Part shown: in pieces, positions 1 to 64,000 of the stretch
Layout of the letters: each line of letters opens with the position of its first letter
Numbering within the stretch: the stretch's first letter is position 1
Assembly (NCBI RefSeq): GCF_014196925.1
Contig: NZ_JACIEN010000002.1
Location: 744,001-808,000, forward strand
Direction of reading: 5' to 3'
DNA: 64,000 bases
DNA from: Chelatococcus caeni
GTDB lineage: Bacteria > Pseudomonadota > Alphaproteobacteria > Rhizobiales > Beijerinckiaceae
The notes under the pieces: generated by a model
What the model saw: only the letters and a program-made list of their open reading frames with translations
Told to the model about the DNA's origin: nothing
Database searches by the model: none
Translations under genes and position numbers: made by a program

Positions 1-199
1 CGACCTGGGTGGAGCGGCCGTGGCCGCGCCGGTCGTGGGCGACGACGCGGTAGCCCTTGGCGAGGAAGAACAGCATCTGCGCGTCCCAGTCATCCGCGCT
101 CAGCGGCCAGCCGTGATGGAAGACGATGGGCTGCGCATCCTTCGGCCCCCAGTCCTTGAAGAAGATCTCGACACCGTCCCTGGTCGCGATGCTGGGCAT
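1..199 (-). CDS. Alpha/beta-hydrolase, N-terminal part (runs off left edge)
   Basis: Only the first 66 codons are present. The N-terminus reads [18 protein letters not shown], followed by [13 protein letters not shown] (the HGW oxyanion-hole region of alpha/beta-hydrolases) and [12 protein letters not shown]. This is typical of the non-haem chloroperoxidase/arylesterase branch. The nucleophile elbow and His lie outside the window, so activity cannot be judged. The start is the ATG at 199, with GGGAG eight bases upstream. It lies 45 bp downstream of the isochorismatase-family gene on the same strand and probably shares its transcript. The family is secure; the substrate is unknown. Confidence 0.85.
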
Positions 200-244
200 G
201 AAGGTCACTCCCGTTGCTGCTGCGGAATGCCGCGGTGGTGGAGC

Positions 245-898
245 TCAATGGCCTTCCGAGGCGCCGAACATCGTCTTGGCGTAGATGATGCCGAGCCCGT
301 AGGCGCCGCCGAACTCCTTGGCGATGCCGGTGGTGAGATCGTAGGTCCCGGCCCGCGCCCAGTCGCGCTGCAGCTCGAGGAGGTATTGCAGGGCGGTCAT
401 GGGCACGGCGCCGGCCTGCACCATGCGCGCGACGGCGCGCTCGTGCGCCTCCTCCGAGACGTCGCCGCAGGCGTCCGTGACGACAACGACCTCGAAGCCC
501 TGGTCGAGCGCCGACAGCGCCGGTCCGACGATGCACACGCTCGTCCACAGCCCCGCGAGCACGATGCGCTGCCTGCCGATCTCGTTGACGCGCGCGATGA
601 CCGGCTCGTCCTCCCAGGTGTTCATGGAGGTGCGATCGAGCATCGGCTGATCCGGGAAAGCCTTCGTGATCTCGGCGAACATCGGTCCCGAGAAGCTCTT
701 CTCGGCCACCGTGGTCAGGATCGTGGGCACCTTGAAGCCGGCGGCCGCATGGGCCACGAGCGCCGCGTTGTTGCGCAGGAGCACGGCATCGATCGATTTC
801 GTCGCGAAGGCCATCTGCGACTGGAAGTCGATCATGATCAGCATGTGGTTCGTCGGATCGAGGAGGCTCCGCCCCGGCGCAGCGCTTGCCTGTGCCAT
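245..898 (-). CDS. Isochorismatase-family cysteine hydrolase (YcaC-like)
   Basis: This 217-residue protein has the isochorismatase-like fold: strand 1 ends in the acidic residue D24 (MLIMIDFQSQ) and the nucleophile is C122 in LAGLWTSVCIVGPA. These are the Asp and Cys of the family's Asp-Lys-Cys triad. I could not place the Lys with confidence. Family members hydrolyse amides or vinyl ethers; the YcaC branch has no settled substrate. The reading frame is open back to 1030, but the ATG at 898 begins the conserved domain and has a purine-rich AGAGAG just upstream. An inverted repeat at 1069-1096 lies in the 246-bp leader. It is probably cotranscribed with the alpha/beta-hydrolase gene downstream. 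Confidence 0.85.
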   Translation of the reverse strand: MAQASAAPGRSLLDPTNHMLIMIDFQSQMAFATKSIDAVLLRNNAALVAHAAAGFKVPTILTTVAEKSFSGPMFAEITKAFPDQPMLDRTSMNTWEDEPVIARVNEIGRQRIVLAGLWTSVCIVGPALSALDQGFEVVVVTDACGDVSEEAHERAVARMVQAGAVPMTALQYLLELQRDWARAGTYDLTTGIAKEFGGAYGLGIIYAKTMFGASEGH

Positions 899-1068
899 CT
901 CTCTGGTCCCTTTCCCATCGCTCGTGCGGGTCGCGGACGTGCGTGATCCTTCCTGTGCGACAGGCTCGCGGATCCGGACCTCGGGTTGAAATTCAGGCGC
1001 TCCCGCCGGGAACGCGTCGAGTGACGGCAAGGTAGGGTCGGATGGTCGATCGGCGCAATTGTGCAGGC

Positions 1069-1096
1069 GGATAGTGCCGCCTATCCCCCGGTATAG
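1069..1096. promoter_or_regulatory. Nested inverted repeat upstream of isochorismatase gene, candidate response-regulator site
   Basis: GGATAG-N6-CTATCC (1069-1086) is a perfect inverted repeat. Its right arm also pairs with a third half-site: CTAT (1081-1084), N8, ATAG (1093-1096). This gives three alternating ATAG/CTAT half-sites within 26 bp. It lies between the end of the FixJ-like regulator gene and the start of the isochorismatase gene (898), in the leader of the latter. Binding by the adjacent regulator is inference. Confidence 0.4.
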
Positions 1097-1144
1097 TGCT
1101 GGGGGCAGCGGCGCTCCTGCGTCCGCCGGGAAAGGCTGGGGCTG

Positions 1145-1768
1145 TCAGTCCTGGCCCAGCGCGATCCCCAGCCGGTCGGTGATGCGGATCAGGTCGGCCA
1201 GGGTCCGCGCCTGCAGCTTGTGCATGATCTGCGCCCGGTGGACCTTCACGGTGACCTCGCTGAGGCCGAGCCGGTCGGCCACCTGCTTGTTCATCAGTCC
1301 CGAGGCGACGAGGGCCGCCACCTGCCGTTCCCGCGGCGAGAGCGTCTCGTAGCGCCCCTGGATCTGCCCCATGGCGCTCGCCTCATCGCGCTCGCGCCGG
1401 TGGCGCTCGATGCCCTCGTGGACCGCGTCGAGGAGGTCCTGGTCCCGGAAGGGCTTCGTCAGGAACTCGACGGCTCCCGCCTTCATCGCGGCGACCGACA
1501 TCGGCACGTCGCCGTGGCCGGTGACGAAGACGATGGGCGGGCTCTGGCCGCGGCGCGCCAGTTCGCGCTGGAACTCGAGCCCGCTCCTGCCTTTGAGGCG
1601 CACGTCGAGCACGAGACAGGCGGGGGCATCGGCCTGTTCGGCGGCGAGGAAATCCTCCGCGGATCCGAAGGTCCGGACCGCGTAGCCGACCGAGGCCAGC
1701 AGGCTCTCCAGCGAGACGCGAATAGCAGGGTCATCGTCGATGACATAGACGACGGGATCGTCGCTCAT
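1145..1768 (-). CDS. FixJ-like two-component response regulator
   Basis: A 207-residue regulator. The receiver domain (about 5-120) has acidic pocket D11/D12, phospho-acceptor D55 ([10 protein letters not shown]), T83 and K105 (LTKPF). A LuxR-type helix-turn-helix occupies about 140-200 ([15 protein letters not shown], then [16 protein letters not shown]). This arrangement is the FixJ/StyR/NarL class, which binds DNA as a dimer when phosphorylated. The start overlaps the stop of the upstream histidine kinase by four bases (ATGA), so the two are translationally coupled and form a cognate pair. Its targets are unknown; the inverted repeat just downstream of the gene is a candidate. Confidence 0.95.
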
Positions 1769-3357
1769 GGATGCACGCCCACCTGGTTGCTGGCCTCCAC
1801 CACAGTGGACGCGGGCAGGGAAAAACGGAAGACCGCGCCGGTCGGCGCGTTGGCGGCGATCCAGAGCCGGCCGCCGTGGGCCTCGATCACCGACCGGCAG
1901 AACATGAGGCCCATGCCCATGCCGTCGGGCTTCGTCGAGACGAAGGGGAGAAAGATGCGGTCGGCGATGTCCGGGCTGACACCGGGACCGGTATCGGCGA
2001 AGGAGGCCTCGACCTCCCCCGGCTCGCCGTCCTCGATGCTGATGGTCAGCCGGCGCACCCGGCCGCCGCCCGCCTTCATGGCGTCGACCGCGTTGTCGAT
2101 CAGGTTCGAGACGACCTGCAGCAGCTGGATCGGATTGCAGATCACCATCTTGATCTCAGGCGGATAGACGGTCTCGACCTCGACTGCCGCGAGCGCCCGC
2201 TCGGAGGCGCTCCGGCCGAGCGCCTCGTTGATGACGCACTTGAGATCGACGGCGACCCGCTCCTGCGCGCCCTTCAGGAACATGGTGCGGATGCCGGACA
2301 CGATCTTGTCGGCCCTGTGGCCGTCGTCGACGATGCGCTTCAATGCGGCCTCCGCCTCGCCGATCTGCGGTTCGGCGCGGGACAGCCAGCGCAGGCCGGC
2401 GTTGGCGTTGGTCACCATGCTGGCAAGAGGCTGGTTGATCTCATGCGCGATCGAAGCCGACAGGGCTTCCATCGCGGTCATCCGGTCGCGCCGCGCCCGG
2501 CGCTCGTTGACCGCCGCCTGGGCCAGGCGGGCGTAGCTTCCGGTCGTCTCCGCGAGCAGCACGAGCAGGATGGTGCCCGCCGCCACCAGGCCGAAGAAGC
2601 GCCCCGACCACCAGCCGATGCTGAGCCGCACCGCGGCGCCCATGTAGGAGATCAGCAGGATTTCCACGAAGAGCGACAGGAGGGCGACAGACATCCAGAT
2701 GTCGAGCGTCGAACGGCGCCGCGTCAGCAGCACGGCGATGCCGACGGCATAGAGCAGGAGCGCGAGCGGCGGCACATAGGCCCAGGCGGGAGCCGTGCTC
2801 CGGGCGTCGGCCATGAAGGCGGGAAGGCTCTGCGTCGCCGTCACCACGAACCAGAGGACCGCGGCCGCGCCCGCGAGGAGCCCGCCGACACAGGCCAGCA
2901 CCCAGCGGCCCGGCGACCTGACCGTCCGGCGCGGATCTGACAGGGCAAAGCCGACCACCGCGACCGCGAAGCCGATGCGCCGGATCGCCGCGATCCAGGC
3001 CGTCGCCTGCAGGTTCTGATCCCATGCGAGCACCGAGAACACACCCGGGAAGCTGAGCGCCCAGGGCACGGCGAGGACGGCGGACAGCAGGTAGCCCGAG
3101 GCCAGGACGAGAAGCGGGACCGAGCGCTGCACGCGGAAGGTGGCGAACAGAAGGGCCGCGGTCGTCATCTCGATGACGAAGACGGCAGCCGCATAGGCGG
3201 GGAGGAAGATCTCGGTGCCCTGCGTCGGACGCCCCGCATAGGGAGCCGTCACAGCGAGAGCGACGACGAGCATGACCACGACGGCGAATATGACGCGAAG
3301 CTGCGTGTCCGACGGCAGTGAGGTCGAGATCAGTCTCTGGTCGGAGCTCGGTGGCAT
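1765..3357 (-). CDS. MASE4-domain sensor histidine kinase
   Basis: This inner-membrane kinase has about 530 residues. The first 275 are mostly hydrophobic and resemble the MASE4 integral-membrane sensor ([41 protein letters not shown]). There follow a short coiled linker, the H-box with phosphoryl site H305 ([13 protein letters not shown]), N-box [11 protein letters not shown]1 DTGPGVSPD and G2 [13 protein letters not shown]4 ligands are not established. ATG 3357 was chosen because it begins just before the predicted cytoplasmic tail; an in-frame ATG at 3405 is possible. It overlaps the FixJ-like regulator it should phosphorylate. Confidence 0.9.
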
Positions 3358-3758
3358 CGAGGGCGTGCTTCTCGAACAGCGGTGAGGCGAATCCGAGCAT
3401 AGCACCGAGTGCGCCGGGCAGGGGCCAGGCGCTTCCGGCAGGCGTCACATCCAGCAAAGTTGGAAGGGAGCACGACCGGCGCTCGGCCGCGCTGCGGATC
3501 CGCCCGCGATGCGACCTTGCAGTAGCCGGATCAACTCACCGGAGGCAATGAAGTCTCGACACGGGATTTCCCAGCTGCCGGCCGGCGCGGTGAAGCTTCC
3601 GGTCGAGGATTCCGGAGGATATGGACGGGCCGCCGTCATCGTGCCTCAAAATACCGCCTCACGACCCGGGCGGCTGGTGTCCTGAACCTGTCCCGCCCAT
3701 TCCTCATCCAGCTCGCGGCGGTGCGGATCCGAGCCGCACCGCAACGCGAGGGCAGCGG
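3358..3758. other. 401-bp intergenic region
   Basis: This stretch lies between the kinase gene and the end of the nine-gene oxidase operon, all on the minus strand. Apart from the terminator-like hairpin at 3712-3750 I see no gene. A 64-codon open frame on the minus strand (3445-3639) has no recognisable domain and no convincing ribosome-binding site. The promoter of the kinase-regulator pair should be here, but no clear -35/-10 pair stands out. Confidence 0.5.
3712..3750 (-). terminator. Strong hairpin after the oxidase/RidA operon
   Basis: CTCGCG-GCGGTGCGG, a 7-nt loop, CCGCACCGC, an AA bulge and CGCGAG form a 15-bp stem. It begins 8 nt past the RidA stop codon in the direction of transcription. 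There is no U-run after it, so it is either a non-canonical terminator or a 3'-end-stabilising structure. Confidence 0.6.
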
Positions 3759-4106
3759 TCAGGTTTTCGCGGCGATGGCGACCACCTCGATGAGCGCTCC
3801 GCCGCCGAGGTCGGCGACGCCGACGGTGGCGCGGGCTGGCAGGGTATCGCCGAAGACCTCCGTCCAGACCGCATCCATCTCCTTCTTGCGCGACAGGTCG
3901 GTCACGAAGATGGTGGCGGAGACGACCTTGCCGAGGTCGCAGCCGACCTCCCTCAGGTAGCCGGCGAGCTTGGCGAGGATGTTGCGGGTCTGCTCGCCCA
4001 TCGAGAGGCCGGTATCGTCGGCGATGATGCCGCCGACATGGACGAAGCCGTTTGCCTCGACCGCGCGGTGCATGATGGGCGTGCGGATGTTGCGCTTGAT
4101 GCTCAT
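3759..4106 (-). CDS. RidA (YjgF/YER057c/UK114) family protein
   Basis: A 115-residue protein, the usual length for this family. It keeps the family's Arg at R92 (PARATVGVADL) and Glu at E107 (IEVVAIA), which in characterised RidA proteins position water for hydrolysis of reactive enamines/imines. The start overlaps the upstream oxidase stop by four bases (ATGA). Placement as the last gene of an operon with FAD amine oxidases fits a housekeeping role in clearing imine products of those oxidases. A 2-aminomuconate-deaminase-like role is the alternative. Confidence 0.92.
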   Translation of the reverse strand: MSIKRNIRTPIMHRAVEANGFVHVGGIIADDTGLSMGEQTRNILAKLAGYLREVGCDLGKVVSATIFVTDLSRKKEMDAVWTEVFGDTLPARATVGVADLGGGALIEVVAIAAKT

Positions 4107-5245
4107 GGCTGTCCTCTTGGAGCAGGGGGAGGGGAAGGGCGTGCGAAGCGGCCGATGCCGAGGCCGTCAATGGGCGTTGCGGTGCTGCCGTCGACGATCA
4201 GCTCCGCCATGACGGCGCCGGCGCCGGGGCCGAGCTGAAAGCCGTGCAGCGAGAAGCCGAACTGGTGATAGAGGCCCTCGTGCACGGCGCTCGGGCCGAG
4301 GACGGGAAGGTCGTCGCCCGTCCTCGCCTCGATGCCCGCCCAGGCGCGCACGATGGTCGCGCCGCGCATGACGGGAAAGAGCTCGAAGACCGTCCGGGCG
4401 CTCTCCTGCAGCTTGCGCCAGTCGAGGATCGTCTCGCCGGTATCGCGACAGGGCGTCGCGAGATGACCACCGCCGATCAGCACCGTGCCGTTGCCGAACT
4501 GCTTGAAGGAGAGCTTGCGCCCGCGCAGGATCACGACGGGCGCGATGAAGGGCGGCACGCGCGAGGTGATCATCAGCATCGGCGCCACGGTCTCGACCGG
4601 CACGGGTTCGCCGAGGCCGGCGGCGATGTCCCCGCCCCAGGCGCCGGCGGCATTGACGAGGATGGGCGCCTCGAAGCGCTCCGACCCCACATCGACCCGC
4701 CAGAGCCCGTCCTGCCTGCGGATACCGGTCGCGCCCATGCCCTCGCGCACGATGGCGCCGAGATGCCCGGCCTTGCGCCGGAAGGCGGTCGTCGTGCGCG
4801 CCGGGCTGGCGGCGCCGTCGCGGCGCGAGACGATGCCGCCGGGGCAGCTGTCGGAGACGGCCGGCACGAGGCGGCGCAGCTCGGCCGCGTCGATCAGTTC
4901 CTCGTGGCTGAAGCCGAGGGCTTCGAGCTCGGCCACGCGGGCGCGGCAGGCCGCGAGCTCCTCCCCGGTTTCGGCGACCAGCACCTGGCCGTGGCTCTCG
5001 AACTCGCAATCGTCGTCGACGATGTCCGCGATCCGCTCCCAGAGGCCCATGGAGCGGATGGAGAGCGGAATCTCGGCCGTGTGGCGGGCGAGCTGGCGCA
5101 CGCCGCCGGCGTTGACACCGGAAGCGTGGCGGCCGGCATAGTCCTTCTCGACGAGAACGGGGCGCAGCCCCTTGAGGCAGAGGTGCACGGCCGTAGAGCA
5201 GCCGTGGATCCCGCCGCCGATGATGATGGCGTCGGCGCGCGTCAT
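4103..5245 (-). CDS. FAD-dependent oxidoreductase, DAO family (opine/imino-acid oxidase type)
   Basis: A 380-residue flavoprotein of the D-amino-acid-oxidase superfamily (DadA/glycine oxidase/opine oxidase subunit B type). The N-terminal dinucleotide motif is IIIGGGIHGCSTA and the FAD-contacting Glu ends strand 2 (VLVEKD). The C-terminal segment RAWAGIEARTGDDLPVLG is typical. It should oxidise a C-N bond of an amino or imino acid and pass electrons to a partner or quinone. The ATG at 5245 overlaps the stop of the HcnB-like gene by four bases; the frame stays open further upstream but lacks domain content. It probably works with the two genes immediately upstream, as in HcnABC or opine oxidase. 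Confidence 0.9.
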   Translation of the reverse strand: MTRADAIIIGGGIHGCSTAVHLCLKGLRPVLVEKDYAGRHASGVNAGGVRQLARHTAEIPLSIRSMGLWERIADIVDDDCEFESHGQVLVAETGEELAACRARVAELEALGFSHEELIDAAELRRLVPAVSDSCPGGIVSRRDGAASPARTTTAFRRKAGHLGAIVREGMGATGIRRQDGLWRVDVGSERFEAPILVNAAGAWGGDIAAGLGEPVPVETVAPMLMITSRVPPFIAPVVILRGRKLSFKQFGNGTVLIGGGHLATPCRDTGETILDWRKLQESARTVFELFPVMRGATIVRAWAGIEARTGDDLPVLGPSAVHEGLYHQFGFSLHGFQLGPGAGAVMAELIVDGSTATPIDGLGIGRFARPSPPPAPRGQP

Positions 5246-6660
5246 CCCCTGACCACGGCCTTCGTCGCGTCCTCGCCCTTGGGCAGCGAGGCGAGCTCGG
5301 CGAGCGTGATGGGCTTTACCGGCGCGCGCAGCCGGTAATAGCCGATCTCCGCCGGCGTCCTGCCGCGCGCTTCGGCCATCAGTTCCGTCACCGTCAGCCC
5401 GCACAGGCGGCCCTGGCACGGTCCCATGCCCGTGCGGCGATAGGCCTTCAGCTGGTTGGGGCCCGTGGCGCCCAGGGCGACGGATTCGCGGATGTCCCGC
5501 GCCGTCACTTCCTCACAGCGGCAGACGACGGTCTCGTCGGCGGGGATGCGGAACTGGCGCGCCGGCTGGAACAGCACGTCGAGGAAGGCGCGTCCGCGCT
5601 CGGCCCTGGCGAGCTCGGACGCCAGCGTGGCATGGTCGGCCAGGGCCAGGCCCGCCTCCGGTTTCAGCGCCTCGATCACCGCCCGCGCGGCGATGCGCCC
5701 GCGGTGCACCGCGACGCTGGCCCCGCCGATGCCGGCGCCATCGCCGGCGACGTGGATGCCGGCGACGGAGCTTTCGCCCCGCTCGTCGAGCTCCGGGACC
5801 CAGCACAATTGGACGTCGTCCCACCGGTGCCGGACGCCCGCCGCCATGGCGAGATTGACGTTGGGCACGACGCCCTGATGCAGCAGGAGCACGTCGACCG
5901 GTATCTCGGAGCGGCGACCGCCTGCCTCGTAGGCGAGGGCCTCGACGCGGCCGCTGCCCCTCGCGGCGAGGCTGGTGACACCGCCGACGACCTGCGTGCG
6001 GGCGCGGACCTCGCGCATCATGGCGAGCCCCTTGAAGAAATAGGGCGAGGTCAGGAACGGTGGCAGGTGCGGCAGGGCGCGCAGGCGGTTGCGGCGGTCG
6101 GCCGTGTCGAGCACGAGGTCGATCATGCCGCCCATGCGCAGGATCTGGGCGGACAGCAGCCACAGGAGCGGCCCCTGACCGGCGACGACGACCCGGCCCT
6201 GCGGCAGCAGGCCGGAAGACTTGAGCATCGTCTGCGCGGCACCCGCCGTCATCACGCCCGGCAAGGTCCAGCCGGGGATCGGGAACGGCCGCTCCAGCGC
6301 GCCGGTGGCGAGGATGATGCGCTTCGCCCGCACGAGGCGGGCGCCGCCGTCGATGGACAGGCCGACCTCGAGGGTCCGGTCGAGGCTCCAGACAGTCGCC
6401 CGCTGGAGGATTTCGGCGCCGCTCGCCCGCACATCGTCGACGAGGCGCTGCCCCGCCCAGTAGTCGTCGCCGAGAAGGCGCTTCTCCTTGACCGGCGTCG
6501 TCGTGATGGCGCGCCAGACCTGCCCGCCCGGGCCCATGTTCTCGTCGACGAGGAGCGTGGCGAGGCCGGCGCCGGCCGTGAGCGCCGCGGCGGCGAGGCC
6601 GGCGGGACCTGCGCCGATGACGACGACGTCATAGGCGTCGCGCTGGGGGATGCTGGTCAT
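5242..6660 (-). CDS. NAD(P)/FAD-dependent oxidoreductase with BFD-like [2Fe-2S] domain (HcnB/opine oxidase A-like)
   Basis: A 472-residue protein. The N-terminal two-dinucleotide-binding fold begins with VVVIGAGPAGLAAA (14-27) and has a second nucleotide-binding strand near 180 (GRVVVAGQGPLLWL). The C-terminal BFD-like [2Fe-2S] site is C380/C382 (CRCEE) with C415/C420 (GPCQGRLCG). This is the architecture of HcnB, opine oxidase subunit A and the alpha subunit of hydroxyproline/proline dehydrogenase complexes. It overlaps its neighbours on both sides by four bases, which supports a heteromeric complex with the small [2Fe-2S] protein and a DAO-family subunit. The substrate is not deducible. Confidence 0.92.
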   Translation of the reverse strand: MTSIPQRDAYDVVVIGAGPAGLAAAALTAGAGLATLLVDENMGPGGQVWRAITTTPVKEKRLLGDDYWAGQRLVDDVRASGAEILQRATVWSLDRTLEVGLSIDGGARLVRAKRIILATGALERPFPIPGWTLPGVMTAGAAQTMLKSSGLLPQGRVVVAGQGPLLWLLSAQILRMGGMIDLVLDTADRRNRLRALPHLPPFLTSPYFFKGLAMMREVRARTQVVGGVTSLAARGSGRVEALAYEAGGRRSEIPVDVLLLHQGVVPNVNLAMAAGVRHRWDDVQLCWVPELDERGESSVAGIHVAGDGAGIGGASVAVHRGRIAARAVIEALKPEAGLALADHATLASELARAERGRAFLDVLFQPARQFRIPADETVVCRCEEVTARDIRESVALGATGPNQLKAYRRTGMGPCQGRLCGLTVTELMAEARGRTPAEIGYYRLRAPVKPITLAELASLPKGEDATKAVVRG

Positions 6661-6953
6661 CGTCCGATCTCTCTCTTGCCCTTCTGGATCTCGATCCTCA
6701 TGCCCTCGCGCACCGGCACGAGGCAGCCCTGGCGGTTGCCCATGCCGTCGATGGTCACGAGGCAGTCGAAGCAGACGCCCATCATGCAGTAGGGCAGGCG
6801 CGGCGCCCCGCTCACGGCGGTGGACCGGCGCACGTCGAGGCCGGAGGCGAGCAGCGCCGCGGCCACGGTGTCGCCTTCGCGGGCGGTGACGCTCTGCCCC
6901 TCGACGAAGATCTCGACCGCCCGGCGGCGGTCCTCCTCAATGCGCTTGAACAT
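6657..6953 (-). CDS. Small (2Fe-2S)-binding subunit (HcnA-like)
   Basis: A 98-residue ferredoxin-like subunit. Cluster ligands C56, C61, C64 and C77 follow the plant-type spacing (PYCMMGVCFDC ... QGC). Such proteins are the small subunit of HcnABC-type and opine/sarcosine-oxidase-type dehydrogenases. The ATG at 6953 begins MFKRIEEDRRR, the usual N-terminus of the family, and lies 16 bp inside the preceding DAO gene. It overlaps the HcnB-like gene by four bases. Function as an electron-transfer subunit is well supported; the donor is unknown. Confidence 0.9.
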   Translation of the reverse strand: MFKRIEEDRRRAVEIFVEGQSVTAREGDTVAAALLASGLDVRRSTAVSGAPRLPYCMMGVCFDCLVTIDGMGNRQGCLVPVREGMRIEIQKGKREIGR

Positions 6954-8124
6954 TCCGCTTCTCCTGAGCCCACGCGCCATGCGGCCCTGCGGGCATGTCC
7001 GTCCCGTCCTTCGCCGCCTCGGCAAAGCGCCGGGCGCTGAAGGCGCCGGTCCTGTCCGGGTCGAGCCGACCGGCGGCGATCATGGGGGCGAGCTCGTAGG
7101 CGTGGATCGCGGCCAGCGTCACGCCCGAGTGGCAGCAGGCGACGAAGGCGCCGGGGCAGGTCTGCGACTGGTCGTAGATGGGAAAGCCGTCCTTCGGCAT
7201 GACGCGGATGCCCGCCCAGCTGCGCACCACGTTGAGCCGCCCGAGCAGCGGGAACGTGCGCCGGGCCCGGTCGGCCATGACCGAGGTGATCGGCAGCCGG
7301 GCCTCGCTGTCATCGAGCGCGTCCTCCTTGCTGTCGCCGATCATGACCGTGCCCTCGTCGGTCTGGCGGATGGTCGTCAGCGGATGGGGGAGGAAGGGGG
7401 CCGTCCGCTCGGTGACGATGACCTGGCCGCGCGTCGGCCCCATCGGCGCCGTGAGCCCGACCATGGGGGCGAGGGTCTCGTTGGCGTTTCCGGCGGCGAG
7501 CACGACCTTTCCGGAGGCGATCTCGCCTCCCGCCGTCGTCAGGCGAAAGCCGCCGCCGGTATAGGAGATCGCCGTCACGGCATGGTCGGGGCGGTAGTCC
7601 ACCCCGAGACGGGCGAGGCCTGTGTGGAGCGCGCGAAAGGTGCGCAGCGAATTCACATGGCCGTCGAGCGGGCAGAAGCTGCCGCCGACGACCTCGGGGC
7701 CGATGTGGGGCAGCATCTTCGCCACCTCGGCGTGGCCGAGGATCTCGAAGTGGTAGGCTGCGCCTCCCGGCTGCTCGCTCATGCGCTTCACCGTGTCGGC
7801 GCGCTGGGCCAGCTCCTCCTCGCTCAGGGCGAGGTGGAAGCCGCCGTTGCGCTGGAAGCAGACGTCGAGCCCCGTCTGCTCGCGGATCTCCTCCGCCAGC
7901 CGCGGCCAGCTGTTGGAGGCCGCGACGGTCCAGCGGGTATAGGCGGACATGCCGAGGCCCTTGCTCTGCACCCACACGAGGGCGAAGTTGGCGCGCGAGG
8001 CGCGCTTGACCATGTCGCCCTCGTCGAGCACGCAGACGCGCTGGCCGAGGCGCCCGAGCCCCCAGGCGATGGCCGAGCCGAGCAGTCCGCCGCCGACGAC
8101 GGCGACGTCATAGTCCCTGGACAT
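6937..8124 (-). CDS. FAD-dependent oxidoreductase, DadA-like
   Basis: A 395-residue DAO-family flavoprotein. FAD-binding motif VAVVGGGLLGSAIAWGLG is at 8-25, the strand-2 Asp is in VLDEGD and C-terminal RSWAGIRVMPKDGFPIYD completes the fold. It is clearly distinct from the other DAO protein of the same operon, so two different oxidase subunits are encoded. The ATG at 8124 follows the permease stop by 11 bp. The 3' end overlaps the HcnA-like start by 17 bp. One of the two DAO proteins may be the HcnC-like partner and the other a separate oxidase acting on the imported compound. Confidence 0.9.
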   Translation of the reverse strand: MSRDYDVAVVGGGLLGSAIAWGLGRLGQRVCVLDEGDMVKRASRANFALVWVQSKGLGMSAYTRWTVAASNSWPRLAEEIREQTGLDVCFQRNGGFHLALSEEELAQRADTVKRMSEQPGGAAYHFEILGHAEVAKMLPHIGPEVVGGSFCPLDGHVNSLRTFRALHTGLARLGVDYRPDHAVTAISYTGGGFRLTTAGGEIASGKVVLAAGNANETLAPMVGLTAPMGPTRGQVIVTERTAPFLPHPLTTIRQTDEGTVMIGDSKEDALDDSEARLPITSVMADRARRTFPLLGRLNVVRSWAGIRVMPKDGFPIYDQSQTCPGAFVACCHSGVTLAAIHAYELAPMIAAGRLDPDRTGAFSARRFAEAAKDGTDMPAGPHGAWAQEKRNVQAH

Positions 8125-8135
8125 CTCAGCTCTCC

Positions 8136-8942
8136 CTAGCTGCTGCGGTCGCTGTGGCCGGCGAGCACGCGGTCGAGCCCGTAGAACCGGTCGAGCAGGA
8201 CGAGCGCGATCATCGTGATGGCGATGACGCAGGCGGAGACGGATGTGACGAGCGGATCGATATTGTCCTGCACGTAGAGGAACATCCGGACCGGGAGCGT
8301 CTCGACGCCGGGCGCGGCGAGAAAGACCGTCATGGTGACTTCGTCGAAGGATTGGATGAAGGCGAGCGCCCAGCCGCTGACGACGCCGGGCAGGATGAGC
8401 GGCAGGGTGATGCGACGGAACAACGTCCAGCCGTTCGCCCCAAGCGACACGGCGGCCATCTCGACCGAGCGGTCCATGCCGACCGCCGCCGCCAGCGTCA
8501 GGCGTAGCGCGAAGGGAAACACCAGGATGACATGGGCGACGAGCAGCGCCGGAAACGTCCCGCTGATGCCGATCTGGGTGAAGAAGCGCAGGAAGGCGAC
8601 GCCGAGCACCACATGCGGGATCATCAGCGGCGAAAGGAAGAGCGCGGAGATCGCCTCGCGCCCGGGGAACTGGTGGCGAGCCACGGCGAGCGCGGCCGGA
8701 ATGGCGAAGCCGAGCGCGATGAACGAGGAGGCGGCGCCGACCCACAGGCTCACCCAGAACGCGTCGATGAACTCCGGATAGCTCGCGAGCGCCCGGAACC
8801 AGCGCAGGGAGAAGCCGTTGACCGGCAGCGAGAGATAGCCCTCGGGCGTGAAGGCGACGAGGCATACCACGGCGATCGGTGCCAGCATGAAGACGACGAA
8901 GACGGCGTGGAACAGAAGCGACAGGGGACCGTTGCGGCTCAT
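8136..8942 (-). CDS. ABC transporter permease, spermidine/putrescine type (PotC-like)
   Basis: A 268-residue inner-membrane permease with about six hydrophobic segments. The EAA loop is AAVSLGANGWTLFRRITLPL, which contacts the ATPase. The family is the MalG/PotC side of polyamine/opine/iron-type importers. The ATG at 8942 overlaps the stop of the partner permease by four bases. With the other permease, ATPase and binding protein it forms a complete importer whose cargo is presumably oxidised by the downstream FAD enzymes. Confidence 0.92.
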   Translation of the reverse strand: MSRNGPLSLLFHAVFVVFMLAPIAVVCLVAFTPEGYLSLPVNGFSLRWFRALASYPEFIDAFWVSLWVGAASSFIALGFAIPAALAVARHQFPGREAISALFLSPLMIPHVVLGVAFLRFFTQIGISGTFPALLVAHVILVFPFALRLTLAAAVGMDRSVEMAAVSLGANGWTLFRRITLPLILPGVVSGWALAFIQSFDEVTMTVFLAAPGVETLPVRMFLYVQDNIDPLVTSVSACVIAITMIALVLLDRFYGLDRVLAGHSDRSS

Positions 8943-9859
8943 CGGAAGACCTCCGCATAGCGGCGCTCGATCAGCGCGTTGCTGCCCACGACGATGAGGA
9001 CGATGGCCAGCAGCAGCAGCACGGCGACCGCGGCGCCGAGCGGCCAGTTGAGCGTGTTGAGGAATTCGTCGTAGGCCAGGGTCGAGGCCACCTTCAGCCG
9101 CCGGCCGCCGATGATGGCGGGGGTGGCGAAGGCGCTGGCGGACAGCGAGAAGACGATGATGCCGCCGGCGAGGATGCCCGGCATGATCTGCGGCAGGATG
9201 ATGCGGCCGATGACGGTGAGGGAGCCGGCGCCGAGCGACGTCGCCGCGTTCTCGATCTGCGGATCGAGACGCTGCAGCGCGGCCCAGACCGAGAGCACCA
9301 TGAAGGGCATCATCACATGGGCGAGCGCGATGACGACGCCCGTCTCCGTGAACATGAAGGGCAGCGGCCTGTCGATCAGGCCGAGCGCGATCAGCCCCTT
9401 GTTGGCGACGCCGTTCTCGCCGCCGAACAGCAATGCCCAGCCGAGCGTGCGTGCCACGACCGAGATCAGGAGCGGCCCGAGAACAACGAGCAGGAAGAGG
9501 CCCTTCCACGGCGGGCGCATGCGGTGGAGGATGTAAGCCTCCGGCGCGCCGAGCAGTGCGGTCAGCACCGTCGCGAGCGCGGCGATGCGGAAGGTGCGCA
9601 CGAACATCTCGAGGAAATAGCCGTCCGACCAGATCTCGGCCCAGTTCTTCAGGACGAGGACGGGCTCGATCCCCGTGTACTGCCCCCAGTTGTGGAACGA
9701 GAGCAGGACCGTCATCGCAAGCGGCACGACGAGCACCGCGACGAACAAGGCGAGGGCGGGCAGGACGAGCGCCCAGGGCGCCCTCTGCGCGGAGGCGCTG
9801 GTGCTGGCAGCCGCTGCGGCCGGCGGGGCGGCGGTGGTCGTGGCGGCGGTCGCGGTCAT
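8939..9859 (-). CDS. ABC transporter permease, spermidine/putrescine type (PotB-like)
   Basis: A 306-residue permease with an unusually Ala/Thr-rich cytoplasmic N-terminus (residues 2-25). The first membrane span follows (ALVLPALALFVAVLVVPL), with further spans and EAA loop AATSLGAGSLTVIGRIILPQ. It pairs with the adjacent PotC-like permease. Both ends overlap neighbouring genes by four bases, so the ATPase and two permeases are translated in a coupled series. Confidence 0.92.
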   Translation of the reverse strand: MTATAATTTAAPPAAAAASTSASAQRAPWALVLPALALFVAVLVVPLAMTVLLSFHNWGQYTGIEPVLVLKNWAEIWSDGYFLEMFVRTFRIAALATVLTALLGAPEAYILHRMRPPWKGLFLLVVLGPLLISVVARTLGWALLFGGENGVANKGLIALGLIDRPLPFMFTETGVVIALAHVMMPFMVLSVWAALQRLDPQIENAATSLGAGSLTVIGRIILPQIMPGILAGGIIVFSLSASAFATPAIIGGRRLKVASTLAYDEFLNTLNWPLGAAVAVLLLLAIVLIVVGSNALIERRYAEVFR

Positions 9860-10905
9860 GCCTCGCCTCCCCGGCGCAGGCCCATGTCCTCGGCCCGCCA
9901 GACGAGGCGCACGGCCTCGCCCTCGGCCGGTTGCCGCTCGCCGTTGTTCTGCCGCACCACGAGGGCGGCGCCGCACTCCGTCTCGCACTGGAAGAGCCAG
10001 TGGTTGCCCTGGAAGATGCGGTTCGCGATCCGGGCCGCAAGGCCGTCGGCCGTGCCGTCGGCGAAGGCCACCTTCTCCGGGCGCACGGTGATCGTGACGG
10101 CGCCGGAGGGACCAGCCGGCGCCGGCCACCGGCAGGAGCCGGCGACGAGCACCCGGCCGCTGCCGTTCGGCCGGACCTCGGCCGGGAACTCGTTGGTCTT
10201 GCCGAGGAAGTGCGAGACGAAGGCCGAGGCCGGGCGCTCGTAGGTCTCGTGCGGGGTGCCGATCTGCTCGATGCGCCCCTTGCTCATGACGACGATGCGG
10301 TCCGACAGCGCCATGGCCTCGGTCTGGTCGTGGGTGACGAGCACGGTCGTCGTGCCGAGGTTGCGCTGGATCTGGCGCAGCTCGATCTGCATGTCCTCGC
10401 GCAGCTTGGCGTCGAGATTGGACAGCGGCTCGTCGAGCAGCAGCACGTCCGGCCGGATGACGAGCGCGCGGGCGAGCGCCACGCGCTGCTGCTGGCCGCC
10501 GGACATGCGGCGCGGGTGGCGCTCGCCGTAGCCGGCGAGCCCGACCATGGCGAGGGCGTCGCGCACGCGTGCCTCCCGCTCGGCGCGCGGCACGCCGCGC
10601 ATCTCGAGGCCGAAGGCGATGTTCTCGGCCGCCGTCAGGTGCGGGAAGAGCGCGTAGCTCTGGAAGACGATGCCGAGCCCGCGCCTCGCCGGCCTGACCC
10701 GCGCAAGGTCGCGCCCGTCGAGGCGGATCGCGCCGCCGGAGGGATCGAGGAACCCCGCGATCATCTGCAGGGTCGTGGTCTTGCCGCAGCCGGAGGGGCC
10801 GAGGAACGAGATGAACTCGCCCTTCGCCACGCTGAGGCAGAAGCCCTCGACGGCGACGTGGCCGCCGAAGCGCTTGCTGACATGGTCGAGTTCGAGGAAG
10901 GCCAC
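9856..10905 (-). CDS. ABC transporter ATP-binding protein (PotA-like)
   Basis: A 349-residue ATPase. Walker A is GPSGCGKT (36-43), signature MSGGQ (134-138), Walker B VLLLDE (154-159) and switch H192. A C-terminal extension of about 110 residues is consistent with the TOBE/OB regulatory domain of the PotA/MalK class. It powers the two coupled permeases. A 112-bp gap carrying two hairpins separates it from the binding-protein gene, although both are on one strand and likely in one operon. Confidence 0.94.
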   Translation of the reverse strand: MAFLELDHVSKRFGGHVAVEGFCLSVAKGEFISFLGPSGCGKTTTLQMIAGFLDPSGGAIRLDGRDLARVRPARRGLGIVFQSYALFPHLTAAENIAFGLEMRGVPRAEREARVRDALAMVGLAGYGERHPRRMSGGQQQRVALARALVIRPDVLLLDEPLSNLDAKLREDMQIELRQIQRNLGTTTVLVTHDQTEAMALSDRIVVMSKGRIEQIGTPHETYERPASAFVSHFLGKTNEFPAEVRPNGSGRVLVAGSCRWPAPAGPSGAVTITVRPEKVAFADGTADGLAARIANRIFQGNHWLFQCETECGAALVVRQNNGERQPAEGEAVRLVWRAEDMGLRRGGEA

Positions 10906-10934
10906 GGCCGTGTCCCATGAAAGGAGGAGTGGAG

Positions 10935-10957
10935 GGCGCCGGCTGCCGGCCGGCGCC
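10935..10957 (-). other. Intergenic hairpin between binding-protein and ATPase genes
   Basis: GGCGCCGGC-TGCCG-GCCGGCGCC is a perfect 9-bp stem with a 5-nt loop. It is the second of two hairpins in the 112-bp gap after the binding-protein gene. It probably marks transcript processing or partial termination. Confidence 0.5.
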
Positions 10958-10987
10958 GCGAGCAGGGTCGAAGGGGGCGCGCGACGG

Positions 10988-11012
10988 CGGCTGCGCGGAT
11001 GCCGCGCAGCCG
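10988..11012 (-). other. Hairpin immediately after the ABC binding-protein gene
   Basis: CGGCTGCGCGG-ATG-CCGCGCAGCCG is a perfect 11-bp stem with a 3-nt loop. It begins 5 nt beyond the binding-protein stop codon. It has no U-run. Such structures after the first cistron commonly protect the binding-protein mRNA and lower downstream expression; that role is inferred here. Confidence 0.55.
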
Positions 11013-11017
11013 GAGGG

Positions 11018-12052
11018 TCAGCGCTCGACCTCGCGGTTCCAGCGCTTGGTCCACTCCTCGCGCTTGGGATTGATGCGCGCCCAGTCGGGATTGTAGAGCG
11101 CCTTCACCCGCTCGCCGATGGGCGCCATCCGCCCGAGCTCGGCGGGCACCTCGACGTTCCTGTTGACCGGGCCGTAGCCGTAATCCCTGAGCAGCACGAG
11201 CTGCAGCTCCGGCTTCAGCAGCGCCTTGACGAATGCCGAGGCGAGGGGCGAGACGCCCGGCTTCTCGATCGGGCAGGCCGAGGCGAGCAGCGTGACGGCG
11301 CCTTCCTTGGGATAGACGAAGTCGACGGGGAAGCCGGTATTGGCGAAGGACTGCGCCCGGCCGGTGCCCCAGACGGCGAGCGCCGCCTGCCCCGACTGGA
11401 AGAGCTCGGTCATCTTGCCCGGCGAGGGCTCGTAGGCGAGGACGTTGGCGTTGACCTCCTTCATCGCCTTGAAGCCCGGCTCGATGTCGTCCTCGCCGCC
11501 GCCGTTCATGCGGGCGAACATGAGCAGCGTGTAAAGGCCGTAGGTGTTGTTGATCGGCGGGATGACGATGAGGTTCTTGAACTTCGGATCCTTGAGGTCG
11601 TCCCAGGACGCCGGGGCGCTCCAGCCCTTCTCGGCGAACAGATCCTTGTTGTAGACGAGGCCGGTGGCGACGAGGCCGATGGCCACCGCCCGGTCGTCCT
11701 TGAAGCGCGCCGCGTCGTAGAGATCGGCCGCAGGCAGGTCCGCGATGCGGCCGCAGAAGCCGAGCTCGATCGCCTGATACATCGGCCCGTCGTCGACGAT
11801 GGCGACGTCGATCTGCTGGTTGCCCTTCTGCGCCTGGAGCTTGGCGAGCGTATCGGTCGAATTGCCGGCGACGTACTGGACCTTGACGCCGTGCTCCTTC
11901 TCGAACTGCGGGATGACCTCGTCGCGCATGGTCTTTTCGAAGGAGCCGCCGTAGCCGGCGACATAAAGCACTTTCTCCTGCGCGAAAGCGGGCGGGGCGA
12001 ACGCCATCGTTGCCGCGAGACTGGCCGCGGCGATCAGCTGTGAGCGGTGCAT
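11018..12052 (-). CDS. ABC transporter substrate-binding protein (PotD/Fe3+-type, extracellular solute-binding family 1-like)
   Basis: A 344-residue periplasmic protein. The Sec signal peptide covers residues 1-24, with likely cleavage at AFAQ (MHRSQLIAAASLAATMAFA start). The mature part opens EKVLYVAGYGGSFEKTMR and continues with a typical PotD-like two-lobed fold. The ATG at 12052 was chosen because the signal peptide starts there, although the frame is open further upstream. It is the first gene of the nine-gene operon and lies opposite a LysR-type regulator gene. The ligand is not deducible; the downstream oxidases suggest an amine, opine or imino acid. Confidence 0.9.
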   Translation of the reverse strand: MHRSQLIAAASLAATMAFAPPAFAQEKVLYVAGYGGSFEKTMRDEVIPQFEKEHGVKVQYVAGNSTDTLAKLQAQKGNQQIDVAIVDDGPMYQAIELGFCGRIADLPAADLYDAARFKDDRAVAIGLVATGLVYNKDLFAEKGWSAPASWDDLKDPKFKNLIVIPPINNTYGLYTLLMFARMNGGGEDDIEPGFKAMKEVNANVLAYEPSPGKMTELFQSGQAALAVWGTGRAQSFANTGFPVDFVYPKEGAVTLLASACPIEKPGVSPLASAFVKALLKPELQLVLLRDYGYGPVNRNVEVPAELGRMAPIGERVKALYNPDWARINPKREEWTKRWNREVER

Positions 12053-12161
12053 GAGCTTTGATTCCCCTGTTGGCCAGGACGCAGGGGGCGGCTTTTTCTG
12101 TCTCACCCGCGTCCTGAGTGCCCTCAAATCCTTCCAAAGAAGCGGATTGATCGTCAAATTC

Positions 12162-12195
12162 ATAATGATATCTTTGTTATAAACGAATGTTATGA
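12162..12195. promoter_or_regulatory. AT-rich divergent promoter with candidate LysR site
   Basis: In this GC-rich window the stretch ATAA-N11-TTAT (12162-12180), followed by a second GTTAT (12189-12193), stands out. It sits between the ABC operon and the LysR gene. Interrupted ATAA/TTAT dyads with an 11-bp spacer resemble the T-N11-A type sites of LysR regulators. The assignment is inferred from position and symmetry only. Confidence 0.4.
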
Positions 12196-12206
12196 TCGGG
12201 AACGCG

Positions 12207-13115
12207 ATGGCGCGGATCAATCTGAGGCAGGTGGAGGCGTTCCGCGCCGTGATGCTGTCGGGCAGCGTCACGGCGGCCGCCGCGGTGATGGGCGTGACGC
12301 AGCCGGCGATCAGCCGCATGCTGCGCGACCTGCAGTCGTCCCTGAACATGCGGCTGTTCGAGAAGAAGGGGAGCGGCCTCGTTCCCACGGCCGCCGCCAG
12401 CGCCCTCTATGCGGAGGTGGAGCGCTCCTTCCTCGGCCTCGACCGCATCCTCGCGGCGGCCGAGGAGATCCGCACGCGCCGCACGGGCATGCTGCGCGTC
12501 GCCGCCCTGCCGGCGCTCGCCAACGGCTTCCTGCCGCGCTTCTCGGGCGGCTTCCTGCTCGAGCGGCCCAATCTCAGCTTCGCGCTGTTCGGCGTGATCT
12601 CGCCGATCGTCGTCGACTGGGTCCTGAACCTGCAGTGCGACGTCGGCTTCGCCGAGGTGCCGATCGCCCATTCCGGCCTGCCGATGAGCCGCATGCCGGC
12701 CCTGGCGCGGGTCGCCGTGCTGCCCCGGGGGCATCGGCTCGAGAGCAGGGCCGTCCTCGAGCCGCGGGATTTCGAGGGCGAGACCTTCATCTCGCTCATG
12801 CCGAGCAGCTCCGGCCGGCACCTCATCGACAACATCTTCGCCAAGGCGGGGGTCTCCCGCGTCCTGCGCGTGGAGACCGCCCTGTCGGAGATCATGTGCG
12901 GGCTCGTCGCCTCGGGCCTCGGCGTGTCCATCTGCGATCCCTTCACCGCGGCCGAATACGCCTCGCGCGGCGTCGTCGCCCGCCCCTTCCTGCCGCGCAT
13001 CGACTTCGACTTCGCGGCGGTGTTTCCGCCCCATCGAAGCCCGTCGCCCGTCGCCGTGGAATTCGTCGAGGCCTTCGCGCACCACATCGAAGGCCTCGGG
13101 CTCATTCCAACATAG
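12207..13115 (+). CDS. LysR-family transcriptional regulator
   Basis: A 302-residue LysR regulator. The N-terminal winged helix-turn-helix has FRAVMLSGSVTAAAAVMGVT (recognition helix follows in QPAISRMLRDLQ). The C-terminal part is a periplasmic-binding-protein-like effector domain. ATG 12207 starts the usual MARINLRQVEAF and has a weak GGGAA upstream; an in-frame ATG at 12192 would add five residues. It is divergent from the amine/opine ABC-oxidase operon and likely controls it, responding to the imported compound or a metabolite. Confidence 0.92.
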   Translation: MARINLRQVEAFRAVMLSGSVTAAAAVMGVTQPAISRMLRDLQSSLNMRLFEKKGSGLVPTAAASALYAEVERSFLGLDRILAAAEEIRTRRTGMLRVAALPALANGFLPRFSGGFLLERPNLSFALFGVISPIVVDWVLNLQCDVGFAEVPIAHSGLPMSRMPALARVAVLPRGHRLESRAVLEPRDFEGETFISLMPSSSGRHLIDNIFAKAGVSRVLRVETALSEIMCGLVASGLGVSICDPFTAAEYASRGVVARPFLPRIDFDFAAVFPPHRSPSPVAVEFVEAFAHHIEGLGLIPT

Positions 13116-13247
13116 GCGCGATTTTCGAGGGCACGTCCCGGGCTGGTGGCGGACCGCGTCGAGACGTTGCGTGCGGGTTCCTAGATGCCGCGAGCATGAT
13201 CGTCCACGGGTGCCGGACGCGGCATGGCCGTGCTCCAAATGCTATTT

Positions 13248-13257
13248 CTGTTATGAC
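13248..13257. promoter_or_regulatory. Element CTGTTATGAC upstream of the Liv-type operon
   Basis: The 10-bp sequence CTGTTATGAC lies about 110 bp before the first gene of the Liv-type operon. It recurs exactly at 25444-25453 between the SDR and LysR genes at the far end of the same cluster. A shared regulator site (the LysR encoded at 25515) is a reasonable inference. The rest of the 13116-13364 gap shows no other feature. Confidence 0.35.
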
Positions 13258-13364
13258 GCGGATCGTTCTGCCGCTCGCACGGGCACCGCTTCATAGTTCT
13301 CCCGACATCGAGGAAGCCCCGCCGCGCTCCTGCGCTCCGGGGCTCTCTGCAGGGAGAGCGTCGC

Positions 13365-14258
13365 GTGGCGGCACAGGTGCTTGGGTTCGTTGGTCTTGGC
13401 CGCATGGGCGGCCCCATGAGCGGCCGGCTCGTCGAGGCCGGCTACGAGGTATGCGTCTTCGACGCGAACGGTGCCGCCCTCGAGGCGGCCGTCGGCCAGG
13501 GTGCGCGGGCCGCATCCTCGCCGTCCGATCTCGCATCCCGCGCCGACATCGTCTTCGTCAGCCTGCCGACGCCGGACATCGTCAGGGCGGTTGTGCTGGG
13601 CGAGGGCGGGATCGCCTCCGGCAGCCGCGCGCGGATCGTGGTGGACCTGTCGACCAGCGGGCCGCGGACGGCCAAGCTCCTCGCAGAGGGCCTCGCGAAG
13701 AGCGGCAAGATCGGCGTCGATGCCCCCGTGAGCGGCGGCATCGCCGGCGCCAGGAACGGCACGCTCGCCGTCATGGTGTCCTGCCCGCGGGAGACCTACG
13801 AGACGCTCGAACCCATCCTCAAGATCTTCGGGCGGCTGTTCTACACCGGCGAGAAGCCGGGCCTCGCGCAGACGGCCAAGCTCGCCAACAACCTCCTCGC
13901 CGCCGCGGCGCTCGTGGTCTCCTCGGAGGCCGTCGTGATGGGGGTCAAGGCCGGCATCGACCCCAAGGTCCTCATCGACATCCTCAATGCCAGCACGGGC
14001 CGCAACAGCGCGACCCAGGACAAGTTCCCGCGCGCCATCCTGACCCGCACCTTCGACTTCGGCTTTGCGACGGGGCTTTCCTACAAGGACGTGCGCCTTT
14101 GCATCGACGAGGCCGAGGCGATGGGCGTGCCGATGGTCGCCGGCGCCATCGTCCGGCAGATGCTGGCCGTCACCAACGCCAAATTCGGCCCGGATTCCGA
14201 CTTCACCTCCATCGCCAAGGTGGTCGAGGAGTGGGCCGGCGTCGAAATCCGGGGCTGA
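13365..14258 (+). CDS. NAD(P)-dependent beta-hydroxyacid dehydrogenase (3-hydroxyisobutyrate dehydrogenase family)
   Basis: A 297-residue dehydrogenase that oxidises or reduces a beta-hydroxyacid. The Rossmann motif is GFVGLGRMGGPMSG (7-20), the substrate loop DAPVSGG (119-125) is canonical, and catalytic K172 with N176 is in AKLANN. These match the HIBADH/GarR/tartronate-semialdehyde reductase family. It uses a GTG start, chosen because AGGGAGAG sits about 6 bp upstream. It opens the Liv-type operon. The exact substrate is unknown; compare the divergent second family member at 33907. Confidence 0.9.
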   Translation: MAAQVLGFVGLGRMGGPMSGRLVEAGYEVCVFDANGAALEAAVGQGARAASSPSDLASRADIVFVSLPTPDIVRAVVLGEGGIASGSRARIVVDLSTSGPRTAKLLAEGLAKSGKIGVDAPVSGGIAGARNGTLAVMVSCPRETYETLEPILKIFGRLFYTGEKPGLAQTAKLANNLLAAAALVVSSEAVVMGVKAGIDPKVLIDILNASTGRNSATQDKFPRAILTRTFDFGFATGLSYKDVRLCIDEAEAMGVPMVAGAIVRQMLAVTNAKFGPDSDFTSIAKVVEEWAGVEIRG

Positions 14259-14279
14259 GCATCGAGCGCGAGGGCCGCC

Positions 14280-15683
14280 ATGACCGCGTCCGCGAAACAC
14301 CAATTCCTTGCCGGCCGGCTGGCGCGCCGGGCGCTGGATGCTGCGGGCGGGCCCCTGCCGGAGGCCGTTGCGGCGAAGGCGAGGACATGCCTCATCGATT
14401 TCATGTCCTGCGCCTTCGAGGCGCGCGACCTGCCGTGGAGCCGGCAGGCGCTCGCGGTGACGAAGGCGACCGGGACGGGCGCCCACGTCGTCGGCTTCGA
14501 CCATGTCGCCTGGCCACGCGATGCGGCCTTCGTCAATGCCACGCTCGGGCACGGGCTGGTGCGCGAGGACATGCATGCCGGCAGCATCAGCCACCACGGC
14601 GTCGTCGTCTGGCCGGTGCTGCTCGCCCTGGCGCAGCGCCGGCCCGTCTCGGGGGGCGATCTCCTCAGGGCCGCCGTGATCGGTTATGAAGCCGGCTGCA
14701 GGATCGGCCGCGCGCTGTTCGACGCCGATCTCGCCCGTCTCTTCCGGCCGACGGGGCTCACCGCGCCGCTGGGCGCCTCGCTCGCGGCGGCCCGGCTCCT
14801 CGATTTCGACGCCGAACAGGCGACCTCGGCCCTCTCGCTCGCGGCGAATACCGTCGGCGGCTTGAACCAATGGCCGCATCACGGCGGCAGCGAGATGTAT
14901 TTCCAGCCCGCCTTCGCCGCCCGCAATACCGTCACGGCGGTGGAACTGGCGGAAGCGGGCGCCTTCGCGTCGCCCGACATTCTCGAGGGCGAGGCCGGCC
15001 TCTTCGCGGCCTTCGCCCGCAGGCTGCCGCCGGACGGGATCGAGCTGTTCGCGGATGGGCATTTCGAGATCCTCGACGTCTACAACAAGCCCGTTCCGGC
15101 CTGCAATTTCGCCCAGACGCCATGCCAGGCCGCGGTCGCGGCGCTGCAAGAGGCGGGTGCCGGCTCCGAGGCCGTCCGATCCGTGTCGATCCGGGTGACC
15201 AGGGCGGCGCTGCGCTATCCGGGCTGCGACTTCGCTGGCCCGTACGAGCGGCCGCTGCAGGCCAAGATGAGCATCCAGTTCGGCGTTGCCGCCGCCCTCG
15301 CGCGGGGGGCGATCGAGGAGGCGAACTACGCCCGTCTCGCCGACGCGGAGATCATGCGCCTCGTGTCGGTGACGCGCCTCTCGGAAGACGCGGCGCTCAC
15401 CGCCGCCTTCCCGGCCGCGCAGGGGGCCGAGGTCGTCCTCGGCCTTGCCGACGGCAGGCGGATCGCCCGGCGGCTCGAGGACGTGGTGCATGCGACGGCC
15501 GACGACGTGCGCCGGCGCTTTCGCGAGGCGGCCGGTGCCGTGCTCGGCGAGCGCCGGGCGCGCGAGATCGAGGCCTTCGTGGACGATCTCGACGCAATCG
15601 CCGATGCCGGGCGCCTGCTCGTGCTGTGCGCTCCGAGGGGCGAAGCCAAGCGGCGTGCCGAACCTCTGTCGGCCGCCGAATAA
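14280..15683 (+). CDS. MmgE/PrpD family protein
   Basis: A 467-residue MmgE/PrpD-fold protein, the usual length. The N-terminal all-helical domain contains the family-like HGLVREDMHAGSISHHG and a later segment has NKPVPACNFAQTPCQAAV. Characterised members include 2-methylcitrate dehydratase and cis-aconitate decarboxylase; many others are uncharacterised. It follows the hydroxyacid dehydrogenase by 21 bp. Two short hairpins (15691-15732) separate it from the transporter genes. It probably dehydrates, decarboxylates or epimerises a tricarboxylate-like or aromatic-derived acid, but no specific reaction can be claimed. Confidence 0.88.
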   Translation: MTASAKHQFLAGRLARRALDAAGGPLPEAVAAKARTCLIDFMSCAFEARDLPWSRQALAVTKATGTGAHVVGFDHVAWPRDAAFVNATLGHGLVREDMHAGSISHHGVVVWPVLLALAQRRPVSGGDLLRAAVIGYEAGCRIGRALFDADLARLFRPTGLTAPLGASLAAARLLDFDAEQATSALSLAANTVGGLNQWPHHGGSEMYFQPAFAARNTVTAVELAEAGAFASPDILEGEAGLFAAFARRLPPDGIELFADGHFEILDVYNKPVPACNFAQTPCQAAVAALQEAGAGSEAVRSVSIRVTRAALRYPGCDFAGPYERPLQAKMSIQFGVAAALARGAIEEANYARLADAEIMRLVSVTRLSEDAALTAAFPAAQGAEVVLGLADGRRIARRLEDVVHATADDVRRRFREAAGAVLGERRAREIEAFVDDLDAIADAGRLLVLCAPRGEAKRRAEPLSAAE

Positions 15684-15690
15684 GCCAATT

Positions 15691-15732
15691 CCGGCGCTGG
15701 GGCGCCGGCCAAAGAGAGCCGCCCAAGCGGCT
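15691..15732 (+). other. Two tandem short hairpins before the Liv-type permease
   Basis: CCGGCGC-TGGG-GCGCCGG (15691-15708) and AGCCGC-CCAA-GCGGCT (15717-15732) are perfect stems of 7 and 6 bp, the first starting 7 nt after the MmgE/PrpD stop. They may separate enzyme and transporter segments of the transcript. No U-run follows. Confidence 0.4.
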
Positions 15733-15829
15733 GGAAGAACCGGGAGGAACGTGGCGCGATGCACGCTTCAGTCATGTCGACAGTCTGGCGCGTGGGCGCC
15801 AGCGGGCACCGGATGCGGAGGACAGGCCC

Positions 15830-16789
15830 GTGACCGCGCCCCAGATCATCGAGAACATCCTGCAGGCGCTCGTCGCCGGCGTGCTCGTCGGCTCGCTCTA
15901 TGGGCTTATGTGCGTCGGGCTGGCGCTCATCTTCGGCGTCATGCGCGTGATCAACTTCGCCCACGGCGACTTCATGATGCTGGGCATGTACGCCGCCTAC
16001 TATATCTTCACGGCGCTCGGCATCCACGTGCTCTTCGGCAACGGCTTCGGGCCCTATGTGGCGGCGGTGCTCGCCGGGCCGCTGCTGTTCGTCGTCGGCT
16101 ACGGCATTCACCGGGCGCTGATCTCGCAGGTGACGGGAACGCGCACGCTCGGCCTCGACGGCGAGGGCCATTACGCCCAGCTCGTCCTGACGCTCGGCAT
16201 CGCGCTCATCCTGCAGAACGGCGCGCTCATCGCCTTCGGCTCCATGCCCGTGTCGATCCGCACGCCGCTGTCGATCAGCGCCTGGGAGCTCGGGCCCTTC
16301 TGGGGCGACTTCGTCAGCGTCTTCATCAACAAGTCCCGCGGCATCGCCGCCCTGATATCGGGGGTGGTGATTGCCGGCATCGCGCTCGTCATCACGCATT
16401 CGCGTCTCGGCAAGGCGTTGCGCGCCTCGGCCGACAATCCCGTGGCGGCGACCTACATGGGCATCGACGTCGACCGCGCGCACCGCGTCGCCTTCGGGCT
16501 CGGCGTCGCCATCACGGCGGTGGCGGGCGGCCTGCTCGCCACGACCTATCCGTTCCACCCCTTCGTCGGGCTCGAATACGTCATCGTCATGTATGCCGGC
16601 GTCGTGCTCGGCGGCATGGGCAGCATCATGGGCGCCTTCTGGGGCGGCATGACCATCGGCCTTGTGCAGCAGATGTCGACGCTCGTCCTGCCGACGCAGC
16701 TCCAGAACACCGCGATCTTCGTGATGTTCCTGCTGATCGTCTTCCTGAGGCCGCAAGGGTTCTTCGGCCGCGTCGTGGAGAGGACGTGA
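15830..16789 (+). CDS. Branched-chain amino acid-type ABC permease (LivH family)
   Basis: A 319-residue multi-spanning permease. The N-terminal region LVGSLYGLMCVGLALIFGVM and the family signature INFAHGDFMMLGMYAAYY identify LivH-type subunits of hydrophobic-amino-acid/aromatic-acid importers. It has a GTG start at 15830 preceded by GCGGAGGA. The stop is one base before the next start, which points to translational coupling with the LivM-LivG fusion. Confidence 0.93.
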   Translation: MTAPQIIENILQALVAGVLVGSLYGLMCVGLALIFGVMRVINFAHGDFMMLGMYAAYYIFTALGIHVLFGNGFGPYVAAVLAGPLLFVVGYGIHRALISQVTGTRTLGLDGEGHYAQLVLTLGIALILQNGALIAFGSMPVSIRTPLSISAWELGPFWGDFVSVFINKSRGIAALISGVVIAGIALVITHSRLGKALRASADNPVAATYMGIDVDRAHRVAFGLGVAITAVAGGLLATTYPFHPFVGLEYVIVMYAGVVLGGMGSIMGAFWGGMTIGLVQQMSTLVLPTQLQNTAIFVMFLLIVFLRPQGFFGRVVERT

Positions 16790-16790
16790 C

Positions 16791-18557
16791 ATGAGGCAAG
16801 ACCGCTCTCTCCTCGCGATCCTCGTCTTCGCCGTCGTCTATGCGGCGCTATCGCTCACCGTCACCAACTCCTACTACCAGCTCATGATGACGCTGGTCCT
16901 CGTCTGGGCGACGATGGGCCTGTCGTGGAACCTGCTCAGCGGCTATACGGGCCTCGTCTCGTTCGGCCATGCGGCCTTCTTCGGCCTCGGCGCCTATACG
17001 GTCGCGCTGGCGCAGAACTATTTCGGCCTCTCGCCCTGGATTTCGATCCCCATCGCGGCCGTGCTGGGCGGCATTGCCGGCCTCGTCGTCGGCCTGCCGA
17101 CCTTCCGGCTGAGGGGGCACTATTTCGCCCTCGCCATGCTCGCCTATCCGCTGGCGCTGCTCTACGTCTTCGAGTGGCTCGGCTACCAGGAGGTCTCGCT
17201 CCCCATGGAGCGGGTGCATCCGGCAGCCTACATGCAGTTCTCGGACGGGCGCATCTACACCTTCATCGCGCTCGTCATCCTCGTTCTCGTCATGCTCGTC
17301 ACCCGAAGGGTCGAGCGCTCGCGCTTCGGCCTCGCCCTCATGGCGATCAAGCAGAACGAGGCAGCGGCGGATGCCGCCGGCATCGACACGCTCGGCTGGA
17401 AGCTGCGCGCCATCGCCCTCAGCGGCATGATCGCGGGCGGCATCGGCGGCTTCTACGCCGTCGTCCTCCTCGTGGTCACGCCGATCGCGGTGTTCGGCAT
17501 GCTCGTCTCGGCGCAGGCCCTGACGGTCGCCATGTTCGGCGGTGTCGGCACGGTCTGGGGCCCGGTGATCGGCGCGCTCATCCTCATTCCGGTCAGCGAG
17601 ACGCTGCATGCCGAACTCGGCGCCTGGGTGCCCGGCATCCAGGGCGTGATCTACGGCTGCGCCATCATCGCGGTGATGATCGCCGCCCCCGAGGGCCTGT
17701 TCTGGACGCTGCGCGACCGCTTCTTCAAGCGGGCGCCGGCTGCGGCGGCCGAGGCTCCGCCGCCGTCGCCGGAGAATGTCGTTGCCTGGTCGGCGCAGCG
17801 CCCGCGCCGCACGGTCGGGGACGAGGTCATCCTCGACGTGAAGGGTCTCTCCAAGTCCTTCGGGGGCCTGAAGGCCGTGCAGGACGTCAGCTTCCAGGTC
17901 CGCAAGGGCATGATCCTCGGCATCATCGGCCCGAACGGGGCGGGCAAGACCACCGTCTTCAACCTGCTCAACGGCTTCCTGGTGCCGGATACGGGGGAAG
18001 TGCTGCTCAACGGCCGCAACATCGTCGGTCGCAAGCCTCACCAGCTGTGCGCCATGGGCATGGGCCGCACCTTCCAGATCATGCGCCCGTTCCAGCGCAT
18101 GACGGTGGCGGACAACGTGCTCGTCGGCGCCTTCGTCAAGGCGGCGACCGACGAGGAGGCTCGCAGGCTCGCGGCCGACGCGATCCGCCGGGTCGGGCTC
18201 GCCGACCATGCGGACGAGATCGCCGGCGGCCTCGCCACGCGGCAGCTCCGCCTGATGGAGATCGCCCGGGCGCTCGCCGGGCAGCCCGAGATCCTGCTGC
18301 TCGACGAAACGCTCGCAGGCCTCGGCCACGGCGAGGTCGACGATGTCATCGCCGTCATCCGCAGGCTGGCGGACGAAGGCACCACCATCGTCATCATCGA
18401 GCACACGATGCAGGCCATGGTCCGCCTCGTCGACCACTTCCTCGTGCTCGACCACGGCGCCGTGCTCGTCGACGGCGAGCCGGAGGCGGTCACGCGCGAT
18501 CCGCAGGTGGTCGAAGCCTATCTCGGCAAGAAATGGGGCGCCTATGCTCACAATTGA
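16791..18557 (+). CDS. Fused LivM-type permease and LivG-type ATPase
   Basis: A 588-residue fusion. Residues 1-315 are a LivM permease (GLVSFGHAAFFGLGAYT). A Pro/Ala-rich linker at about 315-342 leads to the ATPase (343-588) with Walker A GPNGAGKT (380-387) and Walker B ILLLDE (501-506). The ABC signature is degenerate: the usual xxGQ is LATRQ (481-485), replacing the key Gly with Arg, and Walker B is followed by T rather than P (LLDET). The partner LivF is canonical, so only one composite ATP site may be fully competent. It overlaps the LivF start by 14 bp. Fusion of the two subunits is an uncommon but known arrangement. Confidence 0.92.
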   Translation: MRQDRSLLAILVFAVVYAALSLTVTNSYYQLMMTLVLVWATMGLSWNLLSGYTGLVSFGHAAFFGLGAYTVALAQNYFGLSPWISIPIAAVLGGIAGLVVGLPTFRLRGHYFALAMLAYPLALLYVFEWLGYQEVSLPMERVHPAAYMQFSDGRIYTFIALVILVLVMLVTRRVERSRFGLALMAIKQNEAAADAAGIDTLGWKLRAIALSGMIAGGIGGFYAVVLLVVTPIAVFGMLVSAQALTVAMFGGVGTVWGPVIGALILIPVSETLHAELGAWVPGIQGVIYGCAIIAVMIAAPEGLFWTLRDRFFKRAPAAAAEAPPPSPENVVAWSAQRPRRTVGDEVILDVKGLSKSFGGLKAVQDVSFQVRKGMILGIIGPNGAGKTTVFNLLNGFLVPDTGEVLLNGRNIVGRKPHQLCAMGMGRTFQIMRPFQRMTVADNVLVGAFVKAATDEEARRLAADAIRRVGLADHADEIAGGLATRQLRLMEIARALAGQPEILLLDETLAGLGHGEVDDVIAVIRRLADEGTTIVIIEHTMQAMVRLVDHFLVLDHGAVLVDGEPEAVTRDPQVVEAYLGKKWGAYAHN

Positions 18558-19251
18558 TCGCCTCGACGCGGCCTATTCGGTGCTGCCGGTCCTCAAGGGC
18601 GTCTCGATCGAGGTGGCCGCCGGGCAGTTCGTCGCCATCGTCGGCCCGAACGGGGCCGGAAAGACGACCCTGTTCAAGACGATCTCCGGCATCGTCATTC
18701 CGTCGGCGGGGCGGCTCGTCTTCGACGGGCAGGACCTCATGAGCGTGCCGCCGTCGGCGCGCGCGCATCTCGGCATCGCCCACGTGCCGGAAGGCCGCCA
18801 GGTGTTCCCGTCGCTGACCGTGATGGAGAACCTCGAGATGGGCGCCTACACGGCGGCGGGCCGGCGCGCCTGGCGGTCCAACCTCGACATGATCCTGACC
18901 CTGATGCCGGTGCTCGCCGAGCGCCGCCACCAGCCGGCGGGCACCCTGTCGGGCGGCCAGCAGCAGATGCTCGCCATCGGGCGCGGGCTCGCCTCGGCGC
19001 CCAAGCTGCTGATGCTCGACGAGCCGTCCATGGGCCTCGCGCCGGCGATGGCCGACTTCATCTTCGAGCGGCTCATCGACATCCGCCGCCAGACGAACCT
19101 CACGATCCTGCTCGTCGAGCAGCGGGTCGCGGAGGCGCTGGAGACGGCCGACTACGGCTACGTGCTGGAGACGGGGCGCGTGGTGCTGGAAGGCACCAAC
19201 GCGACGCTGCGCGCCGATGACCGTGTCCGGCAGGCCTATCTCGGCATGTGA
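18544..19251 (+). CDS. Branched-chain amino acid-type ABC ATP-binding protein (LivF family)
   Basis: A 235-residue ATPase: Walker A GPNGAGKTT near 36, canonical signature TLSGGQQQM, Walker B LLMLDEPSMGLAP. It forms a heterodimer with the LivG half of the fusion protein encoded just upstream, whose reading frame it overlaps by 14 bp. A small hairpin and a strong GGGGAGGA sequence separate it from the binding-protein gene. Confidence 0.94.
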   Translation: MLTIDRLDAAYSVLPVLKGVSIEVAAGQFVAIVGPNGAGKTTLFKTISGIVIPSAGRLVFDGQDLMSVPPSARAHLGIAHVPEGRQVFPSLTVMENLEMGAYTAAGRRAWRSNLDMILTLMPVLAERRHQPAGTLSGGQQQMLAIGRGLASAPKLLMLDEPSMGLAPAMADFIFERLIDIRRQTNLTILLVEQRVAEALETADYGYVLETGRVVLEGTNATLRADDRVRQAYLGM

Positions 19252-19260
19252 CGACAACAG

Positions 19261-19275
19261 CCGCCGCAAAGGCGG
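19261..19275 (+). other. Short hairpin upstream of first Liv-type binding protein
   Basis: CCGCC-GCAAA-GGCGG lies between the LivF stop and the ribosome-binding region of the binding-protein gene. A very similar element (stem with an AGCAAA loop) precedes the taurine-type binding-protein gene at 32616-32633. A 5' stabilising or processing role is inferred. Confidence 0.35.
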
Positions 19276-19300
19276 GAACGGGAAAAAAGGGGAGGACGGG

Positions 19301-20530
19301 ATGCACAGCAAGGGATCGTTGACGAGGCGCGGCCTCATCGCGACGGCCGCGGCTTTCGGGGTTGCCGGCGCGGCGCGGGCGCAGCAGCCGGCCGAGGTGA
19401 AGATCGGCCTCATCGTGCCGTTGTCCGGCCTCTACACGCGGCCCGGCACGGTCATGCGCATGGGCGCGCAGATGGGCATCGAGCACATCAACGCACAGGG
19501 CGGCATCAAGGCGCTCGGCGGCGCCAGGCTGCGGCTGGTGACCATCGACTGCGGCGACACGACGGAGAAGGCCAAGAACGCAGCGCAGCGCATGGTGGCG
19601 CAGGAGCCGGACCTCGTCGGCGCCACAGGCTCCTATCTCAGCTCCTTCACGCTTGCGGTGACGGAGGTCACGGAGCGGGCGCAGCTGCCGGTGGTGACGC
19701 TGTCCTACTCGGACCTGCTCACGGAACGCGGCTTCAAGTTCATCTTCCAGACCGCGGCGACCGCAGGCGCGCAATCCGCCATGGGGCTGCCGGAACTGAT
19801 GAAGCTCGCCCAGTCGGCGTCCGGCAAGCGGCCGAAGACGGTCGGCATCGTCATGGACAACACGGCGACCTCCGTCGCCACCGCCAAGGCCATCAAGGAG
19901 AAGCTGCTCGACGAGCTCGGCCTCGAACTCCTCTTCGATGAGGTCTGGACGCCGCCGCTCGCCGATGCGACGCCGCTCGTCCAGCGCGTCCGCTCGGCGC
20001 GTCCTGATCTTCTCCTCTTCATGCCGAACGCCGTGTCCGACGCAAAGCTCGGCCTCGAGAAGCTGAGCGAGTTCGGCCTCGGGCAGGGGCGCATCCCGAC
20101 GATCTCCTTCTCGATCACGGTGGCCGAGCCCGACATGCTGCAGAGCGTGACGCCGGAGGTGGTGCAGGGCCTCATGACCATCGTCGCCAACTGGGGCTCG
20201 AAGGGCCAGGAGGCGCTGATGGCGGAGCTGAAGGCCAAGTACGGCGAGCCCTGGATGACGCAGAACGCCATCTCGACCTATGGCGATATGTGGCTGTTCA
20301 AGGAGGCGCTGGAAAAGGCCGGCAAGGCCGATCGCCTCGCCGTTGCCGAGGCGCTGCGCAACCTCGATGGCGCACCGTCGCGGTACTACCCGGGCGGCAT
20401 CCTGAAATTCGACGAGCGGGGCCGGCGCATCGGCGCCGGCATCACCATCGTGCAGTGGCAGGACGGCGTGCCCGTCACCGTCTATCCGCCCGATCTCGCC
20501 ACGGCGCAGCCGTTCTGGCCCAAGGCCTGA
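19301..20530 (+). CDS. ABC substrate-binding protein, Leu/Ile/Val-binding type, copy 1
   Basis: A 409-residue periplasmic binding protein. The N-terminus MHSKGSLTRRGLIATAAAFG has a twin-arginine-like motif and a cleavable region ending ARAQ. The mature protein starts with QPAEVKIGLIVPLSG, the type-1 fold of LivJ/LivK. ATG 19301 has GGGGAGGA upstream. The next gene encodes a close paralogue: long blocks such as IEHINA, KALGGA, KNAAQRMVAQE and WTPPLADATPLVQRVR are shared. Ligand unknown; the neighbouring enzymes suggest an aromatic or cyclic carboxylate rather than an amino acid. Confidence 0.92.
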   Translation: MHSKGSLTRRGLIATAAAFGVAGAARAQQPAEVKIGLIVPLSGLYTRPGTVMRMGAQMGIEHINAQGGIKALGGARLRLVTIDCGDTTEKAKNAAQRMVAQEPDLVGATGSYLSSFTLAVTEVTERAQLPVVTLSYSDLLTERGFKFIFQTAATAGAQSAMGLPELMKLAQSASGKRPKTVGIVMDNTATSVATAKAIKEKLLDELGLELLFDEVWTPPLADATPLVQRVRSARPDLLLFMPNAVSDAKLGLEKLSEFGLGQGRIPTISFSITVAEPDMLQSVTPEVVQGLMTIVANWGSKGQEALMAELKAKYGEPWMTQNAISTYGDMWLFKEALEKAGKADRLAVAEALRNLDGAPSRYYPGGILKFDERGRRIGAGITIVQWQDGVPVTVYPPDLATAQPFWPKA

Positions 20531-20574
20531 GGGTGCCCGGCGCAAGCAAGACCATCATCCAGGGAGGGACAATC

Positions 20575-21822
20575 ATGAACACGAAGACGTGTGGTGCGAG
20601 CCGCCGCGCCGTGCTGGCCGCCGGGCTTGCTCTTGCGGCATCCGCGATCACCGGCGAGGCCGCGGCGCAGCAGCCCGCCGAGGTGAAGGTGGGCCTGCTC
20701 GTGCCGCTCTCGGGCATCTACAGCCGGCCCGGCCAGGTGATGCGCATGGGCGCCGAGATGGCGGTCGAGCACATCAATGCCGCGGGCGGCATCAAGGCGC
20801 TCGGCGGCGCCAAGCTGAAGCTCGTGCAGATCGATGCCGGCGACAGCACCGAGAAGGCCAAGAACGCCGCCCAGCGCATGGTGGCGCAGGAGGGCGACCT
20901 CGTGGCGGCGAGCGCCGCCTATCTCAGCTCCTTCACCCTCGCCGTCACCGAGGTGACGGAGCGGGCGCACCTGCCGGTGCTGACGCTGTCCTATTCCGAC
21001 CTCATCACCGAGCGCGGCTTCAAATATGTCTTCCAGACCTCGGCGACCGCGGCGGCGCAGGCCGAGACAGCGCTGCCCGAGATCATGAAGCTCGCCGAGG
21101 CGACCTCCGGCGAGCGGCCGAAGACGGTGGCCATCATCACCGACAACACCGCCGCTTCCGTCGCCTCGGTGAAGCCGATGAAGGAGCGGCTGCTCAAGCA
21201 GTATGGCCTCGAACTCGTCGTCGACGAGACATGGACGCCGCCGCTCGCCGATGCGACGCCGCTCGTGCAGCGCGTGCGCGCCACGCGTCCCGACATGCTC
21301 TTCTTCCTGCCGACCGTGATCTCGGATGCCAAGCTCCTTCTCGAGAAGATGAACGAATTCGGCCTCGCCCAGGCGCGCATCCCGGTCATCTCCTTCGGCA
21401 TCGCCGTCGCCGAGCCGGACCTTCTGAAGAACATGAGCCCGGAGCTTCTGCAGGGCGTGATGACCGTCGTCGGCAACTGGGGCTCCAAGGGGCACGAGGC
21501 GCTCATCGAGGAGCTTCGCAACAAATATGACGAGCCCTGGATGACGCAGAACGCCATCTCGACCTACGGCGACATGTGGATCATCAAGGAAGCGCTCGAG
21601 CTGGCCGGCAAGGCCGACAAGGAGGCCGTGGCCGAGGCCCTGCGCAGCATGGACCTGACGTCCGGCCCGACGAAATACTTCCCGGGCGGCCGCATGAAAT
21701 TCGACGACAAGGGCCGCCGCGTCGATGCGAGCTTCACCATCGTGCAGTGGCAGGACGGCCTGCCGGTGACGGTCTATCCGCCCGATCTCGCCATGGCCAA
21801 GGCCTTCTGGTCGAAGAAATAG
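20575..21822 (+). CDS. ABC substrate-binding protein, Leu/Ile/Val-binding type, copy 2
   Basis: A 415-residue periplasmic protein. Its signal peptide (MNTKTCGASRRAVLAAGLAL ... AAAQ) also has paired Arg. The mature sequence is highly similar along its whole length to the product of the preceding gene, from QPAEVKVGLLVPLSG to the C-terminal VTVYPPDLAMAKAFW. This is therefore a tandem duplication. It has AGGGAGGG upstream of ATG 20575. Two binding proteins may serve one permease with different ligand preferences, as LivJ and LivK do. Confidence 0.92.
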   Translation: MNTKTCGASRRAVLAAGLALAASAITGEAAAQQPAEVKVGLLVPLSGIYSRPGQVMRMGAEMAVEHINAAGGIKALGGAKLKLVQIDAGDSTEKAKNAAQRMVAQEGDLVAASAAYLSSFTLAVTEVTERAHLPVLTLSYSDLITERGFKYVFQTSATAAAQAETALPEIMKLAEATSGERPKTVAIITDNTAASVASVKPMKERLLKQYGLELVVDETWTPPLADATPLVQRVRATRPDMLFFLPTVISDAKLLLEKMNEFGLAQARIPVISFGIAVAEPDLLKNMSPELLQGVMTVVGNWGSKGHEALIEELRNKYDEPWMTQNAISTYGDMWIIKEALELAGKADKEAVAEALRSMDLTSGPTKYFPGGRMKFDDKGRRVDASFTIVQWQDGLPVTVYPPDLAMAKAFWSKK

Positions 21823-21884
21823 ATTTCACCCGCGGTCGTTCACCGAGGGCGGCCGCGGTTCCTTCCCCCAACAGGAGACAGCGC

Positions 21885-22268
21885 ATGAGCAGGGACGTTT
21901 TTGACCGCGGCCTCGAGATCCGCAAATCCGTCCTCGGCAAGGAGTTCGTCGAGAAATCCTTCGCCGCGGCCGACGATTTCAACATGCCGCAGCAGGAACT
22001 CGTCACCGAATATTGCTGGGGCGCCGTCTGGGGCCGCGAGGGCCTCGACCGCCGGACGCGCAGCATGCTCAATCTCGCCATGCTGAGCGCGCTCAACCGC
22101 CCGCATGAGCTCAGGATGCATCTCAAGGGAGCGTTGCGGAACGGCGTCACCCGTGAGGAAATCCGCGAGGTGCTGCTGCAGGTGACCATCTACTGCGGCG
22201 TGCCGGCCGGCGTGGACGCCTTCCGCACGGCGCGCGAGGTCTTCGCCGAGGTCGACGGGGCGAAATAG
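21885..22268 (+). CDS. Carboxymuconolactone decarboxylase (CMD) family protein
   Basis: A 127-residue CMD-domain protein. It resembles the PcaC branch: EYCWGAVWGREGLDRRTRSM, then ALNRPHELRMHLKGALRNG and a C-terminal EVLLQVTIYCGVPAGVDAF. There is no CxxC pair of the AhpD type, so a peroxidase role is unlikely. It may act on a lactone intermediate together with the MBL-fold hydrolase two genes downstream. ATG 21885 has CAGGAGA upstream. Confidence 0.9.
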   Translation: MSRDVFDRGLEIRKSVLGKEFVEKSFAAADDFNMPQQELVTEYCWGAVWGREGLDRRTRSMLNLAMLSALNRPHELRMHLKGALRNGVTREEIREVLLQVTIYCGVPAGVDAFRTAREVFAEVDGAK

Positions 22269-22288
22269 CGGCAGAGGAGTGTGGGAGC

Positions 22289-23767
22289 GTGAAGACCTAT
22301 CGGATGCTGGTCGGCGGCGCCTGGATCGTGGCTGCCGGGGGAGAGACCTTCGAGACCGAGAGCCCGTTTTCCGGGGAAGCCTGGGCCCGCATTCCGCGTG
22401 GCACGCCCGCCGACGTGGACAGGGCGGTCGCGGCTGCGGCCGCCGCTTTCGCCGATCCCGCCTGGCGGCGCATCAGCGCGAGCGCCCGCGGGGCCCTGTT
22501 GCGCAGGCTCGGCGATCTCGTCGCAGCGGAGGCCGAGCGCCTCGCCGAGATCGAGACCCGCGACAACGGCAAGCTCATCACGGAGATGCGCGGCCAGCTG
22601 CGCTACATCCCGCAGTGGTTCTACTATTTCGGCGGCCTCGCGGACAAACTCGAAGGCCGGGTCATCCCGATCGACAAGCCCGGCGTCTTCAACTTCACGC
22701 GTGAGGAGCCGCTTGGCGTCGTCGCCGCCATCACCCCCTGGAATTCGCCGCTGATGCTCGCGGCCTGGAAGCTGGCGCCGGCCCTCGGCGCCGGCAACAC
22801 GGTCGTCTGGAAGCCGTCCGAGTTCTCGTCGGCGTCGGCGCTCGAATTCGGGCGGCTGTTCGAGGAGGCGGGGTTCCCGCCCGGCGTCGTCAATATCGTC
22901 ACCGGCTTCGGCAACGAGATCGGCGAGCGGCTCGTCGCGCATCCCCGCGTCGCCAAGGTCGCCTTCACGGGCGGCGACCGCACCGGCCAGAGCGTCTACG
23001 AACTCGCCGCCCGCTCCATCAAGCCCGTGACGCTCGAACTCGGCGGCAAGTCGGCCAATATCGTCTTCGAGGACGCCGAGATCGACAACGCCGTCAAGGG
23101 CGTCGTCTCCGGCATCTTCGCCGCGACGGGGCAGACCTGCATCGCAGGCTCCCGCGCCCTGGTGCACCGCTCGCTGCACGACGATTTCGTGGAGCGCCTG
23201 CTCGCCGTGGCGAAGACTGCGCGCATGGGCGATCCTCTTGACGAGGCCACCCAGGTCGGCCCGGTCACCACGCGTCCTCAGCACGCCAAGGTGCTCGAAT
23301 ATATCGAGATCGCGAAGGCGGAAGGCGCGCGCTGCGTGCTCGGCGGCACGCCCGCGACCCGGCCGGAATGCGGCAAGGGCTGGTTCGTCGAGCCGACCAT
23401 CTTTACCCATGTGAAGCCCACCATGCGCATCGCGCAGGAGGAGGTGTTCGGGCCCGTCCTCTCGATCATCCCCTTCGACGACGACGAAGAGGCGATCGCC
23501 ATCGCCAACGGCACCCTGTACGGGCTCGCCGCCGGCGTCTGGACGCAGAGCATCGGACGGGCGCTCACCATGGCGGAGCGGCTCGAAGCGGGCACCGTCT
23601 GGGTCAACACCTACCGGGCCGTCAGCTACATGTCGCCCTTCGGCGGCTACAAGCGCTCCGGCATCGGGCGCGAAAGCGGCCTCAGCGCCGTGCGCGAATA
23701 CCTGCAGGAGAAGAGCGTCTGGATCGACACCAGCGGTGAGGTGCCGAACCCCTTCGTCATGCGCTGA
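22289..23767 (+). CDS. Aldehyde dehydrogenase family protein
   Basis: A 492-residue NAD(P)-dependent aldehyde dehydrogenase. The catalytic Cys is C284 (ATGQTCIAGSR) and the general base E250 (LELGGKSANIVF). The nucleotide-binding region includes TPWNSPLMLAAWKLAPALGAGN and FTGGDRTG. It resembles hydroxymuconic-semialdehyde/betaine-aldehyde-type ALDHs. It starts at GTG 22289, preceded by GAGGAG. It oxidises an aldehyde intermediate of the pathway served by the Liv-type importer; the exact substrate is unknown. Confidence 0.93.
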   Translation: MKTYRMLVGGAWIVAAGGETFETESPFSGEAWARIPRGTPADVDRAVAAAAAAFADPAWRRISASARGALLRRLGDLVAAEAERLAEIETRDNGKLITEMRGQLRYIPQWFYYFGGLADKLEGRVIPIDKPGVFNFTREEPLGVVAAITPWNSPLMLAAWKLAPALGAGNTVVWKPSEFSSASALEFGRLFEEAGFPPGVVNIVTGFGNEIGERLVAHPRVAKVAFTGGDRTGQSVYELAARSIKPVTLELGGKSANIVFEDAEIDNAVKGVVSGIFAATGQTCIAGSRALVHRSLHDDFVERLLAVAKTARMGDPLDEATQVGPVTTRPQHAKVLEYIEIAKAEGARCVLGGTPATRPECGKGWFVEPTIFTHVKPTMRIAQEEVFGPVLSIIPFDDDEEAIAIANGTLYGLAAGVWTQSIGRALTMAERLEAGTVWVNTYRAVSYMSPFGGYKRSGIGRESGLSAVREYLQEKSVWIDTSGEVPNPFVMR

Positions 23768-23793
23768 CGCCGCAAAACCGGGAAAGGGAGGCC

Positions 23794-24603
23794 ATGGGCG
23801 ACGACATCTACGAGGTCTATGCGGTCCGCTACGGCCACAGCGCCCGACGGTCGCCGGAGAACTTCATCGGCGGCGATGCGCACGACGTCGACATGCCGCT
23901 CGACTACTTCGTCTGGGCGATCGTCGGCGAGAAGCGGACCTTCGTCGTGGACACGGGGTTCAATGCCGAATCCGGCGGCCGGCGCGGGCGCGAGTTCGTG
24001 CTGCCCGTGGCCGAGGGCCTGCGGGCCGTCGGCGTCGATCCCGGCACGGTCGAGGATGTCATCATCACGCACATGCACTACGACCATGCCGGCAACAACG
24101 ACCTTTTCCCCCGCGCCCGCTTTCACGTGCAGGACTGCGAGATGCAGTTCGTCACCGGGCGTTGCATGTGCCACCACGTGCTGCGCCACAGTTTCGAGGT
24201 CGAGGACGTCGTGGGCATGGTCCGGCGCGTCTATGCGGACAAGGTGCGCTTCCACGACGGCACGTCGGAGATCGTGCCCGGCATCACCCTGCACCACATC
24301 GGCGGCCACTCGAAGGGCCTGCAATGCGTGCGCGTCAGGACGCGGCGCGGCCATGTGGTGATCGCCTCGGATGCCGCCCATTTCTACCGCCATCTCGACG
24401 AGCGACGCGTCTTCCCGACGGTGCACAGCCTCGAAGGCGTGCTGGAGGGCTATGACACGGTCGAGAGGCTGGCGACGTCGAGGGATCATATCGTGCCCGG
24501 GCACGATCCGCTGGTGCTCGCGCTCTATCCGGCCGCCGCGCCCGGCCTCGAAGGCATCGCCGCCCGGCTCGACCTCGAGCCCAAGCGGCGCGACGGATCG
24601 TGA
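23794..24603 (+). CDS. MBL-fold metallo-hydrolase, N-acyl-homoserine-lactonase-like
   Basis: A 269-residue metallo-beta-lactamase-fold enzyme. The zinc motif THMHYDHAG (92-100) gives H93, H95, D97 and H98; further ligands are likely in HHIGGHSKG and the later ASDAAHFY. This pattern is the AttM/AiiA lactonase family, which hydrolyses lactone rings. In this operon, with CMD and aldehyde dehydrogenase genes, hydrolysis of a catabolic lactone is more likely than quorum quenching. Its stop abuts the stop of the convergent SDR gene (TGATCA). Confidence 0.9.
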   Translation: MGDDIYEVYAVRYGHSARRSPENFIGGDAHDVDMPLDYFVWAIVGEKRTFVVDTGFNAESGGRRGREFVLPVAEGLRAVGVDPGTVEDVIITHMHYDHAGNNDLFPRARFHVQDCEMQFVTGRCMCHHVLRHSFEVEDVVGMVRRVYADKVRFHDGTSEIVPGITLHHIGGHSKGLQCVRVRTRRGHVVIASDAAHFYRHLDERRVFPTVHSLEGVLEGYDTVERLATSRDHIVPGHDPLVLALYPAAAPGLEGIAARLDLEPKRRDGS

Positions 24604-25347
24604 TCACCACCGGTTGACCGGCAGCACGACGATCTCGGCGATCTGCACCTCGGGTGGCTGATCGAGCGCGAAAAGGATGCAGCGCGCCACGTCCTCTGGC
24701 GCGAGGGCCATCTTGAACTCGGCGAAATAGCGCTCGGCCGCCGCCTCGTCGCCGCGATAGCGGGCGGCGATGATGCCGGTGCGCGTGAGGCCGGGCATGA
24801 TCTCGGTGACGCGGATGCCCGTCTCGGCGAGCTCGCCGCGCAGGACGCCGGTGAAGGCGTGCACTCCGGTCTTGCTCGCCGTGTAGGCCGCCATGTCGGG
24901 CACCAGCCGCAGGGCGCTGATGGAGCTCATGTTGACGATGTCGCCGCGGTTGCGCGTGACCATGTCAGGCAGGATGGCGCGGCTGATGCGCATGAGGCCG
25001 ATGAGATTGGTCTCGATGATGGCGGCCCAGTCGTCGGCCGAGCCGATGTCGAAGCGGGTACGCCCGCCGATGTCGTGGCCGGCGTTGTTGATCAGGATGT
25101 CGATGCGGCCGAATGCCGGAGGCAGGGCGGAGGGCAGAGCGGCGACGGCGGCGCCGTCGCTGACGTCGAGCACGACGGCATGGGCCGCCCGGCCGAGTTC
25201 CGCCTGGAGTGCGTGCAGCGGCTCCGGCGCGCGGTCCACCAGGACGACCTGCCGGCCGCTCGCCACGAGGGCCCGCGCGATGGCCTTGCCCATGCCGCCG
25301 GCCGCGCCGGTGAGCAGCGCCGTGCGACGTTCCAGTGCTTCCTCCAT
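24604..25347 (-). CDS. SDR-family NAD(P)-dependent oxidoreductase
   Basis: A classical short-chain dehydrogenase of about 247 residues. It has TGAAGGMGKAIA for nucleotide binding, NNAGHD, the catalytic Ser in MSSISALRL and the YTASK pair (Tyr-x3-Lys). D in LVDRAPEP after strand 2 suggests NAD(H) preference. Two ATGs compete: 25353 lies one base from AGGGAG, while 25347 has a seven-base spacing and is preferred. It is divergent from the LysR gene and convergent with the lactonase gene, so it is likely part of the same regulon. The substrate is unknown. Confidence 0.9.
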   Translation of the reverse strand: MEEALERRTALLTGAAGGMGKAIARALVASGRQVVLVDRAPEPLHALQAELGRAAHAVVLDVSDGAAVAALPSALPPAFGRIDILINNAGHDIGGRTRFDIGSADDWAAIIETNLIGLMRISRAILPDMVTRNRGDIVNMSSISALRLVPDMAAYTASKTGVHAFTGVLRGELAETGIRVTEIMPGLTRTGIIAARYRGDEAAAERYFAEFKMALAPEDVARCILFALDQPPEVQIAEIVVLPVNRW

Positions 25348-25443
25348 CGTCATTCTCCCTTTTGTCGAAGCGCATGGTGCGCCTTGCCCGGGGCCGGATG
25401 GTGGCAGACGAATGCCTGCAAGTCGCTGTCGGGCTTGCGCTAA

Positions 25444-25453
25444 CTGTTATGAC
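25444..25453. promoter_or_regulatory. Element CTGTTATGAC in the SDR/LysR divergent promoter
   Basis: Exact repeat of the 10-mer at 13248-13257. In the same gap GCTGGACAA occurs twice (25468-25476 and 25491-25499, 23 bp apart), spanning the region just before the LysR start. Both are candidates for LysR binding. Confidence 0.35.
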
Positions 25454-25514
25454 AACTTTGTGCTATTGCTGGACAACGCCGGGCACAACGGCTGGACAAG
25501 AAAGAGTTGCAGGG

Positions 25515-26468
25515 ATGGATATCAGGCAGCTGAAGATGTTCGCCGGTGTTGCGGAGTCCGGGAGCTTTTCGCGGGCAGCGGCGATACTTTCGGTGGCACA
25601 GCCCGTCCTGAGCCGGCAGATCAAATCACTCGAGCAGGAGCTCGGCGTGGAACTGCTCTATCGCAACGGCCGCGGCATCGTGCTGACGGAGGCGGGCAAG
25701 CTCCTGGAGCAATATGCGCGCAGCATCTTCGACACCATGGCCCGGGCCGAAGGCGACATCGCGGCCCTGCGCACGAGCCCCAAGGGGCAGATCATCATCG
25801 GCATGCCGCCATCGGTCGGCTCGGTGCTCACCGTGCCGCTGGTCCGCAGCTTCCGGCGTGATTTCCCGCTCATCGCCATGCGCGTGATGGAGGGCTTCAG
25901 CGGCCATGTGCTGGAATGGCTGATGACGGGCAAGATCGACGTGGCCGTGCTCTACAACGCGCCGGGCGTCAGCAACCTCATCTCCGAGCCGCTGCTGCAG
26001 GACGAACTCTTCCTGCTCGGCGCCGACACCGATCCGGAACGGCTGCCGCCCGGGCCGGTCCTTGCCTCGCGCCTGTCGGCGCTGCCGATGATCATGCCGA
26101 GCCGGCCGCACGGCCTGCGTCTGTTAGTCGACCAAATTCTCGGCGCGGCGCATATCAAGGTGAATGTCGAACTCGAGGTGGAGGCTATGCCCTCGACGCT
26201 CAATCTCGTGGAGCAGGGCTTCGGCTACACCATCCTGTCCTATTCGAGCTGCCATCAGCTCGTCCGCTCGGGGCGCATCAAGCTCTGGCGCATCGTCGAG
26301 CCGCAGCTGACGCGCCAGCTCCTCCTCGCCACCTCCACCCAGCGCCCGACGACCACGGCGACGCGGGCGCTGGCCGACATGGTCCGCAGCCAGGTTCGGG
26401 AACTCCTGACACGCGGCGCGTGGATCCCGCCGCAAGCGGTGCTGTCACACCCGGCCTGTGCATCGTAA
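25515..26468 (+). CDS. LysR-family transcriptional regulator
   Basis: A 317-residue LysR regulator of the CbbR/GcvA/NAC-like type. The N-terminal HTH includes VAESGSFSRAAAILSVAQPV followed by LSRQIKSLEQELGVELLYR. The C-terminal co-inducer domain is complete. ATG 25515 starts MDIRQLKMF, the normal family N-terminus, although the frame is open upstream. It is divergent from the SDR gene. Shared upstream elements suggest that it controls the SDR gene and perhaps the Liv-type operon that ends next to it. Confidence 0.92.
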   Translation: MDIRQLKMFAGVAESGSFSRAAAILSVAQPVLSRQIKSLEQELGVELLYRNGRGIVLTEAGKLLEQYARSIFDTMARAEGDIAALRTSPKGQIIIGMPPSVGSVLTVPLVRSFRRDFPLIAMRVMEGFSGHVLEWLMTGKIDVAVLYNAPGVSNLISEPLLQDELFLLGADTDPERLPPGPVLASRLSALPMIMPSRPHGLRLLVDQILGAAHIKVNVELEVEAMPSTLNLVEQGFGYTILSYSSCHQLVRSGRIKLWRIVEPQLTRQLLLATSTQRPTTTATRALADMVRSQVRELLTRGAWIPPQAVLSHPACAS

Positions 26469-26499
26469 CGGGCGGCGCCGGGATACGGTGACGCCCCCC

Positions 26500-26808
26500 T
26501 CAACCGGCCTCGCGTCGGGCGCGGCGGCTCTCGAGATTGTGGACGTGCACATGTTCGCCGGCTGCGACCGGTGCGGTCGTGATGCCGATGCATTCCCCGT
26601 ATTTGAGGACGGGCTCGCCGGCCGCGAGGTCGCGCGTGGCGAACTTGTGCCCCATCGCAATGGGCGCCGCGACACGCATGACGTGAACGGCATCGCCGAT
26701 ACGGACATTCACGTCGCCCTCGATGTCGCATAGGGCGACGGCGACGTTGTCGGCGGCGTTGATGGCCATCGCCTCCCAGGCGGCTTCCGGCTTCTCGGAT
26801 CCCGACAT
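26500..26808 (-). CDS. UxaA-family small subunit with SAF domain (altronate dehydratase N-terminal / SuyA-like)
   Basis: A 102-residue protein consisting of one SAF domain: DNVAVALCDIEGDVNV, PIAMGHKFATRDLAAGEPV, KYGECIGI and the closing GEHVHVHNLES. In fused UxaA/GarD enzymes this is the N-terminal domain; as a separate polypeptide it is the small subunit of split altronate/galactarate-type dehydratases or of (R)-sulfolactate sulfo-lyase SuyAB. Its start overlaps the stop of the large-subunit gene by one base. Sequence alone does not separate these activities, but the neighbourhood (taurine-type importer, YihU-like dehydrogenase) makes SuyA a serious candidate. Confidence 0.88.
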   Translation of the reverse strand: MSGSEKPEAAWEAMAINAADNVAVALCDIEGDVNVRIGDAVHVMRVAAPIAMGHKFATRDLAAGEPVLKYGECIGITTAPVAAGEHVHVHNLESRRARREAG

Positions 26809-28031
26809 CAGAAGGAGCCTCCGCTTCGGAACAGGCATTCCTCGCCTTCGGCGAAGATCTCGCCCCATGTGGCTGTGCCCGACGCCACGTCCACGAGGCG
26901 ATCGAACAATTGGTCGGCTGCATCGTCGACCGTCGCGCGGGCGAGAAGGACCGCGCTCGCATCGAAATCGACCTGTTCGGCCAGCGCCCTCGTGGCATCG
27001 GGATGGGCGCTGATCTTGATCGTCGGCGCGACAAGGCTGCAGAAGCTGTTGCCGGGGCCGGTGGTGAACAGCATGAGCTGGGCACCCGCCGCGGCGAAGC
27101 CCGTGAGCGATTCCGGCGAGAAGCCCGGCCCGTCCATGACGTGCAGGCCGGGACCGGCCGGTTGCGCGGCGAAGGGCAGGACCGAGCGGATCGGCCGGCT
27201 GCCGGCCTTGGCGATCGCGCCCAGCGATTTCTCCTCGATGGACGAGAGCCCGCCGCGTACGTTCTCGTAGCCGGGGTTGTTGTAGAGGAGATCGACCCCA
27301 AGCGCGGCGACGGCCTTCTCGCGCCGGGCGACCGCCTCGACGATCGCTTCGCCGATCGAGGCCTCGGCTGCCCGTCCGGCGAGGACATGTTCCGCCCCGA
27401 GCCATTCGAGCGTTTCGCCGACCACGGCCGTGCCGCCGCGATCGACGAGGCGATCGGCCACCGCGCCGGCGAGCGGATTGCTCACGAGCCCGGAGGTCGC
27501 ATCGGAATGGCCGCATTCGATGCCGATGAAGAGGTCGCTGACCGCCACCGGCTGGCGCCGCTCGGCCGAGATCGCCCGCGCCAGCGTGCCGCCGAGCCGG
27601 ATGCCGCGCTCGGTCAGGGCGAGCGCGTCCTCGTGCACGTCATCGAGGGTGACGATCGCCACCTGCTTTCCGGACCGCGCCACGATCGCCTCTGCGATCA
27701 TCTCGGCCGTCGGCCGGTCCGCGCCCACGACGAGCGTCGCGCCGATATTGGGATGGGCGCCGAGGCCGATGAGCTGGGCGAAGTGCACCTCCTTGTCGGG
27801 GCCGAGCTGGCCGCGACCATAGGGCGTCGCCACGAGCCTGCTGCCGGGAAGGGCCTGGGCGATGCGGCGCGCCGCGGGCGCCACGAGCCCGTTGATGCCG
27901 AGCACGAGGAGCGCATTGCGGATCCCGGCACGCCCTTTAGGCCGGGGAAAGCCGAGGAAGCTGGCATCGTCGCGGCGCGCGCCGCCCGTCTTGCCGCCCG
28001 CCGGCCCCGGTCCCGTCGCCCCTTCCTGCAT
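26808..28031 (-). CDS. UxaA-family large subunit (altronate/galactarate dehydratase C-terminal / SuyB-like)
   Basis: A 407-residue D-galactarate dehydratase/altronate hydrolase catalytic domain. Features include FPRPKGRAGIRNALLVLG, GIECGHSDATSGLVSNP and a C-terminal part with TTGPGNSFCSLVAPTIKIS. These iron-dependent lyases eliminate a group beta to a carboxylate: water in UxaA/GarD, sulfite in SuyB. ATG 28031 precedes a Gly-rich N-terminal tail. It follows the SMP-30 lactonase gene by 44 bp and is coupled to the small subunit. A fused 510-residue relative is encoded at 50894-52426. Confidence 0.9.
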   Translation of the reverse strand: MQEGATGPGPAGGKTGGARRDDASFLGFPRPKGRAGIRNALLVLGINGLVAPAARRIAQALPGSRLVATPYGRGQLGPDKEVHFAQLIGLGAHPNIGATLVVGADRPTAEMIAEAIVARSGKQVAIVTLDDVHEDALALTERGIRLGGTLARAISAERRQPVAVSDLFIGIECGHSDATSGLVSNPLAGAVADRLVDRGGTAVVGETLEWLGAEHVLAGRAAEASIGEAIVEAVARREKAVAALGVDLLYNNPGYENVRGGLSSIEEKSLGAIAKAGSRPIRSVLPFAAQPAGPGLHVMDGPGFSPESLTGFAAAGAQLMLFTTGPGNSFCSLVAPTIKISAHPDATRALAEQVDFDASAVLLARATVDDAADQLFDRLVDVASGTATWGEIFAEGEECLFRSGGSF

Positions 28032-28075
28032 GGCAGCCTCCCGTTGTCTTGTCGTTGCGCCTGTTCCGCGCCGCC

Positions 28076-28951
28076 TCATCCGGCGAAAGCCGGCTCCGCG
28101 AGCCCGCCTATGCCCGGCTCGAAGGCAAGGACCGCGCCGGCGAGCGGTTGCGCCCGGCGTTGCGCGTCGTCCAGCCCTTGCGTGGCGGTGGTCACGAAGA
28201 GCGTCGCGTGATCAGGCCCGCCGAAGCTGCACGAGGTCGGGTTGGACACCGGCAGCGGCACCACGCGCTCGAGCCGGCCGTCGGGCGAAAAGCGCGCCAC
28301 GATGCCGGCCCCGAAGCGGGCGTTCCAGAGGAAGCCCTCGGCATCGACCGTCGCGCCGTCCGGCTTGCCCGGCACCACGCCGGCCGGCACGAAGACTTGA
28401 GGCGGGCCGAGGGCGCCGGTTCGCGGATCGAGGGCGAGGCAGTGGATCGCGCCGTCGGCGCTGTCGGCGAAATAGGCCCGGTCGCCGGCGGGCGAGAAGG
28501 CGATGGCGTTGGGCACGGCGAGATCCCGGATGATCGATTCCAGCTGCATCACGGCGCCGTCGAGCCTGTAGAGGCTGCCGGTGCGCCGCCGGCCGAAGTC
28601 CCACATCGTGCTGAACCACAGCCGGCCCGCCCTGTCGCAGCGCGAGTCGTTGATGCGGTTTTCCGCATGGCCCTCGTCGATCGGCAGCCATGGTACGAGC
28701 CGCCCATCGGCGGGATCGAAGGTATGGAGCCCCGTGCGCAGGCCGAGGAGGAGACGGCCGTCCACACGCAGGACGACGGCGCCGACGAGATCGGGCATGG
28801 GCCAGGTCTCGACCGTTCCGCCGCGGTTCAGCCGCCTGAGCGCGGGCGCGCGGATATCGACCCAGTAGAGCGCCGCCTCGCGCGCGTTCCAGACGGGGGA
28901 TTCGCCGAGAATATCGACCGGCTCGGAGACCGCCCGGATCGCGTATCCCAT
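28076..28951 (-). CDS. SMP-30/gluconolactonase/LRE family lactonase, copy 1
   Basis: A 291-residue six-bladed propeller protein. The metal-binding Glu is E17 (LGESPVW); ENRINDSRCDRAGRLWF and GKPDGATVDAEGFLWNARFG supply the Asn/Asp ligands typical of gluconolactonase/regucalcin. It hydrolyses sugar-acid lactones to the open acid in the cytoplasm. GGAGGAG lies six bases before ATG 28951, in the 14-bp gap after the LacI gene. In this operon it would act between a sugar dehydrogenase (perhaps the aldo/keto reductase at 34811) and a dehydratase. Confidence 0.92.
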   Translation of the reverse strand: MGYAIRAVSEPVDILGESPVWNAREAALYWVDIRAPALRRLNRGGTVETWPMPDLVGAVVLRVDGRLLLGLRTGLHTFDPADGRLVPWLPIDEGHAENRINDSRCDRAGRLWFSTMWDFGRRRTGSLYRLDGAVMQLESIIRDLAVPNAIAFSPAGDRAYFADSADGAIHCLALDPRTGALGPPQVFVPAGVVPGKPDGATVDAEGFLWNARFGAGIVARFSPDGRLERVVPLPVSNPTSCSFGGPDHATLFVTTATQGLDDAQRRAQPLAGAVLAFEPGIGGLAEPAFAG

Positions 28952-28965
28952 GGACCGCTCCTCCC

Positions 28966-30066
28966 TCACCCGCCTGTGCCGGCCGGCCGCTCACCCGCCT
29001 CGGCGCGGACCTTCGGCTGGCCTGCCGTGGCCGCGGTCGATTCCCGCCTGATGATCTCGAAGCCGAGGTCGACCACCGGCGTCTCGACCGGCCGGCGGGC
29101 GATGCGGTCGAGCAGCATCTCGCCGGCCTTGCGGCCGATCTCGTAGCGGGGGATGCGCACGGTCGTGAGCGAGGGATTGAGATTCTCCGCGATCTCCAGG
29201 CCCTCGAAGCCGGCGATGGCGAGATCCTGCGGCACGGTGAGGCCGAGCCGCTGCGCCTCGAACAGCGCGCCGGCCGCGATGAAGTCGCCCGTGCAGAACA
29301 GCGCCTCGACATCCGGGCGCCGCTCGAGCAGAAGCCGCAGCTGCCGCGCCGCGGCCTTCAGATCCATCTCGAGCTCGGCGACGAGCCCTTCCGGATCGTC
29401 GTCGAGGCCGAATTCATGCACGGCGGCGTGATAGCCCGCCTGGCGTTCCACCTGCCGTTCGTTGTCCTTGGTGAAGGTCGTGAACAGGGCGACCTTCCGA
29501 TAGCCCTGTTCGGCGAACATCTTCGTGACCGCATAGGCGGCGCCGAAGTTCGAGAAGCCGACCGCCAGGTCGATCGGATCCTCCGGCAGGCTCGCGATCT
29601 CGACGGTCGGCACGGCGTTGTCGCGCAGCAGCTTGCGCGTGCGCTCGGTATGGGTGGAACCGGTCAGGTAGATGCCGTCGACGCGTCGCGACAGGAACTC
29701 GACGACGATGGCCTCCTCGTCCTCCGGCACGAATTCGCTGTTGCCGAGGAGGAGATGGTAGCCGCGGGCGCGGAGCACCTGATTGAAGCCCTCGGCGAAA
29801 TCGGCGGCGATCGAGTTGCGCAGCGTCGGGATGACCGCGCCGATCGTCATGGTCTGGTTCGACGACAGGCTGCTCGCCACCCGGTTGGGAATATAGCCGG
29901 TGGCGGCGATGGCGGCGGCGACCTTCTCGCGGGTTTCCGCCGAAACCAGATGCGGGAAGGAGAGGGCGCGCGACACGGTCATGGGCGCGACGCCGGCGAG
30001 CCGCGCCACGTCGCGGATCCCTGCGCGCTTGGCGCCCCGGCCTGTTGGATCGGACATCTTGGTCAT
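28966..30066 (-). CDS. LacI-family transcriptional regulator
   Basis: A 366-residue LacI/GalR repressor. HTH IRDVARLAGVAPMTVSRAL (17-35) is followed by hinge helix and a periplasmic-binding-protein-like sugar domain. ATG 30066 was taken as the start; 30057 is possible. It is the first gene of the minus-strand operon and lies 37 bp from a perfect 18-bp palindrome (30103-30120) in the divergent promoter. It therefore probably represses both its own operon and the ABC importer operon, with release by a sugar or acid ligand. Confidence 0.93.
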   Translation of the reverse strand: MTKMSDPTGRGAKRAGIRDVARLAGVAPMTVSRALSFPHLVSAETREKVAAAIAATGYIPNRVASSLSSNQTMTIGAVIPTLRNSIAADFAEGFNQVLRARGYHLLLGNSEFVPEDEEAIVVEFLSRRVDGIYLTGSTHTERTRKLLRDNAVPTVEIASLPEDPIDLAVGFSNFGAAYAVTKMFAEQGYRKVALFTTFTKDNERQVERQAGYHAAVHEFGLDDDPEGLVAELEMDLKAAARQLRLLLERRPDVEALFCTGDFIAAGALFEAQRLGLTVPQDLAIAGFEGLEIAENLNPSLTTVRIPRYEIGRKAGEMLLDRIARRPVETPVVDLGFEIIRRESTAATAGQPKVRAEAGERPAGTGG

Positions 30067-30090
30067 GCGCGCTTCATCTAGCCCAGTCGC

Positions 30091-30120
30091 TTGACGCTGT
30101 CGAATGGTACCGGTACCATT
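30091..30120 (+). promoter_or_regulatory. Divergent promoter with 18-bp LacI-type operator
   Basis: AATGGTACCGGTACCATT (30103-30120) is a perfect palindrome with the central CG typical of LacI/GalR operators. On the plus strand TTGACG (30091-30096) and TACCAT (30114-30119), spaced 17 bp, form a possible promoter whose -10 lies inside the operator. Repressor binding would block it. Confidence 0.75.
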
Positions 30121-30170
30121 ACCCAATAGACAAGAAAAATGATCCTGAAAAGCGATCCTGGGAGGAGCCC

Positions 30171-31022
30171 TTGACGGCTCGTGACGAGAATGGCGCCGCC
30201 GTGGCGCCGGGCGGCGCCACGCCATACTGGCCGACGCCCCTTGCCGCCCGCATCTACGCGTCGATCGGCGGCCTGTTCGTCTATGTGCGGGCGATGGCCG
30301 TCTTCCTCGTCATCTGGCATCTCGTCTCGCTGTGGATCGGCAACCCCATCCTTCTCCCCTCGCCGATCGCGGCGGCCGAGGCGCTCGTCGATCTGACGCG
30401 GCAGGGCGAAGTGTTCAGCAACGTGGTGGCGAGCCTGACCCGGCTCGGCACGAGCTTCGCCCTCGCGATCCTCCTCGGGGTGCCGCTCGGCTTCGCCATG
30501 GGCCTGAGCCGCAACGTCTTCGCCATGGTCGATCCCCTGATCGAGCTTTTGCGGCCGATCTCCGGCATCGCCTGGATCCCGCTCGGCATGTTCATCCTCG
30601 GTGTCGGCGAGGCGTTGCCGACGGCCATCATGTTCTACGGCGCCTTCTTTCCGATCGTGATCAACACCGTCGTCGGCGTGCGCTCGGTCAATCCGGGGCT
30701 GGTACAGGCCGCGCGCGTGCTCGGCGTCGGCCGGGCACACATCGTCCGGCACGTGATCTGGCCGGCGGCGCTGCCCAACATCCTCGTTGGAGCGCGGCTC
30801 GGGGCCGGCGCCGGCTGGATGGCCATGGTCGCGGCCGAGCTCATCGGCGCGCCCTCCGGCCTCGGCTTTGCCGTCGAGTGGTATCGCGAGCTGCTGATGA
30901 CGCCGAGCGTGCTCGCCTTCGTCTTCCTCATCGGCCTGCTCGGCTATCTCTTCGACCGGCTGCTGCGCTGGCTGCAACGCGTGCTCACCCCCTGGGCCCA
31001 GACGCAGGGAGGCGCATTGTGA
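30171..31022 (+). CDS. ABC transporter permease, nitrate/sulfonate/taurine type, subunit 1
   Basis: A 283-residue SsuC/TauC-family permease with about six spans. Typical segments are [15 protein letters not shown] near the N-terminus and the EAA loop [20 protein letters not shown]. The start is a TTG at 30171 because GGAGGAG lies directly upstream and no in-frame ATG exists before the first span; GTG 30201 is the alternative. Its stop overlaps the next start (GTGA). Two different permeases in one TauC-type system imply a heterodimeric channel. Confidence 0.9.
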
Positions 31023-31789
31023 ATCTCGCCCTTCGCCTGCGCCCCTTCGTCCTGCCGGCCCTGCTGCTCATTCTGTGGCAGCTCGCGGCGATGCAGGCGG
31101 CGCCCGCCGACCGCATGCCAGTGCCGGCCGATGTCCTCGCCACGGGCTGGACGCTCATTGCCAGCGGCGAACTGCCGCTCGCCCTGCTGCAGAGCCTGCA
31201 GCGCGTCATGCTCGGCTTCGCGACATCCGCCGCGCTCGCGCTCGTCCTCGGCACCGCCATGGCGGCCTATCGCCCGGTCGGCCGCAACCTCGATCCGATC
31301 ATCGAGAGCTTCCGGCCGATCGCGCCCATCGCCCTGTTGCCGCTGGCCATCCTGTGGTTCGGCACGGGCACGCCGGCGGCCGCCTTCATCGTCGGCTATG
31401 CGGCGTTCTTCCCGATGATCGTCAACACGATCCACGGCGTGCGCAGCATCGATCCCGGCCTCATCCGCGCCGCGCGCACCCTCGGCGTCGGCCGCCTGAC
31501 CATCCTGCGCACGGTCGTCCTGCCCGGCGCCCTGCCCAATCTCTTCGTCGGCGCGCGTCTCGCGCTCGGCGTCGCCTGGACATCGATCATCGCCGCGGAG
31601 CTTGCCGTAGGGGCGAAGGCCGGCGGCGGCGCCTCCGGCGGCATCGGGCAGATGATGTTCGTCTTCTACGCCTACAGCGTCGATCTCTCCGGCATCATCG
31701 TCTGCATGATCGGCGTCGGCGTCGTCGCCCTTCTCATCGACCGCGGCGTGCGCGCCCTCGAATACTGGATGATCCCATGGAAGCGCTAG
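31019..31789 (+). CDS. ABC transporter permease, nitrate/sulfonate/taurine type, subunit 2
   Basis: A 256-residue SsuC/TauC-family permease, with GTG start overlapping the previous stop. It has [20 protein letters not shown] near the N-terminus and EAA loop [20 protein letters not shown], much like its neighbour, indicating an old duplication. Its 3' end overlaps the ATPase gene by 13 bp. Confidence 0.92.
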
Positions 31790-32610
31790 ATCAAGCCGCG
31801 CCGAAGATCCGCCTCGACGGCATCAGCAAGGAATACATCGTCCCGCGCACGGGCCAGCGCACACTTGCGATCGCCGATGTCTCGCTCGACATCGTCCAGG
31901 GCGAGTTTCTCTGCATCGTCGGCCCGTCCGGCTGCGGCAAGAGCACGATCCTCAACATGATCGCCGGGCTCGCCGAGCCGTCCGCCGGCACCGTCGCCAT
32001 GGATGGCGCGCCGATCCGCGCCCCGGGCTCCGAGCGCGGTGTCGTCTTCCAAGACTACGCGCTCTTTCCCTGGAAGACAGTGCGCGAGAACATCGAATTC
32101 GGCCCGCGTTTCCGCTCGGATGCGCGGCTCGGCGCCGCCGAGCGCGACAAGCTGGTGCGCCACTACATCGACCTCGTCTCGCTCACGGGGGCCGAGCACA
32201 AATATCCGCACGAGCTCTCCGGCGGCATGCGCCAGCGCTGCGCCTTCGCGCGCGCCCTCGCCAACGAGCCCGAAGTCCTGCTCATGGACGAGCCCTTCGC
32301 GGCGCTCGATGCGCAGACGCGGCTCATCCTGCAGGAGGAGCTTCTGCGCATCTGGGGCGAAGACCTGCCGCGTGCGGAGCGCAAGACCGTCATCTTCATC
32401 ACGCACGGCATCGACGAGGCGGTGTTCCTCGCCGACCGGGTCGCCGTGATGAGCAACCACCCCGGCCGCATCAAGACGGTGATGGACATCGATCTGCCGC
32501 GGCCACGGCGCGAAAGCCTGCGCGCCACCAGCGAATTCCAGACGCTCGCCGACGAGATCTGGCAGCTCATCCGCCGCGAGGCCTACGAAGCCACCATCGA
32601 CAGGCGCTGA
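31777..32610 (+). CDS. ABC transporter ATP-binding protein, nitrate/sulfonate/taurine type
   Basis: A 277-residue SsuB/TauB-type ATPase. Walker A is GPSGCGKS (49-56), signature LSGGM (147-151), Walker B VLLMDE (167-172). The Q-loop [15 protein letters not shown] is characteristic of the nitrate/sulfonate/taurine group. It overlaps the second permease gene. A small hairpin (32616-32633) lies between it and the binding-protein gene. Confidence 0.94.
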
Positions 32611-32615
32611 GGGGA

Positions 32616-32633
32616 GCCCGCAGCAAAGCGGGC
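32616..32633 (+). other. Hairpin upstream of taurine-type binding protein
   Basis: GCCCGC-AGCAAA-GCGGGC, a perfect 6-bp stem, sits between the ATPase stop and the AGGGAGGA ribosome-binding site of the binding-protein gene. It is similar in position and loop to the hairpin at 19261-19275. Confidence 0.4.
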
Positions 32634-32648
32634 CAAGGGAGGACTGAC

Positions 32649-33875
32649 ATGAGGGATACCAGCAAGCCAACGCGTCGCCGTTTCCTCGCAACGGCCGGAG
32701 CGGCCGGCATCGCGGTCATCGCCGCGCCGCGCATCGCGCGGGCGCAGGCCGTGAGCGTCTCCGTGGGGCGTCAGCCCTGGGCGGCCGGCAATTCGCCCGT
32801 CACGCAATACATGCTCAACAACAAGGTCTTCGAGAAGAAGGCGAAGGAGGCCGGCTACGACCTGACGGTCGACTGGCGTGACTATCCCTCCGCGCAGCCG
32901 ATGGTGGAGGCCTTCGTCAGCAACAATCTCGACCTCGGCATGTGGGGCAACACGCCCATCATCCGCGGCCTCGCCGCCAAGCAGCCGTGGACGGTGGTCA
33001 ATGTCGGCGAGGGGCACTTCCGCTTCGTCGTCGCGACGCGGAAGGGATCCGAGATCCGCAATATCGCGGATCTCAAGGGCAAGACCGTCGGCGCGCTGCT
33101 GGGCGGCGACCCCTACAACGCCTTTTCTCAGATCCTCCTCAACGAGCTCGGCTCGGGCAATCCGCGCGACTTCGACATCAAGATGATCAACACGCCGACC
33201 CAGGCGCAGGCGGCGACCATCCCGCGCGGCATGGATGCGGCCGTGCTGATCTATCCCGCCTTCCTCAAGGCGCAGAAGGAGGTCGGCACCGTCGGCATCG
33301 TCAATTCCTTCGGCTACACGGAAGACCATTACAAGGGCCCGGAAGGCGAGGGGGCGGGGCACCTGCTGCCGTCGGTCAAGAAGTCCGCCTTCTACCCGGA
33401 CGGCTATTATCTGCACCGCTCCTTCTGGATGACGCGGGATGAACTCCTCGACAAGCACCCGAAACTGATCACGGCCTTCGTCGCCGCCCAGCAGGAAGCC
33501 GTCGATGCGCTGAAGGGCATGTCGCCGGCCGCCATTTCCGACAGCGTCGAGAAATACTGGGGCCTGCCGTCCGACCTCGGCGCCAAGGTCGTGGAGGACG
33601 AGGTGCTCTTCCGCCGCGGCTGGGTGTGGCCGACGCAGGGTGACGTCAGCGCCATCGTCGAGACCTCGAAATTCATGGTGGCGGGCGGGCTGATCCCGGC
33701 CCCGCTAGAGTGGCAGGTCGTGCACGACAATGTCGCCAAGGCCGCGCCGCTCCTGCGCGAGGCCTACGAACTCTCGGGCAGCAAGCCCGACGAGAGCGCC
33801 TTCACGGCCTCCGACGCCGGCGATCTGCGCGGATTGCCGACATGGCAGCAGGACCGCTGGCAGACGAAGAACTGA
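32649..33875 (+). CDS. ABC transporter substrate-binding protein, nitrate/sulfonate/taurine type
   Basis: A 408-residue periplasmic protein with a Tat-type signal (PTRRRFLATAGAAGIAV, then IARAQ). The mature fold is of the SsuA/TauA/NMT1 class (YPSAQPMVEAFVSNNLDLGM, ADLKGKTVGALLGGDPYNAF). AGGGAGGA precedes ATG 32649. It is longer than typical TauA (about 320 residues) and has an extended C-terminal helical part. The class mostly binds sulfonates, nitrate or aromatic and heterocyclic acids. With sugar-acid enzymes around it, a sulfosugar or sulfonate ligand deserves testing. Confidence 0.92.
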   Translation: MRDTSKPTRRRFLATAGAAGIAVIAAPRIARAQAVSVSVGRQPWAAGNSPVTQYMLNNKVFEKKAKEAGYDLTVDWRDYPSAQPMVEAFVSNNLDLGMWGNTPIIRGLAAKQPWTVVNVGEGHFRFVVATRKGSEIRNIADLKGKTVGALLGGDPYNAFSQILLNELGSGNPRDFDIKMINTPTQAQAATIPRGMDAAVLIYPAFLKAQKEVGTVGIVNSFGYTEDHYKGPEGEGAGHLLPSVKKSAFYPDGYYLHRSFWMTRDELLDKHPKLITAFVAAQQEAVDALKGMSPAAISDSVEKYWGLPSDLGAKVVEDEVLFRRGWVWPTQGDVSAIVETSKFMVAGGLIPAPLEWQVVHDNVAKAAPLLREAYELSGSKPDESAFTASDAGDLRGLPTWQQDRWQTKN

Positions 33876-33906
33876 TCCGTTGCCGGATCGAACAAGGATG
33901 GAATCG

Positions 33907-34809
33907 ATGGACAGGATCGGGTTTCTGGGGCTCGGCACCATGGGTGGCCCCATGGCGCGCAACATCCTGCGCAAGGGCTATCGCGTGAAGGGCTTCGACC
34001 TGAACCGCAACGCCATCGAGGCGCATGTCGCGGTCGGCGGCGAGGCCGCGGCCTCGCTCGCCGATCTCGCCGACGGGGCCGATGTCGTCATCACCATGCT
34101 GCCCGACGGGCCGGACGTCGAGCGGGCGGTGCTGGGCGAGGGCGGGCTCGCCCACGCCATGCGCCCGGGCGCCGTGCTCGTCGACATGAGCACCATCGAT
34201 CCCGCCGTGACGCGGCGTGTCGGCCAGGCGCTTGCCGAAAAGGGCATCGCCATGGTCGACAGCCCCGTCGGCAAGACCCAGGATCACGCCATCGCCGGCA
34301 CGCTGACCCTGATGGTGGGCGGCGATCCCGCCGTGGTCGAGCGCGTGCGCCCGATCCTCGCCTGCATGGGCAGCGACTTTTTCTATTGCGGCAGTCTCGG
34401 CATGGGCGAGGCGCTGAAGCTCACCAACAACTTCCTCGCCGCCACCATCTTGTCGGCAACGAGCGAGGCGCTCGTCATGGGCGCCAAGGCCGGCCTGTCG
34501 CTCGAGCTCATGACCGAGGTCATGCGCACGACGATGGCCTGGAACAACCAGCTCGCCATCGCCCTGCCGAAGAAGGGCCTCGCCGGTGACTTCTCGCCCG
34601 GCTTCATGGTCAAGCTCGGGGAGAAGGACCAGCGGCTGGCCATCGGCATGGCGAGGGCGCTCGGCGTCGACACGCCGGTCGGCGACGCGGCCCATGCGGT
34701 GCTGGTGGAGGCCAAGACCACGGGCTTCGCCGATTTCGACGTCACCTCGGTGCTGCACCTGCGCGAGGAGCAGGCGGGCATCACCGTGCGCGCCAGCAAG
34801 GACGCCTGA
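33907..34809 (+). CDS. Beta-hydroxyacid dehydrogenase family oxidoreductase with YihU-like substrate loop
   Basis: A 300-residue HIBADH-fold dehydrogenase. The Rossmann motif is GFLGLGTMGGPMARN (5-19), and catalytic K171 with N174/N175 is in KLTNN. Instead of the canonical DAPVSGG, the substrate loop is DSPVGKTQDHA (118-128). That pattern resembles 3-sulfolactaldehyde reductase YihU (VGRTS), in which, as I recall, R123, N174 and S178 hold the sulfonate; here position 123 is Lys and 178 Ala. ATG 33907 was chosen over 33898 because AAGGA lies eight bases upstream of it. A role with an anionic C3 hydroxyaldehyde/acid is likely; sulfonate specificity is inference. Confidence 0.9.
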   Translation: MDRIGFLGLGTMGGPMARNILRKGYRVKGFDLNRNAIEAHVAVGGEAAASLADLADGADVVITMLPDGPDVERAVLGEGGLAHAMRPGAVLVDMSTIDPAVTRRVGQALAEKGIAMVDSPVGKTQDHAIAGTLTLMVGGDPAVVERVRPILACMGSDFFYCGSLGMGEALKLTNNFLAATILSATSEALVMGAKAGLSLELMTEVMRTTMAWNNQLAIALPKKGLAGDFSPGFMVKLGEKDQRLAIGMARALGVDTPVGDAAHAVLVEAKTTGFADFDVTSVLHLREEQAGITVRASKDA

Positions 34810-34810
34810 G

Positions 34811-35830
34811 ATGACGGAGGGCGTCCCGACGCGCCGTCTCGGCCGCACCGACCTTGCCGTCTCGGTGCTCGGTTTCGGCGCCGCCCCGCTGGGCGGCGTC
34901 TACCGAGCGCTCTCGGACGCCGAGGCCGATGCGACGGTGGCGGCGGCCTATGACGCGGGCCTGCGCTATTTCGACGTGGCGCCGTTCTACGGCCTCGGGC
35001 TCGCGGAGCATCGCCTCGGCCACGCCCTGCGTGAGCGCCGAGGCGATTGCGTGGTGTCGACCAAGGTCGGCCGGCTGCTCCGCCCGGTGCGCGGCCGCGC
35101 GCCGGAGAGCATGTATGTCGACCCGCTGCCCTTCGAGGTCGTATACGATTACAGCTACGACGGCGTCATGCGGTCGATCGAGGACAGCCAGCAGCGCACG
35201 GGCCTCGTCGATTTCGACATCCTGTTTATCCACGACGTCAACCGGCGCTGGCACGGCGATGCCGTCGACCGCCGCTTCGACGAGGTAATGGCCGACGGCT
35301 ATCGCGCCCTCGACGAGCTGCGCCGCAACGGCCATGTGAAGGCGATCGGCGTCGGCGTCAATGACAACGAGATCCTCGTGCGCTTCGCGGAAGCCGGCCG
35401 CTTCGACTGCTTCATGCTGGCGGGCCGCTACACGCTGCTCGACCAGTCGCCGCTCGACCAGCTCTTTCCGCTCTGCGAGCGCGAGGGAATTTCCATCGTC
35501 TCGGCGGCGCCGTTCAATTCCGGCATCCTCGCGACCGGTGCGCGTCCGGGCGCGAAGTTCTTCTATGCCGATGCGCCGCCTGCGATCCTGGAGCGGACGC
35601 GGCAGATCGAGGACGTCTGCGAGCGTCACGGCGTGCCGTTGGCGGCGGCGGCGCTGCAATTCGCGCTCGGTCATCCGGTGGTGGCGAGTGTCGCCGCAGG
35701 CTTCAGTTCGCCCGCCGAGGTCGAGACCAATGTCGCGATGATGCGCTTTCACATTCCGCCCGCCTTCTGGGAGGAGCTCAAGGCCCAAGGCCTCGTCCGC
35801 AAGGAGAGCCCGACCGCCAACACGGCGTGA
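34811..35830 (+). CDS. Aldo/keto reductase (L-fucose/D-threo-aldose 1-dehydrogenase type)
   Basis: A 339-residue AKR with the full catalytic tetrad D55, Y60 (FDVAPFYG), K85 (VVSTKVG) and H141 (ILFIHDVN). The VYDYSYDGVMRSIEDSQQRT segment is typical of the fucose/galactose/pyridoxal 4-dehydrogenase branch, which oxidises free sugars at C1 to lactones with NAD(P). Its ATG is one base after the preceding stop. In this module it could form the lactone that the SMP-30 enzyme opens. Confidence 0.92.
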   Translation: MTEGVPTRRLGRTDLAVSVLGFGAAPLGGVYRALSDAEADATVAAAYDAGLRYFDVAPFYGLGLAEHRLGHALRERRGDCVVSTKVGRLLRPVRGRAPESMYVDPLPFEVVYDYSYDGVMRSIEDSQQRTGLVDFDILFIHDVNRRWHGDAVDRRFDEVMADGYRALDELRRNGHVKAIGVGVNDNEILVRFAEAGRFDCFMLAGRYTLLDQSPLDQLFPLCEREGISIVSAAPFNSGILATGARPGAKFFYADAPPAILERTRQIEDVCERHGVPLAAAALQFALGHPVVASVAAGFSSPAEVETNVAMMRFHIPPAFWEELKAQGLVRKESPTANTA

Positions 35831-35868
35831 GACGAGCGCCCTTCGGGCGAAGCACAGAGGAGGCGCCC

Positions 35869-37074
35869 TTGGAAACGTCTCGCGCAGGCGGCCGGTGGCC
35901 CCTGCCCATCACATCCGTCGAGGCCTTCACCATCCAGGTGTCGGCGAAAACCGTCTGGATCCTGCTGGAGCTCGGCTTTGCCGACGGGATCGCCGGCTGG
36001 GGCGAGGCGACGCTCGCCGGAGCGGAAGAGGCGGTGCTCGCCGAGATCGGCCATGCCGGGGCGCTTCTCGCCGGCCGGTCCTTCGCGGGAGCGGGCGAGG
36101 CCCTCGCCGGCCTGCGCAGTGCCCATGCCTCGCAGGCGCGGCTGACGGTGATGCGTGCCGTCGAGCAGGCCTTCCTCGATGCGCTTGCGCGCCGTGCGGG
36201 CCTGCCGCTCGCCGCCCTGCTCGGCGGGCCGGAACGGCAGGCGGTTCCGGTCTACGCCAATATCAACCGCGGCATCACCAACCGCTCGCCGCAGGCCTTT
36301 GCCGCACGCGCCCGGGAGGTCGTGACGCAGGACGGCTACAGGGCCGTGAAGATCGCGCCCTTCGACGGGCTCGACTGGGCCCGCGTCGACCATCAGGCGG
36401 GCACGCGCCTCCTGAGCGCCGGCCTGGCCCGCATCGCTGCGGTGCGCGAGGCGATCGGTCCCGATGTGGCGCTGCTTGTCGATTGTCACGCCCGCCTTTC
36501 GCCGGTGATGGCGCGCACGGTCCTGCGCGAGGTCGGTGACGCGGGCCTCTACTGGCTCGAGGAGCCGCTCGCGGAGGACGCTTTCGACGCCGAAACGGGG
36601 CGGGCCTTGCGCCATTTCGCCAATGACCGCGGCATCCGCATCGCCGGCGGCGAGCATCTGGAGAGCTTTGCGGAGGCCCGGGACTTTCTGGCGCGCGGCA
36701 CCTGCGATGCCATCCTGCCGGACCTGCGCTGGACGGGCATCCGCACCGGCCTTGCCATGCTCGAACTGGCGGCGGCCTCGGGCGTCGGGGTGAGCCTCCA
36801 CAATCCGGTCGGGCCGGTGCTCGACCGGATCAGCGTGCAGGTGGCGGCGGCCCTGCCGTCTTTCCTCATCCTCGAACGGCAGGTGCGCGAGAGCCCCCTG
36901 TTCGACGCGATCCGCGGCGGGCCGCAGGAGCTCGTGGAGGGTGCGGTCCTTCTCGATGACGCGCCCGGTTTTGGCCCGGAACCGGACCGGGCGCTGCTGG
37001 AACGCTGCACCCGCCAAGGCTTCATCCGTCCGGCGAGCCTTGCCGGCATCGCCGGCGCCGGCGGCGATACATGA
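35869..37074 (+). CDS. Mandelate racemase/muconate lactonizing enzyme family protein (acid-sugar dehydratase-like), copy 1
   Basis: A 401-residue enolase-superfamily enzyme. Probable residues: K161 (AVKIAPFDG), metal ligands D205 (LLVDCHARL), E231/E232 (YWLEEPL) and E262 (AGGEH), and H311 (SLHNP). Members abstract the alpha-proton of a carboxylate to dehydrate or isomerise sugar acids. The start is a TTG at 35869, five bases after GAGGAGG; an in-frame GTG at 35827 overlaps the previous stop but has a hairpin (35837-35849) between it and the ribosome-binding site. It is last in the importer operon. The substrate is unassigned. Confidence 0.9.
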   Translation: METSRAGGRWPLPITSVEAFTIQVSAKTVWILLELGFADGIAGWGEATLAGAEEAVLAEIGHAGALLAGRSFAGAGEALAGLRSAHASQARLTVMRAVEQAFLDALARRAGLPLAALLGGPERQAVPVYANINRGITNRSPQAFAARAREVVTQDGYRAVKIAPFDGLDWARVDHQAGTRLLSAGLARIAAVREAIGPDVALLVDCHARLSPVMARTVLREVGDAGLYWLEEPLAEDAFDAETGRALRHFANDRGIRIAGGEHLESFAEARDFLARGTCDAILPDLRWTGIRTGLAMLELAAASGVGVSLHNPVGPVLDRISVQVAAALPSFLILERQVRESPLFDAIRGGPQELVEGAVLLDDAPGFGPEPDRALLERCTRQGFIRPASLAGIAGAGGDT

Positions 37075-37092
37075 TCGCGGCGGGCTTCTGCA

Positions 37093-37770
37093 TCAGAGCT
37101 GGGTCGGCCCGTTGCGCAGGAGGGATACCAGCATGGCGCCGGCGCGCAGCCGGTGCTCGCGGTGGATGCGGGCGGCGGCTTCCGGGTCGCGCCGCTCGAT
37201 GGCATCGACGAGGGCCTGGTGGTCCCTGTTGGAATCCGTTGGGCGCGGACGCAGCGTCAGGGTCAGCATGCGCACGCGGTAGGTCTGGTCCCAGAACTGG
37301 TAGACGAGCGCGCGCAGGCGCTTGTTGCGGCAGGCCTCGATGAGCAGCGTGTGGAAATGGCCGTCGGCCCGCGCCCAGGCCTTGAGGTCGTCGGCCGCCA
37401 GCGCGTCCTCCATCTCCTGGACGGCGCCCTTGAGGGCGGCGAGCTCCTCGGGGCCCAACCCGGTGCGGGCGATCTCGGCGGCGGCGTCCGATTCGAGCGC
37501 GGTGAGGATCTGGTAGATCTCGGCCATGTCGTCGGCCGAAACCGGCAATACGCGCATGCCGTGGCGCGGGCGCACCTCGACCATGCCCTCGTTGGCGAGC
37601 CGAATGAGAGCTTCGCGGACGGGCGTGCGGCTCATGGCGAGCATGGCCGCCAGCTCCTGCTCGAGCATCATGGTGCCCGGCGGCATCTCGTTGTCGAGGA
37701 TGCGCCGGCGGATCTCGCCATAGGCCCGCGCCGTGAGCGACATGCGCTCTTCGCTGTCTCGGTTCTCCAT
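37093..37770 (-). CDS. GntR-family transcriptional regulator (FCD subfamily)
   Basis: A regulator of about 225 residues. The N-terminal winged helix has YGEIRRRILDNEMPPGTMM and LAMSRTPVREALIRLANEG. A C-terminal all-helical FCD domain (DGHFHTLLIEACRN, later EHRLRAG) normally binds metal and a carboxylate. Starts at GTG 37785, ATG 37770 and ATG 37743 are all possible; 37770 is used here. It is the last gene of the SMP-30/dehydrogenase/Gfo-Idh operon. A TTT-NN-GTATAC-NN-AAA element at 41007-41022, upstream of that operon, is a candidate target. Confidence 0.9.
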   Translation of the reverse strand: MENRDSEERMSLTARAYGEIRRRILDNEMPPGTMMLEQELAAMLAMSRTPVREALIRLANEGMVEVRPRHGMRVLPVSADDMAEIYQILTALESDAAAEIARTGLGPEELAALKGAVQEMEDALAADDLKAWARADGHFHTLLIEACRNKRLRALVYQFWDQTYRVRMLTLTLRPRPTDSNRDHQALVDAIERRDPEAAARIHREHRLRAGAMLVSLLRNGPTQL

Positions 37771-37807
37771 CCGCACGATCGTCACTGCCCTCCGTCTGCC
37801 ACTCTAT

Positions 37808-38830
37808 CTACACCGGTTCCCAGTCCCGTGCCGCCGACCGGTAGATCGCCTCCTCGATGCGCAGGTTGACGAGGTAATCGCGGCCGGTGTTCACCACGGG
37901 CCGCCCATGGCGCAGATGGTCGACGACGTGGCGCTGCAGCTTGTAGACGCTGTCGCCGGCAAATCCACGCCGTTCCCATTCATAGGCGATTTCCTCCTCG
38001 GCGTTCTCCCCGAAGCGACGGAAGAAGAGACGACCGTAGCCGTCGAGGCGCAACGTGCCGTTCTCGCCCTCGACGAGCATCTCGCCCATCGTCAGGCGTC
38101 TGTCGTCGGCGGCGTGGTCCGAGAGACGGTTGCCGTCGAAGAGGGCGGCGGCGCCGTTAGCGAGGGAGAAGACGATGATGCCCGCGTCCTCGCCGCGCAG
38201 TACGGGATTGACCCGTCGCAGCCGCGCATCGACCCCCGCCACCTCACCGAACAGGAAGCGGAAGGTGTCGATGAAGTGGATCGCCGTCTCGTGGATGAGG
38301 AAGCGCTCCATGGTCTGGAAATAGGGCTGGCGGTCGAGATAGGCCCGCTCGCCCCGCCCGTCGCCCGGCCGCAGGCGGAAGCTCGCCTGGTAGAGCGGCC
38401 CCACGAGGCCGGCATCGATGAGTTCCCGGATCTTCAGGTGCCAGGGCTCGAAGCGGAAGTTCTCGTGCACGATCAGCGGGATGCCGGCGGCCTCGGCGAG
38501 CGCGACCGTCTCCTCCGCCTCCGCCAGGGAGCGGCAGAACGCCTTCTGGCAGATGGCGGGGATGCCGCGCTCGGCAGCGAGGCCGACGAGCTCGCGATGG
38601 GATGCAGGGGGCGCGATGATGTCGAGGAGGTCCGGCGCAACCTCGTCGAGCATCCGCGCGGCGTCGGCATAGACCCCCGGAATCGCGAAACGCTGCGCGA
38701 AGGCCGCCGCCTTGTCGATGTCGCGGTCGCAGATGGCGACGATCTCGACGTCGTCCATCCGCGCCCAGGCATCGTGGTGGAACTGGCTGAAATAGCCGGC
38801 GCCGATGGTGGCCACGCGCAGCCTGGTCAT
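37808..38830 (-). CDS. Gfo/Idh/MocA-family oxidoreductase
   Basis: A 340-residue NAD(P)-dependent sugar/cyclitol dehydrogenase-like protein. The Rossmann start is ATIGAGYFSQFHHDAW; a C-terminal alpha/beta domain includes FLIHETAIHFIDTFRFLFG with two His. The family EKP motif is altered to QKA (95-97): the Lys is kept but the Glu and Pro are lost. Substrate unknown. It is followed 22 bp later by the GntR gene and preceded by the isopropylmalate-dehydrogenase-like gene, so it belongs to a four-gene operon. Confidence 0.9.
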   Translation of the reverse strand: MTRLRVATIGAGYFSQFHHDAWARMDDVEIVAICDRDIDKAAAFAQRFAIPGVYADAARMLDEVAPDLLDIIAPPASHRELVGLAAERGIPAICQKAFCRSLAEAEETVALAEAAGIPLIVHENFRFEPWHLKIRELIDAGLVGPLYQASFRLRPGDGRGERAYLDRQPYFQTMERFLIHETAIHFIDTFRFLFGEVAGVDARLRRVNPVLRGEDAGIIVFSLANGAAALFDGNRLSDHAADDRRLTMGEMLVEGENGTLRLDGYGRLFFRRFGENAEEEIAYEWERRGFAGDSVYKLQRHVVDHLRHGRPVVNTGRDYLVNLRIEEAIYRSAARDWEPV

Positions 38831-38833
38831 GGC

Positions 38834-39964
38834 TCAGGCCCGTCCGCCGGCCGCCACCCGGGCGGTGTCGTTATCGATGGCGGCGAGGATGGCGCGGGTC
38901 ACCGCGGCGGTATCGGCATCGCCGCCGAACTCGCAGGTGCGCAGGCGTCCGTCGGCGAAGGCCGCGTCGATCGCATCGGTGATGAGCCGCGCCGCCGCCC
39001 GCGCGCTCGGAGCCGCGTGGCGCTCGCCCAGCCAGTCCAGCATCATCGCCGCCGACTGGAACATCGCCGTCGGATTGGCCTTGCCCTCACCGGCGATATC
39101 CGGCGCGCTGCCGTGACAGGGCTGGAAGACGGCATGCTCGTCGCCGATGTCGGCGGAGGGGGCATAGCCCATGCCGCCGATGAGGCCGGCCCCGAGGTCC
39201 GACAGGATGTCGCCGAACATGTTCTCCGTCACCATGACGTCGAACTCCCAGGGCTTCAGCACCAGCGAGAGCGCCATGGCGTCGATATAGACGTGGTCGG
39301 CCGCAAGATCGGGGAAGCGTGCGGCGCGCTCGTCGAAGATCTTGCGGAAGAAGGCGAAGGAGGCAAAGACATTGGCCTTGTCGACGCAGGTCACCCGGCC
39401 CTTGCCGCTGCCGCTGCCGCGCCGGTCCTCGGCGAGGCGGAACGAGAAGTCGAACAGGCGCTCGCAGACCGGGCGCGTGATCACCATCGTGTCGCGCGCC
39501 TCCCGGTCGTCCGTGACGACGCCCTTGCCGCGCGAGGCGAAGAGACCTTCCGTCGATTCGCGGATGATGACGAAGTCGATGGCCTCGGCCCGGGGGCTGG
39601 CGAGCAGGCTCGGCACGCCGGGGATCGTGCGGATCGGCCGCACGCCGGCATAAAGGCCGAGGTCGAAGCGCAGGTCGAGCTGCGGGGCGATCTCGGTGCC
39701 GTCGGGATAGCGGATGTGCGGCATCCCCATGGCGCCGAGGAGGATGGCATCGGCCTTCGCGCAGGCGTCGAAGGTCGCCTTCGGCAGGGCGTTGCCGGTC
39801 TCGCGATAGGTGTTGGCGCCCGCCTCCAGCCATTCGTAATCGAGCGCGACATTGCCGACCCGGCGCATGGCCGCCTCGAGGACGTCGATGCACGGCTGCA
39901 TGACCTCGACGCCGATGCCGTCGCCGGGAAGGACCGCGATGCGGAAGGTGGAGGAGGGGTTCAT
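38834..39964 (-). CDS. Isocitrate/isopropylmalate dehydrogenase family protein (tartrate dehydrogenase-like)
   Basis: A 376-residue beta-decarboxylating dehydrogenase. It shows the N-terminal LPGDGIGVEVMQPCIDVLEA, IIRESTEGLFASRGKG substrate/cofactor region, catalytic Lys in VDKANVF, and Asp metal ligands in FGDILSDLGAGLIGG. Such enzymes oxidise and decarboxylate 2-hydroxy-dicarboxylates such as isopropylmalate, tartrate or malate with NAD. Lone location among catabolic genes, away from leu genes, favours tartrate/D-malate-like activity. Both ends are close to or overlap neighbours (four bases with the SMP-30 gene). Confidence 0.92.
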   Translation of the reverse strand: MNPSSTFRIAVLPGDGIGVEVMQPCIDVLEAAMRRVGNVALDYEWLEAGANTYRETGNALPKATFDACAKADAILLGAMGMPHIRYPDGTEIAPQLDLRFDLGLYAGVRPIRTIPGVPSLLASPRAEAIDFVIIRESTEGLFASRGKGVVTDDREARDTMVITRPVCERLFDFSFRLAEDRRGSGSGKGRVTCVDKANVFASFAFFRKIFDERAARFPDLAADHVYIDAMALSLVLKPWEFDVMVTENMFGDILSDLGAGLIGGMGYAPSADIGDEHAVFQPCHGSAPDIAGEGKANPTAMFQSAAMMLDWLGERHAAPSARAAARLITDAIDAAFADGRLRTCEFGGDADTAAVTRAILAAIDNDTARVAAGGRA

Positions 39965-40989
39965 TCTGCGGATGCTCCGTTTGCGGGGTAGGGACCGGTC
40001 GCGGCAAGCGAGGCGAGCGGGCCGAGCGGATGGGACCAGTGCACCGGCGGCGCGCCGGCGACCGGACTGCGGAAGGAGAAGAGGCTGTCGCCGAGCAGGC
40101 AGCCCAGCCAGGCCGTCGAGAGATCCGGCCCGCCGAAGGCGAGGCTCGAAATGTTGCGCAGGAGCCTGCTGCGGACCGTGTCGAGATGCGGGCGCCCGAG
40201 CCGGCCGGCGGCATAGGCCTGTTCGACGGCATCGAGGTGTCCCGCGTCCGCATCCTCCAGCATCACCTCCTGCCCGCCGTCCGGGGTGACGCGGATGAGG
40301 CGGTTGCTGACGATCGACGTGATCCAGATGCCGCCTTCCGCATCGAAGGCGAGGCCGTCGGGAAAGGTGCCGGGTCCGAAGGTGGCCACGACTTCCTTGC
40401 CGGCGAGCGAGCCGTCGGCACGCAGCGCGTAGCGCGACAGGCGGCGGGTGAAGGTCTCGTTGACGTAGAGATAGCGCCCGTCCGGAGAGACGTGGCACTC
40501 GTTGGTGTAGCCGAGCCGGTCGGCGACGATGCGCGCGCCCCGGCGATCGATGCGCACGATGAAGCCGTCATCGACATCGGGCCGGTAGCCGAGGTCGCGC
40601 GGCACGCGGCGGGTGCTCACCGTCACCCAGAGCCCGCCATCGGCATCGCGGTAGACGAAGTTCGTCGCGGGGAAGGGACGCCCGTCGATTTCCGTCGCGA
40701 CGGGCTCGATGCCGCCGTCCGGCTGGAGGCGGAAGACGCCGCCTTCCTCCGCGCCGAGATCGGCGAGGAGGAAGCTGCCGCCCGGCTCGAGGGCGATGCC
40801 GTTCGGGCGCATGGTCCGCGGCGCGCCGCGCGCCGTGATGCGGCTGACCTGTCCGTCCGCGCCGATGATCGCGACGCCGCCTTCGCCGTGCCAGTCCGCC
40901 GTGAAGACGAGGCCGCTCGCGTGGGCGATGACGCATTCGGGCCGCACGAGGCCGGAGCCGACGGCAGTGAGACTGGCGAGTTCGATCAT
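39961..40989 (-). CDS. SMP-30/gluconolactonase family protein, copy 2
   Basis: A 342-residue beta-propeller protein, longer than copy 1 and more distantly related. Propeller motifs include NGIALEPGGSFLLADLG, SPDGRYLYVNETFTRRL and FPDGLAFDAEGGIWIT. It likely hydrolyses a sugar lactone; a strictosidine-synthase-like fold with another role is possible. It is the first gene of the minus-strand operon that ends with the GntR regulator, and its promoter region contains the candidate GntR site. Confidence 0.88.
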   Translation of the reverse strand: MIELASLTAVGSGLVRPECVIAHASGLVFTADWHGEGGVAIIGADGQVSRITARGAPRTMRPNGIALEPGGSFLLADLGAEEGGVFRLQPDGGIEPVATEIDGRPFPATNFVYRDADGGLWVTVSTRRVPRDLGYRPDVDDGFIVRIDRRGARIVADRLGYTNECHVSPDGRYLYVNETFTRRLSRYALRADGSLAGKEVVATFGPGTFPDGLAFDAEGGIWITSIVSNRLIRVTPDGGQEVMLEDADAGHLDAVEQAYAAGRLGRPHLDTVRSRLLRNISSLAFGGPDLSTAWLGCLLGDSLFSFRSPVAGAPPVHWSHPLGPLASLAATGPYPANGASAE

Positions 40990-41006
40990 GGTTGACGGTG
41001 CACTCG

Positions 41007-41022
41007 TTTGTGTATACGTAAA
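41007..41022. promoter_or_regulatory. Candidate GntR operator between SMP-30 and TTT genes
   Basis: TTTGTGTATACGTAAA has outer TTT/AAA and a central GTATAC in palindromic register, separated by two unmatched pairs. It lies 17 bp upstream of the SMP-30 start on one side and 75 bp before the TTT binding-protein start on the other. TTGACG at 40992-40997 could be a plus-strand -35. Confidence 0.4.
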
Positions 41023-41097
41023 TGAATACCGGATCGTGAGAAGAAATCAATAGCCCGGTCAACCGGGGCCGGAATGAAGACCAGGGAGGAAGGAACC

Positions 41098-42117
41098 ATG
41101 AGAAAGTTCATGGGTGGGGCAGGTGCCGCAGCCGCAGTGGCGCTGGTCGCCGCCGCGACCGTGGCGCGTGCCGAGGATTATCCGGCGCGCGACATCAGCG
41201 TGGTCGTCGTCTGGGCGGCCGGCGGCGGCACGGATACGGTGAACCGGCTCATCGCGGCGGAGATGCAGCAGCACCTGCCGGCGCGCATCAATGTCGTCAA
41301 CCGCACCGGCGGCGTGGGCGGCTCGGCCGGCATGAGCTTCGTCTACGGCCAGCCCGCCGACGGCTATACGCTGGCCGGCATCTCGGAATCGAACGTCACG
41401 GCAGGGGTCCAGGGCGGCTGGGATCAGCGCTTCGAGGTGTGGCAGCCCTTCATCGTCGGCGGCTCGCCCGATCTCGTGTCGGTGTCGGCGAATGCGCCCT
41501 ATCAGACGCTCAAGGAGCTCATCGAGGCGGCGAAGGCAAAGCCCGGCGAGATCCGCGTCGGGGCGAGCGCCGCGGGCTCCATCCACCACCTCAACCTGCT
41601 CGCCCTCGAGAAGGGCACCGGCGCCAAGTTCAACTACATTCCCTATGACGGCTCGGCCCCGGCGCAGAATGCGGCCGTCTCGGGCGAGGTCGCCGTCGTC
41701 GTCACCTCCCTCGCCGAGCAGCAGCAGCTCATCCGTGCCAAGCGCCTGCGCCCGCTCGCCATGCTGACGCCGAACGCGGTCAGCGTGGAAGGCATCGGCG
41801 ATGTGCCGTCCGCCTTCGCCGATTTCCCGGACCTCAAGGAGCACCTGCCCATCCAGCAGGCCATCGGCTTTGCCGTGCGCGCCGATGCGCCGGACGCGGT
41901 CAAGAAGACCCTGACGGATGCCTTCGACAAGGCCGTGCAGTCGGACAAGGTGAAGGGCTGGGCGGCCCAGAACTTTTACGAGATCTCGGGCAAGAGCGGC
42001 GAGGCGGCGCGCGAGGAGTTCCAGCGTCTCGAGGGCCTGTTCGCCTGGACGCTGCACGAGCTCGGCGCCGCGACCGTGAGCCCCGAGAAGCTCGGCATTC
42101 CCAAGCCGGCGAAGTGA
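41098..42117 (+). CDS. Tripartite tricarboxylate transporter substrate-binding protein (TctC/Bug family), copy 1
   Basis: A 339-residue periplasmic receptor. It has a Sec signal (MRKFMGGAGAAAAVALVAAA ... ARA) and then the Bug-family start YPARDISVVVVWAAGGGTD with NVVNRTGG. Bug proteins bind carboxylates through backbone contacts, usually di- or tricarboxylates. GGGAGGAAGG lies just before ATG 41098. It is followed by the small and large membrane subunits, so the set is complete. Confidence 0.93.
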   Translation: MRKFMGGAGAAAAVALVAAATVARAEDYPARDISVVVVWAAGGGTDTVNRLIAAEMQQHLPARINVVNRTGGVGGSAGMSFVYGQPADGYTLAGISESNVTAGVQGGWDQRFEVWQPFIVGGSPDLVSVSANAPYQTLKELIEAAKAKPGEIRVGASAAGSIHHLNLLALEKGTGAKFNYIPYDGSAPAQNAAVSGEVAVVVTSLAEQQQLIRAKRLRPLAMLTPNAVSVEGIGDVPSAFADFPDLKEHLPIQQAIGFAVRADAPDAVKKTLTDAFDKAVQSDKVKGWAAQNFYEISGKSGEAAREEFQRLEGLFAWTLHELGAATVSPEKLGIPKPAK

Positions 42118-42210
42118 GAAGCCGGGGCGGGTCGACCGCTGGCGCTGAAGGCCGGCGGCCGAGCCCGTCCCGTCCCTGCCGTTGTCACCAATGCTCCCGC
42201 GGGGTGCGTC

Positions 42211-42975
42211 GTGAGCCGAAACGATCAGTCGGTGCCCGGCCTGCGCAAGGCGGATTTCTGGACCGGGCTCGTCCTCGTCGCCATATCGGTCTTCATGCTG
42301 GTCGAGACCCTCGGCTATCCGCTCGAAGGGTCCTATGCCGGGGTGCGCAACGCGTGGTACGTCTCGCCAGCGCTGCTGCCGCTGATCGTCTCGGCCTTCC
42401 TGATCCTCCTGTCCTGTTCCCTGCTTGCGACCGCCGTGCGTGCCGGCGCGGCGAGCGCCGCGCTCGCCGATGTCACGCCGCGGGCGCTGCGGGGCCATGC
42501 GGGGGCGGCGCGGGACATCTGGATCGTCGCCTTCGTCCTCGGCGGCTACATCTATTGCCTCGTCCCCTACGTCGACTTCACGGCGGCGACGGCGCTCACG
42601 CTCCTCACCCTCGCGGCGGCGTACCACCTGCCCACCGCCCGCGTGCGGAAGGCGGGCCTTGCCGTCTTCGCCTGCGCGATCGCCGCGGTCCTCCTGGCGA
42701 CCTTCGCCGCCGGCTGGCGGCCGCAGCCCCGCTCCACGGGGGCGGACCTGCGCGACCTTGCGGTCTGGGCGGCATTCCTCGCTGCCGCGGTGAGCGTCGC
42801 CTGGGCCGCCGGCGCGCCGGAGCGCAGGCGCTGGCGCCGCTGCCTCGTCGTGGCGCTCGGCACGTCCCTCATCCTCTCCGTCGTCTTCAAATGGGGGCTG
42901 CTCGTGCCCCTGCCGGTGGAAGGCGTGACGATCAATACGCTCGACGCGGCGCGCCGCCTCCTCCTCCTCCGGTGA
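42211..42975 (+). CDS. Tripartite tricarboxylate transporter small membrane subunit (TctB family)
   Basis: A 254-residue membrane protein starting at GTG 42211 with GGGG upstream. The N-terminal part (KADFWTGLVLVAISVFMLVE, then NAWYVSPALLPLI) is TctB-like with several spans. It is longer than the roughly 150-170 residues usual for TctB, with extra hydrophobic segments after residue 140. The function is the accessory small subunit of the TTT symporter. The family assignment rests mainly on context and hydrophobic pattern. Confidence 0.8.
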   Translation: MSRNDQSVPGLRKADFWTGLVLVAISVFMLVETLGYPLEGSYAGVRNAWYVSPALLPLIVSAFLILLSCSLLATAVRAGAASAALADVTPRALRGHAGAARDIWIVAFVLGGYIYCLVPYVDFTAATALTLLTLAAAYHLPTARVRKAGLAVFACAIAAVLLATFAAGWRPQPRSTGADLRDLAVWAAFLAAAVSVAWAAGAPERRRWRRCLVVALGTSLILSVVFKWGLLVPLPVEGVTINTLDAARRLLLLR

Positions 42976-42990
42976 GCGAGCCATGATGGT

Positions 42991-44538
42991 ATGCTCATGA
43001 CGGTTCTCGATCAGTTCGGCGCCTTTGCCGGGGCCCTTGCCGGGCTCCTGTCGCAGCCAGTGAGCTGGCTCCTGCTCATTGGCGCGAGCCTGCTCGGCAT
43101 CACCTTCGGCGCGCTGCCCGGGCTCACCGCCACGCTCGGCGTCGGCCTTCTCGCCACGCTGACCTATTCGCTCGACCTCAACATGGCGCTCATCGCGCTC
43201 ATCGCCATGTATGTCGGGGCGGTCTATGGCGGCTCCTATTCGGCGATCCTGCTCAACATTCCGGGTACCGCCGCCTCCGCCGCCTCGGCCATGGACGGCT
43301 ATCCCATGGCGCAGCGCGGCGAGGCCGGCCGCGTCCTCGGGCTCACGACCACGGCCTCCTTCGTCGGGACGGTGGTCGGCATGCTGGCCCTCGTGGTGGT
43401 CGCGCCGCTCATCCTCGAGCTTGCGCTGCAGTTCACGTCCTACGAGTTCTTCCTGCTCGCGCTCTTCGGCATCATCATCTCGGGCACGCTGCAGAGCTCC
43501 GATCTCGTCATCAAGGGTTGGATCGCCGGTTTCCTCGGCCTTGCCCTGTCGACGGTCGGCCGCGACGGGCTGATGTTCTTCCCGCGCTTCACCTTCGGGG
43601 TGCCGGAGCTCGATTCCGGCATCGAGGTGGTGCCGGTGCTGATCGGTGCCTTCGCCATTCCGCAGATCATTCACGGCCTGCGGGAGGGGGACGGCGCCGT
43701 CAGGCTGCAAGCCGTCGGCCGCATCCTGCCGGACATCCGGACCATGCTGCGCAACCTCAAGCATGTCATCCGCTCAGCCATGATCGGGGTCGGCATCGGC
43801 GCCGTGCCGGGCGTGGGGGAGGATATCGCCGGCTGGGTCTCCTACGGCACCGCCAAGGCCAGTTCGCCCAATCCCGAGAATTTCGGCAAGGGCGAGCCGG
43901 CCGGGCTGATCTCGTCGGAGACGGCCAACAACGCCTGCATCGGCGGCGCGCTGATCCCCCTCGTCACGCTGGGCATCCCCGGCAGCCCGCCGGCCGTCAT
44001 GCTGCTCGGGGCGCTGATGCTGCACGGACTGACGCCCGGGCCGATGCTGTCGATCGAGCAGCCCAACTTCCTCGTCGAGCTGGCGGCCATCATGGTGCTC
44101 GCGTCGCTCGCCATGTGGATCAACGGCATGCTGCTCGCCCGCCAGGTCGTGAAGCTGCTGCGCATCCCGCCGTCGCTCTTCCTGCCGGTCGTCGCCATCC
44201 TGTCCGTCCTCGGCTCCTATGCGCTCGGCCTCAGCACGTTCAACCTCTACCTGATGTTCGCGGTGGGGCTCGCGGCCTATTTCCTCACGCGCATGCATTA
44301 CCCGATCTCGGCGCTGGTGATCGGCGTCATCCTCGGGCCGATGGCCGACGAGAACCTCAGGCGCGCGCTCATGGTGGGGCAGGGGGATCTGACGCCCTTC
44401 GTGACCCGCCCTCTGAGCCTCATCCTCGTGCTCGCCATCACGCTCATCGTGCTCTCCCAGCTGCCGGCCTACCGGCGCTGGCGGGCGCGCGCCCTGCAGC
44501 GCCTGCGCACCGCGGGGGCAGGCGGCGACGGGGCCTGA
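42991..44538 (+). CDS. Tripartite tricarboxylate transporter large membrane subunit (TctA family)
   Basis: A 515-residue integral membrane protein of about 12 spans. Family signatures are FGALPGLTATLGVGLL, YVGAVYGGSYSAILLNIPGT and GALMLHGLTPGPML. It is the ion-coupled translocator of the TTT system. ATG 42991 and ATG 42997 are both plausible. It completes the receptor-small-large order of the operon and is followed by an ABM-domain protein. Confidence 0.94.
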   Translation: MLMTVLDQFGAFAGALAGLLSQPVSWLLLIGASLLGITFGALPGLTATLGVGLLATLTYSLDLNMALIALIAMYVGAVYGGSYSAILLNIPGTAASAASAMDGYPMAQRGEAGRVLGLTTTASFVGTVVGMLALVVVAPLILELALQFTSYEFFLLALFGIIISGTLQSSDLVIKGWIAGFLGLALSTVGRDGLMFFPRFTFGVPELDSGIEVVPVLIGAFAIPQIIHGLREGDGAVRLQAVGRILPDIRTMLRNLKHVIRSAMIGVGIGAVPGVGEDIAGWVSYGTAKASSPNPENFGKGEPAGLISSETANNACIGGALIPLVTLGIPGSPPAVMLLGALMLHGLTPGPMLSIEQPNFLVELAAIMVLASLAMWINGMLLARQVVKLLRIPPSLFLPVVAILSVLGSYALGLSTFNLYLMFAVGLAAYFLTRMHYPISALVIGVILGPMADENLRRALMVGQGDLTPFVTRPLSLILVLAITLIVLSQLPAYRRWRARALQRLRTAGAGGDGA

Positions 44539-44650
44539 GGCGCGGGATCATCATCCGCGGATGGTGCGGCCGTCGATGCGCGGCTCGCGTCTCCCGCCGC
44601 GATCTATGGCACGCGGCCGTGACAGGCCGAGAAAAGAAGGAGCATTCTTG

Positions 44651-45013
44651 ATGACCGATCCGGGCCTGTCCCTCCACGAGCCGGTATCCGGACCGGAGAG
44701 CCGCGACGAGCGCTATGCCATCCTCGTCGAATTCGCCGTCCGCAAGGGGGCCGAGGAGGCGTTCGAGGCGCTCATCTGCGAGAACGCGTGCCGCTCACTC
44801 GCCGACGAGCCCGGCTGCCTCGTCTTCGACGTCTGCCGCCGCCCCGGCGATCCCTTCAACATCGTCCTCTATGAGATCTATGCGGATCGGGCAGCGTTCG
44901 CCGCGCATCTCGCCGCGCCGCACTTCCGCGTCTTCGACGCTCAATGCCGGGCGCTCATCGACGGCAAGCGCGTGACGGAGCTCGACCTTCTCCTCGCCGA
45001 GTCGCCCCGGTGA
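44651..45013 (+). CDS. Antibiotic-biosynthesis-monooxygenase (ABM) domain protein
   Basis: A 120-residue dimeric ferredoxin-like ABM-domain protein: YAILVEFAVRKGAEEAFEAL, DEPGCLVFDVCRRPGDP and LYEIYADRAAFAAHLAAPHF. The domain occurs in quinol monooxygenases, LsrG-type isomerases and uncharacterised proteins. No cofactor site can be read. It follows the TTT genes by 112 bp and converges with the LacI gene. It may process the imported acid or an oxidised intermediate. Confidence 0.85.
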   Translation: MTDPGLSLHEPVSGPESRDERYAILVEFAVRKGAEEAFEALICENACRSLADEPGCLVFDVCRRPGDPFNIVLYEIYADRAAFAAHLAAPHFRVFDAQCRALIDGKRVTELDLLLAESPR

Positions 45014-45027
45014 CCGCCTGCTGCCGT

Positions 45028-46071
45028 TCAGGCGCTCTCGCGGGCGATCAGCTCGAAGCCCACATCGATGCGCTTATGGCCGCTCTCGCTGCCTTCGATG
45101 CGCGCCAGGATCAGGTTGCCGGCGACGAAGCCGATCTCGTGGCGGCGCACGCGGATGGTGGTCAGGGAGGGCACCATCTCGGCGGCCAGCTCCTGGTCGT
45201 TGAAGCCGGCGATCGCGATGGCGTCCGGCACCGCGATGCCGCGGCGCGTGCATTCATAGACCGCGCCGGCGGCCCACAGGTCCGAGGCGCAGAACAGGCC
45301 GTCGAGCTTCGGCTCCACCGCGATCAGATGCGCGAGCGCCTCCCGCCCCTGGGCGATGCCGAAGCGTGCCCGCACGACGAGGCGGGGATCGAAATCGAGC
45401 CCCGCCGCCTCCAGGGCGACGCGGTAGCCGTCGAGGCGCTGGGCATGGCGGTCGTTCTGGGACGGATCGGCGCCGACGAAGCCGATGCGCCGCCGCCCGC
45501 CGGCGATCAGCCGCTCGGTCATCGCGATCGCGGCCTGCCGGTTGGAATAGCCGACGCAGCAGTCGATGGGCTCGTCGGGGAGCGTGCCCATCTCGACGAC
45601 CGGGATCTGCGCCTTCCGAAGGAGTTGCCGCGTGGCGGGGGAATGATTGGCGCCCTGGATGACGAGGCCTGCCGGCCGATGGCCGAGCAGCGTGCGCACG
45701 ATGGCCTCCTCGCCCTCGCTCGATTCGGCGGTATTGCCGAGGAGGACGCAGTATTTGGACGGGCTGAGCGCGTCCGACAGGCCCTGCACCGCATCGGCAA
45801 AGACGCCGTGCTGGATATAGGGAACGATCGCGGCGACCACCTGGGTGCGGGTGGCCGCGAGCCCGCCGGCGACCAGATTCGGCACGTAGCCGACCTCCGC
45901 CATCGCCTCTTCGATCCGCCGGCGCGTCTCGGCAGTGACGAGATCCGGCTGCCGCAGCATGCGCGAGACCGTGATCATCGAGACGCCCGCCTGCCGGGCG
46001 ACATCGGCCATGCTCGCCTGCTTGGCCGAGGCCCGGTTGCGGCGCGCCGGCGCCATATTGTCGCTCGTCAT
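45028..46071 (-). CDS. LacI-family transcriptional regulator
   Basis: A 347-residue LacI/GalR regulator. HTH MADVARQAGVSMITVSRML is at about 21-39, and the hinge and ligand domain follow (DVGFELIARES at the C-terminus, as in GntR/IdnR-like repressors of sugar-acid genes). ATG 46071 begins the normal N-terminal tail. It is divergent from the TRAP/Ldh2/RraA operon, with a 21-bp dyad (46104-46124) in between. It likely represses that operon and itself. Confidence 0.93.
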   Translation of the reverse strand: MTSDNMAPARRNRASAKQASMADVARQAGVSMITVSRMLRQPDLVTAETRRRIEEAMAEVGYVPNLVAGGLAATRTQVVAAIVPYIQHGVFADAVQGLSDALSPSKYCVLLGNTAESSEGEEAIVRTLLGHRPAGLVIQGANHSPATRQLLRKAQIPVVEMGTLPDEPIDCCVGYSNRQAAIAMTERLIAGGRRRIGFVGADPSQNDRHAQRLDGYRVALEAAGLDFDPRLVVRARFGIAQGREALAHLIAVEPKLDGLFCASDLWAAGAVYECTRRGIAVPDAIAIAGFNDQELAAEMVPSLTTIRVRRHEIGFVAGNLILARIEGSESGHKRIDVGFELIARESA

Positions 46072-46083
46072 TCGATCCGCCCC

Positions 46084-46124
46084 TTGACCATTCCGAATGA
46101 TAGACGCTAACATCATGTTAGCGT
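46084..46124 (+). promoter_or_regulatory. Divergent promoter with 21-bp LacI-type operator
   Basis: ACGCTAACAT-C-ATGTTAGCGT (46104-46124) is a perfect inverted repeat around one base. TTGACC (46084-46089) and TAACAT (46108-46113), spaced 18 bp, form a possible plus-strand promoter with the -10 inside the operator. It lies 33 bp from the LacI start and about 60 bp before the TRAP binding-protein gene. Confidence 0.75.
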
Positions 46125-46185
46125 GCATCAATAAGCGCGGTAAACGCGCAACCCCGCGCCGTCAATCCCAATGGAGGAAGAGCCC

Positions 46186-47175
46186 ATGATCAACACCCGG
46201 CTGTGCCGGCGAAGTCTTGCCGCGTTCGCGACCCTCTTCGCCTTCACCCTCTCTGCCGAGGCGGAGCCCTTGCGCCTGCAGGCCGCCACCATCGCGCCGC
46301 CCGACAATATCTGGTCCAAGGTCGGCGACCGCTATGCGCAGGCGGTGAAGGAGCGCACGAACGGCCAGGTCGTCATCGACATGTCCTATTCGGGCGCGCT
46401 CGGCAGTGCGGCCGAGACGATCGAGGCCCTGCAGTTCGGCACGACCAACATCGTCATCCAGGAGGTCGGGCATCTCGACAGCTACGATGCGCTCGCGGGC
46501 CTCGGATCGTACCCTTACCTCATCCGCGACTACGACCACTTCAAGGTCGTCATGCAGAAGGGCGGCGTCGGCCAGGCCTTCCATGACGAGATCGAGAAGC
46601 GTGCCGGCTTCAAGCTGGTCGGGGCGGGCTTCCGCGGCGCGCGGGAAATGGCGACGCGCCGCCCCATCGAGAAGCCGGAGGATCTCGCCGGCCTGAAGCT
46701 GCGCGTGCCCAACCAGCAGATCTTCCGCGCCACGTGGGAAACACTCGGCGCGAGCCCCACGCCGATGCCCAGCCTGGAAGTTTACTCTGCCCTGCAGCAG
46801 GGGATCATCGACGCTGCCGAGAACCCGCTCGAGGCGCATCTGCGTTCCAAATATTATGAGGCCGTGCCCTATGTCATCATGACGGGGCACGTGAACGCCT
46901 ATTACACCTTCATCTTCGACGCGGACTTCTTCAACAAGCTGCCGGAGGAGACGCAGGCGGTCCTCATCGAGGAAGGCGAGAAGGCCATGGCCTGGGGCTC
47001 CGAGGAGATGCAGAAGCTCCTCGCCACCTATGAGGGCGAGCTTGAGAAGCACGGCGTCAAGATCGTGCGGCCCGACGTGGCGGCCTTCCGCGAGAAGCTC
47101 GTGCCCCTCAAGGACAAGTATCCCGCCGATTTCCAGGAGTGGATCGTGCGCTTCCAGCAGGCCGGCCAGAGCTGA
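46186..47175 (+). CDS. TRAP transporter substrate-binding protein (DctP family), copy 1
   Basis: A 329-residue periplasmic receptor with a Sec signal (RRSLAAFATLFAFTLSAEAE). DctP signatures include AEGDL-equivalent LGSAAETIEALQFG, the Arg-bearing AGLKLRVPNQQIF and YSALQQGIIDAAENPLEA. The conserved Arg binds the ligand carboxylate. ATG 46186 has GGAGGAAGAG upstream and is preferred to 46171. A terminator-like hairpin follows its stop. Confidence 0.94.
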   Translation: MINTRLCRRSLAAFATLFAFTLSAEAEPLRLQAATIAPPDNIWSKVGDRYAQAVKERTNGQVVIDMSYSGALGSAAETIEALQFGTTNIVIQEVGHLDSYDALAGLGSYPYLIRDYDHFKVVMQKGGVGQAFHDEIEKRAGFKLVGAGFRGAREMATRRPIEKPEDLAGLKLRVPNQQIFRATWETLGASPTPMPSLEVYSALQQGIIDAAENPLEAHLRSKYYEAVPYVIMTGHVNAYYTFIFDADFFNKLPEETQAVLIEEGEKAMAWGSEEMQKLLATYEGELEKHGVKIVRPDVAAFREKLVPLKDKYPADFQEWIVRFQQAGQS

Positions 47176-47181
47176 CCGGCC

Positions 47182-47217
47182 GGGCGGGCCTGCCTTCGGG
47201 CCCGCCCCTTTCTTTTC
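47182..47217 (+). terminator. Intra-operon terminator-like hairpin after TRAP binding protein 1
   Basis: GGGCGGGCC-TGCCTTCG-GGCCCGCCC is a perfect 9-bp stem followed by CTTTCTTTTC. It begins 6 nt after the binding-protein stop and precedes the membrane-subunit genes. This is the most canonical intrinsic terminator in the window and would give partial termination, leaving the receptor more abundant than the permease. Confidence 0.75.
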
Positions 47218-47280
47218 GCCCGCCGTCAGGCGAACCGGCTGCCGGAAGGCGGCCAGAACCCGATTTTCCGAACGGCTCCC

Positions 47281-47733
47281 ATGTCCCGTCTCGTCCATTT
47301 CGTCGAGCGTGTTCTCGACAAGGTCCTCATCGGCCTGTTTCTCGTCATGGTCGCGGCGATCGTCTGGCAGGTCTTCGCGCGCTACGTGCTGCACGCGCCG
47401 ACGATCTGGTCGGAGGAACTCGCCCGCTTCCTGCTCGTCTGGGTGACGATGCTCGGCAGCGCCTACGTGCTCGAACACGGCGGCCACGTTGCGGTGACCG
47501 TCTTCGTCGACATGTTGCCTGAGCCGCTCGAGCGGGCCGTCTCGGTGGTGCGCGATTTCATCCTCATCGCGATGGCGGGCTCGCTCGCCTATTTCGGCTA
47601 CGGCTTCGCCGCCTCCGGCCTGCGCCGCATCTCGACGGGCCTCGGCCTACCGATGAGCTGGGCCTATGCGGCCGTGCCGATCGGGGCCGGGCTAATCGCC
47701 TTCTTCCTCCTCGCGCGCCGCCTGTCCCGGTGA
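47281..47733 (+). CDS. TRAP transporter small permease (DctQ family), copy 1
   Basis: A 150-residue protein with four predicted spans. The family segment VWQVFARYVLHAPTIWSEELARFLLVW is present in parts (VFARYVLHAPTIWSEELA). It is the small membrane subunit that pairs with DctM. It follows the terminator-like hairpin and precedes the large subunit by a few bases. Confidence 0.92.
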   Translation: MSRLVHFVERVLDKVLIGLFLVMVAAIVWQVFARYVLHAPTIWSEELARFLLVWVTMLGSAYVLEHGGHVAVTVFVDMLPEPLERAVSVVRDFILIAMAGSLAYFGYGFAASGLRRISTGLGLPMSWAYAAVPIGAGLIAFFLLARRLSR

Positions 47734-47746
47734 AAGGACCGCCGTG

Positions 47747-49027
47747 ATGCTCACTATTCTGGCCGTCTCCTTTCTCCTCCTCATGCTCATCGGTGTGCCG
47801 ATCGGCTTTGCCGTGATCATCGGCAGCATGCTGGCGCTTCTCTTCGGCGGCACCGTCAATCCGCTCATCATGCCGCAGCGGATCTTCGCCGGCATGGACA
47901 ACTTCTCCCTGCTCGCCATCCCCTTCTTCCTTTTCACCGGTGCGCTCATGAGCCTCGGCGGGCTCTCGGACAGGCTCATCCGGTTCGCCAATGCCCTCGT
48001 CGGCCGCTTCCGCGGGGGCCTCGCCATCTCCAACGTGCTCACGTCGGTGCTCTTCGGCGGCATTTCCGGCTCGGCCGTAGCGGACACGAGCGCGCTCGGG
48101 CGCACCTTCATCCCGGCCATGGTGCGCTCCGGCTATTCGCCGGCCTTCTCGGTGGCGGTCACGGCCTGCTCGGCGCCGCTGTCGCCGATGATCCCGCCCT
48201 CCATCGCCTGGATCCTCTACGGCTTCCTGACCGACACCTCGATCCTGCGCCTCTTCATCGCGGCGATCATTCCATCGCTCCTCTGGGCCGTGGTCATGAT
48301 CGCGGTGGTCGTGTGGAAGGCGCATCGGGGCCAGATGACCGTCCAGCCGCCGGCCCCCATGCGGGAGGTGCTGTCCACCGCACGGGCGGCGGGCTTCGCC
48401 CTGCTGCTGCCGGTCTTCATCCTCGTCGGCATCCGCATGGGCGTCTTCACGGTGACGGAGGCGGCCGCCATTGCCGTGCTCTACGCCATCGGCATCGGCC
48501 TCATCTATCGCGAGCTCAACCTCGCGACGCTGGCGGCAAGCCTTCGCAGCACTGTCCAGTCGACCGCCGTCGTCATGATCATCATCGGCGGCGCCGGGCT
48601 CTTCTCCTGGGTGCTCGCCTATACCAAGACGCCCGAGACGGTCGCGGCCTGGATCCTGAGCGTCGCGGACACGCCGGTCGCCTTCCTCCTGCTCGTCAAC
48701 GTGGTGCTCGTCATCCTCGGCACCTTCATGGAGGTGAACGCGGCGAAGATCATGATCCTGCCGATCCTCTTTCCCGTCGCCCAGCAGCTCGGGATCGACC
48801 CTGTCCATTTCGGCGTGATCGTCACCGCGAACCTCTGCCTCGGGCTCCTGACACCGCCCGTCGGCATCGTGCTGGCGCTCGCCTGCCGCATCGGCGACGT
48901 GCCGCTCGAGAAGGGCGTGGCGGCGACCTTCCCCTTCTTCATGGCCGGGGTCGCCACGGTCCTCATCCTGACACTCGTGCCGGGGCTCTCGCTCTGGCTG
49001 CCCAACCTCGTGCTCGGCGCGCCCTGA
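47747..49027 (+). CDS. TRAP transporter large permease (DctM family), copy 1
   Basis: A 426-residue integral membrane protein. DctM hallmarks are VPIGFAVIIGSMLALLFGG, FSLLAIPFFLFTGALM, FGGISGSAVADTSALG and IPPSIAWILYG. It couples sodium entry to uptake of the receptor-bound acid. The ATG at 47747 has AAAGGA eight bases upstream; a GTG at 47744 is the alternative. Confidence 0.94.
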   Translation: MLTILAVSFLLLMLIGVPIGFAVIIGSMLALLFGGTVNPLIMPQRIFAGMDNFSLLAIPFFLFTGALMSLGGLSDRLIRFANALVGRFRGGLAISNVLTSVLFGGISGSAVADTSALGRTFIPAMVRSGYSPAFSVAVTACSAPLSPMIPPSIAWILYGFLTDTSILRLFIAAIIPSLLWAVVMIAVVVWKAHRGQMTVQPPAPMREVLSTARAAGFALLLPVFILVGIRMGVFTVTEAAAIAVLYAIGIGLIYRELNLATLAASLRSTVQSTAVVMIIIGGAGLFSWVLAYTKTPETVAAWILSVADTPVAFLLLVNVVLVILGTFMEVNAAKIMILPILFPVAQQLGIDPVHFGVIVTANLCLGLLTPPVGIVLALACRIGDVPLEKGVAATFPFFMAGVATVLILTLVPGLSLWLPNLVLGAP

Positions 49028-49052
49028 CCCGCGCGTCCCAACAAAAGGAAAA

Positions 49053-50132
49053 ATGCTGATGAAACTCCTCGAAGACGGCTCGTATCTCGTCGATGCCCCC
49101 CGGCTGGAGGCCCTGGTCCAGGCCATGCTCGAGAAGGTGGACGTTCCCGCGCCGGACGCCGCCCTCGTCGCCGGATCGCTGGTGTCCGCCGATGCCAGGG
49201 GCATGAATTCGCACGGGGTGCTGCGCCTGCCGGTCTACATCCGCCGGCTGCAGCAGGGTGGCTTCAAACCGGCGAGCCGGGGGACCGTGGTCAAGGAGAC
49301 GGCCGCCACCATGCTGATCGACGGCGGCGAAGGCCTGGGGGCGGTGCTGACCTCGCATGCGATGGACATCGCCATCGAGAAGGCGCGGACGACCGGCATC
49401 GCAGCCGTCGGCATCCGCAATTCCAACCACAACGGCGAGAACGCCTATTACGTCCAGCGCGCGATCGCCCAGGACATGATCGGCATCGCCACGACCAACG
49501 GCTCGCCGATCATGCCGGTCTGGGGCGGCAAGACGCCGCTCACCGGCCCGCTGCCGATCGCCATCGGCGTGCCAACCGGCGAGGCCCTGCCGATCGTGCT
49601 CGATGCGGCGCTCGGCATGTCCTCGCGCGGCAAGATTCTTTACTACGCCGAAAAGGGCATGCAACTGCCCGACGGCTGGCTCGTGGACGCGGAAGGGCGG
49701 CCGACGAACGATCCGAACTGGGTCAAGAACGGCGGCTGGATCCTGCCCATCGGCGGGCACAAGGGCTGGGGGCTCATCCTCGCCTGCGAGATCCTGTCGG
49801 GCCTGCTCACCGGCGGCGCCTTCGGCCAGGAGCTCACGAACCTCTATGACGACCTCGACCGTCCGCAGCGCAACGGCCATTTCGTCATCGCCATCAACAT
49901 CGCCGCCTTCACCGACGTTGCCGCGTTCAAGGAGCGGATGGACGCCTACATCGCCATCATGAAGGCCTCGGAGCGCGCGCCCGGCGTCGACGAGATCCTG
50001 ATGCCCGGCGAGATCGAGTTCCGCAAGGAGAAGAAGCAACGGGCGGAAGGGCTCGCGGTGAGCCGCTCCGTCATCGACGAGGTCGTCGCCGTCGCGCGGG
50101 GCCTTGGTCTCGACGCCACCGCGATGCTGTGA
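49053..50132 (+). CDS. Ldh2/malate dehydrogenase-family NAD(P)-dependent oxidoreductase
   Basis: A 359-residue member of the type-2 malate/L-lactate dehydrogenase family (ureidoglycolate, 2,3-diketogulonate and sulfolactate dehydrogenases are relatives). Conserved His residues are in NSHGVLRLP and IRNSNHNGENAYY; nucleotide-binding region TTNGSPIMPVWGG follows. It oxidises a 2-hydroxyacid. ATG 49053 is three bases and ATG 49059 nine bases after AAAAGGA; either may serve. It lies directly after the TRAP genes, so its substrate is likely the imported hydroxyacid. Confidence 0.9.
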   Translation: MLMKLLEDGSYLVDAPRLEALVQAMLEKVDVPAPDAALVAGSLVSADARGMNSHGVLRLPVYIRRLQQGGFKPASRGTVVKETAATMLIDGGEGLGAVLTSHAMDIAIEKARTTGIAAVGIRNSNHNGENAYYVQRAIAQDMIGIATTNGSPIMPVWGGKTPLTGPLPIAIGVPTGEALPIVLDAALGMSSRGKILYYAEKGMQLPDGWLVDAEGRPTNDPNWVKNGGWILPIGGHKGWGLILACEILSGLLTGGAFGQELTNLYDDLDRPQRNGHFVIAINIAAFTDVAAFKERMDAYIAIMKASERAPGVDEILMPGEIEFRKEKKQRAEGLAVSRSVIDEVVAVARGLGLDATAML

Positions 50133-50145
50133 GGGGCCGAAGACG

Positions 50146-50838
50146 ATGCACGATCCCCTTCTCGACCGGCTGCGGAATCTCGAGACCGGCCAGGTCAGCG
50201 ACGTTCTCGACGAGGCCGGCCTGCCCAACCATGCGCTTGCCTCGGCTCTAGTGCCGCTCGCGCCGGGCCAGCGGTTCGCCGGGCGGGCCGCCTGCCTCAG
50301 GGGCGAGCGCAACGTCGCCGGGCGTGCGCAGGCGTCGGCGGCGCCGGCCGACACCTTCGAGCGTGTCGCGAAGCCGGGAACCGTCGTCGTGATCGAGGCC
50401 GGCGGCTTCCAGGGCGGGGCGCTTCTCGGCGGCTTCGTCGCCTTGAGCCTGCAGCGTGGCGGCTGCGTCGGCCTCGTTACCGACGGTGCCATCCGCGACG
50501 CCAATGAGATCCGGGACCTCGGGTTTCCCTGCGTGGTCGGGGCGGTCACGCCGGTCAACGGCGCGCGCCGCTGGCGCCTGAGCGAGGTCGATGTCCCGGT
50601 CTGCCTGCCTGGCCAGTCGGACGGCCCTGTGCGGGTTTCGCCGGGCGACTACATCCTCGCCGACGGCGACGGCGCCGTCGCCATTCCCGCCGGCGTCGCC
50701 GAGCAGATCATCGCCGATGCCGAGGAACTGCAGCGCATCGAGCGGCGCATCGGCGAGGAGATGCGCGCCGGCGGCAGCCGCACGGCGGTGTTCAAAGCCA
50801 ACCCGCGCTTCGACCACGTCCGCCCTGCGCGCGGGTGA
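50146..50838 (+). CDS. RraA-family protein (HMG/CHA aldolase-like), copy 1
   Basis: A 230-residue RraA-fold protein. The metal/substrate loop is GLVTDGAIRDANEI, containing the Asp-Gly-x-x-Arg-Asp pattern that in class II HMG/CHA aldolases and oxaloacetate decarboxylases binds the metal and pyruvate moiety. A retro-aldol or decarboxylation step after the Ldh2-type dehydrogenase is likely. It is the last gene of the operon; a bidirectional hairpin follows. True RNase E inhibition is unlikely in this setting. Confidence 0.9.
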   Translation: MHDPLLDRLRNLETGQVSDVLDEAGLPNHALASALVPLAPGQRFAGRAACLRGERNVAGRAQASAAPADTFERVAKPGTVVVIEAGGFQGGALLGGFVALSLQRGGCVGLVTDGAIRDANEIRDLGFPCVVGAVTPVNGARRWRLSEVDVPVCLPGQSDGPVRVSPGDYILADGDGAVAIPAGVAEQIIADAEELQRIERRIGEEMRAGGSRTAVFKANPRFDHVRPARG

Positions 50839-50848
50839 CATCGGAAAT

Positions 50849-50880
50849 CGGGCGGGCGGTGGCTGCACACCGTCCGCCCG
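50849..50880. terminator. Bidirectional hairpin between convergent genes
   Basis: CGGGCGGGCGGT, an 8-nt loop and ACCGTCCGCCCG pair over 12 positions (one G-T). It sits in the 55-bp gap between the convergent RraA and UxaA-family genes and probably terminates both transcripts; no strong U-run on either side. Confidence 0.6.
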
Positions 50881-50893
50881 TTGAACTCCCTGC

Positions 50894-52426
50894 CTACATC
50901 ACGGCGCCGATCTGCCAGGGCACGAATTCGTTGTCGCCGAAGCCCTGGGCTTCCGACTTCGTCGCCGTGCCGGAGGCGGTGGCGATGATCTTGTCGAAGA
51001 TCTCGCGGCCCATCGCCTCGACGCTCGCGGAGCCGTCGATGATGCCGCCGCAGTTGACGTCCATGTCCTCGGCCATCCGGTCGTACATGGTCGTGTTGGT
51101 GGCGATCTTCAGGCACGGGGCGGGCTTGTAGCCGGAGACCGAGCCGCGGCCGGTGGTGAAGCACACGACATTCGATCCGCCTGCAATCTGGCCCGTCACC
51201 GATGCCGGGTCGTAGCCGGGCGAATCCATGAAGACGAAACCCTTGGCGGTGACGAGCTCGGCATAGCGATAGACCTCGACGAGGTTCGTCGTGCCGCCCT
51301 TGGCCGCAGCGCCGAGGGATTTTTCCAGGATGGTGGTGAGCCCGCCGGCCTTGTTGCCGGGCGAGGGATTGTTGTCCATCGTGCCGCCGTTGCGCCGGGT
51401 GTAGTCCTCCCACCAGCGGATGCGCTCGATCAGCTTGTCTGCCACCTTCTGGCTGACGGCGCGGCGGGTGAGCAGGTGCTCGGCGCCGTAGATCTCGGGC
51501 GTTTCGGCGAGCACGGCCGTGCCGCCGTGGCGCACGATGAGGTCGGCCGCGTGGCCGAGTGCGGGGTTGGCCGTGATGCCGGAATAGCCGTCGGAGCCGC
51601 CGCACTGCAGCGCGACGGTGAGTTCGCTCGCCGGGCAGGGCTCGCGCCGTGCCTCGGCGGCATGGGGCAGCATCTCGCGGATGATGGCGCAGCCGGCCTC
51701 GATCGTCTTGCGGGTGCCGCCCGTGTCCTGGATGTTCATGACCCGGAAGAGGGGGCCCTGCGCGATGCCGTAGGCGTCGAGCAGGAAGTTGATGTGGTTC
51801 ACCTCGCAGCCGAGGCCGACGAGCAATATGCCGGCAAAATTCGGGTGGCGGGCATAGCCCCAGACGGTGCGCTGCAGGTTCGCGAAGCCCTCGCCCGAAT
51901 CGGCCATGCCGCAGCCGGTGCCATGGGTCAGGGCGACGACGCCGTCGACGGCGCCGAACGGCTCGAGCGCGCCGGACAGGGTCATCTGCGCCGCGATCTG
52001 CCGTGCGACGGTCGCCGAGCAGTTCACCGTCGTCAGGACGCCGATGTAGTTGCGCGTACCCACCTTGCCATTCGTGCGCCGAAAGCCCTGGAAGACGGCG
52101 CGTTTGTGGTCGGCAACGTAGGCCGTGGGCCGCACCTCCTGGCCCGCCGCGTAGTCGCGGCCGAAGTCGCGCATCTCGACATTCTGCACATGGACGTGCT
52201 CGCCGGGCTCGATGTCGGTCGAGGCGAAGCCGATGATCTGGCCGAACTTGCGGACCGGTTCGCCCTTGGCGATGGGCCGGGTCGACACCTTGTGGCCGAT
52301 GGGCACGCGCGTCTGCGTCCGCACGCCTTCATCTGCGACGGCGACGCCGGGCAAGAGGTCGGTTCGCGCGACGACGACATTGTCGTCCGCGTGCAGGCGA
52401 ACGGTTGGATTCGGATTGGCGATCAT
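50894..52426 (-). CDS. UxaA-family dehydratase, fused (altronate/galactarate dehydratase type)
   Basis: A 510-residue full-length UxaA/GarD-family lyase. The N-terminal SAF domain (1-90; PIGHKVSTRPIAKGEPV, GEHVHVQNVEMRDF) is followed by the catalytic domain (about 105-510; TNGKVGTRNYIGVLTTVNCS, THGTGCGM, ALQCGGSDGYSGITANP). These enzymes dehydrate aldonic/aldaric acids using iron. Unlike the split pair at 26500-28031, both domains are in one chain, as in Escherichia coli UxaA. It is divergent from the second TRAP operon, so the imported sugar acid is probably its substrate. Confidence 0.92.
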   Translation of the reverse strand: MIANPNPTVRLHADDNVVVARTDLLPGVAVADEGVRTQTRVPIGHKVSTRPIAKGEPVRKFGQIIGFASTDIEPGEHVHVQNVEMRDFGRDYAAGQEVRPTAYVADHKRAVFQGFRRTNGKVGTRNYIGVLTTVNCSATVARQIAAQMTLSGALEPFGAVDGVVALTHGTGCGMADSGEGFANLQRTVWGYARHPNFAGILLVGLGCEVNHINFLLDAYGIAQGPLFRVMNIQDTGGTRKTIEAGCAIIREMLPHAAEARREPCPASELTVALQCGGSDGYSGITANPALGHAADLIVRHGGTAVLAETPEIYGAEHLLTRRAVSQKVADKLIERIRWWEDYTRRNGGTMDNNPSPGNKAGGLTTILEKSLGAAAKGGTTNLVEVYRYAELVTAKGFVFMDSPGYDPASVTGQIAGGSNVVCFTTGRGSVSGYKPAPCLKIATNTTMYDRMAEDMDVNCGGIIDGSASVEAMGREIFDKIIATASGTATKSEAQGFGDNEFVPWQIGAVM

Positions 52427-52571
52427 CGGTCTCGTTCCATCGGCTGATCCGGGTGCAGTGGCCGAACCTTACTTATTGCTCCTTGCATGCACAATGCGTT
52501 TCTGAATAGGATGGCGGCAAGACCCCGCCCAACAAGGGGCTGACGTTTATCGAGGGATAAGGAGACGGTCG

Positions 52572-53576
52572 ATGAAGGGGCTTCTTTATGCAGGGATCGC
52601 CGCGCTTGGCGTCGTGCTGGCGCCTGTCGGCGAGGCGGCGGCGCAGAACCTGCGCTTCGGGCACGCCAATACGCCCGGCGAAATCGCGGCCGCGCTGTTC
52701 GACGAGTTTGCCGCGCGCGTCAAGGAGCGCACCGACGGCAAGGTGACGATCCAGGTGTTCCCCGGCGAGCAGCTCGGCAAGGAGGTCGAGCTCGTCCAGC
52801 AGGTCCGCGACGGCGCGCTCGACATTTCCGCCCCGTCGATGGCCGCGGCGAGCACCCTCGTGCCCGCGCTCGAGATCCCGAGCACGCCCTTTCTCTGGAC
52901 CGACTGGCGCGAAGCCGAGGCGGTGATCTCCGGCCCGGCCATGCAGCCCGTCTTCGACGAGCTCGAGAAGAGCCAGAACATCATCCCGCTGACCAAGATC
53001 TGGTACTGGGGCTGGCGCAACTTCACCTTCGCCAACCGGGAGGTGCGCAAGCCCGAGGACATGAAGGGCCTCAAGATCCGCGTGCCCGAATCCCCCGTCT
53101 GGGTGGAGATGGTGAAGGGCCTCGGCGCGGCGCCGACACCGATCGCCTTCAGCGAGGTCTACACCGCCCTGCAGCAGGGCACCGTCGACGGGCAGGAAAA
53201 CCCGATCCCGACCATCTATTCGCGGAAGTTCTACGAGGTGCAGGGCGTGCTCACCATGTCCCGGCACATGCTGCAGAACAACATGATCCTCATCAACAAG
53301 GCCTCGTTCGAACGCCTCGATCCGGCGCATCAGCGCGTCCTGATCGAGGAGGCAAGCGCGATGTCTGCGAAGAACACGCTCCTGCAGCAGAACCGCGAGC
53401 AGGGCATGCTCGAGCAGATCCGCGAGGCCGGCAACACCAAGATCATCGACGACGCCGACCGCCCGGCCTTCGCCGAGAAGACGAAGGATGCGGTCTTCTC
53501 CGCACTCGCCGGCCGCTGGGGCAAGGAGAACATCGACCGCGTCGTCTCGACGATCGAGACCCTGCGCGCCGACTGA
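52572..53576 (+). CDS. TRAP transporter substrate-binding protein (DctP family), copy 2
   Basis: A 334-residue periplasmic receptor with signal MKGLLYAGIAALGVVLA ... EAAAQN. DctP features include FGHANTPGEIAA, FPGEQLGKEVELVQQVRDG, the Arg in MKGLKIRVPESPVW and YTALQQGTVDGQENPIPTI. AAGGAGA precedes the start. The 145-bp divergent promoter shared with the UxaA gene contains TGCATGCA (52484-52491) but no clear operator. A hairpin follows the stop. Confidence 0.94.
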   Translation: MKGLLYAGIAALGVVLAPVGEAAAQNLRFGHANTPGEIAAALFDEFAARVKERTDGKVTIQVFPGEQLGKEVELVQQVRDGALDISAPSMAAASTLVPALEIPSTPFLWTDWREAEAVISGPAMQPVFDELEKSQNIIPLTKIWYWGWRNFTFANREVRKPEDMKGLKIRVPESPVWVEMVKGLGAAPTPIAFSEVYTALQQGTVDGQENPIPTIYSRKFYEVQGVLTMSRHMLQNNMILINKASFERLDPAHQRVLIEEASAMSAKNTLLQQNREQGMLEQIREAGNTKIIDDADRPAFAEKTKDAVFSALAGRWGKENIDRVVSTIETLRAD

Positions 53577-53587
53577 GACCTGAGCCC

Positions 53588-53620
53588 GGGCGGGCGGCCC
53601 TTCGCCGTCCGCCCTTCTGC
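53588..53620 (+). terminator. Intra-operon hairpin after TRAP binding protein 2
   Basis: GGGCGGGCGG-CCCTTCG-CCGTCCGCCC is a 10-bp stem with one G-T pair, followed by TTCTGCCTTC. It starts 11 nt after the receptor stop, the same position as the hairpin of the first TRAP operon, and is best read as a partial terminator/mRNA stabiliser. Confidence 0.6.
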
Positions 53621-53644
53621 CTTCAGCGCTATCAGGGCGGCCCC

Positions 53645-54172
53645 ATGCTGCAGATCCTTGCCCGCGTCGACGATGCCGTGCGGCGCGTCGAATACCACCT
53701 GCTGTGGACGCTTCTCGGCATCATCGCCGCGACCCTGCTCGCGGCGGTCTTCTTCCGCTATGTACTCGCCTCGCCCTTCACCTGGACCGAGGAGCTCGTG
53801 ACCATCCTGTTCACCTGGATGGTGTTCATCGGCGCCAGCGCCTGCTTCGCCAGCCATCAGCACATCCGCGTCGACAGCCTGCCGCGCATCGCCCCGCTGC
53901 CTGTCCGCGTGGCGCTCGGCATCCTTTCTGTCCTCGCCTGTTTCCTCATCCTGGGGATCTGCGTGCGCTACGGCCTGCTCTACGCGCAGCGTGTGGCGAA
54001 CGACCGCACGCCGATGATGAACCTGTCCTTCTCGGTCGTCGCGCTCGCCCTGCCGGTGACGAGCGTCGCAGCCATGCTCCACATCCTGCGGGAGACCCTA
54101 TCCAGCGGGCCGGAGCGGGTGCTCATGTCGACGATGGAAATGGCGGAAGACGAGCCCGGAGCGCCTCTCTGA
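53645..54172 (+). CDS. TRAP transporter small permease (DctQ family), copy 2
   Basis: A 175-residue four-span protein with the DctQ pattern FFRYVLASPFTWTEELVTIL. It has a hydrophilic C-terminal tail of about 25 residues. Its stop overlaps the large-subunit start by one base (TGATG), so the two are coupled. Confidence 0.92.
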   Translation: MLQILARVDDAVRRVEYHLLWTLLGIIAATLLAAVFFRYVLASPFTWTEELVTILFTWMVFIGASACFASHQHIRVDSLPRIAPLPVRVALGILSVLACFLILGICVRYGLLYAQRVANDRTPMMNLSFSVVALALPVTSVAAMLHILRETLSSGPERVLMSTMEMAEDEPGAPL

Positions 54173-55440
54173 TGCTTCTCACCCTCGGCGCCCTCGCCGT
54201 TCTCCTCATGATCGGCGTGCCCACGGCCTATGCGCTCGCGGGCTCGGCCCTCCTCGCCATCTGGTGGGACGGCATTCCGCTCACCGTCGCCGCCCAGCGC
54301 ATCGCCGCGGGCGTGCAGTCGTTCCCGCTGCTCGCCATTCCGCTGTTCATCCTGGCCGGGACGCTGATGAACGCCTCCGGCATCTCGGAGCGCCTGTTCG
54401 ACCTGACGCGGGCTCTCGTCGGGCACATCCGCGGCGGCCTCGCGCAGGTGAACGTGCTTGCCAACGTCTTCATGGCCGGCGTCTCCGGCTCGTCGCTCGC
54501 GGATGCGGCGGCGACCACCCGGGTCTTCGTGCCGCAGATGGTGAAGAACGGCTACGACAAGGCCTTCAGCGTCGCGCTGACCGCGGCGGCAGCCACGCTC
54601 GCGCCGATCATTCCGCCCTCGATCCTGCTCGTCGTCTACGGCTGGCAGGCCAATGTGTCGATCGGCAGCCTGTTCATCGCCGGCATCCTGCCTGGCCTGT
54701 TCATCGCGGCCTGCCTGTTCGGCGTCGTCGCGGTCATCGCGCGGGTGAAGGGCTATGCCCGTGGCGAGCCGTTCTCCGGGGCGCGCCTCAAGGCGTCGTT
54801 CCGGCAGGCCATCTGGGCCCTCCTTATGCCGGTCATCATCGTCGTCGGCTTCCGCCTGGGGGTCTTCACGGCGACCGAGGTCGCCGCCGTCGCCGCCGGC
54901 TATGCCTTCGTCGTCGGCGTCTTCGTCTATGGCACGGTGCGGTTCGCCGACCTGCCGTCGATCCTCGCGCAGACGGCCCGCGATACGGCCTCGATCCTGA
55001 TCATCGTCGCGACATCAGCGCCCTTCGCCTGGGTGCTGTCCATCAACCAGGCGCCGCAGCAGCTGCTCCAGCTCATCACCGGCATCTCCGAGAACCCATG
55101 GGCGGTCCTGCTCATGCTGAACGTGCTGCTGCTCTTCATCGGCATGTTCATGGAGACGATCGCGGTCATCATCATTCTCATTCCCGTGCTGATGCCGCTG
55201 CTGACGACCCTACAGATCGACCTCGTCCACTTCGGCATCCTGATGATCGTCAATCTCGTCATCGGGCAGATCACGCCGCCGCTGGGCGTGCTGATGTATG
55301 TCACCTGCGCCATCTCGCGCACGAGCCTCGGGCGCTTCCTCGTCGCCGTCGCCCCGTTCCTCGGCGTGCTCATCGTGGCGCTCCTCGTCATCACCTACGT
55401 TCCCGCCATCTCGCTCCTCCTGCCGGGGCTCATCCGCTGA
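54172..55440 (+). CDS. TRAP transporter large permease (DctM family), copy 2
   Basis: A 422-residue membrane protein. DctM motifs are VPTAYALAGSALLAIWW, FPLLAIPLFILAGTLMNASG, FMAGVSGSSLADAAAT and IPPSILLVVYG. It is the ion-coupled translocator for the second TRAP system and is followed 25 bp later by the enolase-superfamily gene. Confidence 0.94.
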   Translation: MLLTLGALAVLLMIGVPTAYALAGSALLAIWWDGIPLTVAAQRIAAGVQSFPLLAIPLFILAGTLMNASGISERLFDLTRALVGHIRGGLAQVNVLANVFMAGVSGSSLADAAATTRVFVPQMVKNGYDKAFSVALTAAAATLAPIIPPSILLVVYGWQANVSIGSLFIAGILPGLFIAACLFGVVAVIARVKGYARGEPFSGARLKASFRQAIWALLMPVIIVVGFRLGVFTATEVAAVAAGYAFVVGVFVYGTVRFADLPSILAQTARDTASILIIVATSAPFAWVLSINQAPQQLLQLITGISENPWAVLLMLNVLLLFIGMFMETIAVIIILIPVLMPLLTTLQIDLVHFGILMIVNLVIGQITPPLGVLMYVTCAISRTSLGRFLVAVAPFLGVLIVALLVITYVPAISLLLPGLIR

Positions 55441-55465
55441 GCGCGGCCACTCGGGAGAACCGTCG

Positions 55466-56638
55466 ATGCCAAAGATCACGCGCGTCGAGCTGCATGCCTT
55501 CTCCTTCGACGCGAAGGACCTCGCGCCAGACGGCAGCGGGTTCAATCTGGTCTATGCGCCGGGGGCGCGAACGCCGCTCTCGAAATACGCCCTCGTCATC
55601 GAAGCGGAAGGCGGCGCGCGGGGGGAATATGTCGCCCTGTGGGGCGGCACGCCGATGGCCTTCGCCCAGACGGTGGCGCTCGCGCCCCATCTCGTCGGCC
55701 GCGACGCGTTCGCCCGCGAACAGATCTTCGACGACTTCAAGCGGGCGCACCGCCAGTACGACCACATGGGCTTCGGCGCCATCGACATCTGCCTGTGGGA
55801 CCTTGCCGGAAAGGCTTATGGCGCCTCCGTCTCGGCGCTTCTCGGCGGCTACAGGAAGCGGCTTCCCGCCTATGCGAGCACCTTCCACGGTGACCGCAAC
55901 GGCGGGCTGGACAGCCCGGCGGCCTATGTCGCCTTCGCCGAGGCGTGCCACGACATGGGCTTCCGCGCCTTCAAGATGCACGGCTGGTGCGAGGGCAACA
56001 CGGCCGAGGAGGTCGAGACGGTGCTGGCGCTCGGGCGCAGCGTCGGTGGCCGCATGGCGCTGATGCTCGATCCCGCCTGCGAGCTGCGCACCTTCGCCGA
56101 TGCGCTCGCCGTGGGCCGCGCCTGCGACGAGGCAGGCTTCTTCTGGTACGAGGATCCGTATCGGGACACGGGCGTCTCGATGCACGCCCATGCGAAGCTG
56201 CGCCAGATGATCGCGACGCCTCTGCTGCAGGGCGAGCACATCCGCGGCATCGAGCCCAAGGCCGATCTCATCGTGGCCGGGGGAACGGATTTCGTGCGGG
56301 CCGATCCCGAATACGACCTCGGCATCACCGGCACGATGAAGATCGCGCATCTTGCCGAGGCCTTCGGCCTCGACTGCGAGATCCACGCCAGCGGCCCCGC
56401 CCATCGCCATTGCATGTCGGCGATGCGCAACTCCAACTATTACGAACTGGCGCTCGTCGGCCCGAAATGCCGCAACGCGATGCCGCCGGTCTATGCCGAC
56501 GGCTACAGTGACGAGCTCGACGCGGTGGGGCAGGACGGCTGCGTGCCGGTGCCGGAGGGGCCGGGCCTCGGCGTTGCCTACGACTGGGATTTCATCGCCC
56601 GCAACCGCACGGCGTTGCAGGTCTTCGAGGCGTCGTGA
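55466..56638 (+). CDS. Mandelate racemase/muconate lactonizing enzyme family protein, copy 2
   Basis: A 390-residue enolase-superfamily enzyme. Likely active-site residues are K170/H172 (FKMHGW), metal ligands D202 (LMLDPACE), E229 (WYEDPY) and E257 (LQGEHIR), and H307 (EIHASGP). The Lys-x-His pattern differs from the Lys-x-Lys of classical muconate cycloisomerases and from copy 1 at 35869. It probably dehydrates or epimerises the sugar acid brought in by TRAP system 2. It closes that operon and converges with the GntR gene. Confidence 0.9.
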   Translation: MPKITRVELHAFSFDAKDLAPDGSGFNLVYAPGARTPLSKYALVIEAEGGARGEYVALWGGTPMAFAQTVALAPHLVGRDAFAREQIFDDFKRAHRQYDHMGFGAIDICLWDLAGKAYGASVSALLGGYRKRLPAYASTFHGDRNGGLDSPAAYVAFAEACHDMGFRAFKMHGWCEGNTAEEVETVLALGRSVGGRMALMLDPACELRTFADALAVGRACDEAGFFWYEDPYRDTGVSMHAHAKLRQMIATPLLQGEHIRGIEPKADLIVAGGTDFVRADPEYDLGITGTMKIAHLAEAFGLDCEIHASGPAHRHCMSAMRNSNYYELALVGPKCRNAMPPVYADGYSDELDAVGQDGCVPVPEGPGLGVAYDWDFIARNRTALQVFEAS

Positions 56639-56647
56639 GCGCCCGCC

Positions 56648-57676
56648 CTATTCCGGCAGCAGATAGGGCGGTGGGGGCGGTGGCGGCGACGCGGACAGGA
56701 TGTCGAGCCGCTTCAGCACCTTCGGCAGCGACAGCTGGAGATGGACGTCGAGCGCCGCCGCGGCGGCGTCGCCGTCGCGCCGGCCGAGGCATTCGAGGAT
56801 GGCCTTGTGCTCGCCGAGGAAGGGATCGAGCTCCGGCAGGCGCAGGTAGCTGCCGAGCATGTGCTTGTTCGAGATGAGCAGCGCCTGGTTGATGCGCAGG
56901 AGCTTGATGAGTTCGGGATTGCCGCAGAAGCTGGTGCAATCGACGTGGATGTCGCGCTCCAGCTGGTCGAGCTCGCTCTCGCTGACGTTCGGGTAGCGCT
57001 CGAGGGCGCTCGTCAGGCGCAGCCACATCTGCGTCAGCAGGGCCTGGGGGATGGCGCTCGCGGCGCTGCGCAGGGCCGGCGGCTCGAGATAGCGCCGCAC
57101 CTCGTAGAAATGGCCGATGCGCTCCCGCGTCAGGGGCACGACGTGCCAGCGCGACCGCTGGTCCTTCTCGATCAGCCCTACCCGTTCGACGCGGGTCAGC
57201 ACGTCACGGGCGACGGTGCGGCTGACGTTGTAGTAATGGGCGAGCTCCAGCTCGACGACGGACAGCCGGCCGTAGATCGAACAGCCGCTGATCTCGCGCT
57301 CGACCTCGTCATAGATGCGCGTCCAGGCCGCGGGCGATCGCTCGGCGGCACCGCTCGAGGTGATGGCGGCGAATTCCTGCCGGGTGATCCGCCGGCGCCT
57401 TTCCGGCACGGTCCGGCCTTCGCCGAGGACGAGATAGCCGCGGCCGTCGAGCTTGCTGAGCCGTCCCTCCTGGGCGAGCAGTTCGAGCGCCAGTTTGACG
57501 GGCGTGCGGCTCGTGTTCATGACGTCCGCGACGACGGCCTCCATGACCACGCTGCCCTGCCCGAGCGCACCGGACGAGACCGCGGACCGGAGCACGTCGA
57601 GGACGCTTTGATAGAGGGCGGCCGCTGGTGGCCGCTCCTCCGACGGCGGGGCTATGGAGATGCCGGCTTCGAGCAT
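56648..57676 (-). CDS. GntR-family regulator with two tandem winged-helix domains and an FCD domain
   Basis: A 342-residue protein, about 100 longer than ordinary FCD-type GntR regulators. A first winged helix spans about 21-84 (LYQSVLDVLRSAVSSGAL, NTSRTPVKLALELLAQEG). A second, about 119-181 (IYDEVEREISGCSIYGRL, YNVSRTVARDVLTRVERVG), is followed by an FCD-like ligand domain (187-325; ERDIHVDCTSFCGNPELI). The C-terminus ends in a run of seven prolines. It is divergent from the RraA gene at 57908, with a repeated 11-mer between them. It probably controls the flanking TRAP/enolase and RraA/TTT genes. Confidence 0.88.
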   Translation of the reverse strand: MLEAGISIAPPSEERPPAAALYQSVLDVLRSAVSSGALGQGSVVMEAVVADVMNTSRTPVKLALELLAQEGRLSKLDGRGYLVLGEGRTVPERRRRITRQEFAAITSSGAAERSPAAWTRIYDEVEREISGCSIYGRLSVVELELAHYYNVSRTVARDVLTRVERVGLIEKDQRSRWHVVPLTRERIGHFYEVRRYLEPPALRSAASAIPQALLTQMWLRLTSALERYPNVSESELDQLERDIHVDCTSFCGNPELIKLLRINQALLISNKHMLGSYLRLPELDPFLGEHKAILECLGRRDGDAAAAALDVHLQLSLPKVLKRLDILSASPPPPPPPYLLPE

Positions 57677-57826
57677 GCCCGCACCCTAGCAGAGGATGGC
57701 CCGGCCGGGAATTGTCCTTACGTTCCAGTCCGATGCGGCCGATCAAGCGCCCTTGGGGCAGAGACGATGTCGCAGGGCTGGGGTGGGGGCCGGCTTCAGA
57801 AAGGGCCCGCTTTCCTCGCACCAAAT

Positions 57827-57851
57827 ATCAGATGTTTAACATCAGATGTTT
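57827..57851. promoter_or_regulatory. Repeated operator candidate in the GntR/RraA divergent promoter
   Basis: ATCAGATGTTT occurs twice (57827-57837 and 57841-57851). The arrangement GATGTT-T-AACATC-A-GATGTT gives two overlapping perfect 13-bp inverted repeats (57831-57843 and 57838-57850). Three alternating half-sites would suit a regulator with more than one DNA-binding domain, such as the adjacent double-winged-helix GntR protein. Confidence 0.6.
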
Positions 57852-57907
57852 GTTGCGTGGCGGGTCGCGGCCGTGTCATGCTGACACGACTGCTCAGGGA
57901 GGATCCG

Positions 57908-58555
57908 ATGGCGACGCTCGCCGACAGGCTGGACCGGTGCTATTCCGGCGCGATCTACGACGTCATGCGGGACATGGGCCTGAGGCCGGGCGTCCTGCCG
58001 CGCACGATCCGCGGCCTCGTGCCCGACCAGCGGGTCGCGGGTCCGGTCTTCACCGTGCGTGGCCGGCCCGATCCGGAGGTCGATGCGCATACCTCGCTGC
58101 TCGAATGGACGGGCCTCCTGTCCCGGGCGCCGGCTGGCCATGTCATCGTCTGCCAGCCGCAGGACGACACGCGCGCCCTCATGGGCGAATTGTCGGCGGA
58201 GGCGCTGAAGCTGCGCGGCGTGCGCGGCTACATCGTCGATGGCGGCTGCCGCGACACGGAACTGATCATCGAGCAGGGCTTTCCCGTCTTCTGCCGCTAC
58301 ACCACGCCGGTCGACATCGTCGCCGCGTGGCGGCCCGAGGCCTTCGACGAGCCGGTCACCATCGGCAACGTCACGATCCGTGCCGGCGACTTCGTCCTCG
58401 CCGACCGCGACGGCATCATCGTCATCCCGGCCGACCGGGCGAAGGAGATCATCGCGCGTACCGAGGCCGTCATCGCGACGGAATCGGAACTGCGCCGCGC
58501 CATTCGCGCAGGCGAGGATCCGCAGCGGGCCTACCTGCAGTACGGCAAGTTCTGA
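57908..58555 (+). CDS. RraA-family protein, copy 2
   Basis: A 215-residue RraA-fold protein with the metal/substrate loop GYIVDGGCRDTELI and the aldolase-like C-terminal LADRDGIIVIPADRA. It shares little beyond family motifs with copy 1, so it is not a recent duplicate. GGGAGGA precedes ATG 57908. Likely a retro-aldolase or decarboxylase of a 2-oxo acid. It begins a run of four plus-strand genes: RraA, GntR, TTT receptor and DHDPS-like. Confidence 0.9.
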   Translation: MATLADRLDRCYSGAIYDVMRDMGLRPGVLPRTIRGLVPDQRVAGPVFTVRGRPDPEVDAHTSLLEWTGLLSRAPAGHVIVCQPQDDTRALMGELSAEALKLRGVRGYIVDGGCRDTELIIEQGFPVFCRYTTPVDIVAAWRPEAFDEPVTIGNVTIRAGDFVLADRDGIIVIPADRAKEIIARTEAVIATESELRRAIRAGEDPQRAYLQYGKF

Positions 58556-58568
58556 GCGGAGGCGCGGC

Positions 58569-59270
58569 ATGGTTCGCAGGCAGAAGCCGGGCCGCATCGG
58601 CGCGGTGGTCGCAGCCCTCGGGGCCGAGATCGCCGGGGGCAGCCATGCCGAGGGGGCGACGCTGCCCGCCGAGCACGAGCTCGAGGCGCGGTTCGGCGTC
58701 AGCCGCAGCGTCGTGCGCGAGGCGATGAGGACCCTGGCGGCGAAGGGGCTCGTCAGCGTCGCGCCGCGCCACGGCACCCGCGTCCGCCCGCGCGCCGAAT
58801 GGAGCCTGCTCGACCGTGACGTGCTGACTTGGCTGACGGGTGAGCGGGGGCCTGAGCGCGAGCTGCTCCTCGCGCTCGAGGAAACGCGCGCCATCATCGA
58901 GCCGGCAGCCGCCGCCCTAGCCGCGCAACGCGCAACGGCCGAAGACCAGCTGCGCCTGACGGAGGCGCTCGTCGCCATGCAGCGGGGGCGCACGGATGCC
59001 GCTGCCGCGGTGGCGGCCGACCGTGCCTTCCACCTCGCCGTGCTCGATGCCACGCACAACCCGGTGCTGCAGAGCTTTCGCGGAGCCATCGACGCGATCC
59101 TGTCGGCCATCTTCGCCGCCTCGATCGACGAGATGCGCTGGTTCGAGGAGAACCTGCCCAACCACGCCAGCGTCGTGGAGGCGATCCTGCGCCGGGACGC
59201 AGCGGCAGCCCGGCGCGCCATGGAAGCGACCATCGGCTTCACGCGCCGCAATCTCGAGGCGCGGGGCTGA
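58569..59270 (+). CDS. FadR/GntR-family regulator (FCD subfamily)
   Basis: A 233-residue regulator. The winged helix includes LPAEHELEARFGVSRSVVREAM and ends KGLVSVAPRHGTRVRPRAEW, the FadR/DgoR-type wing; an FCD domain follows (DRAFHLAVLDATHNPVLQ, NHASVVEAI). It resembles regulators of galactonate and related sugar-acid genes. ATG 58569 lies 13 bp after the RraA stop. Two GntR regulators thus flank one short operon. Confidence 0.92.
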   Translation: MVRRQKPGRIGAVVAALGAEIAGGSHAEGATLPAEHELEARFGVSRSVVREAMRTLAAKGLVSVAPRHGTRVRPRAEWSLLDRDVLTWLTGERGPERELLLALEETRAIIEPAAAALAAQRATAEDQLRLTEALVAMQRGRTDAAAAVAADRAFHLAVLDATHNPVLQSFRGAIDAILSAIFAASIDEMRWFEENLPNHASVVEAILRRDAAAARRAMEATIGFTRRNLEARG

Positions 59271-59302
59271 ACGAAACCAACAAGGAAAGCGGAGGAACCC
59301 CC

Positions 59303-60274
59303 ATGTTCAAGCGCATCGTGTCGGCCGCCATCCTCTTGGGCGCGGCCATCGTGCCGGCACAGGCCGCCTGGCCGGACCGTCCCATCACGCTCATCGTGCC
59401 GTGGGCAGCCGGTGGCGGCACCGATGCGGTGGCCCGCGTCATCGCGTCGGGGCTCGAAAAGGAGCTCGGCCAGCCCGTCAACGTCGTCAACCGCACGGGC
59501 GGCGGCGGCGTGGTCGGCCACACCGAGATCGTCAGCGCCAAGCCGGACGGCTACACCATCGGCCTCGCCACCGCCGAGATCACCACCTACTACTGGGCCG
59601 GGACGGCACCGTTCACCTATGCCGACGTCACGCCGGTCGCGCTGGTGAACTTCGACGCCGCCGCCCTCCATGTCGCCGCCGACAGCCCGTGGCAGGATGC
59701 GGCGCAGGCGCTCGATGCCATCAAGCAGGCGAAGCCGGGCACCTACAAGCTGTCGGGCATGCCGGTCGGCGCGGCATTCCATCTGGCCTTTGCCGGCCTG
59801 CTGCAGGCCGCCGACATCGATGCCAAGGCCGTGGCCGTCGTGCCGAGCCAGGGCGCCGCCCCCGGCTTCCAGGAACTCGCCTCGGGCGGCGTGCAGATCG
59901 TGCCGTCCTCGCTGCCCGAAGGGCGCGCGATGGTCGACGCCGGCCGCGTGAAGGCCCTGCTCGTGCTGGCCAACGAGCGCATTCCCGCCTTCCCGGACGT
60001 TCCCGTCGCCAAGGAGGCGATCGGCAAGGAGGTGGTCGGCGGCACATGGCGCGGGCTCGCCGCGCCGAAGGGCCTGCCCGACGACATCACCGCGAAGCTT
60101 ACCGAGACCGTCGAGAAGGTCGTGAAGGCGCCGGAATTCGCGAAATTCATGGCCGATCGCGGCTTTGGCGTCGCCTTTGCCAAGGGCAACGAATTCCGGA
60201 TCTTCCTCGAGGACCAGCATGCCCGCAACGGCGAGCTCATGGGCGCGCTCGGCCTTCGCCAGCAGGGCAAGTGA
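59303..60274 (+). CDS. Tripartite tricarboxylate transporter substrate-binding protein (TctC/Bug family), copy 2, orphan
   Basis: A 323-residue periplasmic receptor. The signal MFKRIVSAAILLGAAIVPAQA is followed by the Bug start WPDRPITLIVPWAAGGGTD and NVVNRTGGGGV. No TctA/TctB genes accompany it, unlike copy 1 at 41098, so it may feed a TTT translocator encoded elsewhere (possibly the set at 42211-44538) or act as a sensor. GCGGAGGA precedes ATG 59303. A hairpin follows its stop. Confidence 0.93.
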   Translation: MFKRIVSAAILLGAAIVPAQAAWPDRPITLIVPWAAGGGTDAVARVIASGLEKELGQPVNVVNRTGGGGVVGHTEIVSAKPDGYTIGLATAEITTYYWAGTAPFTYADVTPVALVNFDAAALHVAADSPWQDAAQALDAIKQAKPGTYKLSGMPVGAAFHLAFAGLLQAADIDAKAVAVVPSQGAAPGFQELASGGVQIVPSSLPEGRAMVDAGRVKALLVLANERIPAFPDVPVAKEAIGKEVVGGTWRGLAAPKGLPDDITAKLTETVEKVVKAPEFAKFMADRGFGVAFAKGNEFRIFLEDQHARNGELMGALGLRQQGK

Positions 60275-60302
60275 CGGGCGCGAACCGTCATGCCGAACCT
60301 GT

Positions 60303-60333
60303 CGAGGCTGCACCCGCCCGGCCGGCAGCCTCG
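60303..60333 (+). terminator. Hairpin after the orphan TTT binding-protein gene
   Basis: CGAGGCTGC, a 13-nt loop and GCAGCCTCG form a 9-bp stem in the 121-bp gap before the DHDPS-like gene. No U-run. Position matches the post-receptor hairpins of the TRAP and amine-type ABC operons. Confidence 0.45.
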
Positions 60334-60395
60334 GCGGCACGGGTCCACCCTTTGCCGCGCCTTCCGGATGATGGGCGGCCCGACGAGAGAGCCAC

Positions 60396-61298
60396 ATGAA
60401 CGCAAGCAGCCCATTCAGCGGCATCCACGCCGTCGTCTACGCCCTGTTCGACGGGCATGAGCGGCTCGACCGGCAGGCGATGCGCCGGCAGACGCAGCTC
60501 TGCCTCGATGCGGGCGTTCACGGCATGGTGGCGCTCGGGCTCGCGACCGAGGTCGCCAAGCTGACGGCAGCCGAACGCCGCCAGCTGATGGACTGGGTGG
60601 CGCAGGACACGAATGGTCGCGTGCCGCTCGGCTTCACCATTTACGGCGCCTCGGTGGCCGAGCAGGTCGAGGGCGTCAAGGCCGCCGCGGCGGCGGGCGC
60701 CGACTGGGTCATCCTGCAGCCGCCGATGGTGGGCAGCTATGGCGCCGGGGAGTACATCGACTTCTTCGGCCGGGTCGCCGGATCGACCGATCTGCCCGTC
60801 GCCATCCAGAACGCACCGGCCTACATGGGGCGCGGCCTGTCGGCGGACGACATCGTCACCCTCACGACACGCTTTCCCAACATCCGCCTGCTGAAGGGCG
60901 AGGGCGCGAGCATCGATATCGAGCGCCTCATTGCGACCACGGCCGGCCGGCTGCCGGTCTTCAACGGCCGCGGCGGGCTGGAGCTGATCGACAACCTGCG
61001 CGCCGGTTGCGTCGGCCTCATCCTGGCGCCCGAATGCATCGACCGCGCCGTGCACATCCACGAGCGCTGGCGGACCGGGGACGAAGAGGCTGCCATGGCG
61101 GGCTATGCGGAGATCCTCCCCGCCATCGTCTTCGTCATGCAGTCGCTGGAGACGATGATCGCCTATGGCAAGCGCCTGTTCGGCGAGCGCGCCGGGCTCG
61201 CGATCCACGACCGCGCGCCGGCGCTGCGGCCGACCGACTTCGGGCTCGATATGATGCGGCGCTACGCGCGCCGGCTTGGCCCCCTGACGGGGCGCTGA
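60396..61298 (+). CDS. Dihydrodipicolinate synthase (DHDPS/NAL) family protein
   Basis: A 300-residue TIM-barrel protein. Schiff-base lysine K167 (IRLLKGEG) and the glycine-rich end FNGRGGLELIDNL are recognisable. The proton-shuttling Tyr of the usual YNxP motif is absent: the strand reads AIQNAPAYMG (Q138-N139). The GTTGE motif is GLATE (48-52). The family includes aldolases and dehydratases for 2-keto-3-deoxy sugar acids; loss of the Tyr suggests altered chemistry, possibly dehydration or decarboxylation. It is the last gene of its operon, converging with the polysaccharide genes. Confidence 0.88.
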   Translation: MNASSPFSGIHAVVYALFDGHERLDRQAMRRQTQLCLDAGVHGMVALGLATEVAKLTAAERRQLMDWVAQDTNGRVPLGFTIYGASVAEQVEGVKAAAAAGADWVILQPPMVGSYGAGEYIDFFGRVAGSTDLPVAIQNAPAYMGRGLSADDIVTLTTRFPNIRLLKGEGASIDIERLIATTAGRLPVFNGRGGLELIDNLRAGCVGLILAPECIDRAVHIHERWRTGDEEAAMAGYAEILPAIVFVMQSLETMIAYGKRLFGERAGLAIHDRAPALRPTDFGLDMMRRYARRLGPLTGR

Positions 61299-61337
61299 CG
61301 GAGCGCTGCCCGGCTCGTCCGATCGCGGCCGTGACCC

Positions 61338-62348
61338 TCAATGCGCCCAACAATAGCCGAAGGCGCAGCCCGAGACCGTCACCTTCTGCGACACGGCGAA
61401 GGAATTCGGCTGTTCGAGGCCGATCCGCACCAGCCGCGAGCGGTCGCGCGGGCGGAACATGTTCTGGAATTCGGCCGGCAATGCATCTGCGACCGTCAGG
61501 ATGGATTCGATGCGCCCCCGCGCCGACTGAGCGCCGCCCTTCACCTTGACGGGCATGGCCTCGGTGATTTCGAACAGATATTCGTCCGGCAGATAGGCCA
61601 GGATGTAGGACTGGCCGCCGTTGATCTGCATCAGCTCGTCGCCGAACTTCACGATCTGCCCGGGGATCGGCACCTTGGCGCCGATGACGCCGGGTGCAAT
61701 CGCACGCAGGTAGCCGTCGTCATAGAGCGCGCTCAGCTTGTCGATGGCCTCGCGAAAAATGGTGCGGGACCGCCTGAGGAGGATCAGCTCGTTCTCGGTC
61801 GCGGCCTTCTCGCTCTGCAGCGCCGCCAGGCGCTCGGCGGCCTGGAGGCTGTTGCGCAGGGCGTCGTCCTTCGACAGCAGGGAGACGATGCCCCGGCCGG
61901 AGATGGTGTCGAACTGGCTGGACGTCGCCCCGGTCTCCCGCGCCGTCCGTTCCGCCAGCGGCGCGACGGCTGCGATCGAGGTCAGCCTGCCGTTCAGCTG
62001 GCCCTCGCGGATGGAGAGCTCGCTGTCGCGCAGGTCGAAATTGGCGAGCTCGCGGATCATCTCGAAGGATTCGAGGCGGGCGAGCGGCGTTCCCGTCTCC
62101 ACTTTGTCGCCCTCCTTGACATAGACCTCCATCACCTTGCCGGTGTAGCTGGCGCCGACCGAATAGCGCTCCTTGAGCACCGTGCCGTCGATCGAGAGGA
62201 CGAACATGCTGCCGATCAGGTAGTAGGCCAGCGAACCGAGGAACAGGATGACAAGCACGAGATAGACCGTGCGGCCGAGCCTGCCCGAAGCCGAGCGCTG
62301 CTGGGCATCCAGGAGGTCGACACGGGGTTGTTTGCGCAGGCGTTTCAC
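61338..62348 (-). CDS. HlyD-type periplasmic adaptor/membrane-fusion protein of a polysaccharide locus
   Basis: A 336-residue protein with one N-terminal membrane span (YLVLVILFLGSLAYYLIG). There follow a biotinyl-lipoyl-like segment (YTGKVMEVYVKEGDKVETGT), a long helical hairpin (about 100-190) and a barrel with GVIGAKVPIPGQIVKFGDELM. This resembles Alg44/HlyD-type proteins that work with processive glycosyltransferases; no PilZ domain is present. It starts at GTG 62348, 15 bp after the glycosyltransferase stop. It probably carries polymer across the periplasm. The C-terminus contains two Cys (SGCAFGYCWAH). Confidence 0.82.
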   Translation of the reverse strand: MKRLRKQPRVDLLDAQQRSASGRLGRTVYLVLVILFLGSLAYYLIGSMFVLSIDGTVLKERYSVGASYTGKVMEVYVKEGDKVETGTPLARLESFEMIRELANFDLRDSELSIREGQLNGRLTSIAAVAPLAERTARETGATSSQFDTISGRGIVSLLSKDDALRNSLQAAERLAALQSEKAATENELILLRRSRTIFREAIDKLSALYDDGYLRAIAPGVIGAKVPIPGQIVKFGDELMQINGGQSYILAYLPDEYLFEITEAMPVKVKGGAQSARGRIESILTVADALPAEFQNMFRPRDRSRLVRIGLEQPNSFAVSQKVTVSGCAFGYCWAH

Positions 62349-62362
62349 GTGAGCACCCGTCT

Positions 62363-63640
62363 TTACCAGGGCCGCTGCATGCGGACCTTCATGGGGGTGT
62401 AGTTGTCGCGGTGCGAGCCCGAGAACGCCCATTCGTCGATGTAGGCCGAGAGGCGGACGAGGCGCATGACATAGGTCATGAACAGCGAATAGCCGGGCAG
62501 GAAGAGCAGGTTGCGCAGGAAGACGCGGCGGCCGGTGCACCAGGTGGACGCCGCCAGAATGAGCGTATCGATGATCATCAGGCCGATCTGCATGCCGACG
62601 AGGATGGCGAGCGCGAACGACCCGTACTGGACGAACAGCCAGACGAGATAGACGGGGAAGGCGAAGGCCGCGACCACGTTGAAGAGGGCGAAGTCCCACT
62701 CGTGGATGGCCTCGGTCAGGCGAAAGGCCGGCGACAGCGGGTTCATCAGCCGCGCATGCTTGCGGAAGCGGATCCAGATCGCGTCGCGCTCCCAGCGCAG
62801 GCGCTGGCGGATGTATTGGTAAAGCGTCACGGGCACGTCGGTGTAGCAGATCGCTTCGGGCGCAAAGACGATGCGCCAGCCTTTCAGGCGCAGGCGGATG
62901 GTCGTGTCGAGATCCTCGCCACCACCGACATCGAAGCCGCCGATGTCGTCGAGCGCCCTGCGACGGAAGGCGCTGAACGCGCCTGAGGCGCAAACCACCT
63001 GGTTGACGGCGCCGGCGATGCGCTTGCCGACCGAGATCGACTGCAGATATTCGATTTCCTGGAACTGCGTGATCACGCTCGCGCCGCTGTTCCTCGGCGC
63101 GATATCGCCGCAGACCGCCCCCACGCGCGGATCGGCGAAGGGCGCCACCAGGCGCTCGATGGCATAGCGGTCGAAGGAGCAGTCGCAATCGACATTGATG
63201 ATGATGTCGCCGGTCACGAAGGCGCAGGCTAGATTGATGCCGCTCGACTTGCCGCCCCGGAGATCCGTGGACAGGACCCGCGTGGCAAGGCCGCGCCTGA
63301 CGAGGTCCCGGGCGACGCCGCGCATGCGGTCAGTCGAGCCGTCGCTGGCGATGACGATCTCGAACTCGCGCAGCGACTGCTCGTGCAGCGAGCGCACGCA
63401 GGCCTCGAGCGCCTGCTCCTCGTTGTGGCCGACGAGGATGATGCTGACGCTGGGGCGCGCCGAGGGTTCCTCCTCCGCCGGTGGCACGTGCTCGTCCGGC
63501 GAGCGCATGAGATGGCCGACGACCAGAAACGGCAGGATATAGCGGGGGAACTCGAAGATCAGCGTGTACCAGAAGACCATCGCGATGCTGAGGGTCGTCT
63601 GGCTCAGCAGGAAGGAGAAGCCGAGCTCGAGCGCGGTCAC
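62363..63640 (-). CDS. Processive family-2 glycosyltransferase (exopolysaccharide synthase)
   Basis: A 425-residue inner-membrane synthase. An N-terminal hydrophobic segment (1-45) is followed by the cytoplasmic GT-A domain with D100 (IASDGSTD), DxD D151/D153 (NVDCDCS), E242-D243 (GGGEDLD) and QRLRW (279-283), the Q-x-x-R-W motif of cellulose/chitin/hyaluronan-type synthases. Further spans follow after about 315. It starts at GTG 63640, overlapping the upstream stop (GTGA). No PilZ domain is visible. The sugar polymerised is unknown; with the HlyD-like protein it may make an Alg8/Alg44- or beta-glucan-type polymer. Confidence 0.9.
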   Translation of the reverse strand: MTALELGFSFLLSQTTLSIAMVFWYTLIFEFPRYILPFLVVGHLMRSPDEHVPPAEEEPSARPSVSIILVGHNEEQALEACVRSLHEQSLREFEIVIASDGSTDRMRGVARDLVRRGLATRVLSTDLRGGKSSGINLACAFVTGDIIINVDCDCSFDRYAIERLVAPFADPRVGAVCGDIAPRNSGASVITQFQEIEYLQSISVGKRIAGAVNQVVCASGAFSAFRRRALDDIGGFDVGGGEDLDTTIRLRLKGWRIVFAPEAICYTDVPVTLYQYIRQRLRWERDAIWIRFRKHARLMNPLSPAFRLTEAIHEWDFALFNVVAAFAFPVYLVWLFVQYGSFALAILVGMQIGLMIIDTLILAASTWCTGRRVFLRNLLFLPGYSLFMTYVMRLVRLSAYIDEWAFSGSHRDNYTPMKVRMQRPW

Positions 63641-64000
63641 GGCTGGGCTCTTCCCAGGAGCTGCGCGATCGCGAGCCTCGCGTCGAGCTTGTAACGCAGG
63701 AGATGCTCGCTGCGGGCGAGCAGGCTGTGCAGCCATGCTTCCGCATGGGGCTCGAAACATTCGATCAGGATGTAGGCCACGTCCTCGGCCACGTGCAGCG
63801 AGCCGACGCCGGCCAGCCGGTTGCGGAGGTTCTCGACGAGCAGATCGCGCGACTTCTGGAAGGCTGGACGGCCGCTCGTTGCAATCAGCGCATCCTTGCC
63901 GGCAAAGCGGATCTCGGCGATTGCGGCGCGAGCACCGGCGGTGGCGTTGAGGCGCGCCACCTCCCGCTGCAGGGACACGGGCAGGTTCGCCGCGAGCACC
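63637..64000 (-). CDS. Partial protein of the polysaccharide locus, degenerate GGDEF-like C-terminus
   Basis: The last 120 or so residues of a gene that runs to or past the right edge; a GTG at 63999 could be a start but an internal position is as likely. The pattern SRDLLVENLRNRLAGVGSLH, then DVAYILIECFEP and a helix with LLARSEHLLR, resembles the second half of a GGDEF domain without the GGDEF residues. That match is weak and uncertain. Coupling to the glycosyltransferase (four-base overlap) suggests it regulates or assembles the synthase. Confidence 0.5.
   Translation of the reverse strand, partial: VLAANLPVSLQREVARLNATAGARAAIAEIRFAGKDALIATSGRPAFQKSRDLLVENLRNRLAGVGSLHVAEDVAYILIECFEPHAEAWLHSLLARSEHLLRYKLDARLAIAQLLGRAQP

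What the first reader, a model, noticed from the sequence alone, without database searches (positions are those of the whole stretch)
26500..37074. Possible variant sulfosugar/organosulfonate catabolic module under LacI control
Seen: divergent operons around one LacI operator. One side encodes LacI, SMP-30 lactonase and a split UxaA pair; the other a nitrate/sulfonate/taurine-class ABC importer, a HIBADH-fold dehydrogenase with a YihU-like substrate loop, an aldo/keto reductase and an enolase-superfamily enzyme. Known: SuyAB ((R)-sulfolactate sulfo-lyase) belongs to the split UxaA family, YihU is 3-sulfolactaldehyde reductase, and a sulfo-Entner-Doudoroff route uses sugar dehydrogenase, lactonase, dehydratase, aldolase and C3-sulfonate enzymes. 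Inference: the set could oxidise a sulfosugar to its acid, dehydrate it, and cleave sulfite from a C3 sulfonate, with AKR and MR/MLE enzymes replacing the usual SDR and IlvD types. Against: no sulfoquinovosidase, dedicated KDSG aldolase, sulfite exporter or sulfite dehydrogenase is visible in the window.
Basis: partly seen in the sequence, partly recalled or inferred. Interest (0 to 1): 0.7.

Follow-up and report, generated by a model that had tools for sequence, protein, structure and literature searches.

The report
Sugar-acid operon with orphan lyase pair
This bacterium carries a conserved, switch-controlled gene set that probably imports an unusual sugar and breaks it down by oxidation; it includes a two-part lyase of unknown substrate, and the sulfonate cleavage first proposed for it is not supported.

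Summary
The genes are real and in the stated places. It looks like a LacI-controlled, non-phosphorylative (Entner-Doudoroff-like) route: NMT1/SsuA-class importer, aldose dehydrogenase (AKR), SMP-30 lactonase, galactonate-dehydratase-type MR/MLE enzyme, split UxaA-type pair, HIBADH-fold reductase. The sulfosugar reading is only partly supported. The pair sits in its own clade (100/100), not among SuyB or UxaA/GarD. It lacks three of four proposed iron cysteines, as SuyB does, but matches SuyB at only 2 of 17 discriminating columns. None of 24 loci of this clade has a ComC, SlcC, SuyZ or TauE homologue; 5 of 6 SuyB loci have at least one. The reductase shares G-[RK]-T with YihU but has Ala for Ser178. 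New and unexplained: the clade is linked to MR/MLE genes (18 of 24 loci) and sulfatases (13 of 24), although none of the 5 loci with the window's importer type has a sulfatase. No aldolase is conserved. Its tree position beside SuyB is not firm (grouping with dehydratases not rejected, p-AU 0.204). Verdict: new variant of acid-sugar catabolism with an orphan lyase subfamily; substrate unknown.

The parts
26500..26808 (-). UxaAs: small (SAF-domain) subunit of the split UxaA/GarD-superfamily pair
   Evidence: Pfam SAF; 54% and 47% to the small subunits of the Chelatococcus and Phyllobacterium modules
26808..28031 (-). UxaAl: large subunit; Cys-poor clade that is neither SuyB nor UxaA/GarD
   Evidence: Pfam GD_AH_second and GD_AH_C; alignment and cysteines; tree
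28076..28969 (-). SMP-30/gluconolactonase-family lactonase (GTG start; internal ATG at 28951)
   Evidence: Pfam SGL 245.5 bits; 39% to the SMP-30 (SfcD-like) gene of S. mexicanum L052
28966..30066 (-). LacI-family repressor, GntR/IdnR-like (start approximate)
   Evidence: NCBIfam GntR/IdnR models below cut-off; 81% and 78% to LacI of the L004 and L005 modules
30103..30120 (.). LacI-type operator AATGGTACCGGTACCATT, perfect palindrome
   Evidence: 0.00 expected; identical site in L005, site with two differences in L004
30171..31022 (+). ABC permease 1 (TauC/SsuC class)
   Evidence: NCBIfam hits below cut-off; TTG start with GGGAGGAG upstream
31019..31789 (+). ABC permease 2
   Evidence: ORF; 86% and 69% in L004 and L005
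31777..32610 (+). ABC ATPase
   Evidence: ORF; 85% and 78% in L004 and L005
32649..33875 (+). NMT1/SsuA-class substrate-binding protein with an RRRFLATAG (Tat-like) N-terminus
   Evidence: Pfam NMT1; NCBIfam SsuA_fam 84 bits against cut-off 163.5; PDB SsuA 3uif E 1.6e-7
33907..34809 (+). HIBADH-fold reductase/dehydrogenase with PVGKT loop
   Evidence: NCBIfam SLA reductase 268 bits, cut-off 348; PDB 6sm7 E 2.6e-57; residues
34811..35830 (+). Aldo/keto reductase, L-galactose / D-threo-aldose 1-dehydrogenase type
   Evidence: Pfam Aldo_ket_red; PDB L-galactose dehydrogenases best; 53% and 51% to AKRs of Roseomonas and R. etli
35827..37074 (+). MR/MLE enzyme, galactonate-dehydratase type with catalytic residues kept
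   Evidence: Pfam; DgoD D183, H185, E209, E235, H285, E310 all conserved

Best explanation
A LacI-repressed, non-phosphorylative Entner-Doudoroff-like catabolic module for an aldose, probably an acidic or anion-bearing one. Proposed steps: the NMT1/SsuA-class ABC importer takes up the sugar (class shown, ligand inferred); the AKR oxidises C1 to the lactone (family shown, substrate inferred: D-arabino/L-fuco/L-galacto configuration); SMP-30 opens the lactone to the aldonate (inferred); the MR/MLE enzyme dehydrates or epimerises the aldonate (catalytic residues shown, reaction inferred); the split UxaA-type pair performs an alpha-proton abstraction and beta-elimination on a 2-hydroxy acid of the route (fold family shown, leaving group unknown); the HIBADH enzyme reduces or oxidises a short beta-hydroxy acid or aldehyde formed downstream. 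The sugar or its product, through LacI, lifts repression. The pair belongs to a separate Cys-poor subfamily that is usually linked to MR/MLE enzymes and often to sulfatases, so the substrate may be a sulfated or otherwise anionic sugar acid. An aldolase, if needed, must come from elsewhere in the genome. This is an umbrella reading; the second and third rivals are narrower versions of it, so the odds overlap.
For: Core synteny of LacI, pair, importer, HIBADH and AKR in L004 and L005 with the same operator. Rearranged versions in G105 and G628 (the latter over two contigs, continuity inferred) and a version with a CUT1 importer in G526. The HIBADH type (E up to 1e-75) was found in 2 of 397 order genomes and 3 of 372 class genomes, own genome included; each of the three other genomes (G105, G526, G628) also carries the UxaAl clade, which is found in 14 of 397 and 8 of 385 genomes, own included. 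MR/MLE genes, of more than one type, in 18 of 24 UxaAl-clade loci. AKR best structural hits are L-galactose dehydrogenases, and a 53% AKR lies beside an amidohydrolase-family gene and a FucU-domain gene in Roseomonas. A characterised UxaA-family enzyme acts on D-arabinonate and weakly on D-altronate, L-fuconate and L-galactonate, the configuration expected from such an AKR (PMC6336799, passages; the AKR specificity is recalled). In sister loci the AKR is replaced by an SDR and SMP-30 by a fuconolactonase-like amidohydrolase, which fits sugar dehydrogenase plus lactonase roles.
Against: Two candidate dehydratases in one operon is odd, and the order of reactions is a guess. DHDPS-type aldolases are in 0 of 24 loci and HpcH-type in 1 of 24 at 29%, although an Entner-Doudoroff-like route needs a cleavage step; a DHDPS-family gene does lie 23 kb away in the window (60396-61298). 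The importer class usually carries sulfonates, nitrate or small anions, not neutral sugars (recalled). The L005 MR/MLE enzyme is only 39% identical to the window's and lies outside its closest branch. HIBADH and AKR are missing from most loci of the UxaAl clade (7 and 6 of 24, one HIBADH at only 28%), so the pair's own function need not depend on them. No biochemistry.
Confidence: 0.55

Rival explanations
1. Sulfosugar module as first proposed: a sulfoquinovose- or sulfofucose-like sugar is oxidised, opened, dehydrated and cleaved, and the split pair releases sulfite from a C3 sulfonate like SuyAB.
For: Layout resembles the published sulfofucose cluster, whose dehydratase SfcF is also MR/MLE (PMC12421959, passages; S. 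mexicanum stretch L052 with a SuyAB pair, genes read by eye). The pair lacks three iron cysteines as SuyB does, and the window has Arg where UxaA has Cys166, as the six SuyB rows do. The best tree joins its clade with SuyB and a Variovorax pair (97/95). Importer of the SsuA class. HIBADH nearest to SLA reductase. A SuyZ-family exporter homologue (45%) lies elsewhere in the genome.
Against: Outside the SuyB clade. At 17 SuyB-against-dehydratase columns the window matches SuyB 2 times, dehydratases 6, neither 9. The Arg is present in only 11 of 22 rows of its clade, and a haloarchaeal pair outside the SuyB side also lacks the three cysteines. ComC, SlcC, SuyZ and TauE in 0 of 24 clade loci against 6, 4, 3 and 1 of 11 comparison loci. 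YihU Ser178 is Ala. Window MR/MLE is 28% to the SfcF homologue and in another clade. No HpcH aldolase in the locus; the 53% homologue in the genome lies in what reads by eye as an aromatic meta-cleavage operon. Only a 20-bit hit to the sulfite dehydrogenase tried.
Confidence: 0.15
2. O-sulfated sugar or sugar-acid catabolism: the importer carries a sulfate ester, and the pair acts on a sulfated or desulfated aldonate; in this genome the sulfate may leave by elimination instead of by a sulfatase.
For: Sulfatase homologues in 13 of 24 clade loci, in five families of genomes (family labels), against 0 of 11 loci of SuyB, other split pairs and one fused UxaA; three of the sulfatases read carry C-x-P-[SA]-R (motif recalled). 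L075 (G526) holds AKR, HIBADH, pair, LacI, SMP-30, SDR and a sulfatase in one 16-kb stretch. On a Sulfitobacter plasmid a related NMT1 importer, a 47% MR/MLE enzyme, SMP-30, SDR and DHDPS genes lie with a sulfatase.
Against: No sulfatase in the loci with the NMT1 importer (0 of 5: window, L004, L005, G628, G105), and only a 22-bit hit in the own genome to the one sulfatase tried. The sulfatase loci mostly use TTT transporters. Two of the 13 sulfatase hits are weak or distant (30% in G100, 39% at the stretch end in G145a). Flanks differ in length and several genomes are close kin.
Confidence: 0.2
3. Ordinary neutral sugar route (L-fucose, L-galactose or D-arabinose type) in which the split pair is just another aldonate dehydratase.
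For: AKR type; CUT1 sugar importers and a fuconolactonase-like amidohydrolase in sister loci; a heteromeric L-fuconate dehydratase has been proposed from gene context (PMC6336799, passage); the window sides with dehydratases at 6 of 17 columns, and tree grouping with dehydratases is not rejected.
Against: The pair lacks three of the four cysteines that the same paper finds conserved in the family except SuyAB. Importer class is unusual for a neutral sugar (recalled).
Confidence: 0.25

Closest known systems
Tandem sulfofucolytic-sulfolactate sulfolyase pathway (SfcH, SfcD, SfcF, SfcE with SuyAB; PMC12421959)
   Same: Importer, sugar dehydrogenase, lactonase, MR/MLE dehydratase and a split UxaA-superfamily pair together
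   Different: AKR instead of SDR; MR/MLE in another clade; no HpcH aldolase; pair is not SuyAB; NMT1 instead of CUT1 importer; extra HIBADH; no ComC, SlcC or exporter in the locus
(R)-sulfolactate sulfo-lyase SuyAB
   Same: Heteromeric, same domains, three iron cysteines absent, Arg at the UxaA Cys166 column in the window
   Different: 33-35% identity of the large subunit, separate 100/100 clade, SuyB-specific residues mostly absent, large-before-small gene order, different neighbourhood
UxaA / GarD / D-arabinonate dehydratases
   Same: Fold family, the fourth cysteine, 6 of 17 discriminating residues
   Different: Split genes, three cysteines missing, 25-35% identity to the five fused proteins compared
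YihU 3-sulfolactaldehyde reductase and GarR
   Same: HIBADH fold; G-[RK]-T loop shared with YihU; catalytic Lys kept
   Different: 38% identity to YihU, Lys for Arg123, Ala for Ser178
D-galactonate dehydratase DgoD (MR/MLE)
   Same: All six catalytic and metal residues checked
   Different: Separate branch, most of whose rows come from loci with the split pair

Membership tests
SuyAB sulfolactate sulfo-lyase | Large subunit falls inside the clade of SuyB proteins with sulfonate neighbourhoods | tested here: not met
   SuyB clade of 6 rows 100/100; window in another clade of 22 rows 100/100
SuyAB sulfolactate sulfo-lyase | Absence of the UxaA/GarD iron cysteines | tested here: met
   E. coli UxaA C132, C166, C199 are L, R and a gap in the window; C264 kept. 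SuyB rows show the same pattern, but so do a Variovorax and a haloarchaeal pair in lacking the three
SuyAB sulfolactate sulfo-lyase | Residues invariant in SuyB and different in dehydratases | tested here: not met
   window: 2 of 17 SuyB, 6 dehydratase, 9 other
SuyAB sulfolactate sulfo-lyase | Neighbours ComC, SlcC or a sulfite exporter | tested here: not met
   0 of 24 clade loci for ComC, SlcC, SuyZ, TauE; at least one in 5 of 6 SuyB loci
SuyAB sulfolactate sulfo-lyase | Sulfite release from (R)-sulfolactate | not testable with these tools
   needs enzyme assay
UxaA/GarD dehydratase | Four conserved cysteines (PMC6336799, mapped here onto E. coli UxaA) | tested here: not met
   one of four kept
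UxaA/GarD dehydratase | NCBIfam galactarate dehydratase cut-off | tested here: not met
   154.5 bits against 730.85
UxaA/GarD dehydratase | Groups with dehydratases in the tree | tested here: inconclusive
   best tree separates them (97/95) but p-AU 0.204 for holding the window clade with the dehydratases
3-sulfolactaldehyde reductase (YihU) | NCBIfam curated cut-off | tested here: not met
   268.3 bits against 348
3-sulfolactaldehyde reductase (YihU) | Sulfonate pocket Arg123 amide, Asn174, Ser178 (roles recalled, not read in a call) | tested here: not met
   Lys123, Asn174 (also in GarR) and Ala178 in the window and its four orthologues aligned; one more distant G628 paralogue (48%) has Ser178 but no G-[RK]-T loop
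SsuA/TauA sulfonate-binding protein | NCBIfam SsuA_fam or taurine-binding cut-off | tested here: not met
   84.2 against 163.5 and 44.6 against 304.25 bits
SsuA/TauA sulfonate-binding protein | Binds a sulfonate | not testable with these tools
   structure model failed (mean pLDDT 35.9)
MR/MLE galactonate-type dehydratase | D183, H185, E209, E235, H285, E310 of DgoD (roles recalled) | tested here: met
   all six identical
Sulfofucolytic / sulfo-ED pathway | Dehydrogenase, lactonase, dehydratase and KDSG/KDSGal aldolase in one cluster | tested here: not met
   no HpcH or DHDPS homologue within 10 kb of the pair; MR/MLE outside the SfcF branch
L-galactose / D-threo-aldose 1-dehydrogenase AKR | Closest solved relatives are aldose 1-dehydrogenases | tested here: met
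   top five PDB hits L-galactose dehydrogenase, best E 1.3e-32

The most novel reading that the evidence does not exclude
The split pair founds a third functional branch of the UxaA/GarD/SuyAB superfamily: a Cys-poor lyase that works in tandem with a dedicated MR/MLE clade and eliminates an oxidised-sulfur leaving group (sulfate or sulfite) from a sulfated or sulfonated aldonate, giving these bacteria a sulfatase-free or sulfatase-assisted route for sulfur-bearing sugars.
Probability: 0.15. Interest if true: 0.75.

Novelty: new variant of a known kind. Interest (0 to 1): 0.45.

Why it matters
The UxaA/GarD superfamily has few assayed members, and a heteromeric pair is easily read as SuyAB or altronate dehydratase by default. 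This module shows a well-separated pair subfamily with its own partners (MR/MLE genes, sulfatases, a PVGKT HIBADH), so a single assay campaign could name a new lyase activity and a new sugar-acid or sulfur-sugar route. It also warns that a split UxaA pair beside an SsuA-class importer is not enough to call sulfonate catabolism.

Tried and rejected
Structure prediction of the binding protein and of the large subunit from three-sequence alignments failed (mean pLDDT 35.9 and 33.3), so no fold search was made. The GarD and YihU structure papers did not turn up in searches; YihU and DgoD residue roles are from recall. The idea that the genome holds the missing aldolase in a sulfosugar cluster was checked: the 53% SfcE homologue lies beside genes that read by eye as aromatic meta-cleavage, so dropped. 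A SuyZ-family homologue (45%) lies about 420 kb away beside an SMP-30-like gene and is not linked to the module. No U462 relative was found in the own genome.

Rows dropped: L006 and L007 matched only 58 and 83 residues and were left out of trees and counts. L017 (genome G032, 46%, cut at a contig start) was left out of both. L030 and L032 were left out of the 37-row tree but are in the 24-locus count, as members by identity (46% and 48%). G628 is one unit of two contigs; L047 is counted with L004. The first look of the genome searches scored only a few candidates per genome, so the genome counts are lower bounds. A phylum-wide sample gave 2 of 398 genomes, own genome and G105.

No paper on this pair subfamily turned up in searches; that covers only the held open-access library.
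Full report
Observation. The two operons diverge from about 30.1 kb. A perfect 18-bp palindrome at 30103-30120 is the only such site in the window, none being expected by chance. The same 18 bases occur between LacI and the importer in Candidatus Phyllobacterium onerii (L005), and a version with two differences in Chelatococcus asaccharovorans (L004), next to LacI proteins 78% and 81% identical. So the divergent, LacI-controlled arrangement is real and conserved.

Conservation of the module. In L004 and L005 the importer, HIBADH, AKR and UxaA large subunit are 68-86% identical and the small subunit 54% and 47%, in the same core order. Chelatococcus keeps the lactonase between LacI and the pair (70%) and has an IclR/SMP-30-like gene before the MR/MLE gene. 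Phyllobacterium lacks the lactonase beside LacI and has one (43%) and an MR/MLE gene (39% to the window's) at the far end of the importer operon. In G105 and G628 the order is large subunit, permeases, binding protein, HIBADH, small subunit, with an SDR (G105) or an AKR (G628) as dehydrogenase; G628 lies on two contigs, so its continuity is inferred. G526 has AKR, HIBADH, pair, LacI, SMP-30 and SDR with a CUT1 importer and a sulfatase nearby. In sampled genomes the HIBADH type was found in 2 of 397 (order) and 3 of 372 (class), own genome included. The three other genomes are G105, G526 and G628, and all three carry the UxaAl clade, found in 14 of 397 and 8 of 385 genomes, own included. G526 and G628 share a family, and only a few candidates per genome were scored, so this is strong but not independent or exhaustive evidence of a link.

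The split pair. The large subunit was aligned with 36 relatives: 21 of its own clade, 6 SuyB-type sequences, one Variovorax pair, one haloarchaeal pair, two other split pairs and five fused UxaA/GarD proteins. SuyB anchors are L051 (annotated hpsN, hpsO), L054 (annotated TauE-type exporter; SlcC- and ComC-like genes and a molybdopterin oxidoreductase, my reading), L057 (similarly arranged genes, my reading) and L052 (S. mexicanum ITTG R7, a strain named in PMC12421959; genes read by eye). Of the four cysteines proposed to bind iron (PMC6336799, passages; mapped here) the window keeps one. Its whole clade and the SuyB rows lack the other three, and so do the Variovorax and haloarchaeal pairs. 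Arg at the Cys166 column is in all six SuyB rows, in Variovorax and in 11 of 22 rows of the window clade. A review calls SuyAB Fe(II)-containing (PMC12890257, passage), so missing cysteines do not prove a metal-free enzyme. In the tree the window sits in a 22-row clade (100/100) apart from the 6-row SuyB clade (100/100); both plus Variovorax form one side of a 97/95 branch. Cautions: holding the window clade with the dehydratases is not rejected (p-AU 0.204), nor is holding it with SuyB alone (0.122); and at 17 columns that separate SuyB from dehydratases the window matches SuyB twice, dehydratases six times and neither nine times. The gene order is large before small in the clade except L034-L036, and small before large in the SuyAB loci.

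Neighbourhoods. Homologues of chosen reference proteins (E up to 1e-12) were counted over 24 clade loci of 10-38 kb, window included: MR/MLE in 18 (one at 26%), sulfatase in 13 (one at 30%, one at 39% at a stretch end), TTT permease in 14, NMT1 importer in 5, HIBADH in 7 (one at 28%), AKR in 6, HpcH aldolase in 1 (29%), DHDPS in 0, and ComC, SlcC, SuyZ and TauE in 0. In 11 comparison loci (six SuyB, four other split pairs, one fused UxaA) sulfatase, TTT permease, NMT1 importer and AKR occur in 0, MR/MLE in 2, HIBADH in 1, ComC in 6, SlcC in 4, SuyZ in 3 and TauE in 1. Several of the 24 come from the same genus, flanks differ in length and some end at contig ends, so these are descriptive counts. 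The three sulfatases read carry C-x-P-[SA]-R (motif recalled) and match Pfam Sulfatase. A recurrent protein of about 460 residues (U462; its L025 copy has no Pfam or NCBIfam match) lies in 5 of 24 loci.

Other enzymes. The MR/MLE enzyme keeps all six DgoD residues checked. It and the MR/MLE genes of L005, L026, L029, L034, L047 and L079, with two of a Sulfitobacter plasmid, form a branch (SH-aLRT 97) apart from DgoD plus the SfcF homologue (99) in a 14-row tree. In L023 and L025 the linked MR/MLE enzymes are of another type that lacks the H185 equivalent. The HIBADH best hits are SLA-reductase models and structures, but below the curated cut-off; position 123 is Lys and position 178 Ala in the window and its four orthologues aligned. 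Two G628 copies also have Ala178, while a third, more distant one (48%) has Ser178 without the loop. PVGRL or PIGRL loops occur in HIBADH proteins of Paracoccus yeei and Sphingobium loci whose function was not resolved, so the loop alone is weak evidence. The AKR is closest to L-galactose dehydrogenases and 53% identical to an AKR beside an amidohydrolase-family gene and a FucU-domain gene in Roseomonas. The binding protein is SsuA/TauA-like at low similarity.

Interpretation. The parts fit an oxidative, non-phosphorylative sugar route whose substrate has the D-arabino/L-fuco/L-galacto configuration, taken up by an anion-type importer. That is inference from families and context. Sulfite release by the pair is not supported: it is not SuyAB by tree, residues or neighbourhood. 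A plain aldonate dehydratase is possible but would have to work without three of the usual cysteines. The sulfatase and MR/MLE linkage of the clade is the most interesting lead and was not in the original finding; it suggests sulfated sugar acids for many relatives, but the five loci with the window's importer type lack a sulfatase, and the own genome has only a 22-bit hit to the one sulfatase tried.

Literature seen. PMC12421959 (abstract, passages, section 10), PMC6336799 (passages), PMC11465081 (text, part 1 of 2), PMC12890257, PMC3839906 and PMC6906117 (passages). The YihU sulfonate-pocket residues, the DgoD roles and the AKR specificity are recalled.

Noticed in passing
L025:2744-4132 (-), also L027, L035, L073, L074: A recurrent protein of about 460 residues (U462; the L025 copy has no Pfam or NCBIfam match) in 5 of 24 loci of the UxaA-pair clade.
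   Followed up: partly
L080 (Sulfitobacter mediterraneus plasmid NZ_CP081110.1, 46000-76000): Plasmid cluster combining an NMT1 importer, LacI, sulfatase, two DHDPS-family genes, two MR/MLE genes (one 47% to the window's), SDRs and two SMP-30 genes, with no UxaA-pair hit.
   Followed up: partly
L080:21430-23067 (+) and L047:2004-3710 (-): SMP-30 domain fused behind an IclR-type regulator. Shown by Pfam for L080; read by eye for L047.
   Followed up: partly
window 50894-52426 (-), with 50104-50838 and 60396-61298: A second, fused four-cysteine UxaA-family gene in the same window, near an RraA-like gene and a DHDPS-family gene: the window looks like an acid-sugar island.
   Followed up: partly
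window 13365-14258 (+): A second HIBADH-fold gene with the ordinary PVSGG loop, 39% identical to the module's.
   Followed up: no
L060:6690-14175 (Rhodococcus koreensis plasmid): SuyAB-type pair with aldehyde dehydrogenase, HIBADH with a GKT loop, SlcC- and ComC-like genes: looks like a DHPS or sulfolactaldehyde route in an actinobacterium.
   Followed up: no
L053:7515-12276 (Variovorax plasmid): A split pair that joins the SuyB clade only weakly (87/74), with SlcC- and ComC-like neighbours and a TTT binding protein.
   Followed up: no
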